Position numbers and translations under genes: made by a program
Part shown: in pieces, positions 1 to 64,000 of the stretch
Position numbering within the stretch: the first letter of the stretch is position 1
Layout: every line of letters begins with the position of its first letter
The notes under the pieces: generated by a model
Database searches by the model: none
Seen by the model: only the letters and a program-made list of their open reading frames with translations
What the model was told of the DNA's origin: nothing
Source of the DNA: Diphasiastrum complanatum
Taxonomy: Eukaryota; Streptophyta; Lycopodiopsida; Lycopodiales; Lycopodiaceae
DNA length: 64,000 bases
Assembly (NCBI GenBank): GCA_029204225.1
Contig: CM055112.1
Location: forward strand, 28,161,746 to 28,225,745
Direction: 5' to 3'

Positions 1-349
1 CTCGGGAGATCTAAGGATTTCCTCTAATCGTTCCATCCTGAGGATATATATTATCCTTTGTCTATGATTTATCTTCAATCCTAACAATACAATGATGATC
101 AGGTAGGGCATGGGGATATATGGTACATCTGGTCCCAATGGGGCGTTAGGACAAAACATCTTTGTGGTTTGTAGAATGTCGATGGATTGCAATCTCCTTA
201 ACACCTGCGCTAGTGGTGGTTTATTACGCACATCACTCCATTTATCGAATGACGACATTACTCAACCTTCAGGCCTAGTTAGTTCACTATGCAGGTTTGA
301 AAATTAGCGTGTCTACTTGTGACTTAACCAGGACATCATGTTTCAACTG
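1..349. other. Intergenic, no gene recognised
   Basis: Only short open frames without family features are present. It lies directly left of a dispersed repeat. I see no RNA gene or convincing regulatory site. Confidence 0.5.
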
Positions 350-945
350 TACTTGCTGGACTTCCCGCTCTGGTGTTTCACAGAGGTCGGGTCCGTTTTA
401 ACTCACACTTAATGCCATAATCAGTCAAATGAAATGACACTTGTAACTTGACGCGTTCGTACAGTTAGCTAGATAACCTAAACACTAGCTAGTTTATGGA
501 ATTCCATGATTACAACAACATACGCATTTGAACCGAGTAGAATAAAACAACTACTTGCTTTTTCACAATACCAAAAGGACGATTCCGTGATACAGTTTAG
601 AAGTGGTTTGTGTAATGTAAAAACGGCAAGAGTGAGCTGGTCATACTACCTCAATAAACATAGCATACAACACTAATTGTAATCGACATTCTACAACCAT
701 TCCAAATACTTCGAACGGAAATTTTGATCTACCATGATTCACAATCGATTCACTAAAACTTTACGAAACCCACTTGTTAATTATCATAGAAACTAGTGCG
801 AACTAAAGCACACGTTTTCCGATTGAAGGCAAGTATTTATGAACAATAAAGACTACGGACAACAATAGAGATGAAGCAAATAGAAATGAGGTAAAGCCAT
901 ACCTCAGTATAACCGTAGGTAGCTGGAAATCGTTGAAACCCTACT
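350..945. repeat. Diverged dispersed repeat, copy A (with 31-bp hairpin)
   Basis: This stretch resembles 58870-60830 once a 1.36-kb insertion there is discounted. A 31-bp block at 364-394 is identical to 58874-58904, and both copies end in similar sequence around ACCTCAG...GTAGGTAGC (about 900-922 here, 60760-60785 there). The 31-bp block can fold on itself, CTCTG pairing with CAGAG and CCCG with CGGG around a GTGTTTCA loop. The element class is unknown; an old LTR or non-coding mobile repeat is possible. Confidence 0.5.
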
Positions 946-3110
946 CATGGATGCCACAAACCGGTTTTCGTTTGCCTTTGTGTCCTGTGGACTCGTTGAT
1001 GCTTGTCGTTTGCTTTACCTTCTGGAAATGGCTTGCTTCCCAAGTAACCGAGATAGAAAGCAAGTTGTTGGAAGAACCGGGTGCATGTGGCAGATGCCAC
1101 AGGAGGTGCGTTGGCTGAAAAATAGCCGCATATAGAGGGATGGCTGCAGCTGGTTGCAGGTACACAAGTAGCTAGCTTAGGAAGCACGTCCCACAGCAAT
1201 GAAATTCAACTTTTGAAGGTGTGATCCTCAGCAGAGTAAATTGGTCTCATAAATGTGACTGGCAACAGAGGGTCCTGTTTCTAGAAATGCGATTAGCAAC
1301 AGAGAAAATGGTGCTTCATAATTGCACTTGACAGCAGTGAGTTCTACCACAGAACTCAGCGATGGGATGGGGCACACTCCTGCCCATTGGCTCTCTCAAA
1401 AATCTCAGTAGGGCCAACGATGGAGCAATGTATGGTTTTTGCTCTCTGTCTGGATGAAATGCATAGCTAGATCAGCGATGAAATGATAGTGATGGCCTTA
1501 CTTCTTTGTAACTCGGAGTATGCTGGCAGCAGATGAAAATCAGAGTAGAACATGCCTTCAAATGTATCTCTGTCAGCGCTGGAGGTCAAGTCAATTCTGA
1601 TGAATTGGCCATCTTCCAAGAGGAAAGGCTGCAACTGTGGGCAGCGATGGCCTCTCAGCCTGCGATCTTCAATAAAGGTATGCTGCCTCAAGACAGCAAG
1701 CCATCAGCATAAAAACAAGAGCTTTAGAAGTGCGATGGTCAATGGATTAGAATCATGGCCTTAATCAGCTCTCTGTCAGAATTAAATCAACAGAGACTGA
1801 AACCATGTGTGTGAATGATGCTAATGATAGAGTACGTTCCTCACAGTCACATCGATAGATGCCTTTCTTGATAGTGGATGAGTGATGAATAGCAGAGAAC
1901 ATTTTGGCAACTCAATTGCAAGCTCAATCAAGGAACAACAACACAATGTCCTAAAGAATGGAATGGACCTCAATAAGTAAATGTCAAGCAATTTAAGAAT
2001 ATCTGTGAAGGTGAATTGATGGTAAGATGTGCACCCTCTCATAATTCATGACTCTTTCACCCTCATAGTCTATTCATGCTCTAAGCTCATCTATCAACAT
2101 GAGAATAGAATACGAAGAATTTTCCAAGACCACAATGCTCAATAAGTGAAAATGGAGGGATTTTGTAGGAGACTCTAGTACAAGAGACTCACTCAAGCTC
2201 ATAATAGAAGAGTTTTCCATTAAAGAAATCCTAAAAGAGCTCTTAGGCTAAGATTGTTGAACTAATATTAACCTCTCTTCACTCATCACATATGACTCAC
2301 AACTCACACTCATATAGAATTCTTACTCGTGCAACCTTTCAAGTGTGAAATGACGTAAGGCATGATATCTTGATTAAAAGAAAAATTCAGCCTTCAAAGA
2401 CTCTCTCAACATGAGATTTAAGAAATGGCACATACAAACATCTAATCAAAGAAGAATCTCCAATATTAGAAAATTTCCTCATTATGAACTTGATGAAAAA
2501 ATGACAAGAAACCAAACAACACGTATAAAGTCCTCACCAAGGATTTAACACTAAGCAAGCCGCAAACAAGCAACACAAAGGGAAACGGATGGTGGACAAA
2601 CCAATCCAACCAAACCTAGATCTTACGAATCTAGCCCCCAAGCTATGGATTAATCTATCACAAGGGATGAAGGAATCACACCAGCAGCATGCAAAGATGC
2701 AGGCCACGTTCCAGAACATGATCCGGGATTTTCCATTAGGGTTTCCCGGAACGCAATTTTTTTTTGTTTTTTTGTTTTCAAACATGCCAATATAGGGTAT
2801 CATGTGAAAGGATTTCAAAAGAGCAGTTCTGTTGCTTGGTTTTAGATAGTTAACCCCCAATATCTACTAGTCACTTCAATCAGATATTGAAGCAAATTGT
2901 TTTTGTGGATACGGATTTGCAGATATAACATTGGCTAATCATTTCATTTGTATCTAACTGCTGCTATTCATTGGTCATTTGGATTGCACTAGCTGTGGAT
3001 CCCTCCACAACGAGAAAAAAATTTGCAAATTCTTTTGCGATCCGGGACGCACGATCTAGATAGCAATCCGCTGCAATTGAGGCAACATGTAGCTACCAAT
3101 CACACAATCA
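946..3110. other. Intergenic, no gene recognised
   Basis: AT-rich sequence with only short overlapping open frames on both strands, none with a recognisable motif. The right part (about 2530-3110) may be an old LTR of the Gypsy relic next door, but I cannot show its ends. Confidence 0.45.
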
Positions 3111-3119
3111 AGCATACAC

Positions 3120-3550
3120 TAGTGCACTGACACACCTCACTGGACACCTATGCAGCCTATCTGGGCCACATCATCCAGTTCTCCTAGGACTCACTGATAG
3201 ACCCATAAAAATCCACCATCATGAGTTAAGACCTCCAACCATTGATTATGACCATATGCACGTAAGGGCCCCAAACCTCCCATAATCATAATTAACCTAC
3301 ATGTCGAGGTAGGCCTACTAACCTCTAGCAAGATAATCAATACGAGATCAGTCATGGGCATGACAATCTTCCCCCCTTATTCAAGTTCTGACCTCAGAAC
3401 TTAAAGCTAGGGAAGTTTCTTTTCAAGCTACCTTCTTGTTTCCAAGAATTTCATCGTATGTGCGACCTTTCCATCGAACCAGATGCTCGGTAACTATATG
3501 ACTCCTCAATCATTTCAGGTTCAAGTTCTAGAACCAAGATATTCACCTTG
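3120..3550 (-). mobile_element. Ty3/gypsy 3' end relic: integrase C-terminus plus start of LTR
   Basis: Read on the minus strand, about 3380-3500 encodes a short stretch with the motif HLVRWKGRTYDE, typical of the chromodomain-like tail of plant Gypsy integrases. Stops and a frame change follow, then a purine-rich AAGGGGGGAAGA run near 3370 that looks like a polypurine tract. The sequence beyond (about 3134-3360) matches 56720-56905 on the plus strand and is probably the start of the 3' LTR. The relic abuts the broken 3' end of the left Copia element, so either a recombination or an insertion joined the two families here. Confidence 0.6.
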
Positions 3551-3551
3551 A

Positions 3552-4307
3552 CTACTTAATTTCAGGCCTGTCTCCATAGGTGTAGCAACCGGCTTGCAAT
3601 CTTCCATCTTGAACTGCTTCAAATCTGTCCAATGTAGCATTCTTGAGAGAGGAAATTCCAGCCCCTTCTTGTACAAATTCAAGATTAAGATAAAAGTGCA
3701 ATAGGCCTAAATCTGAGGTTTCAAAAACCGTACCAAGATCAAGTACTAAGGCATCAGTCTGCTGCTCAATACTTCCCGTAACAATAATATCATCAACATA
3801 AAGCAAAATAATGATGATAAGATCTGAAGTATGCTTGACATAAAGAGTAGATTCGCTAGGACTATTAGTAAACCCACGATCACAAAAGTAAGCATGTATT
3901 TTTTTATACCACATCCTTGGGGCTTGCTTCAGTCCATAAAGTGTCTTCTTGAGAAGACAAACTTTATCTTCTTGGCCTTCAACAAAAAAACCAGCAGATT
4001 GTTGAAGGTACACTTCCTCATTGAGATCACCATTGAGGAATGCTATCTTTATGTCAAGTTGCCGCAAACGCCAACCAAAATGGGCAGCCAAAGAGGTTAC
4101 TACCTTTACGGTAGTCATCCGAGCAGTAAGCATAAAAGTCTCCTCATAAGCAATCCCCTTTTGCGGAGCATAGCCTTTGGCAACAAGCCTTGCCTTGTAC
4201 CTTTCAACGGTACCATTTGCCTTGTACTTGATTTTATATACCCATTTAGAACCAATTGCCTTCTTCCCATGAAGAAGATCAACAAGAACCCAAATCTGGT
4301 TCTTCAT
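3552..4307 (-). pseudogene. Copia-A reverse transcriptase, truncated
   Basis: An open stretch of 251 residues encodes the Copia reverse transcriptase. Visible features, in order, are NQIWVLVDL and GSKWVYKIKYK near the start, the RYKARLVAKGYAQ-type segment, DIKIAFLNGDLNEEVYLQQ (holding the first catalytic aspartate), LYGLKQAPRMWY, and the catalytic box YVDDIIV. After that box the frame continues for about 70 residues and ends with a shifted reading, so the thumb end and the whole RNase H domain are missing. The frame is separated from the upstream integrase by a repeat-bearing hinge in another frame. The matching sequence on the other strand is 12359-13276, also cut at this point. Confidence 0.85.
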
Positions 4308-4539
4308 GAGTGAATCATACTATCTTGCATCACATCCTCCCAACATTTTACTCCCTTGGCTTGCTCATAAAAATCAGGTTCTTCCGCAACATCTCCATGA
4401 GATGAAAGAGAAAAATTTGAAAAATCAGCATAGTCCACTAATTTTGTAGAGGCACATGTCTTTCCATGATAAAATGAACTTATTTTGTTGTCCCGCAAAG
4501 TCGCCAACGACCACCATGGGACTATTTTGGGCTGTCCAA

Positions 4540-4680
4540 CAGCCATGTCTCTTCTTGCAATTTGCTGTCCAAGATTTTCCGAAATTGCTCTTTGCTGTCC
4601 AAGATCTTCTGACACTACTCTTGGCTGTCCAAGATCTTCCAAAACTGGTCCTTGCTGTCCAAGTGTTCCTGCAGGCTGAT
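4540..4680 (-). repeat. In-frame 10-residue repeats in Copia-A hinge
   Basis: Between integrase and reverse transcriptase the minus strand encodes successive copies of a ten-residue unit of the form GQxxxxSEDL (about 30 bp each), rich in Leu-Gly-Gln. Four to five imperfect copies are readable. The same array is in Copia-B at 12140-12300. It is a local minisatellite in a normally variable linker region. Confidence 0.7.
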
Positions 4681-4774
4681 TTTGAGCAACAATGAGCGGT
4701 CCTTGATGAACATTAGGCTCTAAACTTGATGAGGTGTTGGGCAGTTCGAAACTGGTTGATTGTTGTCCCTTATT

Positions 4775-5197
4775 TCAAGAAATAGAAGATAGTATCAAAT
4801 TTGAAAAAACTTCAACATTCACACTATGTGGGCTGTCCCTCTTCAAGATATGAGTTGGGGCCACATCTAATGAATTCTTTTCATCAAAATACACATCACG
4901 ACTAACAATAATCTTGTTAGTGCTCAAATTGAACAGCCTATAGCCTTTGCTTTCACTACTATAGCCAACAAAAATGCATTGAACTCCTTTATCCTCAAGC
5001 TTGGTACGAAGTTTATCCGGAATAAAAGCATAAGCCATACAACCAAAAATGCGAAAGTGAGAGATTGTGGGCTTCTTCCCATACCAAACTTCATAAGGAG
5101 TTAATACTTTCAATGCTTTAGTAGGACTACGATTGCTTATGTATGTCACCGTTATAACCGCTTCAGCCCAAAACTTGTGAGACAGCCCCTTTGCTTT
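4775..5197 (-). pseudogene. Copia-A integrase C-terminal part
   Basis: The frame encodes the distal integrase: KGLSHKFWAEAV, YISNRSPTKAL, TPYEVWYGKKP, FRIFGCMAYAFIP, and GVQCIFVGYSSESKGYRLFNL followed by IIVSRDVYFDE. These are standard Copia landmarks after the catalytic core. It is separated from the core by the insertion at 5206-5580, which lies just before the KGLSHKF segment. The right end of this frame is therefore set by the insertion and not by a natural start. Confidence 0.85.
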
Positions 5198-5205
5198 GAG
5201 CATGC

Positions 5206-5580
5206 CATGGTTGCAACCAAACGTTTGAAACGTTTTTACCCACTTTAAAGTGTGAAATTTAAGGTTTTTGCAGTGGTATGTCTAAAAAAAATAATTATTG
5301 CCAGTTATACTACAAAAATAGGTTTCTTTGTGTTGCAACTTAGCTATGAAAAAAATTGCTTATAGTAGAATCAAACACAGCGCCCTGCTACAAACATGCA
5401 AAGCAACAGAACTCTTGATTGCCCAAGTAGCCCTATCCAACATGGGGCGCCCTAGCCCCCTAGAGAAAGTGGCCACGCCCCCCAAAAGAAAAAAAAATTG
5501 CCATTTTCTTTAAAAAACATGAAAAAAAAAGTCTGAAAAGCGGACGGCCGCATTTCCAAACGCGTTTCGTTGCAACCATG
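5206..5580. mobile_element. hAT-like non-autonomous element 1a (375 bp)
   Basis: The insert begins CATGGTTGCAACCAAACG and ends with its inverse, CGTTTCGTTGCAACCATG: 17 of 18 positions pair. It is flanked by the perfect 8-bp duplication GAGCATGC (5198-5205 and 5581-5588). The empty site is seen in Copia-B near 11629-11640, where integrase runs through without the insert, so the boundaries are direct. An 8-bp duplication with short inverted ends is the signature of the hAT superfamily. There is no room for a transposase. A second element with related ends is at 15954-16594. Confidence 0.88.
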
Positions 5581-5588
5581 GAGCATGC

Positions 5589-6207
5589 AACGGACCATCT
5601 CCATAAGTGTGCAATTCTTTCGCTCGGCAACACCATTTTGTTGAGGCGTATAAGGAGTTGTCATTTGATGTAGAATTAATTCTTCTCTCGAAGAAATGCA
5701 CCGAACGTACTCTTGACGTATTCCCCTCCTCGATCGGTGCGTAGGGTCTTCAAAGAATGCCCAAACTTATTTTCCATCTTTGAAGTGTTGAAAAACTTCC
5801 GATTTAGCCTTCATAGGATAGATCCATGTAAAACGGGAAAAGTCATCAATAAAAGTCACAAAATAGATGCACTTTCCAATGGATTCGGTCCTCATTGGAC
5901 CACAAACATCACTATGAACCAAATCAAATTTATCAAGAACCCTTATAGTTCCATCAATTGGAAAAGGTTTCCTTTGGAACTTTCCAAGTATGCAGCCCTC
6001 GCATACATGCCCTTTCGGCTGCTCAATAGTAGGAATGTCTTCTACCATATTAAATGTCTTCAACTTCTTCAAACTTGCAAAGTTGAGATGTCTTAACCTT
6101 GCATGCCACAATTCAGCCAACTCCAATGATTGTGATGTACAAGCAACAAGACATGTAGAGGGAATTCGTCGCTCATAGGTATCCATCATGCATTGTTCCC
6201 GAAACAA
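5589..6207 (-). pseudogene. Copia-A GAG-pre-integrase and integrase core
   Basis: Minus-strand sequence encodes LWHARLRHLNFASLKKL (GAG-pre-integrase), the zinc-site cysteines CEGCILGK, then HSDVCGPM with the first catalytic aspartate, FIDDFSRFTW with the second, and PQQNGVAERKN with the catalytic glutamate. A frameshift near 5700-5767 separates the second aspartate from the glutamate. Unlike Copia-B, this copy keeps the segment with the first aspartate. Downstream of the glutamate the gene is split by the hAT-like element. Confidence 0.85.
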
Positions 6208-6801
6208 TAATCAAGGGAGATCTTTTAGGATCCTTGACAAGAAACATATCTTCTTTGAACTCAACAGCCAGTCCTTGCTTCAACACAGTTGAAACCGAAA
6301 GAAGACTCTTTTTGATTCTCGGAACATAAAGCACATTCTTGATGTACTTTTCTTCACCATTAGGCAAAATGAAGGCTACAATTCCAATTCCATGAATAGG
6401 ATAAGATGCATTATCCGCACATTGTACCTTGCTTCCATTTTGCACTTTCACTAATTTAGTGAATGCTTGCGAAAAGTCATATGACGAGTAGCACCACTAT
6501 CAATCACCCATTCAATGGGCTGAGAATCAGCAACTTGCAAAACAAAACCTGAATTCCTCATAGATCTAGAAGTACTAGTAGAAGCAATATTAGACACAAA
6601 AGCATAGTCTTGATTCAAGATATCATCACTAACTTCAAGCTCTTGCTCCAAAGTAGCAAGTGAAGCACTAGTATCAATTCCTTTACTCTCCTCTTTCGCA
6701 AGCTTCTTCTTACAATCCTTGATGAAGTGCCCATACTTCTTGCAATAATGGCACTTCCCTTTCTTCTTTTGAGTGTTGACCTCCAATGGGCTTTTGCTCA
6801 T
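6173..6801 (-). pseudogene. Copia-A zinc knuckle and aspartic protease
   Basis: The right-hand part encodes a CCHC knuckle, CHYCKKYGHFIKDC, with ideal C-x2-C-x4-H-x4-C spacing, followed after about 70 residues by the retropepsin-like active site WVIDSGATRHMT. The left-hand part, after a frame break near 6451, encodes the distal protease region (KVQNGSKVQC, then IKNVLYVPRIKKSLLSVS). The knuckle packages element RNA and the protease matures the polyprotein. The split frame means that no full polyprotein can be made from this copy. Confidence 0.85.
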
Positions 6802-7509
6802 CCTTGGAAGGGGTCTTCCCCTTTCCTGTTGACTTGCCTATGCCCTTGCCTTTCGTGAAGAAAGCTTGATCTTGTTGAGTGTCACCCGCAAAGTTTTGCC
6901 TCGTTTGCTCCCCTTGAAGAAGCAACCCAACAAGTTTATCAAAGGAGAGTCGATGTCCCCTAAGAGAGATACTCAAAGATGCAACAAATGGAAGATAAGA
7001 GGAAGGTAATGAGTTGAGAGTAATGGAAACAAATTGAGCATCCTCAATTATCTCATCAATATTGAGAAGCTCCTCATGAAGATCTTTGATCTTCGTCAAG
7101 TGATTGGTCACTAGATCCCCTTCTTGCATCTTCAACATAGAAAGTTGATTTCGGAGATACACCACTCTTGCTGGATTTTTGACCCTATACATCGTATTAA
7201 GTGATTCCCATGCACTTTTAGATGTCTTACAAGATCTAATATGAGATAAGATAAATCTTTTCACCGCAAGAGCAACCATAGAATGTGCTTGTGCATCCCT
7301 TCTATCCCACTTCTTTTGTTCTTCCGAAGATGATGATCCACGAGGTGAGGTAGGTGCCAAAGAAGGAGGCCTTTCCTCATCACCATTGACCAAATCCCAT
7401 AGCCCTTTCGCTATGAGACGATTCTTCATCATGTAACTCCACAAGGAGTAATTTATGCCATCCAACCGATCTTCACCAAAAAACTGATAGCTTCCGATTC
7501 TTTAGCCAT
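6710..7509 (-). pseudogene. Copia-A gag (UBN2-type capsid), frameshifted
   Basis: The probable start is the ATG complementary to 7507-7509, followed by AKESEA, as in Copia-B. A small indel soon after shifts the frame, and the body reads openly from DGINYSLWSYMMKNRLIAKGLWDLV onward. The segments KKWDRRDAQAHSMVALAV, CKTSKSAWESLNTMY and LRNQLSMLKMQEGDLVTNHL are typical of Copia gag (UBN2 family). This copy keeps nine codons (about 6880-6906) that Copia-B lacks. The 3' end overlaps the knuckle frame through another shift. Confidence 0.85.
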
Positions 7510-8206
7510 TACCTCGAACAGAATTTCAGCTTGTAGTAGATAGGAAACAGAGCCTTTCCAAAGCCAAATCTAGTCAAAAATTTGCATCAAACAATGAGTT
7601 GAAAATAAGAGCACAAGATGTCTTCCAATCTGCAACCAAAGTGCCCAAAAGATAATGGATAGATGGTTATTTTTCTGCACAAAAAAATCAATGTCTTGAA
7701 AATTAGGTTAAATTCGATTGAAGCCTAGAACGAAACCCAATTAGGAAGCCAAATAGTGTGATCAACACACACCTCAATAGGGCTATTGAAGGTGCCCTAC
7801 TACTTGTTGAAAATCTGCAATTTTTCAGCCACAAATTTGTCCTAACCCAAAATAGGGTTTGCTGGATTTTGGGCGCCCTCCTTCAAGACTGCAAACTTGA
7901 AAAATCAACAAAGTAAGAAGGCTCCAAAACCCAAATTAGAAGCAGATTTTTGGGCGCCCTCCTCGAGACAAGACTTGCTGAAAACTGGCTACAAAAAATC
8001 AGATTTGAGATGCTTATTTTTGGGCGCCAAAAATTGCTCCTCCAAGATCCATGATGGGCGCCCTCCTTCAACCTTAAAAAGAGACAAAAAAGCTGATTCA
8101 AACTCCACTTGGAAAAATCAGCAGGATGCTGAATTTTCAGATCACAAAGTAAAGTAGCTCCTCTTTTGGTAGGGCGCCAACATACAAGCTTGTTGTAGAT
8201 CCGGTT
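7510..8206 (-). other. Copia-A untranslated leader with repeated GGCGCC palindromes
   Basis: This is the stretch between primer site and gag start. It has no conserved frame but holds several copies of the palindrome GGCGCC in a context close to GGGCGCCCTCCTTCAA (near 7869, 7952, 8020, 8055 and 8172), with another in the LTR near 8294. The corresponding leader of Copia-B has the same array, with some copies decayed by C/G to T/A changes. A dimerisation or packaging role is inference. Confidence 0.6.
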
Positions 8207-8218
8207 GCTTTGATACCA
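8207..8218 (-). other. Primer-binding site of Copia-A (initiator Met tRNA type)
   Basis: Minus-strand TGGTATCAAAGC differs by one base from TGGTATCAGAGC, the standard plant Copia primer site complementary to the 3' end of initiator methionine tRNA. It directly follows the LTR end. Confidence 0.8.
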
Positions 8219-8358
8219 TGAAAAAAAACAAGAGCCAAGGTACCAAGATCTAACTATCAAACAATCTCCACGAGACAAATGAGGGAAGATGATAGGCGCC
8301 CTCAAGGAGAGAGAGAAAACAAAAAATGGAAAGCAATGCTTAGAAAATGTAAAACTTT
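8219..8358 (-). repeat. Truncated 5' LTR of Copia-A
   Basis: About 140 bp match the last part of the Copia-B LTR (about 8949-9097) in reverse orientation, including the CT-rich tract, the GGCGCC box and the conserved GATTGTTTGATAGTTAGATC block. The outer part is lost. The break at about 8358 joins a gag fragment of opposite orientation across a short AAAA overlap. Confidence 0.75.
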
Positions 8359-8672
8359 GCGGGTGACACTCAACAAGATCAAGCTTTCTTCACAAAAAGC
8401 AAGGGCAAAGGCAAGTCAAAAGGAAAGGGGAAGACTCCTTCCAAGGATGAGCAAAAGCTCATTGGAGGTCAAAATGTCAACACTCAAAAGAAAAAAGAGA
8501 AATTCCATGATTGCAAGAAGTATGGGCACTTCATCAAGGATTGTAAGAAGAAGCTCGTGAAAGAAGAGAGTAAATGAATTGATACTAGTGCTTCACTTGC
8601 TACTTTGGAGCAAGAGCTTGAAGCTAGTGATGATCTCTTCAACCAAGACTATGCTTTTGTGTCTAATATTGC
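8359..8672 (+). mobile_element. Orphan Copia gag-knuckle fragment
   Basis: This plus-strand piece matches Copia-B 10395-10711 (from the GCGGGTGACACTC block to the CTAATATTGCTT block). The knuckle is damaged: the segment reads FHDCKKYGHFIKDC, so the first cysteine is lost, and a stop follows shortly after. It is not joined to either neighbour in frame and sits between the broken LTR of Copia-A and the LTR of Copia-B, so it comes from a third copy or from a rearrangement. Confidence 0.8.
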
Positions 8673-8757
8673 TTTCATAGGTTAAGTTAATTCATAGGTT
8701 ACTTTGACCCAAAAGGTCGAGATTTGTGTAACCATGGGTATTTAGTTATTTAGGCCA

Positions 8758-9097
8758 TGTTAAGTTTGTCAGTTGGACCCAATTTTGGTCATGTAGTGAC
8801 TCGTGAGTCCTTAGGGGTCTAATTTTGTTTAGGGGCCCTATCTTGACTTTCGGAGGTGCCCTACATTTAGTAAGTGGTTAAGCTTAGGGTTTGTTGGCAC
8901 TTGGCCACATCCAGGTAGAGTACTTGTATGCTCATTGTGTATACCAATTTTACATTTGCTAAGCATTGCTCTCCATTTTTTCTGCTCGCATTACTGCTTT
9001 CTCTCTCTCCTTGAGGGCGCCTATCCACTTCCCTCATTTGTTTTGTGGAGATTGTTTGATAGTTAGATCTTGGTGCCTAGGCTCTTGTTTTTCGTCA
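8758..9097 (+). repeat. 5' LTR of Copia-B
   Basis: The right end is firm: CA at 9096-9097 directly before the primer site. The left end is less sure. TGTTAAG at 8758 is a good candidate (340 bp), but the LTR could start as far left as 8673, where the gag fragment stops. The LTR carries a CT-rich stretch near 8998 and a GGCGCC box near 9017. There is no second LTR, so TSD and age cannot be read. Confidence 0.5.
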
Positions 9098-9109
9098 TGG
9101 TATCAGAGC
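9098..9109 (+). other. Primer-binding site of Copia-B
   Basis: TGGTATCAGAGC is a perfect match to the initiator-methionine-tRNA primer site used by plant Copia elements. It directly follows the LTR terminal CA. Confidence 0.9.
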
Positions 9110-9806
9110 AACCGGATCTGCAGCAAGCTTGTATGTTGGCGCCCTACCAAAAGAGGAGCTATTCTACTTTGTGATCTAAAAATTCAGCATCCTCTGCTGA
9201 TTTTTCCAAGTGGAGTTTGGATCAGCTTTTTTGTCTCTTTTCAGGTTGAAGGAGGGCACCCATCATGGATCTTGGAGGAGCAATTTTTGGTACACAAAAA
9301 TCAGCATTTCAAATCTGATCTTTTGCAGCCAATTTTCAACAAGTCTTGTCTTGAGGAGGGTGCCCAAAAATCTGCTTCTAATTTGGGTTTTGGAGCCTTC
9401 TTACTTTGCTGATTTTTCAAGTTTGCAGTCTTAAAGGAGGGCGCCCAAAATTCAGCAAACCCTATTTTGGCTAACGGAAAATTTGTGACTGGAAAATTAC
9501 AGATTTTCAGCAAGTAGTAGGGCGCTTTAAACAGCCCTATTGAAGTGTGTGTTGATCACACTATTTGGCTTCCTAATTGGGTTTCGGTGTAGGCTTCAAT
9601 AGAAGCTAACCTAATTTTCAAGAAGCTGGTTTTTTTGTGCAAAAAAATGGCCATCTATCCATTATCTTTTGGGCACTTTTGTTGCAGATTGGAAGACATC
9701 TTGTGCTCTTATTTTCAGCTCATTGTTTGTTGCAAATTTTTGAGTAGATTTGGCTTTGAAAAGGCTCTCTTTCCTATCTACTAAACCTGAAATTCTGTTG
9801 GGGGTA

Positions 9807-10832
9807 ATGGCTAAAGAATCGGAAGCTATGGGTTCTTTGTTTAGTGAAGATCGGTTGGATGGCATAAACTACTCCTTGTGGAATTACATGATGAAGAATC
9901 TTCTCATAGTGAAAGGGCTATGGGATTTGGTCAATGGTGATGAGGAAAGGCCTCCTTCTTTGGCACCTACTACACCTCGTGGATCATCATCTTCGGAAGA
10001 ACAAAAGAAGTGGGATAGAAGGGATGCACAAGCACATTCTATGGTTGCTCTTGCGGTGAAAAGATCTATCTTATCTCATATTAGATCTTGTAAGACATCT
10101 AAACGTGCGTGGGAAACACTTAATACAATGTATAAGGTCAAAAATCTAGCAAAAGTGGTGTATCTTTGAAATCAACTTTCTATGTTGAAGATGCAAGAAG
10201 GGGATCTAGTGACCAATCACTTGATGAAGATCAAGGATCTTCGTGAGGAGCTTCTCAATATTGATGAGATAATTGAGGATGCTCAATTTGTTTCCATCAA
10301 CTCATTACCCTCCTCTCATCTTCCATTTGTTTAATCTTTGAGTATCTCTCTTAGGGGACATCAACTCTCCTTTGATGAGCTTGTTGGGTTGCTTCTTGCG
10401 GGTGACACTCAACAAGATCAAGCTTTCTTCACGGAAGGCAAGGGCATAGGCAAGTCAACAGAAAAGGGGAAGACTCCTTCCAAGGATGAGCAAAAGCCCA
10501 TTGGAGGTCAAAATGTCAACACTCAAAAGAAGAAAGGAAAGTGTCATTATTGCAAGAAGTATGGGCACTTCATCAAGGATTGTAAGAAGAAGCTTGCGAA
10601 AGAGGAGAGTAAAGGAATTGATACTAGTGTTTCACTTGTTACTTTGGAGCAAAAGCTTGAAGCTAGTGATGATCTTTTCAACCAAGACTATGCTTTTGTG
10701 TCTAATATTGCTTCTACTAGTACTTCTACATCTATGAGAAATTCAGGTTATGTTTTGCAAGTTGCTGATTTTCAGCCCATTGAATGGGTGATTGATAGTG
10801 GTGCTACTCGTTATATGACTTTTCGCAAATGA
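9807..10832 (+). pseudogene. Copia-B gag and protease, interrupted
   Basis: The start ATG (9807-9809) opens MAKESEAMGS and runs through LDGINYSLWNYMMKN and CKTSKRAWETLNTMYKV to a stop at 10167-10169. Past a small deletion and another stop, the frame resumes with SISLRGHQLSFDELVGLLL, the knuckle CHYCKKYGHFIKDC and the protease site WVIDSGATRYMT. Nine codons present in Copia-A just before AGDTQQDQAFF are missing here. The mutations show loss of constraint. Confidence 0.88.
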
Positions 10833-10847
10833 GCATTCCCTAAATTA

Positions 10848-12010
10848 GTGAAAGTGCAAAATGGAAGCAAGGTACAATGTGCGGATAATGCATCTTATCC
10901 TATTCATGGAATTGGAATTGTAGCCTTCATTTTGCCTAATGGTGAAGAAAAGTACATCAAGAATGTGCTCTATGTTTCGGGAATAAAAAAGAGTCTTCTT
11001 TCGATATCAACTTTGTTGAAGCAAGGACTAGTTGTTGAGTTCAAAGAAGATAAGTGTCTTGTCAAGGATCCTAAAAGATCTCTCTTGATTATTGTTTCGG
11101 GAACAATGCATGATGGCTTATTCATGATGGATACCTATGAACAACGAATTCACACTACATGTCTTGTTGTTTCTACAACACAATCATTGGAGTTGGCTGA
11201 ATTGTGGCATGCAAGGCTCGGACATCTCAACTTTGCAAGTTTGAAGAAGTTGAAGACATTTAATATGGTAGAAGACATTCCTACCATTGAGTAGCTGGAA
11301 GGGCATGTATGGTCCAATGAGGACCGAATCCATTGGAAAGTGCATCTATTTTGTGACTTTTATTGATAACTTTTCCCGTTTTACATGGATCTATCCTATG
11401 AAGGCTAAATCGGAAGTTTTTCAACACTTCAAAGATGGAAAATAAGTTTGGGCATTCTTTGAAGACCCTACGCACCGATCGAGGAGGGGAATACGTCAAG
11501 AGTACGTTCGGTGCATTTCTTCGAGAGAAAGGAATTAATTCTACATCAAATGACAACTCCTTATACGCCTCAATAAAATGGTGTTGCCGAGCGAAAGAAT
11601 TGCACACTTATGGAGATGGCCTGTTGCACGCTCAAAGCAAAGGGGCTGTCTCACAAGTTTTGGGCTGAAGCGATTATAACGGCGGCATACATAAGCAATC
11701 GTAGTCCTACTAAAGCATTGAAAGTATTAACTCTTATGAAGTTTGGTATGGGAAGAAGCCAACAATCTCTCACTTTCGCATTTTTAGTTGTACGGAGTAT
11801 GCTTTGGATAAACTTCATGCAAAGCTTGAGGATAAAGGAGATAAATGCATTTTTGTTGGCTATAGTAGTGAAAGAAAAAGCTATAGGCTGTTCAATTTGA
11901 GCACTAACAAGATTATTGTTAGTCGTGATGTGCATTTTGATGAAAAAGAATTCATTAGATGTGGCCCCAACTCATATCTGGAAAGGGGACAGCCCACATA
12001 GTGTGAATGT
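10848..12010 (+). pseudogene. Copia-B integrase with an internal deletion
   Basis: The distal protease and GAG-pre-integrase region reads openly to about 11294 (KVQNGSKVQC, LWHARLGHLNFASLKKL). A deletion of roughly 115 bp relative to Copia-A near 11300-11310 then removes the second zinc-site cysteine pair and the HSDVCGP segment with the first catalytic aspartate. The remainder, in shifting frames, includes the second aspartate region, the NGVAERKN region (damaged), KGLSHKFWAEA and CIFVGYSSERKSYRLFNL. This locus has no hAT insertion and so gives the empty site for 5206-5580. Confidence 0.85.
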
Positions 12011-12139
12011 TGAAGTTTTTCCAGATTTGGTACTATCTTTTATTTCTGAAAATAGGGGACAACAATCAACCAATTTCGAACTGCCCAACACCTCATCAAG
12101 TTTAGAGCCTAATGTTCATCAAGAACTGCCCATTGTTGC

Positions 12140-12300
12140 TCAAAATCATCCTGCAAGGAACAATTGGACAGCAAGGACCAGTTTTGGAAGATCTTGGACA
12201 GCCAAGAGTAGTGTCGGAAGATCTTGGACAGCAAAGAGCAATTTCGGAAAATCTTGGACAACAAATTCCAAGAAGAGACATGGCCGTTGGACAGCCCAAA
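12140..12300 (+). repeat. In-frame 10-residue repeats in Copia-B hinge
   Basis: The units of about 30 bp encode GQQGPVLEDL, GQPRVVSEDL, GQQRAISENL and a degenerate fourth. DNA units share TCTTGGACAGC. The array matches that of Copia-A, so it predates the split of the two copies. Confidence 0.75.
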
Positions 12301-12358
12301 ACAGTCCCACGGTGACTGTTGGCGACTTTGCCGGACAGCAAAGTAAGTTCGTTCTATC

Positions 12359-13276
12359 ATGGAAAGACACGTGCCTATACAAAATCAGTGGACTATGCTG
12401 ATTTTTCAGATTTTGCTATTTATATCTCATGGAGATGTTGCGGAAGAACCTGATTTTTATGAGCAGGCCAAGGGAGTAAATTGTTGGGAGGATGCGATGC
12501 AAGATGAGTATGATTCACTCATGAAGAACCAGATTTGGGTTCTTGTTGATCTTCCTCATGGAAAGAAGGCAATTGGTTCTAAATGGGTATACAAAATCAA
12601 GTACAAGGCAAATAGTACATTTGAAAGGTACAAGGCAAGGCTTGTTGCCAAAGGCTATGCTCAGCAAAAGGGGATTGATTATGAGGAGACTTTTGCTCCT
12701 ACCGCTCGGATGACTACCGTAAGGGTAGTAACCTCTTTGGCTGCCCATTTTGGTTGGCGTTTGCGGCAACTTGACATAAAGACAGCATTCCTCAATGGTG
12801 ATTTCAATGAGGAAGTGTACCTTCAACAACCTGCTGGTTTTTTGATTGAAGGCCAAGAAGATAAAGTTTGTCTTCTCAAGAAGGCACTTTATGGACTGAA
12901 GCAAGCCCCAAGGATGTGGTATCAGATACATGCTTACCTTTGTGATCGTGGGTTTACTAATTGTCCTAGCGAATCTACCTTTATGTCAAGCATACTTCAG
13001 ATTTTATCATCATTACTTTGTTTTATGTTGATGATATTATTGTTATGGGAAGTAATGAGCAGCAAATTGATGTCTTAATACTTGATCTTGGTACGGTTTT
13101 TGAAACCTCAGATTTAGGCCTATTGCACTTTTATCTTGGTCTTGAATTTATACAAGAAGGGGCTGGAATTTTTATCTCTCAAGAACGCTACATTGGGCAA
13201 ATTTTGAAGCAGTTCAAGATGGAAGATTGCAAGCCGGTTGCTACACTTATGGAGACAGGCCTGAAATTAGTTTTAC
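12359..13276 (+). pseudogene. Copia-B reverse transcriptase, truncated
   Basis: The frame contains GSKWVYKIKYKAN, YKARLVAKGYAQQKGIDYEETF, DIKTAFLNGDFNEEVYLQQ, LYGLKQAPRMWY and, after a frameshift near 13000, the catalytic box YVDDIIV. The match continues through YIGQILKQFKMEDCKPVAT and stops after about LKLVLHGD, where Gypsy integrase takes over without a stop. RNase H is missing. The cut lies within about 20 bp of the equivalent cut in Copia-A. Confidence 0.88.
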
Positions 13277-13280
13277 ATGG

Positions 13281-14200
13281 TGATCAGTCTGGGAAAAAAG
13301 ATAAAAAGAGTGTTGATGACTGCTCTATCTGTAATGGACTATTGTTCAGGAGAGGGAAGGTTTGTGTGCCCGATGTGGATGCTATTAATCAGAAAATTTG
13401 ATATGAGTGTCATGACTCACCATGTGCAGGGCATCCCAGGCATACATCGTACTCTAAATTTGGTACAAAAGTATTTTTATTGGCCAAAACTTAAGCCCTT
13501 TGTCATATCTTATGTAGGTCAAGTGTGACCAATGCCAGTTGAATAAGGCCGAACGCCTTAAGGCTGGTGGATTGTTACATCCATTGGGTATCTTAGATAA
13601 GAGGTGGGATAGTATTTCCATGGATTTCGTGGTTGGGTTATCGTGGACGAATAAACAACATGATGCAATTTGTGTAGTGGTCGACTGTCTTACCAAATTA
13701 GCTACGTTTATTCCGGTAAGACCACCGTGAAGGCTTTTGATTTAGCTCAGTTATTTGTTGAGCGTCTGTTTAGACTTTATGGATTACCAAGTGATATTGT
13801 GAGTGATCGCCATCCGAGGTTCACCGGTCACTTTGGTCAGCCGTGTTTGCTAAACCGGAGACAACACTGAGCTTGAGTTCTTCTCGGATGGCCAGACGGA
13901 AAGAACAAATCAGAAGATGGAACAAATGCTTCGAGCATATGTTTCCCGACGACAATCTCATTGGGAGAAGTATTTGCCCTTGATTGAGTTTTCCTATAAT
14001 GTAGTAAGCATTCAGCTATCGGTTATTGCTTTGAGCATATTTTCCCAACGGCAATCTCATTGGGAGAAGTATATGCCCTTGATTGAGTTTGCCTATAATA
14101 GTAGTAGGCATTCGGCTATTGGTTATAACATGCTTATGATTGGTTTTGAGCCTAGATCACCCATTGCGGTAGAGACTCGTACAAGTTTCGGAAAGTAGCA
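13281..14200 (+). pseudogene. Ty3/gypsy integrase fragment
   Basis: The segment begins with NGLLFRRGKVCVPD, runs into the integrase zinc-binding region (HVQGIPGIHRTLNLVQKYFYWP, then CDQCQLNKAERLKAGG after a frame change) and the catalytic core with SISMDFVVGL, TKLATFIPV and the second aspartate in IVSDRHPRFTGHF. Further pieces include [27 protein letters not shown], interrupted by a tandem duplication. Several shifts and stops make it a pseudogene. No Gypsy reverse transcriptase precedes it, since Copia reverse transcriptase is directly upstream. Confidence 0.85.
13931..14130 (+). repeat. 100-bp tandem duplication inside Gypsy integrase
   Basis: A segment encoding [17 protein letters not shown] occurs twice, 100 bp apart (GAGCATAT at 13933 and 14033). 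Because 100 is not a multiple of three, the second copy is in another frame. The copies have diverged, so the duplication is not recent. Confidence 0.8.
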
Positions 14201-14209
14201 GATTTCCTT

Positions 14210-14640
14210 TGCGATATGCAGAAAATGCTACAAATAGCACGTGAAAATGTCCAATGTGCATAGGATAAGGACCAACATTATGCTAATCTAAAATGATTGC
14301 CGCGAGACTTTCAAGTGGGGGATTGGGTGTATTTGCGAATCTCAAAGGATTCTAGTGTAATGCGTAAAAGTACACAACATGAGTGTACTAAAGAAATTCT
14401 AGCTCCACATTCAAGTATGAGTTGTACAAAAGCTAAAAGGGCACATTGATAAATTTAAATTTTATATTTGCTTATTCGAAAAGATCGAATATGTAGATTT
14501 ATTGCTTCATATTAATTTGAGAACATAACCCACCTTGCAGATAATGATCGCTGCTAATGGTGATTTCATACACTTGAAAACATGTGACTAGTGTTTATTG
14601 CTTTCTTTAACCCTAAACCATTAAAGCCATATCAACTGTG
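14210..14640. other. No gene recognised
   Basis: This is probably the tail of the Gypsy relic, decayed beyond reading, grading into AT-rich sequence. Confidence 0.4.
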
Positions 14641-15060
14641 TTAGGGTGCAATTATATTGAGTATAGGGATCAATTCCATGGATAAGTGGTCGAATTCGAG
14701 CAATTTGATTGTCCTAAACTCAAGATTGGATGATTTCGATCATTACACGAAGCAAGAATGTGACACCAAGCACAAAAAACCTAAACCCTAAACCCGAGAT
14801 ATTCGAACTTCCTATGAATATGTTCAAACTCTAACATGGTGAAAAAAAGTTAATTGACCATGTGTTCCAAGAACCATGGCATGAATATTTTATTTGTTTT
14901 CCTTTTCCCCCCAAAACCCCTCCCAACATATTTTTGGCCCTCATTTCCCTCATTTCATTGTTTTCGTGCTAGAGATTGAGAGAGAGGGAGGGAGCTTTGG
15001 ATCTTCGACCATTTTTGCTCCGATTGATGAGAGAGAATAGGGCAAGCTAGAGAGAGAATA

Positions 15061-15062
<2 letters not shown>

Positions 15063-15131
<69 letters not shown>
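15063..15131. repeat. (CT)n microsatellite
   Basis: An uninterrupted CT dinucleotide run of about 69 bp, preceded by GA/CT-rich flanks. Confidence 0.97.
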
Positions 15132-15133
<2 letters not shown>

Positions 15134-15310
15134 CCTTTTTTGGCTTTTTTTTGGGGTATTTTCGGGGGTGGGAAGTAAAAAAAAGCCATTAATTAATTAA
15201 ATGCTAATTGACACTCCCCCCCAAAAGAAAGAATTAAATTCCCTAAACAATTCGGGTATTTTTTGGCTTTTTTTTGGGCTGTTTTTGGGGGTGGGAAGTA
15301 AAAAATAAAT

Positions 15311-15405
15311 TAACGGTTCACAACCGTTCAGGGTCTCAAGCTTGGGTGAACCGTACGGTTCACTGTACGGTTCATGAACCGTTCGTGAACCGTTATTAGT
15401 TCACC
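15311..15405. repeat. Cluster of ACGGTTC/GAACCGT inverted motifs
   Basis: Within about 95 bp the motif ACGGTTC or its complement GAACCGT occurs repeatedly, in both orientations, for example GAACCGTACGGTTC. Such subterminal clusters are seen at the ends of hAT elements. I cannot find a matching second end, so this may be one end of a truncated element. Confidence 0.55.
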
Positions 15406-15953
15406 AACTCTAGGATTGGACCATAAGAGCGTCAGTCAGTTGAAAAAAAAATTGGAAAATATTTTTATAGAAATTGTGTAAATGATTCTTGGTGGTAAAT
15501 TCAAACTATATTACAACATAATTTATGACTTTCATACTTTCAAGAACAAGAACCCGAACTTTAAGAAATATTGAAATAAGTATCTGATAAGGCGCAACCT
15601 AGAAAATATGACTACAACCATACATGGACGCATATATCTTTATCACTAATAATGGCTAATGCTAAAGTGACAGTGGACACTCTAAGCAAAAGTAGAATAT
15701 GTATGTGGAAATTAAATATGTACGTACCCTAAACCCTATTGTCGCATAATGCTGAATTGAAACCATTACTACATGGAAATTGAATAAAGGGGACGAACCT
15801 TTTCCTCTCTGCCTAAAATAGGGCAATGTCGATCTCAAGATTTTGTGGATTCTAACAAAACCAATACATGTGTACAAAACCTATTTGTGGCTTATGCTAA
15901 AAGGACATGCTAACCAAAGGTAGATTTCTAACATGGTAGTTGATTGCTATTAA

Positions 15954-16594
15954 CCATAGTTGCAGCGAATCGCGATTCGCTGGGTTTGCGATTCGCGGGT
16001 AGCGATTCTGCGAATCGCGATTCGCGACCCAGAATCGCAAAAAAAAAACAAAAAAAAAAAAAAATTGGGAAAAATAGCTTATTGCTGAAATTTTTTTAGG
16101 GGATCAATGGTCAAACCAACGTTTTGCCTCTCAGAAGTGCAGTAGATGAGGCACAAACAGATCTTATGTTCAGTAGCTATCCGGTTGTCATTTGCTCTGG
16201 TTTTCAGTAAATGTTAATGCTACAGTTTGGACTATCAACTGTATGGATGATGATCACTTTTGCAATTGGTTCACTGGAGATGTGAGTGCAATGTACATAC
16301 AGTTGGGGGCATAAATATTGGGCCCTTCTCGGCGAGAATTTGGACCCCATTTTCATCTACAGGGGGGCTGTGGCATTTTTTTCTACAGTGTCTATATAGC
16401 AGGAAGCTCTAGGGGGTTCGGGGGGCAGTAGCCCCTCGGGAAACGGGGGGTTCGGGGGGCGCCCCGATACCCATATTGCCTAAAAAAATTTCAAGAAAAA
16501 AAAAAAAATCTATTCTACACGATTTTGGGAAGATCCCGAATCGCGAATCGGAATCGCAATTCTGATCACGATTCAGAATCGCGTTGCAACTATG
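15954..16594. mobile_element. hAT-like non-autonomous element 1b (641 bp)
   Basis: The ends are CATAGTTGCAGCGAATCGCG and, inverted, CATAGTTGCAACGCGATTCT. They are flanked by the perfect 8-bp duplication CTATTAAC (15946-15953 and 16595-16602). The subterminal zones are dense in GAATCGCGATTC-type palindromes. The middle holds poly-A tracts and a G-rich stretch near 16408-16470. The first ten bases match element 1a apart from one position (CATRGTTGCA), so the two belong to one family or superfamily group. It encodes no transposase. Confidence 0.88.
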
Positions 16595-17549
16595 CTATTA
16601 ACACACATTTGACATAGGTGAATAATTTGTTTTTGAGAGAGAGAATGATTTCGATCACTAACTGAGCTAGGTGGAGCGATAAGAGTGATCCCTCAATGAG
16701 CCATGTGGAGTGATAAGGATCAAAATCACAACATAGGCATCAAACTTAAACTATCTTGAGTGATAGACTCAAGCAATCTGAATGTTCTAAAGATGAGATT
16801 GATCGAGTGATTGAACTACCTTGCAACATAGACATCAGACCCATACTCTCTTGAGTGACATATATCAAAATTGAGCTATCTTGAGTCATATGCATGAAAT
16901 TTGAGCTATGCTATTGTACTAAGCTCAGGATTCGTTTGATTTAATCACTCAACAAGTGACATATAATTTGGGATATCTTGTGTCATAGGGATCAATTCTA
17001 TCAACAAGGGATCGAACATGAGCAATTTAAATGTAGAGGAGTTGATATTAGTCAAATTTGATCACTCAATGAGCCATGTCTATGGATGAGGACCAAAATT
17101 GAGTTTTTTGGTGTGTAGGCATTAAATTCAAGCTATCTTGAGAGATAGATATCAAATTTGAGCACTTCCATTGATAAGGGATCGAACTCGAACAATCTGA
17201 AGCTTTTAACATTGAGATTGGTCAATTTTGATCATTTCATGAATTGTGCTTAATGAATCATGATAAGCAGCAAATCACTTGTCGGGCATCATATTTGAGC
17301 TATTTTGAGGACATGCATCAACTTTGAATGATTTGAAGCTGAAAAGCAGCTCGACATTCCTTGAGTTCGATCACTCTATGAACAACCTCGTGTAATACAT
17401 GCCAAACTCTATCTCAATTGATAGACTGCATCGATTTCGAGCTATATAAAGTGACAAATGCACAGCTTATAAGAATCTTTTTTAACTCATAATTCAAGAA
17501 GTATCTAGAAAATTAAATTTTTTTTTAGATTAAGTTGAGACACATACAT

Positions 17550-17830
17550 TTTTTCTATTTAGGAAAATGTTTTCCTAGTTAGAAATCTATTAAAAAATTA
17601 AGGGTTTCCTTAGATGAAATCTATGCAAGATACATTTTATAACTAAGAAATCTTTTTACTATTTAGAGATGGTGCAAATGTATCTAGGAATTTCAATGTT
17701 TTCCTAGATAATTTGTGCACATACATTTTTAACTAGGAAAAGTGTTTTCTTAGTTAGAAGGTTTAAACTAGGGAAAATCGTGGGGAACTAGGAAATTGTA
17801 CAAATTTCCTTTTTAGAAACATGTCATAAC
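17550..17830. repeat. Three degenerate direct repeats, each a hairpin
   Basis: Units near 17550, 17627 and 17723 share ATACATTTT...CTAGGAAAA-TTTTCCTAGTTAGAAA. Each holds a near-palindrome such as TAGGAAAATGTTTTCCTA. Spacing is about 80-100 bp. It may be a remnant of a miniature inverted-repeat element; no TSD was found. Confidence 0.45.
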
Positions 17831-19087
17831 TTTCTTGTGTTGTAATTGAGGAGCTGAGCAACAGCAATGCATTAAAAGAAATTGCTAGAAATCTTTGCAG
17901 TTTGAACAAGGGGAGGTGCAAAACTGGAAAGCTTTTAATCTGATAAGTACCTGCTGTACTTGAGAAAAATCCTCGAGCTTGGAAGAAGGAGAGTCATAAC
18001 CCTCGTAGTCAGCTTGGGGAGAAAGCTGAGAAATGTCCGACCTGATTTTAGATCAGTAATGACAAACTTGGCACGATCAAGGCTGATTCTTATCTCAAGG
18101 TGATGACGGCTGATGCTGGCATTCTAACAACAATGTCACAACTGCTATGCCTGGCCATCACAAACCTGTTCAGCCCATCAAGGCATGCTTTTGCTCTCTC
18201 TTTTTCCTCCTTATATACAATGAGATAGGGGAGTGTTTCAGCAGAATAAATACCCATTGATCGTCTCCGATCTCCTCACTCACTCCCCTCAGAAAATCAG
18301 CAAGCACTAGTCCAGCAAGGAGGAACTAGAGCCCAACAAAGAAAGAAGCAGCCTTCTGATGGCAAAACAGAGCAATATTTTTGGTTGAGCTTCAATGACA
18401 TATAATAAGAGCAAAAGTATATATGTAGTACATAACCGTTGCCATATGTAGGGGTAGGGCATACTCTTCTTTTTGGTGCAAAATAGCCGTTGGGTACCTT
18501 TGTGTAGGGCAAAGTCCCTGAGGTTGAGGTCGGTAAGGTATGCCCTTAAGTCTTGGCAAAAACCAATGCTTTACCTAGGCGTTTATGGCCCTAATGGCCT
18601 TCCCAAGCAAGTGCCTTTTATGGGCATAATGCCCTTTCTGGGATGAGTAGAGTTTTTGGCACTGCCTCTTAGGGAAGGCTATCGTGATTGTCAAAATGTA
18701 GTTAGTACTATGGAAGGTGACGGGCAGAGGAGCGAGCCTAAAAATTTTGGAAAGTTGAAAAGGGCAAAATGTCCTCTGCCCCGCACCTTCCATTGCGTAA
18801 TGGGATACCTCTGCTTTTCATCACATAAATGATATGAAACATAATCAGCACTTGAGCTATCTTTTTTTTTAATTCACATGACAATCACAAAACAAAATAG
18901 GCATTATGAAATGGCATAAGACCATGTATTTTTTACAATATTTATAACTTGAAATTATGCCATGTAATATGCCACTTGGATGTTGCAAAAATAGTAGTGA
19001 CACATTCGGCTTTTTAAGTTGTCCAAAAATGGGCAGAATAAAAATAGAGGTATCCATTACTTAGATGTAAATCTTTTTAGTGTGATT

Positions 19088-19090
<3 letters not shown>
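17831..19090. other. Intergenic, no gene recognised
   Basis: Only short open frames lacking family features. There is no strong repeat or RNA gene. Confidence 0.45.

Positions 19091-19154
<64 letters not shown>
19091..19154. repeat. (TC)n microsatellite
   Basis: A pure TC run of 64 bp. Confidence 0.97.
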
Positions 19155-19159
<5 letters not shown>

Positions 19160-19637
19160 AAAGTTTTAGTTTGAAAATTTAAGGGCCTAATTTCCTTGTT
19201 ACCAAACAAAAGGCTATGACCTCCAAACAAAGGGCACCCAAACTATACATGCAAGTATCATAGGCAAAAATAGAGTGTTAACTGTGAAGAAAGCATTTAG
19301 TGGTTTTCCAAAGCGATTTGTCCCTATCAAAGAACTCCTAGTGCAGAATACGTGATGGAAGGCATTTCATGTTTTGCAAAATTTTTGTTGGCGAACTTGC
19401 GACCTCAACAAGAGGGGGGGGCGGTAAACCAAAAGAAACCAAGATCTTGAGCCATTGATGCCTAGACAAAAGAGAAGATAAAAAGAAAAAGAAAAGAGAA
19501 AGCAAAAGCTGTATCACCTCCATGATCTAGGCACCATTCCACATTTAGACCTTGTGCTAAGGATGGTGACGACTTTACTTGCCTAGATTTCCACTTCTAA
19601 ATAGACTTACCCTCTCCTCATTGGATTGAAACCCATG

Positions 19638-19808
19638 CTACATGTGACACTCACCAGTTGTAGATCCAAACACTTCATAAAGCTTCATTCTACAGGAAGA
19701 GCCATAAAAAGAGGACTACAACTACATGTGACACTCACCCGTTGTAGATCCAAACACTTCATAAAGCTTCATTCTACGGGAAGAGCCATAAAAAGAGGAC
19801 TACAACTA
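19638..19808. repeat. 84-bp tandem duplication
   Basis: Two nearly identical 84-bp units, each starting ACATGTGACACTCACC and ending AAAAGAGGACTACAACT. They differ at only a few sites. The length is a multiple of three and a short frame reads through both, but nothing supports a real protein. Confidence 0.85.
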
Positions 19809-19810
19809 CA

Positions 19811-22369
19811 TCTATTTATAATTGGGCATCAATGTCCTAATAGTCTACGTTGACACTAGTTCTGATTTTCAAAAAATAACGTCGCATTCCATTGTTATAA
19901 TGTCCCTCAGTAGTTTTATTTTGACTTTTATTTTGATTCAACCCAATTCGTCTCTGGCAGTATTCTTTTATTTTGATCTTGTATTTTAATTCAATCCTAG
20001 ATTGTTGAATTTCTACGAGTAGTTTTTTACAAGTATTTATCGTAGGTCCACATTACCTTTGACTTTATCAAACATAGAAATCTAGCAAGTCATAATCTTC
20101 TAGTCCCATCAATTTTAGAAAATAAGTGACTAGGTTTGTATATAAGGATCACAAATGCCGAACTCCCATGATTCTTTTGTTGAATATCAAATGATAATAT
20201 AATATGCTTAACTACTAAAAGTCTAGCATAAGATGAGAGATAGTTGGACTCGCAAGAGGTCATTTTCCATTTGAAGGGGCTCAATACAATAGAAAAAGTA
20301 TATTGAGGTAAGAGTTATCCCATAAGGAAGGCTCACTAGCCTAGTTACTTGACTATGAAGATTGATTTAGAGATGTAGTCCTAAGAGTAAACCAGAAGGG
20401 CTATTGCATGGGAGGATAAGAGTTGGAATATAAGTGACAATTCTTATATTGTTTTGATATCACACCATAAGTTTAAATTCCTATGTCTGACTAATTTTAC
20501 AAAAAAAAATTGCAAATTTCTAAGGTATCTAATAACATTACAATGAAAGTGTTCTGACTAGATTAACAACACTCAAACAACAGAGGTGTCTCAAACTGCC
20601 ATAATGTCTATAGGTATTGCAAATCATAGTAGTTTGTGAATTCCTTTAGCCACTTAGATCAAGAAATCAAAATAGTATATCATGTAAGCAAAATAGTTGA
20701 TGTGCAGAGATTAATAACTAGTACAAATATTAGAACACTACATATTCTTAAAATAGTAGACACTTTCAAATTAACCAAGACAAGATACACTAAAAGATCA
20801 TTTAGGAGATAGTGTACTATTACGCTCATATCAAACTTAGCTCCATGTAGCAGAAAACAATGTCTAATTTTGCTTAGTTCATTAATATTGAGAACGCACA
20901 ATGCATTGTCTATATCTCCCTACATTTGATGACCTTGTACTCACTCATGGATCATTGTTATCTCTATAGCATGCTTGTTGTCTTTATAAGCACATGAAAT
21001 TATTGTAGTCTAATCATTAAAGTGCTTAGTTTACAAGTGTACAAGAACAACTTAGAAGAATTTGTTTAGAGAGGATCGTGTTTTGTAACTATCTTCACGA
21101 TCTTCTTTTGTCACTCGAGTTCATTGGCTACATTCCCTTCTAATTAATGACAACGGGACTCATGATGTCGAGACCCCATTGAATCGTTCTATATGGCCAA
21201 TTGTGGTAGGGCCCATAACGTTAGGATATGTAACATAGAACCCTTGTAGAGTCTTTCTTTATGGGTAATCACAATAGGAACTATAACGTGAGGACCCATA
21301 ATATATAACTAGCTTGTAAATAATTACGACATGACCTGAAATGTAGAACCCTCTTAGAATCACTTTATGGCTAATTATGATAGAACTCATGACATAATGG
21401 CCCCATAAGGATGTTCTTTACACCTAAGATCCGTCAGCCTGACTGTTGAGTAGTAATGTGTAATTTTGCATGTTTGTAGATTGCTTTGTTTTTCTGTCTA
21501 AAAATCTTGAGCAAAATTGTAGGTTTCGACAAATTTGGCTATTCTGAAAACTCCTTGTGTTTCAACAAGAAAACTGAACTTACTAGTCCACATTAAAGAT
21601 GAGAATTTACAAGGAATGAATCTCCAACAATAAGAATTTTGAACTTGAACTTATTCATGATAAAAAAAAATTAGTAGGTGTAGAAGTTGCTCAATACAAT
21701 CAGATGTATTTGATTAAGGATTCTTCCAATTCGACAAGAAAAGTGAGGTCATCTACAAATGAATGTCGAGAGAGCTGACTCGAGAGAATTCACTAGAATT
21801 CATAAGACCTTGAAAGGTTTCCCTCTTTAGAGAAAACCCCAAAGGTTGAACAAAAATGGCAAACAAACAAAGGGAAAAGTAGACACCCTTGTATGATTCA
21901 ATGTCAATGGAGATGGAGTTTGAGAGCACGACATTAAAATGAACTTTGAAAGAGGCAAACGAGTCTGAGAGCTTTAACAAAGTAATATGGGATGTCTAAT
22001 TTACTACAACATTTAAAGGTGTAGTACTGATTGATTTGATATTTGCCCATGATTTCCAAAAGACCTATTGATGGAATGGCTGAATCTATTTTGACTCTTA
22101 TTAATCACTTGATTATAATGCTATTTGATCCATTTTTGCTACATTTGTTGGCAATCTGAAATTTTACATAGTTGATCTTATAGAGATTTGATTGATGACA
22201 ACTTCATTTGATAGTCTCTGATCACCTCAACTACTAATTGACTACATTCAGTGAAAGTATAATGTATTACAAAGTACTTTCTCTATTTAGTTGTTGGGCA
22301 TTTGTATTTATGAAATTGATGAATCATAGTAATAATTGAATATTAGCTATCATAAAAAACAATTGAATC
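19811..22369. other. Intergenic; degenerate repeats at 21150-21420
   Basis: No gene is recognised. At 21150-21420 phrases like TAGAACCCT, TATGGCTAATTATGATAG and CATAACGTGAGGACCCATA recur three or four times with spacing of about 75-100 bp, suggesting an old tandem array. Confidence 0.45.
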
Positions 22370-22729
22370 TTGTGGCTATGTACTTCATTGTGTATAGAAA
22401 CTGAAGCTAGCAATCATAGATACACAGTTTATCTAGCTTCAAGAGCAGAGTTGGAGACTTGGAACGTGAAAGTGCTGAATCTTCCAATGAAAATTCAAGA
22501 TTATAGAGAATTAGTTCATTTTCATGTTTTAGACCTAGTCCATACAAATTTAATTTTTGGATATGAGTGGTTATTTAACAAATCGCCTTCTTTGGCTATT
22601 GATTTTGAGAAGCATGTTCTCACTTTCAAGGAGGGTGATAAGGTAGTTACTTTATTTGGCAACAATTTTGTGAATCCATCAGATGGAATTCCTACATTTA
22701 ATACAATGGAAACATTTGATTATTCATAA
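22370..22729 (+). pseudogene. Ty3/gypsy protease-region relic
   Basis: A 119-residue open stretch resembles the distal half of the Gypsy aspartic protease (RVP_2 type). A beta-strand segment (VLDLVHTNLIFGYEWL) stands where ILGMDWL normally occurs, followed by SPSLAIDFEKHVLTFKEGDKVVTLFG, matching the usual IDFxxxxLTF...G..V.L pattern. The upstream catalytic DSGA/DTGS segment and all of pol are absent. It is an isolated fragment with no natural start codon (the frame opens at TTG). The assignment rests on pattern only. Confidence 0.55.
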
Positions 22730-22981
22730 TATGAAGTTTTTTGAATGTTTGCTTTTCTTATTGTAGATGTACGGTTTTTTGAGTTCTCCATGAATTCTCT
22801 TATTTGATCGTGTTGAATCCTCTCCGAAGATCAGATCAAAGGAACTTTGTTATTTTCAACCATTCGGACTATCGATGTAGGGTATGGAGTCCTGTCTCCA
22901 CAGATGCTTCGTGTGCTAGCTTTCTTGGTGAAAGACGCTATTCCATAACTCCACTGGATTGTGCATACTTGCAACACCTTG

Positions 22982-23300
22982 CTGCTCTAATACCATGTTA
23001 ACTTATTGAGGATCTAGTGTAGTATACATATCACAAACACAATCATCATAGCTCGAGCACCGCAAGCTCTTAAAGTTGGCACAACAAAAGTTAAATTGTA
23101 TTACAAAGAAAATTGTACACATAGGAACACACAAAGTGCATGTCCCTGACACATGTCCTAAAAATTGGCCTACCACAACAAACTATAGCTAGGCCCATTA
23201 TGGCCACATGTACTGAGAAAGCCGAGACATGCCCTCGAGTATAGAATTACAAAACCAAAAACGTATTGTACAAGCTAATTTTCCTATGTGTGTGGCTACC
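22982..23300 (-). mobile_element. Copia-type primer site and LTR end, minus strand
   Basis: GCTCTAATACCA at 22982-22993 is the complement of TGGTATTAGAGC, a one-base variant of the initiator-Met-tRNA primer site. TGTTAAC follows at once (22994), as expected for an LTR end read on the minus strand. The outer LTR end is not visible, so the right limit is arbitrary. Internal sequence to the left has no readable gag. Confidence 0.45.
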
Positions 23301-26300
23301 CAGATAGTCCAAGTAGCCAATAAAGGGACGAGTGTTTGACTAATATGTTGATAGAAGATCACGTCCCGATTACTACTAAATAATATAGTAAACTAGATAA
23401 ACTGTAAATCTAGTTTAACTGCATAATAATGCATCTTGAGCTTACATAAAATACATTAGATTCAATATGATTCTTACAAATTTAAATATTGTGGCTTGGG
23501 GATGAAGTTATTGTGGATTGATCTTTGGCTTTTACGTGGTTGGGTGGTTTGGCTGCACTATCTCCTTTCGAGTGTTTTGGCAAGCTTGATCCTTGGGGAT
23601 TATCTCAATAACAATTATCATGTTATCGTTCTTAATCAAAGACAAAAAGAAGTCTCAAAATTACATTTGTCACTTCTAGTATAGGACCATTTGCATTGAG
23701 TTTCAAAAAGAAAAATCCTTACTAATTTTCACCAAAACCCTTCCACCAAGTAGGACTATTTTTTGTGAACTAAAAATAAAAGAAGTGATGCGAGTGTATT
23801 GGTGATTAATCATATTGTAATAGGGGGCAAATGTTGTGTTGGTTGAACACTAATATTTTTTTTATCTAAGGACAAATGGCATCATTATATTAGGAGGTTT
23901 TTCAAAATGCAAAAGCTTTTGACATTTCATAAAGACATTCAAGCCTAGATTCAGCCTGGAGTATCATCAACATAACTCCTTGATCTCTTGTTTCTCATAA
24001 CAACTTTTTTTATTTATTTAAATTTCACTCTTTTCATGACTTCTCTCTTGGATTTAAACAATTGAAAATAACAAATGATAATACAGGAAAATTGAGAGAT
24101 AAAAGCAAGGTAAAGGCCACCAAAATTGAGAGGCCCTAGCTTGATGTCATTGTGTTTCTTCCTTATCTAATGCATTAGAGTGCACAAAGCTACAATATTG
24201 GTCTACCTCTATTACCCAGTTTGCGTTTAGGCATGTTATAACTATGGTAGGAGATTTCAAGCACCATACTTGGATCTGACTGTAGATTGGGATTTAGTAC
24301 TAGGTGTCTAGTTCCTTGCGTTGGTGGATTCCACAAAGAATCCACGTTTTTCTTGTCCAATTGCTTGTCATCTTTTAATGAAATGTGTATTTTCAAACAC
24401 TCCTTCTAGAAGAATTGTTTATGCATAGTTATCTTGTATTGTGACCTAAATTTTATGGGGATATGATGTCATTTGTTTATAGGCTTAGTTATTTGAATAG
24501 TAATTTAGATTGGGCCAATTCCAATGTTGTTTAGATTTTTTTTTTATTATTATTCTACGTTTATCAATAAGATTATCTATACCTTGAACCACTAGTTGCC
24601 AAAATCTCTAATATCTACCAAGATTGATAACCAACATATATTTGAGTTTTAAATATCTGCCCAAGATTTATATTCGATGACTGATTATTTATTGTTGATA
24701 TCTGGATATGGCTATAAATGGGAGGTCTGGTTATCAATCTCAATTTATTCATAGTTGAAAGATATGTAGAAAATTAGTTAAAGTTTATGCTATTTGAAAC
24801 AAATTATCAAAATTTCATTGAGTTTGCAAGTTCAAATTTCGGATTTGTGCATGCTAATTAATTTTGGTGCATGTACATCAAGATTACATTTCATAGAGCT
24901 CACAAGTCCACATTATGAACTTTTGCTTGTTGATTTTTTTGCACATGTATTAATAGTGAGGATAGAATTTGATTGACCTTACAAATTTCAATTTTAAGTT
25001 TTTGCATGCCTATTTTTTGGCCACGTGCATTGATAACCACAAGAAATAACCAATTTTTTTTTGGAAATTAAATCATACTACATTGATACCCTTAGCTATA
25101 TATAACTACGAGTTCTATTAGCTTAAATACCCCAAGCCATTAAAAACCACCTGTTTGGATTCTTGTTATAAATTGATAACCAGTAGGATATAAAATAAGA
25201 GAAATACTCAGAATGGGCATTTTAAAAACTAACTAAAAGTAAATATCGGAAACTAGTAGGTCATAAAAAATCACACAATCACAAAACATTAGCCAATTCT
25301 ATCCTTGGGGTAGCTTGGAAGGTTTTTTTGCTAGGAGATGGTCGTAATCTAACCTAGAAATAGATTATAAATATTGCATTTCTACAAAATTAATATGCTT
25401 TGGATCTCAGAAGAAATACGAAATGTTTTTGTTATGTACGGAATTGTTCTATACCCTGTTTCATTTCGTACTATGGGAAAAATGTATGGAACCTGTAAAA
25501 AATTTTCTTTTTAAAAAAAGACCAAAAAAATAAATACAAATAAGAAATATCTTATACTACCTAAAAATAGTATTATATACTTTCTATTTCTAGATTTGGG
25601 TCCTTTTTTGAGTAATTTATTAATTTTTTTGGGTTTTAAACCATTTTGAAGGGTTTTGGAGTTTTTTTGCAAATTTTTTTTTAGGGTTTCGTGGTACGGA
25701 ACCATTCCTTACCATGAAATTGTTCCGTACTGTGCCTACCCCACAAACCGGGTTAAGTGGGAACTTAGTTTTGGATGTTGGAACATGCACAACAAGATGA
25801 TCTTTTGGGAGGGAGTCAACTGCTTACAACGTCAATGGTTTGCATTATTCATGCTAACAAATTCTTTCTAATATTTTTGGAGCAATTTGATACTCCAATT
25901 TACACTTAATTCAATCTAACATCATATAATGGCTTTTTGCCCTCGATTTTAGTAATTATGTGGGATTGTAGATATTGTGCTGGAACAACACAAATTTTCT
26001 AGATAATGTAAGGATTATTGTTTTTTATTGTCAAGAAAAAGGACGACGACGAAACATAAAATCAATATAGAGAGTACTTGGCACAACCTTTGAATGACAA
26101 ATGGGTCAAGATGCGTAAGTGACATATGGACCAAAATAAGTGTGAAAATGAGGTTATATGACATTCACCAAGGTATGTTGAAAAATATTAATAAAATATG
26201 TTTAAATGGTGGGATTACCCCAAGTAAAAAGAAAGAGTCCACATTGGTTGTACCCAAAATCCTCCATTAATTGTATTGGTGAGAATATACCCAAGCCAAG

Positions 26301-27190
26301 TCAAAAAGAGCGATGCTTCATGTGGGTGTGCTGAAATATTCCAATGGTAAAAAAAGATATGCCAATGGAAGGGAATGCATGCACCTAAACCATGTCAAAA
26401 ATGACCATTATAATATAGGAAAGAAAATGTAAGAGGAGGCAAAAGCTGACCTAAAATGAATAAACAAAAAGACTAGCATATCTTTTATATTGTCTAGAAT
26501 GATTAAGGCCTCCTTTTTCTCTCTCTAATGGCACTTGATGACACTAGTAGAGTTTTAGCCTCCATTCTTGGATTTCATCAACATCGCAAAGGTGACACTT
26601 GTCCTCAATTCAAGGGTGTTATCCAAATCATGAAAAGATCTATATGTAGTTATTCCCTTAGTGAAAGTCTAAGGACATAGCTTAGTTTCAAGATGAAGGG
26701 TATCATGTTTTAGCAACATTCAATATGAAACGAAGGTCCTTATTTTACCTTTCAAATGAAATGTAACCGAGTGGTCTTTATGGACGTCTTGTGGAAGGTT
26801 GTGTCCATGAGTTTGACTCTTGACTTGCAAACAATTATCATGACTTTGACTCTTGACTTGAGAACTTATTCTACACTAGTAAATATCCCAATTCTTTCAC
26901 ATTTGAGAACCTAGCCCTTGGGTCGATGCCTCGTCAATTTTTGCACCTCGATGGGCACTAAGATGGCTCAAATAGCGATGCCACGTGTCGTGTCAAAGGT
27001 GCACCACACCCAAACGCACCCCACTTGCAGGTGCATGTCTTGCAAAGCACATCAATGGATCATATCATCTTTTGTCTTCACCAATCCTACTCTAGGCTCA
27101 CAAATGTTTTATGACGATTCATGACTCTTATTACTCCATAATAAATTTTACACAAGCCACAACCCTCAAGGGGTTTTTTGAATTTGAGAA
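23301..27190. other. Intergenic, AT-rich, no gene recognised
   Basis: Long AT-rich DNA with short frames only. A possible inverted-repeat element at 25430-25735 is listed separately. Near 26790-26860 the phrase TTTGACTCTTGACTTG is duplicated. I see no coding evidence. Confidence 0.45.
25430..25735. repeat. Possible inverted-repeat element with GTACGGAA ends
   Basis: GTACGGAATTGTTC near 25438 faces its approximate inverse, GAAATTGTTCCGTAC, near 25715-25730. A second GGTACGGAACC and a TTCGTAC lie just inside. The interior is very AT-rich. No clear duplication flanks it. Confidence 0.35.
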
Positions 27191-27197
27191 CCTACTG

Positions 27198-27297
27198 GGC
27201 TCTTTCCATGCTCACCCTCTCACGTGTTTAGGACATTGGCACGAACTCTTTCCATGCTCACCCTCTCACTCTTCCTTTCCATGCTCACCCTCTCACT
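27198..27297. repeat. Triplicated TTTCCATGCTCACCCTCTCAC unit
   Basis: Three copies of a unit of about 21 bp, TTTCCATGCTCACCCTCTCA plus C, at about 27203, 27249 and 27277, with unequal spacers. It lies upstream of the BT1-like gene, so it may be in its distal promoter. Confidence 0.75.
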
Positions 27298-27300
27298 CGT

Positions 27301-28053
27301 GTTAGGACATCCGCATGAAAAACGGCCCAAGGGTGGTTTTGCGTGGGTTTGCTTCAAGGGTTGGGGGCCCTCATGTGCCATGCATTACAATTATTTCACG
27401 TGTCAAAGAAAGGCAAAGAGGCACTTGAAGGGCAATGGGCTTGCAAATGATAATCATGAAAAAAAAAAAAAAAAAGATCCTCCCCCCTGCCCCTTTCTTC
27501 TCTTTTCCTCCTCCTCTGTGTGCTGCTTCTGTGCCTCCAGCGGACGAAGCTCTCGGCGATGGCGATGGCGATGGCGTAAAGTACTCTCTTAACTATGTTC
27601 CACTCCAATCCAACTTCTTCTTCTTCTTGTTATTCTTTAGCGTAACTGGCCGGAAGGAGGCATGGTTGTGCGAGTCAGCGTTGAGCCGCCCCTCTGTTGC
27701 ACTGTTTCCTGCAAGCACAGCACAGTGAAGACACACTCATGCATCACAGCATTCCACTGATCTTAACCAAGAGATAGAAGTAGCTCACTGCTGATCAATG
27801 ACATAAGGTATTGGGTTTTGGGATTCTTTTAGGTTTCTGTTTAAGGTGTTGCATCGTCTGTTTTGGAAGCTTGAGGCGGTTCGGATCGCCTGAGGGTCAG
27901 AGTGATTGCCCAAGTTGTTATTTGGATTTGACTGTTTTAGAATTCTTTTCTTTGCCATGTCATGGATTTACGGAGGGAACGTTTAGATCCTTTAATATTC
28001 ATGAGAGGTCAATCAGAACAAGGAATGCACTCGATATTGTGGGAAGGAGATTG
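27301..28053 (+). promoter_or_regulatory. Upstream region and probable 5' leader of the BT1-like gene
   Basis: A poly-A run (27460-27475) and a CT-rich stretch (27480-27545, typical of plant leaders) precede a tiny upstream frame, three ATGGCG units then TAA (27559-27579). The frame of exon 1 is open upstream of its ATG but contains no in-frame ATG before 28054. I found no convincing TATA box. The transcription start and any leader intron cannot be placed from sequence. Confidence 0.4.
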
Positions 28054-30112
28054 ATGGCAAGCATGCGCGGGGGGGGTACCGAGGGTTTGAAATCTTCACC
28101 CACTGGGGTCCGAGCAGTTCACATAGATAAGCTTATGCGGAGGAGGCAGCTGCCAGCAGAGAGGTTTTCTGCACTTCCCGCTCTGGTTTCCGTGGTCTCG
28201 GAGCAAATGGCAGAACTTGTGAAAAGCCCTCCATTTCCAGATTCCGCCCCTATCTCCGAATTTAGTTTCAAAAATTTTTCTTTACAGGATGAAAATGAAA
28301 AGGTTCTTAAAAGTGTAGTTGAACTGGATGAAAACGAGAAGCAGAAGCAGAAGCAGAAGTCGAGGAAAAAGGGAACGTTGGCTGTTCGTCTGAAATTGGG
28401 AAATGCATCTCTAAAGAGATTGTTAAGTGGGGCTTTTGCAGGAGCAATATCGAGAACAGCAGTAGCTCCTCTGGAAACCATCCGAACCCATTTAATGGTT
28501 GGAAGTGGTGGCAAATCAATTGGAGCCGTCTTTACTAATATAATTGAGACGGAAGGTTGGCAGGGCCTTTTCCGTGGCAATGGTATCAATGTCATCCGAG
28601 TGGCACCCAGCAAAGCCATCGAGGTGCGCCTATTTTATGCAGCTTAATCCTCGTTATCAGATATTTTTTCGGCCCTTATATAGAGTACTGTACTTCTTGT
28701 TTGTCGTACAGGTGGAAGTCAACTTCTTTTATCCGCTGAATCTATCGAGACATGGTGTCTCCTTTATTTCACCTTGTTGGGTTATTTTCGGTTGTGAGCA
28801 CTATATGAATTATTGTATTTTCCTTCATTCCTATTAAGTTGTGGTTGTGGTTGGGTCTAGAGGATAGGTAGGCATTCGTCCTAGATTTTGTAATTAGGAA
28901 GTACATTGAAAGTCATGTGAGGTTCTCAATTAAGTCAATACGTTGTTCACTTCTACTAGTCTTCTAGTATGCTGGAAATGAGAATAGTTATGAATGAACT
29001 CAACATTTTTGTGTTGATTGACGTGAAGAATATAAAAAGTCAATTGTGACAAGCTGAAGTGTACAATTTTGAGAGTATGCATATTACAAGGCAGACAAGC
29101 ATCAACAATTGTACTCGGTGATTGCAAATTACATTTTTTATTCATATGTATCTTTTATATCTCAGATCATTTCATGTTTGTGTTACTCATGTAGATGATT
29201 CTGGATGTTTGGTTTTGTTCTATCCGTACATGCATGGTGGGTGCATTAATGAAACAACTGGTGAGATATCCATTGATTTGCGATTTACCAAACTCGAGTT
29301 TTCAGTAGGGGTTTCAACAAAGATGTTCTCCAAATGGCTTTTCCAACTGGCATTTCAGTAGAGGAATATTGTTGTTATTGAAGTAATTTGGAAATATATG
29401 TATGCTAATAAGGATGCAATAGCATCTAGTCAACGTTACAGATTTGAGCTATGGTTACAAGTTGATGGTTATGTATTTAGACTGGCTTCCCACCCAAGAT
29501 TACGAAATGGATCACTGAATATGCAGCTATTGATAGGTTCTTCATAGATCAGCATGTGAAGCTACTACATGTTGTGCGTCTACAAGTGAGGTACATGGGA
29601 GCAAGAACCGATTGACGCACCTAGATCTTTTATGTGATCCATTTCATATAAGACCCAGGACTGGTGAATGGTGTGCACATGTGCAGAATGTAAGTGTTCA
29701 TGAATATCTAGGGGCCTCCAAGAGTCCCTCTCCAGTGAAGGACAGCTACTAGGTTTATGAATAATCATCAATAAAGTCTGTTGCTCTGGACGCAAGCACC
29801 CTCAACTGCAGATGCATTGATATAAAGCTTAGCACTGACAAAAGCCTGGCTTCTTCATGTGGGGTGAATGTTGTGGAGATGCTAATACGTAAACGTTAAG
29901 GGATTTGCTAGTAGTCTCTCCTTTAAAATGTGGCTAGGGCCCTTGTTGCTCATTGTGGCATCCTTGAAGGCGTGTATTATTCCATGAGCTGTTTGTCAGT
30001 ACTTTTTCACTTGCTCTCCAATACGTCAATTTCACTAGTGCTATCATGGCTTGCATCAATCTTGACCTTTACATTGTTGCTTGTCATACCAGAATGTCAG
30101 TCTTAGATTGGG

Positions 30113-30173
<61 letters not shown>

Positions 30174-31385
30174 CACTATCATTCAAAGTGGTTACTAATG
30201 CAGTGGTAGTAAATGTTTGGATTGTGCAGCTTTTTGCCTATGATACATTTAAGAGTTTTCTTACTCCAAAACCCGGGGCACAACCTCTTATACCTCTTCC
30301 AGCCTCTACAATTGCTGGAGCAACAGCAGGTGTTTGCTCAACTTTGTGTACGTACCCTTTGGAATTGCTCAAGACTCGAGTAACAATTCAGGTATGCATG
30401 GTTATTGCACAAAATAAGTTGGAAATCTGTTCAGCCTTGTTCAGTCGAGTGTCTGTCTAGAAACGGGGTGTGAGTTTTTGTTTGAGTAAAAAGCAAAAGA
30501 ATATCATTTCATTTCATTCAGCTAGTTGAATGTGCAGCTGGCTGTTCTAACGAGTAAAGTATATTAACACATTATCTTGATCCAACTGTCCTTATCCATT
30601 GGAATGCCATGCCTGTGATTAGCTGTGTAAAGAATGTGCTACTCGAGTGACCAACCTATTGCTAAATCATAGGTAGGTTGCTGTGTTTCATATATCTAAG
30701 GGGTTCAGAGATCACCTTTGTGAAAAGTAGGAAAAATAGAGTAATTATACGGAAAAAATATGCTGAGTCTAGACTACAAACGTGCTGAATTGTTTGTAAG
30801 GTTTCGTGGATGATGGTAAGGTATTGTGTGGATCTTACAGGTAATAAATAATGTCTTAATATAGTTTCATCATTGTTGCAGCGTGGTGTCTATGACAATG
30901 TCTTCCATGCTTTTATGAAGATATGTCACGAGGAAGGGCCAAGGGAGCTCTACAGAGGGCTTAGTCCAAGCTTGATTGGTGTCGTGCCTTATGCAGCAAC
31001 TAATTATTTTGCTTATGAAACTTTGAGAAAAATGTATAAAAAATCTACCAAACAAGAGAATGTAGGAAATTTAGCAACTCTTTTAATTGGTTCAGCAGCT
31101 GGTGCGATTGCAAGTGCTGCAACTTTCCCTTTGGAAGTAGCCAGGAAACATATGCAGGTGGGCGCGCTGAGTGGAAGGCAGGTATATCGCAATGTTTTTC
31201 ATGCTCTTTCCAGCATACTTGAACAAGAAGGTCCAGCTGGTCTTTACAGAGGACTTGGAGCAAGCTGCATGAAACTGATGCCCGCAGCAGGAATTTCCTT
31301 CATGTGCTATGAAGCATGTAAAAGAATTCTAATAGAGGAAGAAAATGAACAAAATCTGCTTAAACGACCGGCGACCGTTGGCTGA
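28054..31385 (+). CDS. BRITTLE1-like mitochondrial-carrier-family adenine nucleotide transporter (3 exons)
   Basis: Probable exons are 28054-28623, 30230-30391 and 30882-31385, all joined in phase 0 with GT-AG introns (donors GAG|GTGCGC and CAG|GTATGC; acceptors GTGCAG and TTGCAG). The product is 411 residues. After a poorly conserved, charged N-terminus with a KQKQKQK run, three carrier repeats follow, with signatures PLETIRT, PLELLKT and PLEVARK (PxExxK/R) and matching RG-rich matrix loops. LKRLLSGAFAGAISRTAVAPLETIRTHLMVG and APSKAIE are hallmarks of the BT1 clade, which moves adenine nucleotides or ADP-glucose across plastid and mitochondrial membranes. Introns fall just after SKAIE and RVTIQ. 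ATG 28054 is the only in-frame Met before the conserved part; the family is usually near 400 residues. Targeting cannot be settled from this N-terminus. No damage is seen. Confidence 0.92.
30116..30171. repeat. (GA)n microsatellite in BT1 intron 1
   Basis: A pure AG/GA run of 56 bp, about 60 bp before the intron 1 acceptor. Confidence 0.97.
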
Positions 31386-32480
31386 TCAAGTGAATATTTG
31401 CATAACGAATATCACGCTCTGATCTGATTCTGAAACCTTTGACCTTTTATGGGATAGAAGTCCTGCATTGGTATTCAGTTTTGACTTACACAATTAAGCA
31501 GACTGTTGAGGCATTTTTGGGGTAGAAATATTGGTCGAAATTCTATAGCTTTTGCAAAGCTGAGTTGTGGACGTATGTTGCAGATTATATGGCAGTCATC
31601 TAATTTAAAGCATCAAATGCTAGTATACTGCTATTATGCAGATCACGCGGGAAATTGTTGCTGTTTTTTTATGCAGGGGCAACTATTCATGTATAACACC
31701 AACAAGGTGGATGTCAAGAAAAAAAAGAAAAAGTGTATCAAGTTTTCATCTTACATTACTCTATAATGCACAATTCCCAACTTATTCAGTAGCTTGTTGC
31801 TGGTGATACTAAGTTTGATATGACTGGCTTATTATGCTGTTGTAGGCTGTTCATCTGTTCTGAGCTAGGAAAAGGTCATAAATTTGATTCGTTTGCTATG
31901 AAAGTGATGAGTTCCTTTTGTTGCTCTCAAACTTTTTGTTTGAATGACAAACTAGAATCTGCTGTTTAGTGGGCTTTAAATAAGGTTTGTTCTGGTCTTG
32001 TTCCTTTTAGTCATCATTGTAACTTTCCACATACATCAGTACCAACATGTATGTCTGGAGATCCTTCTTTGCAGTTTGTTGCCTTATGGTTATTTTAAAA
32101 TAATTTTTCATATTGACAAGGCAAGTTGTGCTCATATGTAGCTACTGTTGAAGTCGCACTGCTCTCATAGACAGATGCTCTCCCAACAAACATTCACCAA
32201 GGATTCAAATGCATATATCCAAGAAAATGGCAGATATGTTGGTTGTGTTAGCATACATTAAAACCTATTAAATTAATCTCTACTAATACCCTTAGTCAAT
32301 ACATTCACAACATGTAAGCATTTTCATACCTAAGCCCAAAATTAAATGTGAGCTAACGTAAGGCTCCTTTTGTAGCATGCTAATGCAACTCTCTCGGAAC
32401 TACTATAAACTGACTAATAGTGCCAACAACATAACAAAATTTGTTTATTGTAGTGATCGTACATGAGATTTTTCACAAGT
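31386..32480. other. 3' flank of BT1-like gene, then intergenic
   Basis: The first few hundred bases after the stop are probably 3' untranslated sequence. The rest has no recognisable gene. A poly-A-rich AAGAAAAAAAAGAAAAAG stretch lies near 31717. Confidence 0.45.
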
Positions 32481-32492
32481 TTCCTGAGCCAT

Positions 32493-32930
32493 CTATCTTG
32501 GAGTACCAAACACAGGGGGCTTGCTTGATGTCTTTAAAAAAACACACAATTTGCACACAAGAGATTCTTTGGCCTTTACTTTTAATCCTCTTGGTTGCTT
32601 CACATGTACCTCTTCATCCAAATATCCACTGATGAAAGCAAACTTGGTATCCATTATTTGCAAGACCCAACCAAATGATCCTTGCACTAGCACATACCAT
32701 CAAATTTGTAGTTGATTTTGCAGACCCATTTACCATGGATGGGTCTCATCCTTAGGTAGTTTTGCCAAATCCCATGTCTCCATTTCTATGATAAAAATGT
32801 ACTCTTTCTTCATTGCAACTCTCCACTTTGGGATGCCTCTTCATAAGTACTTGGTTTTTTATTTGTCAAAATGCCATTAGTGCAAAATTCAAGCTATGAT
32901 TGCCCCTTTAAGGGCCTCTTAGCACCCTTC
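32493..32930 (-). pseudogene. Copia reverse transcriptase fragment
   Basis: The minus strand encodes GSFGWVLQIMDTKFAFISGYLDEEVHVKQPRG and then KESLVCKLCVFLKTSSKPP, the Copia reverse transcriptase segment around the first catalytic aspartate. Upstream on that strand (32700-32930) are decayed pieces resembling the HPKVESCNEE and MGFGKTT-type start of the domain. Neither end of the element is present. It differs in sequence from Copia-A/B, so it is a separate family. Confidence 0.7.
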
Positions 32931-32988
32931 TTGCCACTTGCTCACTAGATTCCACTTGATAAACATGATGAGAGAGAAAAAGATAGAG

Positions 32989-33710
32989 TGTAGAGCTGTC
33001 CATAAAAGTCTGCCAACGAGCAGAACACAACGACTGAGGTGAGCGTCAGGCCGCCAACGAGCGAGACACTGAATGACTCACCCGAAAACGTAAAACAAAA
33101 AATACAATTGTTCTCTTCTCCACCTCTTCTTTGTCGTGTCGTCTTCTCGATTGATTCTATCATGATCTGTGATCTGTAGTCGCTTGCTTAGGTTCTTGGA
33201 AAAACAAAATAGAAACGAAAAGCCGAAATTTCGCTACATGGTATCAGAGCCACAGGTTATCGCTACATGATATCCGAGCAGTGATTCTCTAAGACAACAC
33301 AATATGGCTACAACGATCCAGACGAGAATAGCAATCAGTCTTGATGGCAAAAACTACAGAGTATGGAAATTCAAAATCAAAACACTTCTGAAGGGTGAAT
33401 GCATCTTGTTGGTGATCGAACTCACAGAGGTGCAGCCTCCAGAGGAAGCCCCAAGGAGAGCTGAGTGGATCAGAAAAGATGAACGTGCAATGGCGATCAT
33501 CGTTTCATCCATCAACGAAGAAATACTCATGCAGATTGAAGACTGTGAGAGCAGAAGTACGAAGTGAGGACTGCCGCTTCGGTGATGCACCTTCATAATC
33601 AGCTGCAATCTATACCTTGGGATGGCAACTGGTTGGATCAGCATGTTGAGAAGATCAGAACGATCTTCGCTCAACTCGCTGCATTTGGGCAGGAACACCT
33701 GCTGGATTTA
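32989..33710 (+). mobile_element. Copia 5' end: LTR end, primer site and partial gag
   Basis: TGGTATCAGAGCC at 33239-33251 is a perfect Copia primer site directly after CTACA (33234-33238), a credible LTR end. If the LTR begins with TGTAG at about 32989 it is only 250 bp long, which is uncertain. An ATG at 33304 opens a gag frame, MATTIQTRIAISLDGKNYRVWKFKIKTLL, a typical DUF4219/UBN2 start. The gag frame shifts near 33567 and continues to about 33710 (WDGNWLDQHVEKIRTIFAQLAA), where the element is cut. Confidence 0.7.
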
Positions 33711-33939
33711 TCTCCTTTACTCTCCTAAATCCTATTTTAATTTGCCTCCATTTTACTCATGAGAATGCGACTGTCTACATAATACAAGTAAATTTCCACA
33801 ACCAAAAAAAGCGAAAAATGCAACACTATTTTTACACGTGATTTGTGACACGCCAAAAAGATGACACTACCCTACAAATGTCGAAGGTGCCCTAATGGAA
33901 AAGCGAAGACACCCTGTAAATCAAATTTTGAGGCATTTG

Positions 33940-35238
33940 TCAAATAGTGTCCACTTGGGATGCTTCACTATTTCTTACATCAATTTTACATGTAAAAATG
34001 TGACTAGAACATGAAGAATCAAATAGAATGTAAATGAAATGATTCCACCATGCTTCCAACTCTGAACTCTCTGGAAAAATACAGCAAACAAACAATAAAT
34101 GTGAGTGATCAACTTTTGCTTGCATGTCTCCTCCTCCTTTGTCCTTTGTTGCCTTGTATCCACCATGATACTCCATGAATGAGCCTCCATCTTCATCTTG
34201 CCACAAGAAACCATCAAACCTTGGAAATACATGAGTAGGTGAGTAAATTAATGATGCAAATCCAGCACCACATGACTCCATAAACCAAGTAGTTTGCACT
34301 AGTCCAACTTCAAGATCTACTTGACACAAGAAAATGACCATGAATTCACCAAAAATTGACAATCTCCAAGTATTGGCACCAAGTAGCTCAACACTTGAGA
34401 ACTTAGCCATGGATGAGTGACATAATGAACCTCCAATAGCTTCATTTTCATCAACAAAATCAGCCAAGAATGCTAGTACAAATCCAACATCAAAACAATG
34501 CTCACCAATGTAGCTAGTTTTACCATATCTTGACAATTTGCACACATCCACATGAAATTGCTCAAACATGAGATAGAACAAGTAAAGTAAACTTGAACAA
34601 CACTTCATTGCTGCTCCTTTGACCTTACTTGAGTCTTCAATATGCTGTAAAAATAGATCCATAACACCTTTGCCAATTACCTCTCCTTTGATGCTCTTGA
34701 CTAGCTCCAAATTGCCAACTTCCCTTTTGACTAGTTGAAGCGCTTTGAGATCAACCTCTTGATTTTTAACTTGACCATCAAAGTCATTGAACAAAATTTG
34801 TTTTCCAGATCCATTACTTGATTTTACAGCAAGATAACATCCATCCACTTGCATAGCTCCATGTACACAAGAAGATCCTCCAAAAAATGTTCCACTCTTC
34901 ATAAGAGATCGATACTCAAGATCCATTGCTTGGATCCACTCCTCTTCTTTCCTTGCTTGATCTACACTTGTAGGATCATCCAAAGAGGTTAGGAAAGCAA
35001 CATAATTTCCAGAAACTACTTGCTTACCCTTTTGATCATATGTGAGCCTTGAAGGTACTTGTCTTTCTCTTGATGTTCTCCTTGGCTTTTGACTTGATGA
35101 AGGTCCATCATCACCACCATCCAAAGTAGGATCCTTCTCATCAACATCAAGAATGTTAGAACCATCTACTTTACCATCAATCATGCTTGAAGACCCCTTT
35201 GGAATGTTTCCCTCATCAAAAATGATCTCTACCAACAA
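33940..35238 (-). CDS. Long chimeric Copia open frame: hinge fused to unrecognised sequence
   Basis: This uninterrupted frame of about 430 codons has no ATG at its beginning and continues integrase after a one-base shift. Residues about 1-115 are the usual hinge (acidic, SSSQKPRRTSRERQVPSRL) and the very start of reverse transcriptase (EEWIQAMDLEYRSLMKSGTF). The remaining 300 or so residues do not show DVKTAFLNG, LYGLKQAPR or YVDD and are unfamiliar: GGSSCVHGAMQVDGCYLAV, then KSIKGEVIGKGVMDLFLQHIEDSSKV, cysteine-containing hydrophobic stretches and HVFPRFDGFLWQDEDGGSFM. It could be captured host sequence, a non-autonomous element's own protein, or non-coding DNA open by chance. I assign no function. 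Confidence 0.45.
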   Translation of the reverse strand: MLVEIIFDEGNIPKGSSSMIDGKVDGSNILDVDEKDPTLDGGDDGPSSSQKPRRTSRERQVPSRLTYDQKGKQVVSGNYVAFLTSLDDPTSVDQARKEEEWIQAMDLEYRSLMKSGTFFGGSSCVHGAMQVDGCYLAVKSSNGSGKQILFNDFDGQVKNQEVDLKALQLVKREVGNLELVKSIKGEVIGKGVMDLFLQHIEDSSKVKGAAMKCCSSLLYLFYLMFEQFHVDVCKLSRYGKTSYIGEHCFDVGFVLAFLADFVDENEAIGGSLCHSSMAKFSSVELLGANTWRLSIFGEFMVIFLCQVDLEVGLVQTTWFMESCGAGFASLIYSPTHVFPRFDGFLWQDEDGGSFMEYHGGYKATKDKGGGDMQAKVDHSHLLFVCCIFPESSELEAWWNHFIYILFDSSCSSHIFTCKIDVRNSEASQVDTI

Positions 35239-35755
35239 TCACTTTGTTAGTAGAAGGAATGTAAACCTTGTAGGCTTTACTCACCTCACTATATCCAACA
35301 AAAATACCTCTTCTTGAAGATGGATCCTCCTTGGTCCTATCATCAAGAGTAATGTTGACATAGCATGTGCATCCAAAGGTTCTTAGAAAGTTGACACTCG
35401 GCCTCCTCTTGAATAGCATCTCAAAAGGTGCCCTTCCATCCAAAATAGCACTCGGCCACCTATTGCACAAGAAATTGGCACACAACAAAGCTTGATCCCA
35501 AAATGGTTTGTCAAGATTAGCACTTAACCTCATAGCTTTAGCACTTTCACATAAAGTTCTATTCTTCCTTTCAGCCACTCCATTTTGTTGTGGGGTCCTT
35601 GATGTTGTATACTCCCTCTTGATCCCATGCTCATCACAAAAGGCCTTGAACTTGTTAGATATGTACTCACCACCATTGTCACCTCTCAAGCACTTGATCT
35701 TTGCGGAGAATTGATTCTCCCTTGCATTCTTGAACTTGACAAAGACATCGGACAC
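35216..35755 (-). pseudogene. Copia-E integrase, 5' truncated
   Basis: The open stretch encodes LRGDNGGEYISNKF (second aspartate region), TPQQNGVAERKNRTL (catalytic glutamate), SANLDKPFWDQALLCANFLCNR, LRTFGCTCYVNI and GIFVGYSEVSKAYKVYIPSTNKVIVGRDHF. These are intact Copia integrase landmarks. The first aspartate and zinc site are lost to the truncation at about 35760. The frame ends at a T5 run (A5 on the plus strand, about 35217-35221), where one extra base shifts it into the long downstream frame. Confidence 0.85.
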
Positions 35756-35761
35756 AGTAGA

Positions 35762-37033
35762 GTTTGCGAGAGTTAGTTCATAATTTAAGTGTCTGTGCGA
35801 GAGTTCCCAGTGGAAAAAAGACGGGAAAATACCAAAGAACCCTTGGAAACACTAGAATTTTCAGTTCTAGTGGTCAAGAACCCTCGCAGAGATTTCGATA
35901 CAGCCTTTTGCCCTTTTAACCCCCAGATTGTCCAACAAAAGAGGAGTCCTTATCAGACTTCTTATCCATATCATCAAGGGGCACCAAATGCGGTATCGAA
36001 GTATGGCGCGCTGATTAATCAACAATGCATGGCCTTACCTGCACCACCAAAGCTAGTTAATCAACAAGTGGCCCACGTAAACTTGATAGCAGCAGAATCA
36101 GAGATGCCAGCACCACCTCAACTTGAGCAGCAGTAATGGTATGGGCTGGATGACCCATATATGGATCCTACCATAAATGAATATATTGCAGCCTATACAG
36201 CTCAAACTTAGCATCAAGGCAGAAGAAATTATGGCTGCTATGGATACGGCAAAGGACACAGAATTGTTTAATGTCCTTACAAGGGACAATATACATCCTT
36301 CTGTCAGGAATGCGGTTATGGACACTACTTCAAGAACTTTCCATTAAGACTTGGGACCAACGCGCCATTGAGCTTCATTGCAATGCAATGAGCAACAGTT
36401 CCAGTGGGGATGGCACCAGAAAAGCAACATTTCCATGCCCCTGTGTTAGCCATCACACGAGCACAGAAGAGGAAGGAAGTAACTCCCTCACCACCACCAT
36501 CGGTCACTGATGACCAACCCTCAACTTCAGCGCCATATCTGAATGTGAGGGAAGAAAGGAGACAGTACCAAAAGATACGGCATTGGGTACAGAGAGCACA
36601 AGTGGAGAAAAAAGAGCAAGAAAAGGCCAACCTTACGAAACCTCCTACTGATGAAGAACCGAAACCATGAACGGGCTCACCACCGCGCACTGATCAGAAT
36701 GACTGGTTGCATCATCATGAACCACATTTCCACATGGTGGAGCCTAAGGGACCATGCACTGAAATGCTCACAAGCCTGCTGGCAAGCCGTGTTAGTTTAC
36801 CTCTCAGAGAATTACTGCGTATTGCGACACAAGCTAAACGTCTTATGGCTGAATGGGCCAAAACAGACGCGAAACCAGTAGGGCCAGAGCCCATATATTG
36901 TACGGGCTACGATGAGACAAGTAACGTCCTCCATATCGAGGCAACGTGGGAGAGTGAGGAACACAACAACACTCTACCAATCAAACACAAGAGATTCGAG
37001 GACGAGGCAGCAGTGGTAGATGGAAAATCAGGT
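35762..37033 (+). pseudogene. Gypsy-C gag and start of protease (5' part of a split element)
   Basis: A chain of frames broken by stops encodes a proline- and glutamine-rich gag tail (QKRSPYQTSYPYHQGAPN, LPAPPKLVNQQ), a degenerate knuckle-like CQECGYGHYFKNF with the last cysteine gone, ITRAQKRKEVTPSP, and SLPLRELLRIATQAKRLMAEWAKT. The frame ends within protease: VVDGKSG lies just before the insertion at 37034. The continuation is at 41461. The left end abuts truncated Copia-E integrase at about 35760. This Gypsy lineage is not obviously the one at 13281. Confidence 0.7.
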
Positions 37034-38850
37034 TGTGGTGACCTGGTTTCAGCAATTTGTTAATGATTTCAGTTTTTTATCGCTAAATCTTAAGTCTTTG
37101 CTTTGTCGTTGTGTATAGCCTAATCATAAGTTGCATTCAGTGGGGTACGGCTTAAATTTGTTTTGTGGCATTAAGGCAGCCCTTTTACCACTTATGAATT
37201 TGGCATATGACTGTGCCTAGTCGTTGCTCTTTTAAGTTATAAAAGTCATTGGTTTAAGAAGGCATGAACCTTCATCAAGTTGTTCTTAAGGTTAGTCATA
37301 TTCTAAAGCCCAATCGACATTCTCACATTATTTGGCTTTGTGTGAGAGTCAAGTTTCAATGGTAGTTTTAGCGGCTGACTATAACCCATCATCTTCGCAT
37401 TTCCTAAGGGCAACTGCTATTTTCAAAGGCAAGGCACTACAGATCTGAAGGGCCATTGTCGCACTATTCGGGATTTTCGGAGCCTCGTTCATTCTTTAGT
37501 GCCTACCTCAAAGCACCTCCATGCAGCTAGAGCCTCCCATCTTCGCATTTCTTAAGGACAGTTGTCGCACTTCTTAAAGGCAACTTCGCACTTCTTCAAG
37601 GGACCTTCGCACTTCTTCTCTCTCTCTTTGCATTTTCTCAGAGCAGTGAAGAGAGGTTCTTCTGCACGTAAGTTAGAAGGCATCAAGCCACAAATGCACC
37701 TCCAGCCATCTCGGGCATCAATCGTAGTGTTTTCTAGTAAGACCAGCGAAGGCAGCGCCCTCTTCCTCTCATGCAGGTCAGCAGGCGGTTTTCTTCTAGG
37801 ACAACAACTGAGCAGACAGTTCACACACCTTCCAGAAATAGTTTTGCATATTCAAAGACAGCTTGCAGATGGCCAGCGACCCTCATTCATTCTTCATACG
37901 GCTGTTTTCCTTGCTCAAGGCAGCAACCTTGCATTCCAACTATCGGCTATTTGTTGGCAGCATTCCATTGGCTCATGGGCAGTCATTTCCAGATGACAAA
38001 TATTTATTTGCTCTCTCTTTGCAGACAGATATCAAAGCCCACAGTCTCTAGCACGGATCTCTCTGGCTATATTATGCCAGTCTTATGCCATTGTAATTCA
38101 TTCAGACACAATGTAGAACAGAGGCTCAGAAGCTCTGTTGGTGCTTTAATGTAGATTTACTGCTTTTGTTATTCATCTACAAGATTAGAACCTTTGTGTT
38201 CTCAGATTCTTGTATAGAGGTGTAGCAACCCCTCTTCTTTGTAGTGTCTAGACTGTAATGAATATATCTTTGTACTCTGCAAATGGTGAATACAGATAAT
38301 GTAAATCTGAGTGTCTATAATCACACAAAACTTGTTTCTACTGTGAATACCTTCTGTGCTTTTCATGGTGATTCATTTTGGTAATAGAAAATTTATGGCA
38401 ATGTATTGCTTATGCCTATACATAGTGTTTGGACTGGGATTGTCTAGTGAAGTGCCTCTAGCCTTCAATCTTGTGATTTGCACAGATCATAGGAGTTAGA
38501 TTCTTGATAAGCTACTTTCAAGATAACGGAAACACTGTGTGGCTTTCCCTTTTGCCGAAGTATTTGCTTTCTTGAGTTCACTCCCATTTGAATCTGAAAA
38601 CCATAATGAAGTATTCAGTAGTTTTCTCCTGGGTGTTTGTTTTCTTTATACAGTTGTACTGGCAGCCCCTTCTGGAAACATTTGTTGATGACCAGTTTGC
38701 AATCACTTCTCCTCTCCACTCCATTCCTTCTTAGTTATTTCTGGTTTTGCACTAATAATGACAATATTAGCCTTTTTATTGCTCTCTAGTAGGAACGATA
38801 CCCGTTTATACTACAAATATCAATCATTTTGTTGTTGGTATGCCACGACA
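37034..38850 (+). repeat. 5' LTR of the LARD-like element
   Basis: It starts TGTGGTGACC and ends GCCACGACA. It contains, near 37545-37625, a short minisatellite of TTCGCACTTCTT units with AAAGG spacers, then a CT-rich stretch. TTATAAAAG near 37236 could act as a TATA box. Confidence 0.92.
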
Positions 38851-38861
38851 TATACCAATTT

Positions 38862-38879
38862 TGGCGCCGTTGCCGGGGA
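38862..38879 (+). other. Primer-binding site, tRNA-Asp type
   Basis: TGGCGCCGTTGCCGGGGA is complementary over 18 bases to the 3' end of plant aspartate tRNA, the primer used by Athila/Tat-type Gypsy elements. It begins 11 bases after the LTR end. This ties the non-coding element to Gypsy and not to Copia partners. Confidence 0.88.
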
Positions 38880-39607
38880 GCAATGCCAAATAGGATGTTC
38901 TGTCATTATTCTAATTTTTGTTTGTATTTTTCAGATTCACAGGTTACTGTTCTGGTCCTTCAAGCATTTCAGAAGAGAAACAGTGAAATCTGAGTTTCGC
39001 CCACCCTGACTCATCATTTCACTTTTGATTTTCTATTTTCGATTTTTTGTAGAGTTCCTAAAATTATTTACAGTTTGTAAAATGTGTTAAGTTCTTGTTA
39101 TGTACAGTCTAAAGATTCAGTTGTTATGTCCAATAATCTCTTGGTTTTCCGTAAGCAAATTTTGATTCATGCTTTTCCAAGAGACGGTTCTATTCTATTT
39201 TGTTTTGGTTCTCTATTTACAGGATCTTCAAGCTAAAATAAAAGCCTGTTCTAAGGCTTTGGTGCTGTCCGAGATGTGTCGATGTTGTCTAAAGACTGTT
39301 GCTGACAAATGCTGATCTTTCTATGCTCTGTTCATAGTTAACAACTTGTCGGTGCCGCTGTCCGAAATCACATAATTTTTATGATGCAAAGCCAAGCTTT
39401 TATAGTTGATTTTCCATTTTACATCTGCTCATAACCATGTCGAAAGGTGTTGACTTTTGAAAGTAATATATGCTAAAGTTTTATTTGTTAAAACTTGTAC
39501 AATCAATGCTTTGGCTTGTCAAAGGCTGCTGACTGTGGCAAGTCAGATTCTCTTCAAAGCTTCAACACTGGTTCCTATTCTCAGTGTTTGCGAGCCACTG
39601 CACACTT
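38880..39607. other. Interior of the LARD-like element
   Basis: About 730 bp of AT-rich DNA with no frame of note. It presumably carries packaging information only. Confidence 0.7.
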
Positions 39608-39620
39608 GAGGAAGGGAATA
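39608..39620 (+). other. Polypurine tract of the LARD-like element
   Basis: The purine run GAGGAAGGGAA directly precedes the 3' LTR, as needed to prime second-strand synthesis. Confidence 0.75.
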
Positions 39621-41455
39621 TGTGGTGACCTGGTTTTAACAATTTGTTAATGATTTCGGCTTTCTATCGCTAAATCTTAAGCCTTTGCTTTGTCGTTGTG
39701 TATAGCCTAATCATAAGTTGCATTCAGTAGGGTACGACTTAAATTCATTTTGTGGCATTAAGGCAGCCCTTTTACTACTTCTGAATTTGGCATATGGTTG
39801 TGCCTAGTCGTTGCTCTTTTAAGTTATAAAAGTCATTGGTTTAAGAAGGCACGAACCTTCGTCAAGCTGTTTTTAAAAGGTTATAGTCATATTCTAAAGC
39901 CCAGTTGACATTCTCGCATTATTCGGCTTTGTGTGAGAGTCAAGTTTCAATGGCAATTTTAGCGGCTGACTATAACCCGTCATCTTTGCATTTCCTAAGG
40001 GCAAACTGCTATTTTCAAAGGCAAGGCACTACAGATCTGAAGGGCCATTGTCGCACATTTCACACTATTCGAGATTTTCGGAGCCTCGTTCATTCTTTAG
40101 TGCCTACCTCGGAGCACCTCCACGCAGCCAGAGCCTCCCACCTTCGCATTTCTTAAGGACAGTTGTCGCACTTCTTAAAGACAGCTTCGCACTTCTTCAA
40201 GGGCAACCTTCGCACTTCTTCTCTCTCTCTCTTTGCATTTTCTCAGGGCAGCGAAGAGAAGTTCTTCTCCACGTAAGTTAGAAGGCAGCAAGCCACAAAT
40301 GCACCTCAAGCCATCTCAGGCATCAATCGCAGGATTTTCTAGTAAGACCAGCAATGGCAGCGCCCTCTTCCTCTCATGCAGGTCAGCAGGCGGTTTTCTT
40401 CCAGGACAACAACTGAGCAGATAGTTCACACACCTTCAAGAAATAGTTTTGTAGATTCAAAGACAGTTTGCAGATGGCCAGCGACCCTCATTCATCCTTC
40501 ATACGGCTGTTTTCCTTGCACAAGACAGCGACCTTGCATTCCGACTATCGGCTATTTGTTGGCAACATTCCATTGGCTCATGGGTAGTCATCTCCAGATG
40601 TCAGATATTTATTTGCTCTCTCTTTGCAGACAGTTATCAAAGCCCACAGTCTCTAGCATGGATCTCTCTGACTATATTATGCCAGTCTTATGTCATTGTA
40701 ATTCATTCAGACACAATGTAGAACAAAGGCTCATAAGCTCTGTTGGTGCTTTAATGTAGATTTACTGCTTTTGTTATTCATCTACAAGATCTGAACCTTT
40801 GTGTTCTCAGACTCTTGTATAAAGGTGTAGCAACCCCTCTTCTTTGTAGTGTCTAGACTGTAATGAATATATCTTTGTGCTCTGCAAATGGTGAATACAG
40901 ATAATGTAAATCTGAGTGTTCTGAATCACACACAACTTGTTTCTACTGTAAATACCTTTTGTGCTTTTCATGGTGATTCATTTTGGTAATAGAAAGTTTA
41001 TGGCAATGTATTGTTTGTGCCTATACACAGTGTTTGGACTGGAATTGTCTAGTGAAGTGTGTCTAGCCTTCAATCTTGTGATTTGCGTAGCTCATAGGAG
41101 TTAGATTCATGATAAGATACTTTCAAGATAACGGAAACATTGTGTGGCTTTCCCTTTTGCCGAAGTATTTGCTTTTTTGAGTTCACTCCCATTGGAATCT
41201 GAAAACCATAATGAAGTATTCAGTATTTTTCTCCTGGGTGTTTGTTTTCTTTATACGAATGTAGTGGCAGCCCCTTGTGGAAACATCTATCGATGACCAG
41301 TTTGCAATCACTTCTCCTCTCCACTCCATTCATTCTTAGTTATTTCTGGTTTTGCACTAATAATGACAATATTAGCCTTTTTATTGCTCTCTAGTAGGAA
41401 CGATACCCGTTTATACTACAAATATCAATCATTTTGTTGTTGGTATGTCGCGACA
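39621..41455 (+). repeat. 3' LTR of the LARD-like element
   Basis: Colinear with the 5' LTR throughout, with scattered substitutions and small indels. The TTCGCACTTCTT minisatellite recurs at about 40143-40222. It ends TGTCGCGACA before the duplication CAGGT. Confidence 0.92.
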
Positions 41456-41460
41456 CAGGT

Positions 41461-42647
41461 GTCAATTTGATCTCTACTACTTTGTATCAAAAGTGGGGTT
41501 TATAAGGATTGAAGCCAGCAAAATTCGCCATCAAGCTAGTGGATCAATCCTGTGTAAAACCAAGGGGTGTGGTTGCCAATATCCTTGTAAAAATAACAGG
41601 CATGCAATTTGTGAGCACTTTTGTAGTGATGGACATACCAAAGTCCCCATCTGCATATCGTGTTTTACTAGGAAGGCCATGGTTGAGGACTGCGCAAGTA
41701 GTATACAACTGGAGTTCAAGGAAACTCACCTTTGAGAATAGAGAACATGCTATAATGGTTGATCCAACCACATGGGCGATGAAACCTATTGCACCCAAGG
41801 CTGATGACAGATTATCCATGATAGATCATACGATCAATCGCCCAAGGCAAGCACGATTCAGAGATAGATGTCCTGATATGGACGGATGCATTAGCAACGA
41901 TTGACTGCCAAGCATGTCAATATGAATCGGATCCTGAACCCAACACATCTTCACCCAAGTGTTACACCATGGACACACCAATTACATTTGGAGTGAATAT
42001 GATAAACTTAGCATGGATGCTAGCGGAATATATTGAGAACCCAGTAGACGATGATTTAGTCCCTTGGCAACATGCTTTGACTTACAACAAGGACACTGAA
42101 CTGACTGACGAGCAAGTCCTACAACACATGGACCCAGATCGCTATGGAATCAAGAGAGTATCAGCTCAACCGCCTCAAAAATCTGCTATGGCAAAAGTTT
42201 CAAGGATAGATCCACCAAGGGCACTTGCGAACAAGAAGAACCAATTGAAACAGTGCTACAATTAGGTAATCCGATGGAGTGATCTACCCAGAGAAGCTAT
42301 AGCTATAGTGGATGTTGATATTCGCAACCTTAAATGTCACACCAGTTCCGAAGAAAGACAACAAGGACAAATCCACTCATATGACAAGAAGAGGCAAGAA
42401 GAAGGTGTTGGATTCCTTGAAGCCAATCAAGATGAACTCTGATATTATGTCATCTTCTTCTCAGATGACGGAGAATCAAAAGATGACCAGTTGGGCTAAG
42501 ATCAATATGTTGAAGGAGGAATCTCGATGAGCACTAGTTCATAAGATGTGTGAGACCTTCAAGAATTATACCTTGGACGACGTGGTAATTATGATGTTGC
42601 AAGCCCAGCGATAACATGCAAAACAAGTCTTCGAGGGACCTGCGTGA
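41461..42647 (+). pseudogene. Gypsy-C protease remainder and linker
   Basis: The 3' half of the split protease: NLISTTLYQK and KPAKFAIKLVDQSCVKPRG, then NILVKITGMQFVSTFVVMDIP and YRVLLGRPWLRTAQVVYNW, the conserved distal protease. A low-similarity linker follows (PTTWAMKPIAPKADD, then frames at 41969-42265 and 42312-42530) with stops and frame changes. Such linkers precede reverse transcriptase in Athila/Tat-like elements. The segment cannot be translated as one piece. Confidence 0.75.
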
Positions 42648-43395
42648 ATGCAACCAATGAACCTTGCCAAGCCAAGTGAAGAAGAAAAGATCATGCATGT
42701 GGGGAAGCAGTTAACACCCACACAATTCAAGCGGCTACGATCATTGTTGGTAGAGTACAAGGATTGTTTTGCCTGGAATTATAGTAATCTGAAGGGCATC
42801 CCACCAATAGTAGTCCAACACACCATACCCTTGGTGGACGGAACAGTCTCCAAGGTGAGTCGTTATTACTGCTACAACCCGACTACACAGAGCTGATCAA
42901 GCAAGAGTTGCAGAAGCTGTTAGACGCTGATTTCATTTATGAAAATCGAACACACTAAATAGGTATTGTCGATAGTTATAGTACCCAAAAAGAGCGGCAA
43001 AATGTGAATCTGTGTCAATTTGAAGGCACTAAACGCAGTCACCAAAAATGATCATTTTTTTTTACTCTTTACGAAAAGTGTCCTTGACCGGGTAGCTAGA
43101 GCCGAAGCCTACAGTTTTCTGGATGGCTTCAGTGGTTACAATCAAGTGAAGATAGCACCTCAAGACCAGCATAAGACAACATTTTCCACAGAATGGAAAA
43201 CCTATGCCTATAAGGTGATGTCATTCGGACTTTGCAATGCCACCTTTCTAGCGAGTAATGCAGGCGGCATTCAAAGAGTATTTGCAGAAATTCTTGGAAA
43301 TTTTCTTGGACGATCTATGCGTGCATGGACCAAACTCTGAACACTTATCCAATCTGGAGAAGGTGCTACGAAAATGTCGCAAATTTTAGATCTCC
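42648..43395 (+). pseudogene. Gypsy-C reverse transcriptase, frameshifted
   Basis: An N-terminal part reads LTPTQFKRLRSLLVEYKDCFAWNYSNLKGIPP and HTIPLVDG. After damage it resumes with LNAVTKNDHFFL, AEAYSFLDGFSGYNQVKIAPQD (first catalytic aspartate), KTTFSTEWKTYAYKVMSFGLCNAT, and, in another frame near 43300-43325, the catalytic box FLDDLCVHG. These are standard Gypsy landmarks. Several shifts and stops make it inactive. Confidence 0.85.
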
Positions 43396-44060
43396 TTGAA
43401 TCCAGAAAAGTGTCAATTTTGGGTTACACATGGCTTGATTCTTGGCCATATAGTGTCCAGACACAGGATCGTCATAGACCTATCAAAAATCAGGATCATT
43501 GTTGATCTACCACCACCAAGAATGATCCGTGAGATTTACATCTTTATGGGTCACGCTAACTATTACAAGATTTTCATTCTAGATTTTGCGGAGTTAGCAC
43601 GACCAACTATTTTCAAACTCACAACGGATCCACATTGGAATGAGAAAGCCCTAAAGGCTTTCCAAAAGCTTAAAGATGCATTGGTTTTAGCACCAATCTT
43701 ATGCCCACCCAATTGGTCCATTAAGTTTCATGTGCATACGGACGCATCGAAGTATGCAGTTGGAGCAGTCTTAACCTAGCCACAAGAACACAAAAAGAAT
43801 TTTTTGATCCGATTTGCAAGCCGACAGCTCAGTGATACCGAAATGAATTATTCAACCACAGAGCGGGAGGCACTAGCAATGATATATGTAGTTAAGAAAT
43901 TTTGTCACTATTTGATGGCCACTCATTTTGTCTTTTATATGGACCATCAAGCCTTGCTCTATCTTGTTAACAAGACCTGCAACATAGGAAGAATCACTCG
44001 ATGGCACTTCTGTTGTTGGAGTTTGATTTTCGGATAGTGGTTCACAAGGGAAAGCCACAA
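43396..44060 (+). pseudogene. Gypsy-C RNase H region
   Basis: The frame reads NPEKCQFWVTHGLILGHIVS, then NYYKIFILDFAELARP and LKAFQKLKDALVLAPIL, and the RNase H start FHVHTDASKYAVGAVLT. After a stop at about 43780 it continues with RFASRQLSDTEMNYSTTEREALAMIYVVKKF, which contains the catalytic glutamate, and FYMDHQALLYLVNK. The domain is complete in outline but split by stops. Confidence 0.85.
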
Positions 44061-44076
44061 GGGAAAGCAACACTAC

Positions 44077-44796
44077 ATGGCAGATCATGTATCGCACATC
44101 AAGGGAAAGAAAGTTGCAACTCAGCCCGATGATAAGCTACCGGATGTTGTCTTATTTTACGTTGACATAGTACCAGAATGGGCCGCCAACATAGTTGAAT
44201 ATCTAATGAGGGGCCAACCAGACAAATCACTACCAAAGGCAAATCAGCGAAAATTGATCTTGAAAGCTAGAACTTATCAGCTGATTGTCGGCCAATTGTA
44301 CCGAAGAGGACCAGATGGGATTCTTTGACGATGTATTCTTCCTCATGAGGCCACCCAAATCATTTCACTTTCACATGAAGGCATGGGTGGAGGTCATTTT
44401 GCATCTGACATTACAGTTTGCAAGATTCTGCAATCAAGATGCTGGTGGCCAACGATTCATAAGGATACGGAGGAATACCTAAGAAAATGCAATGTGTGCC
44501 AAAGGACAAGGAGACCAACAAGATTGAATTATGACCTTCTGCACCTGGTCTTAGCCCAAGCACCATTTGAAAAGTGGAGATTGGATTATATTGGTCCAAT
44601 TCACCCTCCAGCAAGAAGTACCCAAGCCCGATACATAATCGTGGCCACCGACTACCTCACCAAGTGGGTCAAAGCCAAGGCAGTACGAGTAGTTGATGCT
44701 AGGACCACTGCCAAGTTTCTCTATAAAAATATCACTGTGCGTTTTGGATGCCCAATGGAGATAGTCAATGATCATGGGAGTCATTCCATCAATGAG
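44077..44796 (+). pseudogene. Gypsy-C integrase, 3' truncated
   Basis: The piece contains the zinc-binding region (HEGMGGGHFASDITVCKILQSRCWWPTI, then CNVCQRTRRP), the core WRLDYIGPI with the first aspartate, and YIIVATDYLTKWVKAKAV. The second aspartate is in IVNDHGSHSINETI, where it keeps the D in NDHG. At 44797 an LTR-like sequence begins and integrase is lost, including the catalytic glutamate. Confidence 0.85.
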
Positions 44797-45100
44797 ACTA
44801 TTGGAGGGTTTGTAGATCCCAAGGAGCTCTAACCCTAGTTAATAAGTGAGAGGGATTTGGCACCCTACGTGTGTAAGTCCAACCCGATGATCACATAGTT
44901 ATTTGATTAATTAGAAAGACAATAAAAGGACTTTAGGTCTTTTTGCGGGACTTTTAATGTCGTAGGGCCTAAATGTCAAGTTAGTGAAAAAAGTTGGGTT
45001 TCCCTCCAATTTGGATGGTTCCCACTCTTTTTCAAATCTGAATAATTAGGGAGGCAGAAATGGACCAATAGGATTCAGAGGCCAAGGTCCTCCTCTCTAC

Positions 45101-45110
45101 TATAAAAAGG
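45101..45110 (+). promoter_or_regulatory. TATA box in the LTR of element D
   Basis: TATAAAAAGG lies about 305 bp from the LTR start, with a CCAAT-like GACCAATAGG about 40 bp upstream (45063-45072). The arrangement fits an LTR promoter. No transcript evidence is available. Confidence 0.5.
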
Positions 45111-45286
45111 GACCAACTCGAGTTCCTACACATGTTCCATCTTTTCTTCAATACAAGCTGATTGGTTCCTTTGTGAAGTGGATGTGGAATGTCCTTTCTC
45201 TTTTTCTTTCCTCCTCCATCTCTCATGCTTTCTTTGGATTTATCAATTGTTGGATTTGTTAGTTGTTGGGATTTATTTTTATTATA

Positions 45287-45428
<142 letters not shown>

Positions 45429-45569
45429 TAAGTTTTTCCTTCACTGAACTAGTGTTAATGGTTAGCTTACATTTAGGCATCTTGGTCTTGGCATGCTAGG
45501 GTTAGCTTTGTATTAAGGATGTGATTTGTGAGAGTTATGTCCAAAAACATTCAAAAAATGAGTGGTGAC

Positions 45570-46165
45570 TGTATTTTTTGTTTTTTAATTTTTTGCTTCT
45601 TTATTATTCAATTTTTCGCCCTATTTTCTGTTCCCTATAATTCAATCTGAATAGGTAGGATTGTAGAGCATTGAAAGGGCTCTCTCCATCTATTTTTTCA
45701 AATTCCGTTCAGTATTGAGCAAGTTACAAATTTTTGAAATTGGCAACAAAATTTTGTGAACTTGTCAAAAACCAGAATTTCTGTTTTTTAATTTTTTTGC
45801 TTCTTTTTTCTTCAAATTCCGTCCTATTTTCTATTCTTTGTTATTCAATCTGAATAGGTAGAGCATTGAAAGGGTTTACATTCCATTCAGTATTGAGCAA
45901 CTTACAAATTTTTGAAGTTGGCCACAAAATTTTGTAAACTTGTCAAAAACCAGAAACTTCTAGATTTTTGTATTTTTTTTGCCCTGTTTGATTCATTTTT
46001 TGCCCTACCTTCTATTCTCAATAATTCCATCTGAATAGCTCGAGTTGTAGAGCATTAAAAGGGCTTTTTGGAGATAGAATTGTTTTCTTATTTCATTAAG
46101 TATTGAGGAAGTTACAAATTTTTTAAAATGTCAAAAAAATAAATCTGTGACCTTGTCATTAGCTT
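45570..46165. repeat. Three tandem degenerate units of about 180-205 bp
   Basis: Each unit runs from a T-rich tract through CCTATTTTCTATTC and ATTCAATCTGAATAGGTAG to AGCATTGAAAGGGCT, AGTATTGAGCAAGTTACAAATTTTT and AACTTGTCAAAAACCAG. Marker positions are 45641, 45846 and 46024. The third copy is the most diverged and lies just left of the gag-protease element. Confidence 0.75.
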
Positions 46166-46225
46166 CAGCAATGTCATTTCTAGCAGGTGCTAGAAATGAC
46201 ATTAAATTCATTTCAAATCAACATC

Positions 46226-46928
46226 TGTGAAAAATTGCCAAGAATTGGCAAATCTAGCTTGATCAAAAACCATGTAGTATAATGTAGATTTTGTACATAA
46301 GTGGATTCCACACATGTGAGGCCAATATGACACGTGGCAATCCACTCCTAATGTAGGTTAGGTCAAGTCCATAGGGTTGGTCATGTCATTTTGGTAGTGA
46401 TTCCTAGTTTATAGGACCTAAATCCTAGATTTAAGGTGAAAATTTGACTGACTAGCTATCTACCAAGCATGATTCTAGGAAATAGACTAGGGTTTCATTT
46501 TAGGTCAAGGAGAGTGAGTTAACTTCCTTATTACATGCTGGAAATCCACCTAACTTCAAGAAGGAAGTTGAATTTGCTATGTATTTCATCTCTCCATAGT
46601 GAGAAGATAGAAAATTTTTGGAGCTCATTGGCAATCTCAAGCTAGTTCACTATGTACATTGAGTTTTTTTTATCCAAATGAAACCAAATCAATTTCTACT
46701 TATTTCTCAGGTTGAAGGCCATACTACAGCCTGTAGTACACACGTGTGGGGTCAGATTTCAATGTTTATCAATGCTTTTGATTGTTAATGCTTGTTGTTT
46801 GTCAAATTGCCAATCTAGGATCAACTGTTTTGTGTCTAGTTTTTTGATAGATTGTTAAGCAAGCATCAAATCACTCTTGTGGATCTTTTGTAGATCCATT
46901 TATGGTCCTAAAGTACAGTACTTTCACA
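46226..46928 (+). repeat. 5' LTR of the gag-protease element
   Basis: Runs from TGTGAAAAATTGCC to CTTTCACA, next to the primer site. It contains a near-palindrome, CCTGTAGTACACACGTGTG, in the third quarter. Confidence 0.93.
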
Positions 46929-46941
46929 TGGTATCAGAGCC
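46929..46941 (+). other. Primer-binding site of the gag-protease element
   Basis: TGGTATCAGAGCC, a perfect initiator-Met-tRNA primer site directly abutting the 5' LTR. Confidence 0.92.
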
Positions 46942-47340
46942 AAGTACAAGAGCATAAGCCATTGATCTAATGCAAATCCATTTTTAGCAAGTTTTGGTGC
47001 TAAAAACTAGTATTGAGAGGGCAAGATAGAATCTTGATTTTTGTGAGGAGATTTGATCCCAAACTTGGCAGGGGTCCAAATCCGTACTGTCCACATGTGT
47101 GGGCACCTCTGAACATGCATTTAATGCATGGTATTCATTTGATCCAAAGAAATTCAATTTGTTACATGAAAAGAAGTCACGGAGAGTGCACATGATTATG
47201 TACTCAGAATCAAGTCTCTAAATAGAAAGTCGGCTTCCATTGGAGAGAAGATTCATGATGGAGAGCTTGTACAAATTGTTCTAAATGGTCTAGGAGATGA
47301 CTTTGCAAATTTGGTCCAAAATTTTTCCATCTAAGACACT

Positions 47341-48567
47341 TTGCCAACTATAGAAAAACTTCACAATGTATTAGTGGCTGAAGAGTGTAGGATGCTCCAT
47401 GCAAAATCTAGGATGAGTTCCTTGTCTTTGCAGGATGGTGATGAGAAAGCCAATTTCTCATTCAAGGGCAAAAAGAAGACCAATGGAAAGAAGAAACATC
47501 CAAAAGAGGCCAAAGAAGAGGATGATGCATCAAGCTCAAAGGACAAGTCAAAGCAGAAATGCTTCTTTTGTGGAAAGAAGGAGCATTATGCATCTGAATG
47601 CTACAAGAGGCTAAGAGCACAAGTGGATGAGGACAAACAAGGAAACCTTGCAAAGGAGAAGGAGGATGATGAAGTAGATGTATTCTTGATGGCATCTACA
47701 TCCTCACCAACAAACAATAGCAATTCAAGAGACAATTGGTGGATCGACAGTGGGGCTAGCTCCCACATGTCTTGTGAAAAGGACTTTTTCTCAAGCTTAC
47801 ACTCTTTCAATGCTGCTAAAAAGTTTGTCTTTACTACAAATGATGAAGAGCGTAGGATAGATGGTGTTGGCACCATCTCTTTGTATCTAGAATCCTCAAA
47901 ATGCATGGATCTAAAAAATGTCCTTTATGTACCATCAATCACCAAGAATATGCTTAGTGTTGGTCTACTCTTAGAAAGTGGTGTGGATGTCCACTTTAAG
48001 CATGGTGTTTGCTTCATCTTGAAGAATGATGGTTGCATTGCAAAGGGATTTAAACATGGAAGATTGTTTAAGTTGGAAGCTAGTGTTGCTTTTGAAAGAA
48101 TGAGCTTGGCAAAGGAGAAAATCACTCAAGAGGAGATCTTGGCAAAGTGTGATCTTGCTTGCGTTGAGGAGGAGCATCAAAAGGAGGAAGACCTTGAGGA
48201 TCAGCTTCAAAGCATGAGAATTTCAAGGGAGTCCTCAATGACAATGGCCGAGTCATCAAATTGCATGCAAATTGTCCATTCAAGTGTGCATCTTACAAGG
48301 GTGGTGAGCATTGGAGAGTCTACTATCTTTGGATACTTTTTGGAAAGTAGTAGTAGACATGAGTTGACTTGTTTCTTACCTTTAAGATTCATGGTGTTTA
48401 TTACTGTGTATGACAAGACAATGAAATGGGTTGCTTTGAAATCTACATTTGTTGTTGATAAAGCAAATTCATTGGATAACTATTTTTGTAATAGTTTGAA
48501 TAGAGTCATAAAAGATGAAACATCATTTTTCCTTGGAAATCTTTGTGTCCACATGCTTTGTGCATGA
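47341..48567 (+). CDS. Copia gag end, zinc knuckle, protease and novel tail
   Basis: The frame of about 408 codons has no ATG at its start (it opens with TTG after the stop TAA at 47332-47334). In-frame gag sequence lies just upstream of that stop (DYVLRIKSLNRKSASIGEKIHDGELV, 47190-47330), so the stop is probably a mutation. Within the frame are PTIEKLHNVLVAEE (gag end), a Lys-rich stretch, the knuckle CFFCGKKEHYASECY and the protease site WWIDSGASSHMS, followed by LKNVLYVPSITKNMLSVG. From about residue 250 on, the sequence (EEEHQKEEDLEDQLQSMRISRES, then VYDKTMKWVALKSTFVVDKANSLDN) is not integrase and is not recognised. Gag lacks its N-terminal half. Confidence 0.8.
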   Translation: MPTIEKLHNVLVAEECRMLHAKSRMSSLSLQDGDEKANFSFKGKKKTNGKKKHPKEAKEEDDASSSKDKSKQKCFFCGKKEHYASECYKRLRAQVDEDKQGNLAKEKEDDEVDVFLMASTSSPTNNSNSRDNWWIDSGASSHMSCEKDFFSSLHSFNAAKKFVFTTNDEERRIDGVGTISLYLESSKCMDLKNVLYVPSITKNMLSVGLLLESGVDVHFKHGVCFILKNDGCIAKGFKHGRLFKLEASVAFERMSLAKEKITQEEILAKCDLACVEEEHQKEEDLEDQLQSMRISRESSMTMAESSNCMQIVHSSVHLTRVVSIGESTIFGYFLESSSRHELTCFLPLRFMVFITVYDKTMKWVALKSTFVVDKANSLDNYFCNSLNRVIKDETSFFLGNLCVHMLCA

Positions 48568-49159
48568 TCATTCCAATGTAAGGACCAAAGATTATCCTAT
48601 TTCAATGATAGGAATAATGGTAGTGTTTTGCTCTTCAAGTAGAGATTGTAGAATCTACTTGTTTTCAACCAAAGAATTTGTCAATGGTGGAATGGAAGAT
48701 TTGTAAACTTGAAGAAGTACCTTTGGATCAGCACCTTATTCAATTCATTGATGGTTTGGAGTCAAGTCAAGTGGAGGAGCAAGCTCAAGACCCCAGGACT
48801 CCAAGAAGAACCATGAGTATCAAGATGGAGCCATCTAGGCTCAATCATATGGATCAAGCAAGGCAAGTTGTCTTTATTATGTATGCACTTAGTAGTTTTA
48901 TTGATGTATCTTCCAGTGCCCAAAATGTCTTGGAATCCATGGCTTGGCATGATGTTTAGTTTTGAAGTGTGCTACATGTATATAGACACATTTATGGAAC
49001 ATCTTGTAAGAGATCCTCTAAGAGGTGGTGAAAGATCCTTCATGGACATCATTCTCTATTGGAGTCTCAAAAGTTCCTTGTTTGTAGCTGGATTTATTAG
49101 ACACTTCTAAAAGCTTTCATTCATCTACCAAGAGAGTTGTAAATAGATCAAGCTAAATT
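48568..49159 (+). other. Interior tail of the gag-protease element
   Basis: Between the frame end and the polypurine tract. It holds shorter frames (48678-48959: LEEVPLDQHLIQFIDGLESSQVEEQAQDPRTPRR) with a flavour of Copia hinge but no integrase or reverse transcriptase motif. Origin unknown. Confidence 0.5.
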
Positions 49160-49160
49160 T

Positions 49161-49169
49161 GAGGAGGAG
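49161..49169 (+). other. Polypurine tract of the gag-protease element
   Basis: GAGGAGGAG stands directly before the 3' LTR TG. Confidence 0.85.
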
Positions 49170-49871
49170 TGTGAAGAATTGCCAAAAATTGGCAAATCTA
49201 GCTTGATCAAAAACCATGTAGTATAATGTAAATTTTGTACATAAGTGGATTCCACACATGTGAGGCCAATATGACACATGGCAATCCAATCCTAATGTAG
49301 GTTAGGTCAAGTCGATAGAGTTGGTCATGTCATTTTGGTAGTGATTCCTAGTTTATAAGACCTAAATCCTAGATTTAAGGTGAAAATTTGAACAACTAGC
49401 TATCTACCAAGCATGACTCTAGGAAATAGACTAGGGTTTCATTTTAGGTCAAGGAGAGTGAGTTAACGTCCTTATTACATGCTAAAAATCCACCTAACTT
49501 CAAGAAGGAAGTCGAATTTGCTATGCATTCCCTCTCTCCATAGTGAGAAGATAGAAAATTTTTGGAGCTCATTGGCAATCTCAAGCTAGTTCACTATGTA
49601 CATTGAGTTTTTGTGATCCAAATGAACCAAATCAATTTTTACTTGTTTCTCAGGTTGAAGGCCATACTACATCCTGTAGTACACACGTGTGGGCTCAGAT
49701 TTCAATGTTTATCAATGCTTTTGATTGTTAATGCTTGTTGTTTGTCAAAATTGCCAATCTAGATCAACTTTTTTGTGTCTAGTTTTTTTATAGATTGTTA
49801 AGCAGACATCCAATCACTCTTGTGGATCTTTTGTAGATCCATTTATGGTCCTAAAGTACAGTATTTTCACA
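49170..49871 (+). repeat. 3' LTR of the gag-protease element
   Basis: Colinear with the 5' LTR, with roughly three dozen differences by eye. It ends ATTTTCACA, then the duplication ACATC. Confidence 0.93.
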
Positions 49872-50117
49872 ACATCAACAAGCATTATCTTGGGATCTTT
49901 TTTTGGATGGTGTCGACTACCCATTTGGCAATGAACAAGGTTATCATGAATGTCCACCGGACCCATATGGCTATTATTGAAAATTTGCATTCAAGCTTCG
50001 AGGCAGGTGTCATGGGACTGCCACCAGTTTTGGTGGGGGGATACTGTTGGAGAGTCTGCAAATCCCAAGGCAATCCTAACCCTAGTTAATAAGTGAGAGG
50101 GATTTTGCACCACACCT

Positions 50118-50640
50118 TGAAAATGGTCAAATCAGCATGCATATGATGATTGTCTGTGTTTGTTGAGTACCTCCTTGTTCTCTTGAATCTTGAATCTTGA
50201 ATCATGCTCTAATACCATGTTAGAAAATCGACTTGCTCATATAAGTTACCTAGACAAGATTCCTATTGTTGTTATACACATACATGGAAGAGAACACACA
50301 CAACTATGATGAAGCAATGATGAGATGTACTCCAACTATGTTTGCAAATGAGCTAGGGCGTACTACATACTTATAGATTTTGGTCTATGCAATAGCAAAA
50401 GCAAAAGCAAAAGCAACTGGGCAAGTAATGTTTTTATATATGGTAAAGCACCAACACCTATCTAAAGCAAAAACTTGTGCTCCAAATCAAGCACTAGAAT
50501 CAACTTGTCTAACTATATTCTAACTTGACTTTTACTAAATATAAGTAAAGGCCCCTAGAATTAGCACGCAAGCATGGCCCAATAATCCTAATTAATCTTA
50601 GATGACAATATTAGGGATAATGTGACAATTAACTCTAACA
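50118..50640 (-). mobile_element. Copia-type LTR with primer site, minus strand
   Basis: GCTCTAATACCA (50206-50217) is the complement of the primer site TGGTATTAGAGC. It is adjoined by TGTTAG (50218). The outer end CTAACA is at 50635-50640, so the LTR is 423 bp with matching TGTTAG/CTAACA ends. Only about 100 bp of interior remain (50118-50205), including the small tandem CTTGAATCTTGAATCTTGAAT, and no 3' LTR is seen. The variant primer site is shared with the relic at 22982. Confidence 0.65.
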
Positions 50641-52350
50641 TTGTCATGTGTCTCCATAAATAATAATATATCCCTCTCTGCAATAAAATCTATAAGATCT
50701 CCAGCGATAGATGATGAATATAGGTCGTTACAATTCGAAACTTCAATACACAAATGGTGTGGACAGGGCCCAAGACACTCCCATGCTCGGCGGGCGCCCC
50801 AACTCCCTATGGCGAGGGCCACTAGGTGTACCATCCAGATAACGAGTCTGTCGATCTCATTGAATTACACGTCTACCCGACGTCTTGGCTTCCTAGAAGG
50901 CTTGACGTCTTTCTTCCCGACGTTGTCCATGACAATTCGTCTCTCAATTCAAGCCAACCAAATGAAGTTTCAAGTTCCATGTTCAAACCAAACATGTTTT
51001 GAATATCATTGAAGAAAATCATAATAGAAGGTCAGAAGTAGCAGGGTCACATTGAGAATTTAGGGAACAAAGGCCAAAAAGTGTTTTGGACAAATTACCA
51101 GGAGCTGCAGGTGAACATGGAACCTAGACAAAGCACAAACAAACGCATGCATGAGAGAAAAACTAGTAAGTGACCTTACAAAAAGCACAACAACAAAACC
51201 TCATTCAGCTCATTGGCGAGGTTTTAGATGATCTATATTGCCAGCCAAGAAAGGAACTTGCGTTTATAGTCTCCCACATTAAGCTTCAAGGGAATATTTC
51301 TAGCCATGAGGCTGGTGATACTGAAACTATTGGGGGATCAAAAGCCAAACGGTATGCCACTCTACTTCTGCAAGCCCAATTACATATGTGAATAGTCTTT
51401 GTAGACCTATTTAGTGAGATCTTATTGTCATTCCATCATCCATGCTACATCTGAAGTTTTCAACGTAACAACACAAACATAGGCTTGTAAAAATACAGAT
51501 CTATAGCTTTATATTGAGCAGATTGAGATTAGCATGCATGGTGGACGCTAATTGAGAGTGCAATTTGCAGAGAAAATGCAGCTGTACCGGACAAAGACCT
51601 GAATGGTAACTTGCTTTACTAAATTGATTCTCTAGGTGATTTAGTGCACTCAAAAGACAAACCAGTAGCTCTTTCTGATGTTCAAGCAAGATTAGCTGGA
51701 TAAGTTTCATAATATATCTAAAATATGCAAACACAAATCTTTCTCCAATAATCAATAGCTTGCATTACAAATCTTTCACCAATACCTCAATAAGCTTGCT
51801 TTCTGGCTGGTAGATATTTTACTAAAGATACCCTGTTTCCTTATAGTCTGTCCAGAAGTCTTTACAGCTTTAACTCTGCTGACTAGAGGAATTGTGAATT
51901 TTGAAATTGTTAATCTCTGACGAACTAAATCATGGTGGACGTTCTTGATTGCAAAAACATTGCATCAATCTCTGCTCAATGTTTTGCAAGTATCATTCTG
52001 GCAAATTCATGCCAAATATGAATTCTAGGACACAACCTCCCTACAGATTCCATCAACATCTACAATAGAATGTTTTTTCTACATAGTTTCCATATAACAG
52101 AACTCAATGTGCTAGTAGAAACTGATGCTGACTGACAAAAAAGGAGACTGCAATCCAATAGTTGATATAACCATATACAAATCCAAAGTACAAATTTGAG
52201 TGTCAAGCAGCAATATGCACCCTATCTAAAAGCAGCTTCCTTAAATCTGAAGTTTGATGATGGCACAAGCTTTTGCTTGAACATCCGAAGCTTCAAAGAT
52301 TCATTCATTTCCAGCTGCACAATGCAATGCCTGGTGGAATCCCCTGTGTC
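50641..52350. other. Intergenic and probable 3' flank of LUX-like gene
   Basis: No protein family is recognised. A short GC-rich patch (50756-50825) stands out from the AT-rich surroundings. The part nearest 52350 is probably the 3' untranslated region of the LUX-like gene. Confidence 0.45.
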
Positions 52351-53535
52351 TCAGTGACTGCTGGTGGGAAAAAGAGTAAGAATAGGTCTCTGGGAAGAGT
52401 TTGATGGAGCTTGGTTATCCATTCCAAGCTCTCTGTGTTCTCCTGCAGCAAATCTTTGAGCATTTGCTCTCATAACTGCTGCATAAGGGTGCTGATCAAA
52501 GGCCCCATAGGCTAGGGCAGCCCCCATGCTTGCAGGATTAAGCCCAGGCATTGCCACAGGCAGCATGGGAGGTGCAAAGGGGATGGCAACCACGTCATCT
52601 CTGTGGCTTGGCAGAAAATTCGCAGATGCAGCAAGGCCAGGAGGTATGGGAGTGGAAGCAAAGAGCTGATCAGAAGCTGTTGGCCCTTCTGATGTGAGGC
52701 CTTGCATCCTCTTCAGATACAACCTGTATTTTTGGAGATGGCTGGCGACATTTTCCCTGGTGAGGCCTTCCACATTCATCAGCTGCATGATTGTTTTGGG
52801 CACAGCGTTTTTTATGCCAAGATGAGCTACCGCATCTACAAAACGCTTGTGGAGCTGAGGAGTCCATACCAGGCGAGGGCGCTTGAGCGTTCTTGCAGCT
52901 TGATCTTCTCCTGAGTTTTCTGGCCCACCACCAGAATCCCCCTCTTCTGAGTCTGCCCCATCTGCTGCTTGTTGGGTTCTTGCTCTCTTGGGCTGGCTGC
53001 CACCTCCATTGCTGCTGTCAGAAGCACCCGCTCCCCCAACATAGCTGCTCTCTGTCCTCCTCTCATAAGCAGAATAGGGTAAAGTATTCATGATAGAGGG
53101 CAGCATAACTGTTTCCACTTTTCTGCTCAGCTCCATAGCTCCCTGCTGCATTGTTGCTCCTGGATTGAATCCTGCTGTGTTGCTTGCAAAAGGTCCGAAG
53201 GAAATCCCTCCATGGCCAAGATCACTCTTTGCGGTTTCTGTTTCAACAACCATTGCCCTTGCACGCTCAAACCCAACTGCATTGCTCTTGTCTTGCTCCT
53301 TGGCAACAAATGGGAGAAAAGAATTGAAATGTGAAGACGAGGAATGACGCTGGACTGAGGACATGGAGGCTTTGGATGCGCTGAGTACATCTGCAGGAGT
53401 TTTGGATGATTCGTCTGCGATGCTAAAAGCGCTAGCCAGCTCTGGACTAATGAGGGTTTGAGTGAGAGGGGTGAGCTCATCCAGCGAAGGTAAGCCCCTT
53501 TCGTCAGCCGTCACTTGTTCCTTCTCAGACGGCAT
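52351..53535 (-). CDS. LUX: LUX ARRHYTHMO/PCL1-like GARP transcription factor
   Basis: A single-exon frame of 394 residues. An in-frame TAG lies 18 bases upstream of the ATG (53533-53535), so the start is secure. Residues about 14-40, [26 protein letters not shown], match the N-terminal signature of the LUX/PCL1 family. The GARP (Myb-like) DNA-binding domain is at about 218-278 (DNA 52702-52884): [19 protein letters not shown], then [19 protein letters not shown] and the diagnostic [15 protein letters not shown]. An acidic, glycine-rich segment precedes it. In Arabidopsis LUX joins ELF3 and ELF4 in the evening complex and represses clock genes at GATWCG sites. Intronless structure also fits. 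The rest of the protein (Ser-rich N-terminal half, Pro/Ala-rich C-terminus) is divergent. BOA/NOX is the alternative name for a close paralogue. The frame looks intact. Confidence 0.93.
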
Positions 53536-54400
53536 CTTAGCACTAGAAAGCTAGAATTACATGCACCTACTAGCACCGGCAACTGCAGATCAGACACAAA
53601 TCAATGAAATCGTCTTCTGGCAAGTGAAATCCATGCCTTCACGAATCTAACTCCACTCAGCACGCACGGCTGCGCCATCTTCTCATTGGACTGCATGAAC
53701 TTCCCATCTGCAAACAATCCCCAAAGAAACGATGCTATCTCCTACACAAGAAGCTCAATTAGCTTGTTCTTGAGACGTTCTTCCAGCTCCCCTCTGCGCA
53801 GCTACCCTCAAACAAGCAATGCATGCCACATGGGATAACAGTAAAGACCTCCAAGCCCGGCTTTCCCTGCTGCTCTGCCAAAACCATAGCCAGCTACACC
53901 CACAACACCTCCATGCTCCCTCGGCTTTATCCCCTGCAGTACCACAGAATCCAGAGCTTCTACCACACTCCCAAATCCCGATTCCTCATCTCCACAATCA
54001 CAGCAGCCTCCTGCTCTTCTGCACAATCCGGCAGAGCATCTACAGTTTTCGCTCAGCATCTAAAGATGCACAGATCCTGGTCCCGCTCTTCTGTTCTTTG
54101 TTTCTGCTCAGCCTAAAGGGGCTGCTGCTACTGCTGCTGCTGCTGGCTGCTGTTTCTGACACAAACCCACTTCTGCTGAAACGCATCTGTGATCTCTGTG
54201 CAGCTCTCTCGATCTCTCCTCCACTCTGCTCTCTCCTCCTCATGCACAACGGCCAGCATGGACGGATCTCTCTCTATCCATGCGCAGTGTCTCTCTGACA
54301 AAAAACAGTCAACAGATCTCTCGATCTCTCTCTCTCTCTCTCTCTCTCTCACTTCACTTCATAGACTTCATAACAGGCACTTCATTCACTTCATAGTCTC

Positions 54401-54435
<35 letters not shown>

Positions 54436-54480
54436 TCACTTCATAGACTTTATAAGAGGCACTTCATACATTTCATGTGC
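53536..54480 (-). promoter_or_regulatory. Leader and promoter region of the LUX-like gene
   Basis: Unusually rich in C and T on the plus strand (GA-rich on the gene strand) up to about 54480, with a run of GCTGCT near 54121-54150. Several short upstream frames are present. The two long CT tracts with a duplicated spacer are listed separately. No obvious TATA box was found, and the transcription start cannot be placed. Confidence 0.4.
54320..54480. repeat. 82-bp tandem duplication carrying CT tracts
   Basis: Two units, each a (CT)n run followed by ACTTCACTTCATAGACTT and AGGCACTTCAT, begin near 54320 and 54400 (spacing 82 bp). They lie upstream of the LUX-like gene. Confidence 0.85.
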
Positions 54481-56570
54481 TATGCAGGTTGAGGCGAGGT
54501 TGCCGCTCTCAGTGAGAAAGCTCTTTGTAAAGGCGAGGTTGCTGCTCCAAGTGAGGAAACTCTCTCTGGCTCTTATTACACGCTACGATGTGAGAGTCAC
54601 CACCATTGTATCTTTTGTTGACGTTCAGATCTTCTTTGGATCTACTGTCGAGAATTGTCCAAGTGGCATTCATGCCATGTGGAAACTATTCAACGCAGAA
54701 GGGCATAAGAAAAGTCGTGTGGCATAAAGTTCCATAAGCTCCAGTCTCTGCTCTATCCTTCCCTGAGGGCGCAGCCAATCTTACACCCTCCCAATTGGAT
54801 GCTAGCCACGCGTCAAAACTGCCACTTGGAAGCTGATAATAGGTTAATCTTTCACACGTGGCAACATCGAAAAGCTTTCAAGAATATCGAACGATGGTGA
54901 GCTGAAAGTCTCAAGTGAGGGGGGAGGTGTTTGGCCGTCATCTTATATATACCCCTAAATTCATTGACTAATAATACTAGAGTATAAATTAAATTGGAAA
55001 AGGTAATCCCCTCTTTGGGGGTGGGAGCAGTGCTCGAGAAAATCGACAAAGTATAGGAATGGAATCGGCAAGTTTTTTCAAAAATCGATCGATTTTTTAT
55101 ACAATTTTTATGAATAAAATTCAAAAAACTAAAAATTTCTATAAAATGCAAGTTTTTTTTAGCATAACTCAAATGAGGTTTCCCGAGCACTAGGTGGGGG
55201 TGGAAGTAAAAGCCAAATTTAGCGGCTTCACATACCCCTGAATTGATTGACAAAGAGAGCACGTGGGAAATTGGAGATATTAAAATAAAGGAGGTAAAAT
55301 ACAACCTGCACCCCTTAGCATCGGGTGGGGGTGACATGGGCTGATGTGGCACCAAATATTTAGTGGAGCCCAGGCTGCTCTTTGTCTTTTTTATTATTAT
55401 TACTAATCTCTTTTTTTGTTCTCTATTTCTTTATGCGTGTTTTGGACTTTTCATCTTTTAATCAAGCAAGCAAAGTCCGAGAATCAAGAAGATGTACCAA
55501 AAAAGATTGACTTGGTTGGTAGAGAGAGCTATTCTCCCCTCCTTTTCAAATCTGAAGTTGAGTTGAATGCTTGCCAAGTGCACTAGGACAAGATATGTTA
55601 GGCTTCGGTCGTGATAATGGGCTCTACTACATAGTTATAAAAAGCCTTGTGTCCATGATTATTGGAAGCCGTTGAAAAGAGCTTCGTTGCAAGGTGTGCC
55701 AAAATTTGAAATGGCATATGACGACCATTGTAAAAGAATGTAACATTGTGTGTCGTCATTTAATAGGATCTAGTCTATCTACTACAAGATAAACAAGAAC
55801 GTCATAATATCCATGCCCCACCAAGGCCTTACCACATACGTTGACATATTTTTATAAATGCCCCACCAAGGCCTTGCGACATATGATGACATATTTTTAT
55901 CTATCTCTTGACAATGGACATTTCATCTATACCTTAGTGCTTTCCCCAATTTTCAAGATGGTCAATCTATGACTTTGATTAACTTGCTTTAGCAACTTCT
56001 TCTTGGCCTTAGATCTTGTTGTTGAAGAATATTTTCTAAGTTTTTAGCTATTGTCATAGCATATTTCTTATTATTGCAATTTGCTACAGCCAAATTTTTA
56101 TGCAAAGTTGCTACATGAGAATTTTATGTTTTCAAAATGTTCAAAATGTTTTGTTTTTACATTTAGACATTCATCACCATTGTGATCAAGATTGCATAAT
56201 TGAATGTTCATTATTGTCGTAGCCATAACAATTTTATGATTGTAGTCATGATATTCACAATATTTGAATATTCATGATAGTTTTTTCTCTTAAGTTACTT
56301 AGACTAACGACTTTATTCAAAAGTACAAACATAGCCAAAAGGCTTAAAAGCTCCCAAGTGACTTGATTCAAAGTGCCAAGAGGCTAAATTAACCTTAATC
56401 AAAATGAAGCTTCAACACTAAAGAAAGAGTAGCATACCAAAGAAGAATAAAAAATGGGAGAACTTAGATAAGCAACACTATATAATAGTTGTCACACTTT
56501 TCTCGTTTCTATTATTTTCAAAGATATTGATAGTTGCTTCTATTTGGAATGTATCTACAATTAGTGAAAT
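54481..56570. other. Intergenic; local duplication and a small hAT-like element
   Basis: No gene is recognised. Around 54945 and 55228 the phrase TACCCCTRAATTSATTGAC recurs, with GGGGGTGG blocks further on, so about 280 bp appears duplicated and diverged. The 165-bp element at 55028 lies inside. Poly-T and AT-rich DNA fills the remainder. Confidence 0.45.
55028..55192. mobile_element. hAT-like miniature element (165 bp)
   Basis: The ends are CAGTGCTCGAGAAA and, inverted, TAGTGCTCGGGAAA: 12 of 14 positions match. Flanks are GGTGGGAG (55020-55027) and GGTGGGGG (55193-55200), an 8-bp duplication with one mismatch. The interior is very AT-rich and contains AAAAATCGATCGATTTTT. Size, ends and duplication fit a hAT-type MITE. 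The GC-rich flank repeats weaken the TSD call slightly. Confidence 0.7.
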
Positions 56571-56579
56571 CTTCTATCT

Positions 56580-56910
56580 GCTAGGTGTCATGTCCTTGGG
56601 TTAACTCAAGTTGGCCATGTTGTCCTACGACTTAGCATACCCCATACATGGTTAAGATTCGCATAGAACCAGTGTCAATAGTGATTGCTAGGCACAGTAC
56701 CTACTAGCCAACCCATAAATAAGGAGGTCGGTATGCCTATCTCAACCCATAAATTAATTATGGCTACGAGGGGTTGGGGCCCTCATGGTACTAAAGTCAT
56801 AATCAATGGTTCAGAAGCCTAAAAGTCTTGATGGTGGATTTGCATGGTGTTAATAGTGACTCACAAGGGGAGTGAATGATGCAGTCCAGTAAGGTTGTTG
56901 AGGTGTCATA
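56580..56910 (+). mobile_element. Gypsy LTR relic, related to 3134-3360
   Basis: The stretch TTAATTATGGCTACGAGGGG, TTGGGGCCCTCATGG, AAGTCATAATCAATGGTT and TGATGGTGGATTT matches the minus strand of 3134-3330 in the same order. Neither end is preserved. Confidence 0.6.
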
Positions 56911-57084
56911 GCTCACTCTTAGTTGAGGAGGGGACTTGGGGGTATAAGTTTACCCATAGGCTTCCCTTGGAGAGACTAAAGGGCTCTCAAATAAAACACC
57001 TTATGAATTTTGGACAAGCTCCAAACCTTCATTATTAAACTTCAGAATTTTCAAATGTATTGCCTATGTGTAGATACTGTAGGA

Positions 57085-57880
57085 GATCAGGAAGAAGCTG
57101 GACTCCCACAAATCCATTTTCATTGGTTATACGACTTCAGATAAAGCTTATAAGTTGTATGATCCCATTGAACTGAAGATTTAACGAGAATTGGTTTATC
57201 AACCTCAATGGCAAGGGCAAAGCACAGACAATCGAAGAACTATCAAACCCTCCTACTTTCAACTCAACTATTTATATTGAAAGATCAAATGTGTCAACTT
57301 CAGTTGAACAACTTATCAACAAAAAAATCGAAAGAAGATGTTGCAGCTCAGCAACAACAAAACCAGAAAATGTTTATTAGTCTCATTCGTCTCCCAGAAG
57401 ATCGACAAGATATCGTAGACCACCTAATAGGTATATTGATCAATCTGCTTGTTATCTCATTTTAGGCCACCTATTGTTGAAGTAGCACTCAATCAGTCAA
57501 ACTCCAATCTCTAGAGAGAAGATATGGGTAGAGAGTATTCATCTCTCATCAAAAACCAGACTTGGACTATTGTTGAATTACCTGCCAGTAGAAATATATT
57601 TGATTGCAAATGAATATTCAAGATCAAATACAAAGTGGATAGAAGTATCGATCAAAGGAAAGCTTGACTTGTTGCACGAGGATTTTCTCAGATCTACGGC
57701 AGTAAAGCATAATTGATAAGGAAATGAATCAAACTTATACTATTGTATGTTGTTGCAGCGAATCTGATGATACATCATATGGATGTATAGACAATCTAGC
57801 TTAATGGAGTTATCTAATAAGATATCTACATGATACAGCCCGAAGGTTATCTAATCAATGGTAAAGAAAATCTGTTAGGG
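57085..57880 (+). pseudogene. Heavily decayed Copia integrase-reverse transcriptase relic
   Basis: First the integrase C-terminus is readable (KLDSHKSIFIGYTTSDKAYKLYDP, about 57090-57170), then, after unreadable sequence, the start of reverse transcriptase (SSLIKNQTWTIVELPASRN, FKIKYKVDRSID, LVARGFSQIYG) with many stops up to about 57865 (IYMIQPEGYLINGKE). The spacing fits a Copia element that lost most of its hinge. It is the oldest-looking Copia piece here. Confidence 0.7.
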
Positions 57881-58869
57881 CAATATTTGGCAAGTGATTG
57901 GTCCCACCAAAAAGTCCTAAAAATGTCAAGGGGGCACCACTACTAATGGTGGTTATGCCCTACGTGAGTAACAGAGGTCTTGCCACATCCAATCCTGGGG
58001 GCTTTCTTTGTTACCTTGTGCTCCTAAGCCAATGAGAGTTTTCCAGGCTCTGATAAGTATGACTGTAAGGAGGGGGTGCTAGTACTTTTGATGCAATGAT
58101 TCACTAGCTTTTTAGGGTCACGGTTCCATACAAACATCTGATTGCTAAATCGCGCTAGGATCTCGCTAACAGTATGTTTGACTTTCAAATGGCCTTTGGG
58201 AGATGTGACTTAGGGCATCCTCTGGTGGTTCATAGTATTGCCTTCATTTCCAAGGCATTGTCCCTATAATGAGGGTGTTAACGGATCATGGCCATGGTGA
58301 TCGCGGACATCCTTAGTCTGCTAAAATTTCATACCCTATGTGTTTAGGAGCTACCCTTATATCTTAAGATACTATCCTTATGTCTTTAGGATACCATCCT
58401 TTGAGTCCTAAAAACTTGTCTTTAACTCCTTAGGGATTGGTCCTTTAAGATTAGGATACTACCTTTAAATTTTAGGACTATGCCTGTAGGCCACGACGTG
58501 TAAGTACGTGCCCTTTGAGGTCGTGGGACCCTCAATGGGTGGGGCTAGGCTCTTGGCAAATCATATGGGGTGTAAGAGGCTGACACTTGCAAACTTCATA
58601 GCAATGTAATTAACAATCATAGAGCATACAGAAAAATACCTTGCAATATCAATGCTCGTCAAATGGATGTGAGGTATCCTCTTTTTAGTTATTTTTCCAT
58701 GTTGTATAGAGTGCTCATGGGGTGCAAGTTATACGCACCGCTTTGTTTGATAAGCGGTGGTATTTTTGCCGACCGTCGGATCTAGGTACTTTGCTAGACA
58801 GTACCAACGGCGGGTGTGACTAGTGTGACGCTTTAACCAAGGTGGTGTTTTTCAACCACGGATGGTGGA
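57881..58869. other. Intergenic; short degenerate repeats at 58345-58490
   Basis: At 58345-58490 units close to CTTTAGGATACCATCCTT recur about every 25-35 bp. Elsewhere I see no gene. The region may be the LTR of the Copia relic or of the repeat that follows. Confidence 0.4.
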
Positions 58870-60830
58870 CCGGCCCGCTCTGGTGTTTCACAGAGGTCGG
58901 GTCCAGTTGACACTCTTCATAAATGACAAAAACGGAAAACGCTTCCAAACTTGACATTTTATTATTGTTCAGTTCCATCCTAATGAAGTATAAAGTGTAT
59001 GTATGAGAACGTCTTCTTACTCGTTTATAGAATACAGTTCAATAATGACTTCAAGTTAACGCTAGTAAGGTGCTTGGCTTCAAGACTTCTCTTGGATTCG
59101 GCTAGTGATTAGGGGGAATGCTTTTTGGCGAGCTTTTTCGTCCTTGAAGTGAGCTTTTCTAGCACCCATTCAAGACATCAAAAAATGATACAGCATAAGG
59201 AGCATAAGAAGACAGCCATTAGTTGTAACAGGGAAATCTAGACCCAAGAGACCTACCTACCATGATAGATATGGTTTCCACTACATAACCAAGGAGGGGC
59301 TTACTAACAGTAAGAAGCTCCATGTTCATATGCACAGCATACTGAGCAAATAGGCCTCACCTATTCAAGAAGCATGCCTACTCGTAAATGCTACACTAGT
59401 GTCACTACTCCCAGCATGGAGAAATCCTGGAGGCCCAAGAAGAATACTTCTACCTGAGTCATTAACTTTGGTTCCCAAGAGAGACGAGAAGTTGAATGAG
59501 ACACATCTTCATAGCGATGACCTCATTTTATAAAGGTGCAGGAGATATGTCGGGATTTGAACCAAGCCACATACAAATCGATTGAATGTAATGGAAAAGC
59601 ACTTCTCCTCTGCTAACGACCTACCCTATAAAGATTATTAGGTGTATCAAGCAAAGAGCTGTAATAGCATTTGTGATACAATTTATCAAACAAAAATTCA
59701 TATAAGACAACTGGGTATTATAAATATCTATTCAGAATAGCAACTCCAAAGAATAAATGTACAAAAATACTTACTATAAAAAAAAAAAATTAACTCACGC
59801 AACTTACATTCTCTTATACCATGTACATATTCTAATGTAGAGACGCTACTCAGCATGCACTTGGACGAAAGCATACATGGAAATTTTTAAACCCATGTAA
59901 GTGTACATTTTTAATACAATAGACTCATTGCAAAAATAATCAATATGAACAAATTCACATCTATGGGAAATTGACAACAGATAGGCCATAAGCAATTATC
60001 AAGGCAAGCCTAGACTCTAATATCTAGTTACAATACCCATGGGCAACCTCAATGGTTTCCCCAAGTTATGGCTAGTGGCATAATATGTTCCCAATTTTAA
60101 GGACAACTTCCAATGCATTGTCATCCTTAAAATGGTGGGGGGCCTCTTTGTTGTTAGAAAATACATCTATTTCTCATAAACCATTTCTTGAAGACATGGG
60201 TATCTCAATAGAGTTACGCTTCTTTTAGATGTGAAGTAATGTTATATTTCATTGGAGTAGACATACCCCAGACATGTTATATTTCACTGATATAAACATA
60301 CCTTATACATGCATGTAGAATGGAAAGAACATTTAATAATATTGCCAAAATTAGCTTATAGTGGGTGGACTCTATTAGTGAAAAAAGCTCGCTTTGCACA
60401 CATAAAAGCTCGCCTTTGAAAGCCCCGCCTAGAAACGCTCGCCGCAAAAAGCTCGCCAAAAATCGACACACCCGTAATTAGTAGGTCGAAAAAGCAATGG
60501 GAAGTAATTTGTTCTCTAAACAAGGCATACGAACTGCATTTTATTCATACTATTGCTATAATTTAAAACCATCTCCCTACTTGAGGTCGTACAAAAATGG
60601 CTCACTAACATAAATGATTTAACTAACCAAGCCCTACCACCGTTCGCTTGAAGGTAAGAGCAAAAACCATTCATAAAATTGAGATGAATATAAACGATGA
60701 AATTAAGTAAAGTAGAATTGTTTATAACAAATTCACAAATAGCAATGAAAGTCAAATCATACCTCAGAATGTCGTTAGGTAGCCGTTATGTGTGGATACT
60801 CTAGTCATGAATGTCTCCTCTTGAGGCCCA
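58870..60830. repeat. Diverged dispersed repeat, copy B
   Basis: Shares the 31-bp hairpin block (58874-58904) and the right-hand ACCTCAG...TTAGGTAGCCG block (about 60760-60785) with copy A at 350-945. The two blocks are about 1350 bp further apart here, which equals the size of the hAT-like insertion at 59113-60473. Confidence 0.5.
59113..60473. mobile_element. hAT-like non-autonomous element with AAGCTCGCC subterminal repeats (1361 bp)
   Basis: Left end GGGGAATGCTTTTTGGCGAG faces the inverse of the right end, GGGTGTGTCGATTTTTGGCG. The shared core is TTTTTGGCGAGCTTTTT. The right subterminal zone repeats AAAGCTCGCC-like motifs at least four times. Flanks are GTGATTAG (59105-59112) and GTAATTAG (60474-60481), an 8-bp duplication with one mismatch. 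The interior has no transposase and includes a small duplication near 60240-60310 (ATGTTATATTTCA). The boundaries are supported independently by the shorter spacing in repeat copy A. Confidence 0.7.
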
Positions 60831-62690
60831 TTGCTCTTTATGACATCAACCTTTGTAGCATAAAATCAGAGCCAGGCACGTTGATGCGGTTTTTCCCCAC
60901 TTTGCGCATGTCGGATTGAGTTGTGTAAAAAGAAAATGAAGAAAATCAAATTTTCTAGAATATGAACGATGCGATTGACAAGTTAACGTTCATTTGAGAG
61001 AAAACTGAACCGAAAGTCTGTAAAAAAAAACAGGCCAAAAAGATGTAATGGCCTAAAATATCAGCAATCAATCAATCAACAAAAATGAACATGCATGATA
61101 GTACAAGCAATCATTAACCTCCCAACATCCCACAGTGAAATCATGTAAGCAACCTCTTTCGCCCTTGCATATCAAGCATTCATGATGCTTACTAACAACC
61201 CATTACTCCACACAAAACAAGTCATCTACTACAAGCTCGTTTGAGCAAGCCATAATGAAACCCTAATGACAAAGGAAAGACAAACCACATCCACTCAATC
61301 AATCTACAAAGTAACCATCCTCACACATTCTAAAACACTCTCACAAGAAGCCACACTCATCACTCACACTCTCAACCAAGTACTCAACCCATTCATCAAA
61401 GCATTGCAATCTCAACACTATACAAACTTTGGATCAAACCCTCATCACCACACTAACATTAGGCATCACCCTTCAACTAGCACTCATCCCAACAAACGAT
61501 CCCCAAGAAACAAGCATCACTCATTACTAACTATGGAGTTACTAACATCAAGCAACTAATTACATGGCACTAGCATTGAGCAACATTTAGACACAAAATG
61601 AAACTAAACAACAAGCTCATTAATCTCCTTAACCACAAAGAGTGGTCTCCTTTATAGCAATTCTCAAGTGTCCCCCTTCAAAATGAGGCCTTGTCAATTC
61701 CAAGCCCTTCAAGCCCTCTTTGCCATTTGTCCTCAACCCATTTGATAGTACAACCTAGTGGCCTCCATAAGAGAGTGGGGGAGTGGTGCATTCAAGGCTC
61801 TCTTCCAAAACTAGCCAAGAGGCCCATTTTTGTCAAAGTCTAGGGAGGTTATTCAAGTTTCCCCTAGAAGCCCAAAATGTCGGCTAGTGGGTGTACCTTC
61901 CAATTTTTTTAGCCTCCAAGGTGTTTTGGCATTTATTATTCAAATTTTGGGTGAGGCCTTTTTTCACCCCTATTTTTAGTAGGTCGTCATTTTTCTTTGG
62001 GTACCTTTGTTTTTTGCTTTTCTTCAATTTTTCAAGGGCCGTGGCCACTGCTTATTTTTTTGGGTTTTTGGTCTGTTGGGTAACCACTTGGCCCGCACAT
62101 TTCGTTAATTGCCCGTAAATTGCCCAAACTTTGCCGTTAGGATTTTTGAGATTTCTTGACACTGAATTCATATTTGCCGATCCCGTTTTTATCCGAAACT
62201 TTTCTTTCTCGATCTTTTTTTTCTGTGGTTGACTTTTTCGGCATTCATGACTAGGGCTCCCACGACAAGCACGGTTTCCCTGAAAAATACATTGAGTGAT
62301 CATATATTAGTAAAAATGGACTCAGTACATGGTGAGAATTTTAGCACGGTCATATCGGCTATTTTTTTACAACTGGCCATTTTTTTGAAAAGCCGTAAAA
62401 TATTTACCGGCCATTCCTAGGCCGCAAATTTGCTCTAGCCTCATGTAGGGGCAGACTGGGACCCATTTCTAGGTGAACTAGCACTCTTGGCTCGATCTTA
62501 CAAAACTTGGACCAGCAAACTATTACTGATGGTTTTTTGAAAAGTCAATTTCTTACTTTTAAACTGTGTCTAGCCACTTTAGGACGGGCTGGGACCCAGT
62601 TCGTAAGGCAAATTTGTGCCAATTTTTCTCTAATAACCGGGTTTTAACATTGTTGATTTTTTTAGGTATTGCGAACTTAAGCTTCAATAT
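60831..62690. other. Intergenic, no gene recognised
   Basis: Short frames only; CA-rich stretches (61280-61560) and T-rich stretches (61900-62240) give compositional shadows. A phrase GGGCTGGGACCCA recurs approximately at 62454 and 62585. Confidence 0.45.
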
Positions 62691-62810
62691 TATTCCAAGT
62701 TTTTCGTGTGAAAATATCGGCTAACATTTGGCGACTACCACTGGATAGTATGGTCCCCATATGGTGGACCTAGAGTCTCTGGTTTTCACAGACCAGCTCC
62801 TGGTGGTGAA
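62691..62810. repeat. Diverged third copy of the hairpin motif
   Basis: GGTGGACC at 62764, CTCTGGTTTTCACAGA and AGCTCC resemble the block at 58864-58904 (GGTGGACC, CTCTGGTGTTTCACAGA, GGTCC) in order and spacing. The two sides can again pair. Confidence 0.45.
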
Positions 62811-64000
62811 TCAAGTTATAGTGGGCTCAGCACCCTTGCTAGGTGATGCTAACCACAGTGAGTTGGTGGGATGGCTTCAATAGCTTTCTACTCAAAAAGG
62901 CCATCGATTGAGCCCTTAGGATCCATCTGCAAACCGGATTGGATTTAACCGCAGCATCCTTTGAACAATTTGGTGTCTTCATACCTGCAAAACCCCACCT
63001 ATGACCTAATGCAAATGCTCCCAATCTCATCAGACGTAAGGCAATGCCCATCTTTCGGACCCATGCATGGAAGGACTATGCAAATGCAATTCTTAGGATT
63101 GGAAAGGGATTATATGGATGCAAGTCATCAGTATTGTGTTCTACCACCGAGTAATTGATGTGTGTGTGAATGCATTTGCAGGAGACTTTAGTACCCCATC
63201 TCTTGAAACCGGCCCAAGAGTGGTGATTACCAACTCTTTTTTTGTTTAGACATTCAACATATATTCTCTAAAACCAATTCGATGGGAATAATCATTTCTC
63301 CTCTCTGTACTGACTCTTATCTCAAGCTCTATATTCTAACAGTAGTCCCATGTAGGACAACTTAATGTCCTAAGATCCAATACACAAATGGTAGGAAGTA
63401 TTGGTTTTCCCGCTAGTCTATGGAATCGATCAGAAAAATCGTCCCTCATCTCTTATGGATGTGCGAGGCATCACGTCATCCTTATCAAATTGGTTCGAGA
63501 TCTGATAGAGACGGTTGAAAGTCATTTTTCTTTTTCATTTTTTCTTTTACTTTTCTCTCAGTCTTTTTCTCTCTCTCTTTTTCTATTTATTTTCTTTTCT
63601 TTTTTTACGTTTTTGCTTAATCCATTGAGCGATGGAGTCACTCCCCACCCCACTATATTGTTTCTGTTTTTAACTTTTTCCACTCTTACCCTCCCCTCAA
63701 CTATGCGTCTATACAGTCATTTATGCCCATAGGAGAAAATATGTAATGCCCTATGCAGCTCAGAGTATATGTCAAAATGCAGGGGTATGGATGCATGAGA
63801 CGGTCTTGCAATCAAATGTCCAAACACACAGTGTCTACATGATGCGAGTGTAGCGGTGTGTGAATGGAGTAGATTCATCTGAGATATTTGTAGATCACAG
63901 TTTACAGTGTCTGTGAATCTCACACGCAGTAACAACGAATCTCATACTGAAACATTTTTTTTTTAGTGGTTATTCTAAACAAGATAGAATGTTAACCCAC
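62811..64000. other. Intergenic, no gene recognised
   Basis: Pyrimidine-rich stretch at 63520-63620. No family is recognised in any frame. Confidence 0.45.

What the first reader, a model, noticed from the sequence alone, without database searches (positions are those of the whole stretch)
46226..49871. Complete gag-protease-only Copia element with perfect LTR/TSD structure
LTRs of 703 and 702 bp, TGTGA/TCACA ends, TSD ACATC, primer site and polypurine tract are all intact, yet integrase, reverse transcriptase and RNase H are wholly missing. Gag also lacks its N-terminal half. It resembles the TR-GAG class described in plants, but keeps a protease and carries a novel tail. It was evidently mobilised in trans.
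Basis: partly seen in the sequence, partly recalled or inferred. Interest (0 to 1): 0.7.

Follow-up and report, generated by a model that had tools for sequence, protein, structure and literature searches.

The report
Pol-less Copia element with dead integrase
This is a damaged copy of a common plant jumping gene whose relatives keep only a shell protein and a protease and must borrow their copying enzymes from another element; such freeloaders are already known in other plants.

Summary
The structure is real: LTRs 46226-46928 and 49170-49871, TSD ACATC on both sides, PBS and PPT present, no RT or RNase H detected. Two readings change.

(1) The window copy is not shown to be a propagating form. 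It has a deletion of about 0.9 kb (leader part plus ~114 Gag codons). Among the 40 best interior matches only three places have it, sharing one target site and flanks: one insertion, later duplicated. Its relatives lack pol too: in 27 of 27 other interior loci read, the interior runs straight into the 3' LTR, where RT would lie. They encode Gag, zinc knuckle, protease and a tail in one frame, up to 737 codons. About 1,860 PPT-3'LTR junctions were counted; 199 of the 200 rows listed look like this family.

(2) The "novel tail" is an eroded integrase (SH3 domain in 6 of 14 proteins at E 0.001 or better, best 1.6e-7) plus the IN-RT linker.

In 28 insertions, changes shared by three or more copies show purifying selection on Gag (7 N/16 S) and protease (8/11), not on the tail (27/8). 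It works like the "semi-autonomous" Gag-Pro elements of wheat. No helper was found. New member of a known kind.

The parts
46221..46225 (.). left target-site duplication ACATC
   Evidence: the same flanks at both C13 copies
46226..46928 (+). 5' LTR, 703 bp, TGTGA...TCACA
46929..46941 (+). primer binding site TGGTATCAGAGCC
   Evidence: sequence; assignment to initiator tRNA-Met is recalled
46929..47162 (+). first 234 bp of the family's untranslated leader
   Evidence: 93-97% in the 24 of 27 other loci that show it
47162..47165 (+). junction of the deletion (about 0.9 kb of leader and Gag start present in other members)
   Evidence: short imperfect repeat at the two ends
47182..47550 (+). C-terminal part of Gag, with an in-frame TAA at 47335-47337
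47554..47601 (+). CCHC zinc knuckle
47737..47982 (+). aspartic protease region (WWIDSGASSHM; Pfam Pol_BBD)
   Evidence: E 2.1e-21
48085..48956 (+). tail: eroded integrase and IN-RT linker, with two frame changes in this copy
48527..48691 (+). region of the integrase SH3-like domain remnant, in another frame from the protease
49161..49169 (+). polypurine tract GAGGAGGAG
49170..49871 (+). 3' LTR, 702 bp
49872..49876 (.). right target-site duplication ACATC

Best explanation
The window holds one old, internally deleted member of a large semi-autonomous Copia family. The family's normal form is about 4.57 kb: two ~700-bp LTRs around a ~3.17-kb interior with one ORF encoding Gag, zinc knuckle, protease and a degenerate integrase, with RT and RNase H gone. 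Shown: structure, high copy number, absence of pol in the copies read, integrase ancestry of the tail, selection on Gag and protease but not detectably on the tail. Inferred: the element makes its own Gag and protease, its RNA is packaged into particles that also hold a helper's Gag-Pol, and the helper's RT-RNase H and integrase copy and insert it. The window copy later lost (or was copied without) the leader/Gag start and cannot make normal Gag.
For: Other copies: in 27 of 27 interior loci other than the window insertion the interior runs straight into a 3' LTR; a same-strand LTR is also seen upstream in 25 of 27 (not L015, L037); 24 of 27 show the leader, interior 2,994-3,308 bp. Of 137 matches of these ends and the window interior to 30 Copia RT loci, none reaches RT or beyond. 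Copy number: 1,282 junctions plus 581 of a variant with a shorter PPT, reversed-pattern control 0 in both. ORF: 737 (L025/L026) and 734 (L029) codons, Gag PF14223 E 4.5e-23 and 6.3e-24; Gag matches the solved Copia VLP protein (E 4.8e-9). Tail: SH3_retrovirus in 6 of 14 proteins at E 0.001 or better, best 1.6e-7, 11 of 14 at E up to 10; colinear match to Copia IN, first half reached by 2 of 500 shuffles, second half by 0 of 500; linker match. Selection: changes shared by three or more copies, Gag 7 N/16 S (17 of 23 at codon position 3; omega-like 0.20, p 1e-4), protease 8/11 (12 of 19; 0.31, p 0.014), tail 27/8 (about 1, p 0.54); singletons not distinguishable from neutral in all three; Gag against tail p 0.0004-0.0011 in all six robustness sets. 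Same-insertion duplicates.
Against: No helper element was found, so trans-mobilisation is inferred. Both TSD sides were read only for the window insertion and for a solo LTR (L006, TGTCC); for other members only the 3' flank was in hand. No expression or protein data. Changes shared by exactly two copies show little constraint even in Gag (14/8, omega-like 0.68, p 0.28) and none in protease (21/7, 1.16). The selection signal could partly come from exchange with an autonomous relative. In the two longest-ORF copies (L026, L029) the SH3 match stays under Pfam's cut-off (E 0.0025, 0.0086). The tail has no stop shared by three or more copies (two stops are shared by two copies) and no shared frame-changing indel, against five in the UTRs, which hints that its frame may not be wholly free.
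Confidence: 0.82

Rival explanations
1. A single deleted copy of an ordinary autonomous Copia element; pol was lost in this copy only.
For: The exact interior is one insertion event as far as the search reached.
Against: In all 27 other interior loci read the interior runs into the 3' LTR without RT; junction counts give 1,282 and 581 places, and 199 of the 200 rows listed have this family's upstream end.
Confidence: 0.03
2. The gag-truncated form in the window is itself a propagating sub-lineage.
For: It is flanked by a perfect TSD and has LTRs, PBS and PPT.
Against: Another close copy would match the whole 2,241-bp query and should outrank the others; only three of the 40 scored do, all with the same target site. 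The genome count of the deletion junction was asked for repeatedly and never answered.
Confidence: 0.05
3. The eroded-integrase tail has a new role, for example as a C-terminal extension of Gag-protease that aids packaging or recruits the helper.
For: Frame open to the tail's end in L025/L026, L029, L015 and, for the tail part read, L070; no stop shared by three or more copies and no shared frameshift.
Against: Shared changes in the tail fall evenly over codon positions (12 of 34 at position 3) with N/S near neutral; two stops shared by two copies; many private frameshifts.
Confidence: 0.12
4. The Gag/protease selection signal is borrowed: it arose in an autonomous relative and entered by template switching, so Gag-protease of this family is not itself used.
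For: Template switching between partners is discussed for wheat elements (passage of PMC9744471).
Against: Such exchange would not by itself explain long open Gag-protease frames in several insertions together with a neutral tail next to them (inference).
Confidence: 0.12

Closest known systems
RLG_Sabrina_SA of wheat ('semi-autonomous' GAG-Pro element; PMC9744471, passages read)
   Same: High-copy LTR family coding Gag and protease but no RT or integrase; thought to supply these proteins while a partner supplies the rest.
   Different: It is Gypsy; ours is Copia and keeps a recognisable integrase relic fused to the protease.
Fatima subfamilies famc1.4/1.5 of wheat (PMC6097303, passages read)
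   Same: gag and protease ORFs; another subfamily proposed to supply RT and integrase.
   Different: The paper writes RLC_famc1 (Fatima) in this passage but RLG_famc1 and RLG_Fatima elsewhere, so it is probably Gypsy; its partner is proposed, ours was not found.
TR-GAG elements, e.g. Arabidopsis AT5TE33540 / ATCOPIA63 (PMC8704663, passages read)
   Same: Copia-named element with LTRs and one Gag ORF (562 aa), moves in ddm1, pol-bearing relative as likely helper.
   Different: Described as Gag only; ours has protease and integrase relic. The paper I recall as defining TR-GAG was not held.
RLC_Giselle of barley (PMC5738225, passages read)
   Same: Copia family lacking RT and integrase with potentially intact gag.
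   Different: Protease and an integrase relic are not mentioned in the passages read.
RLG_Quinta / RLG_Cereba of einkorn (PMC11302176, abstract and outline read)
   Same: Non-autonomous partner that contributes Gag, cross-mobilised by an autonomous one.
   Different: Gypsy, centromeric; partner proposed by name.

Membership tests
Copia (Ty1/copia) LTR retrotransposon | LTRs with TG..CA ends, 5-bp TSD, PBS and PPT | tested here: met
Copia (Ty1/copia) LTR retrotransposon | Copia-type Gag and protease | tested here: met
   PF14223 E 4.5e-23, PF22936 E 1.4e-22; Copia VLP protein E 4.8e-9
Copia (Ty1/copia) LTR retrotransposon | domain order protease-integrase-RT | tested here: inconclusive
   integrase relic follows protease as in Copia; RT is absent so the full order cannot be read
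TR-GAG | short LTR element with a Gag ORF and no pol (criteria recalled; paper not held) | tested here: inconclusive
   Gag ORF and no RT in family members; but protease and integrase relic are present, and the published size limits were not checked
semi-autonomous Gag-Pro element | intact Gag-protease ORF, no RT or functional integrase | tested here: met
   L025/L026 and L029; not met by the window copy itself (stop and deletion)
semi-autonomous Gag-Pro element | an autonomous partner sharing LTR ends/PBS | tested here: inconclusive
   no LTR match in 30 RT loci, but these hold only 1.5 kb after RT, so little LTR could be seen; of 200 listed PPT-LTR rows one, C2:24312912, has an unlike upstream end and was not read
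semi-autonomous Gag-Pro element | Gag-protease under selection | tested here: met
   (for changes shared by three or more copies)

The most novel reading that the evidence does not exclude
A Copia lineage specialised as a Gag-protease donor, present in over a thousand copies, whose dead integrase stays in frame as a C-terminal extension with a new job, such as docking to the helper's Gag-Pol in the particle.
Probability: 0.12. Interest if true: 0.6.

Novelty: new member of a known kind. Interest (0 to 1): 0.4.

Why it matters
The Gag-protease precedents I read are from wheat, and in the passages read the case that their Gag is useful rests on intact reading frames. Here the comparison is made inside one family: Gag and protease are constrained in copied lineages while the integrase next to them drifts. 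That makes the 'semi-autonomous partner' idea testable: such elements may be kept for the proteins they still make, not only as deletion products. The integrase relic also shows an intermediate step in how an autonomous Copia turns into a Gag-protease element.

Tried and rejected
Helper search. RVT_2 family search: 119,353 first-look candidates, 150 scored; 30 loci read, none with LTR or interior DNA similarity, a weak test because each holds only 1.5 kb after RT. PPT-LTR junction patterns: the two odd ones read, C21:12067913 and C2:14734464, are family members; C2:24312912 was not read; only 100 rows of each of the last two patterns are listed. A protease-motif pattern with other codons gave 6,767 places, too many to follow. 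No helper named.

Tail as a captured host gene or new domain: rejected as origin, because it is colinear with Copia integrase.

L006, first thought a possible helper LTR, is a solo LTR with TSD TGTCC inside another Copia RT. A frameshift at tail residue ~588, first thought shared by several copies, turned out to be different indels in different copies. Fatima was first noted as a Copia precedent; the paper's other passages call it RLG.

Indel counts in leader and Gag are probably inflated by L015, which lacks the leader; only the shared indels are used. That sample shows no indel at all in knuckle plus protease, and protease has no stop even among singletons; this is unexplained. The choice of the 40 best matches favours copies like the window copy. 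Rows dropped before the selection counts: eight near-identical duplicates (L010, L011, L017, L020, L024, L025, L032, L038).

Host: plant by its Copia elements and genes (inference); 1.74 Gb and contigs numbered to at least C23 made me think of the clubmoss Diphasiastrum complanatum (recalled, not tested; listings did not settle it).

Not-in-print: searches for gag-protease or degenerate-integrase non-autonomous Copia elements were (listings, plus passages of the papers named); sought soybean SNARE/SARE and found none. I do not claim that no such element is in print.

Full report
Observation. The two LTRs (46226-46928 and 49170-49871) are 94-96% identical depending on alignment, the 5-bp duplication ACATC lies on both sides, and PBS and PPT touch the LTRs as expected. 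The interior is 2,241 bp. Its one long frame (47338-48564) holds the zinc knuckle and protease. A TAA at 47335-47337 cuts it from the remaining part of Gag, and the tail continues in two other frames.

Same insertion, three places. The genome holding the window could be searched. With the interior as query (6,825 first-look candidates, 40 scored), the best three matches were the window and two places on C13, both covering all 2,241 bases at 99.8%. The two C13 copies are identical over 5,241 bp, and TSD and nearby flanks are the same in all three. This is one insertion, later duplicated in the genome or in the assembly. The other 37 of the 40 matches start at query bases 236-239, because the window copy lacks about 0.9 kb that they have. 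The lost piece ends in the middle of Gag; short similar words (AATTCAATTTGT and AAATCAAATTTTG) lie at the two ends, so slippage or template switching between them is a likely cause (inference).

The family. Of 30 interior loci fetched, three are the window insertion. In 27 of 27 others the interior passes into the 3' LTR, the place where RT would lie; a same-strand LTR is also seen upstream in 25 of 27, L015 and L037 being the exceptions. The leader is seen in 24 of 27, with interiors of 2,994-3,308 bp, 22 of 24 between 3,127 and 3,174. Of 137 translated matches between these ends plus the window interior and 30 Copia RT loci, none reaches RT or the 1.5 kb after it. Six pairs among the 27 are near-identical, leaving 21 other insertions. 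Pattern counts gave 1,282 places for the PPT-LTR junction with GAGGAGGAG and 581 for a form with one GAG fewer, with reversed-pattern controls of 0. Only 100 rows of each are listed; 199 of these 200 rows have this family's upstream end, and one place is in both lists. Haplotype duplicates are included. LTR divergence in 18 copies, 17 of them read over part of the LTR only, runs from 0.0085 to 0.060, median 0.024; the window copy (0.046) is the fourth most diverged.

What it encodes. The longest members, L025/L026 and L029, have one frame of 737 and 734 codons from stop to stop, with the first methionine at residue 21. It reads: Copia Gag, CCHC knuckle, protease, tail. By sequence Gag matches the solved Copia particle protein. 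The tail aligns with Copia integrase of the same genome: its first half with the region around the first catalytic aspartate (HSD in integrase, HSS here), its second half with the SH3 domain. Against shuffles of the same composition the first half is reached by 2 of 500 and the second by 0 of 500. Between the two matched blocks the integrase has 127 residues and the tail 49, and no DNGGE motif is left in L026 or L029, so the second and third catalytic residues (recalled positions) appear to be gone. SH3_retrovirus matches 6 of 14 proteins at E 0.001 or better, best 1.6e-7, and 11 of 14 at E up to 10; in L026 and L029 it stays under Pfam's cut-off. The tail's end matches the linker between integrase and RT of another Copia relic in the window (34957-35226, minus strand). 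So pol was cut near the start of RT, and integrase decayed.

Selection. Twenty-eight insertions were aligned to L026 (22, six partial ones added). Changes found in one copy are not distinguishable from neutral in all three regions (N/S Gag 116/50, protease 113/35, tail 160/50). Changes shared by three or more copies, which arose in copied lineages, are 7/16 in Gag (p 1e-4 against neutrality), 8/11 in protease (p 0.014) and 27/8 in the tail (p 0.54). Seventeen of 23 lie at third positions in Gag, 12 of 19 in protease, 12 of 34 in the tail; in the two wrong frames the Gag and protease ratios rise above 1 (it scores one codon fewer per region, giving 27/7 in the tail). Changes shared by exactly two copies show little constraint: 14/8, 21/7 and 38/19. 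The contrast holds without CpG sites, without the window and oldest copies, and without the partial copies (Gag against tail p 0.0004-0.0011). Against a wholly free tail: no stop shared by three or more copies, though two are shared by two, and no shared frame-changing indel in 891 bp while the UTRs have five. The sample is small and I do not build on it.

How it works. Inference from anatomy: transcription from the LTR, translation of Gag-protease, assembly with a helper's Gag-Pol, priming at the PBS, and insertion by the helper's integrase at the TGTGA/TCACA ends. Shown: that the family multiplied in a form without RT, and that Gag and protease were constrained while it did. Not shown: the helper. 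Among 30 RT loci none shares LTR or interior DNA, but these loci reach only 1.5 kb past RT.

Compared with what is known. Wheat Sabrina_SA is called semi-autonomous for a Gag-Pro ORF (PMC9744471, passages). Fatima subfamilies carry gag and protease ORFs (PMC6097303, passages). Barley Giselle is a Copia with gag but no RT or integrase (PMC5738225, passages). A TR-GAG of ATCOPIA63 with one 562-aa Gag ORF moves in Arabidopsis ddm1 (PMC8704663, passages). Einkorn Quinta adds Gag to a pair with Cereba (PMC11302176, abstract and outline). The family here is one more of this kind, of Copia type, with protease and a decayed integrase still attached.

Verdict. Structure right, family right in kind, the copy itself a single broken insertion as far as the search reached, the tail explained. 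Ordinary in kind, with a clear selection contrast as its best point.

Noticed in passing
window 33940-35743 (-): Copia integrase relic whose frame runs from the IN-RT linker and the first residues of RT straight into about 300 open codons; the 432-aa ORF has no Pfam match at E 0.1. It may be another pol-deleted element with foreign sequence; a copy search did not complete.
   Followed up: partly
window 3557-13269: Two Copia copies in opposite orientation, 92-98% identical over several blocks.
   Followed up: no
window 37034-38850 and 39621-41455: Direct repeats of about 1.8 kb, 93% identical, 770 bp apart; possibly long LTRs with a very short interior.
   Followed up: no
window 52351-53535 (-) and 27811-28647 (+): Host gene pieces: a Myb-like DNA-binding protein of GARP look (label recalled; Pfam Myb_DNA-binding E 3.1e-9) and a mitochondrial carrier piece (E 4.4e-18).
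   Followed up: no
L004/L005, C3:2882668-2887328: Two family members tail to tail: their 3' LTRs are 100% identical over 702 bp, interiors 98.1% over 1,345 bp, different flanking bases.
   Followed up: partly
window 46170-46203: Perfect 16-bp inverted repeat with a 2-bp loop, ending 22 bp before the 5' LTR.
   Followed up: no
L010, L011 (C13:16240159, C13:16072249) and window: The same stretch of at least 5.2 kb occurs on C21 and twice on C13, 168 kb apart: segmental duplication or assembly duplication.
   Followed up: partly
family loci L012-L038, knuckle and protease region: No indel in this 534-bp region in the copies compared, and no stop among singletons, unlike Gag and tail. Unexplained.
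   Followed up: no
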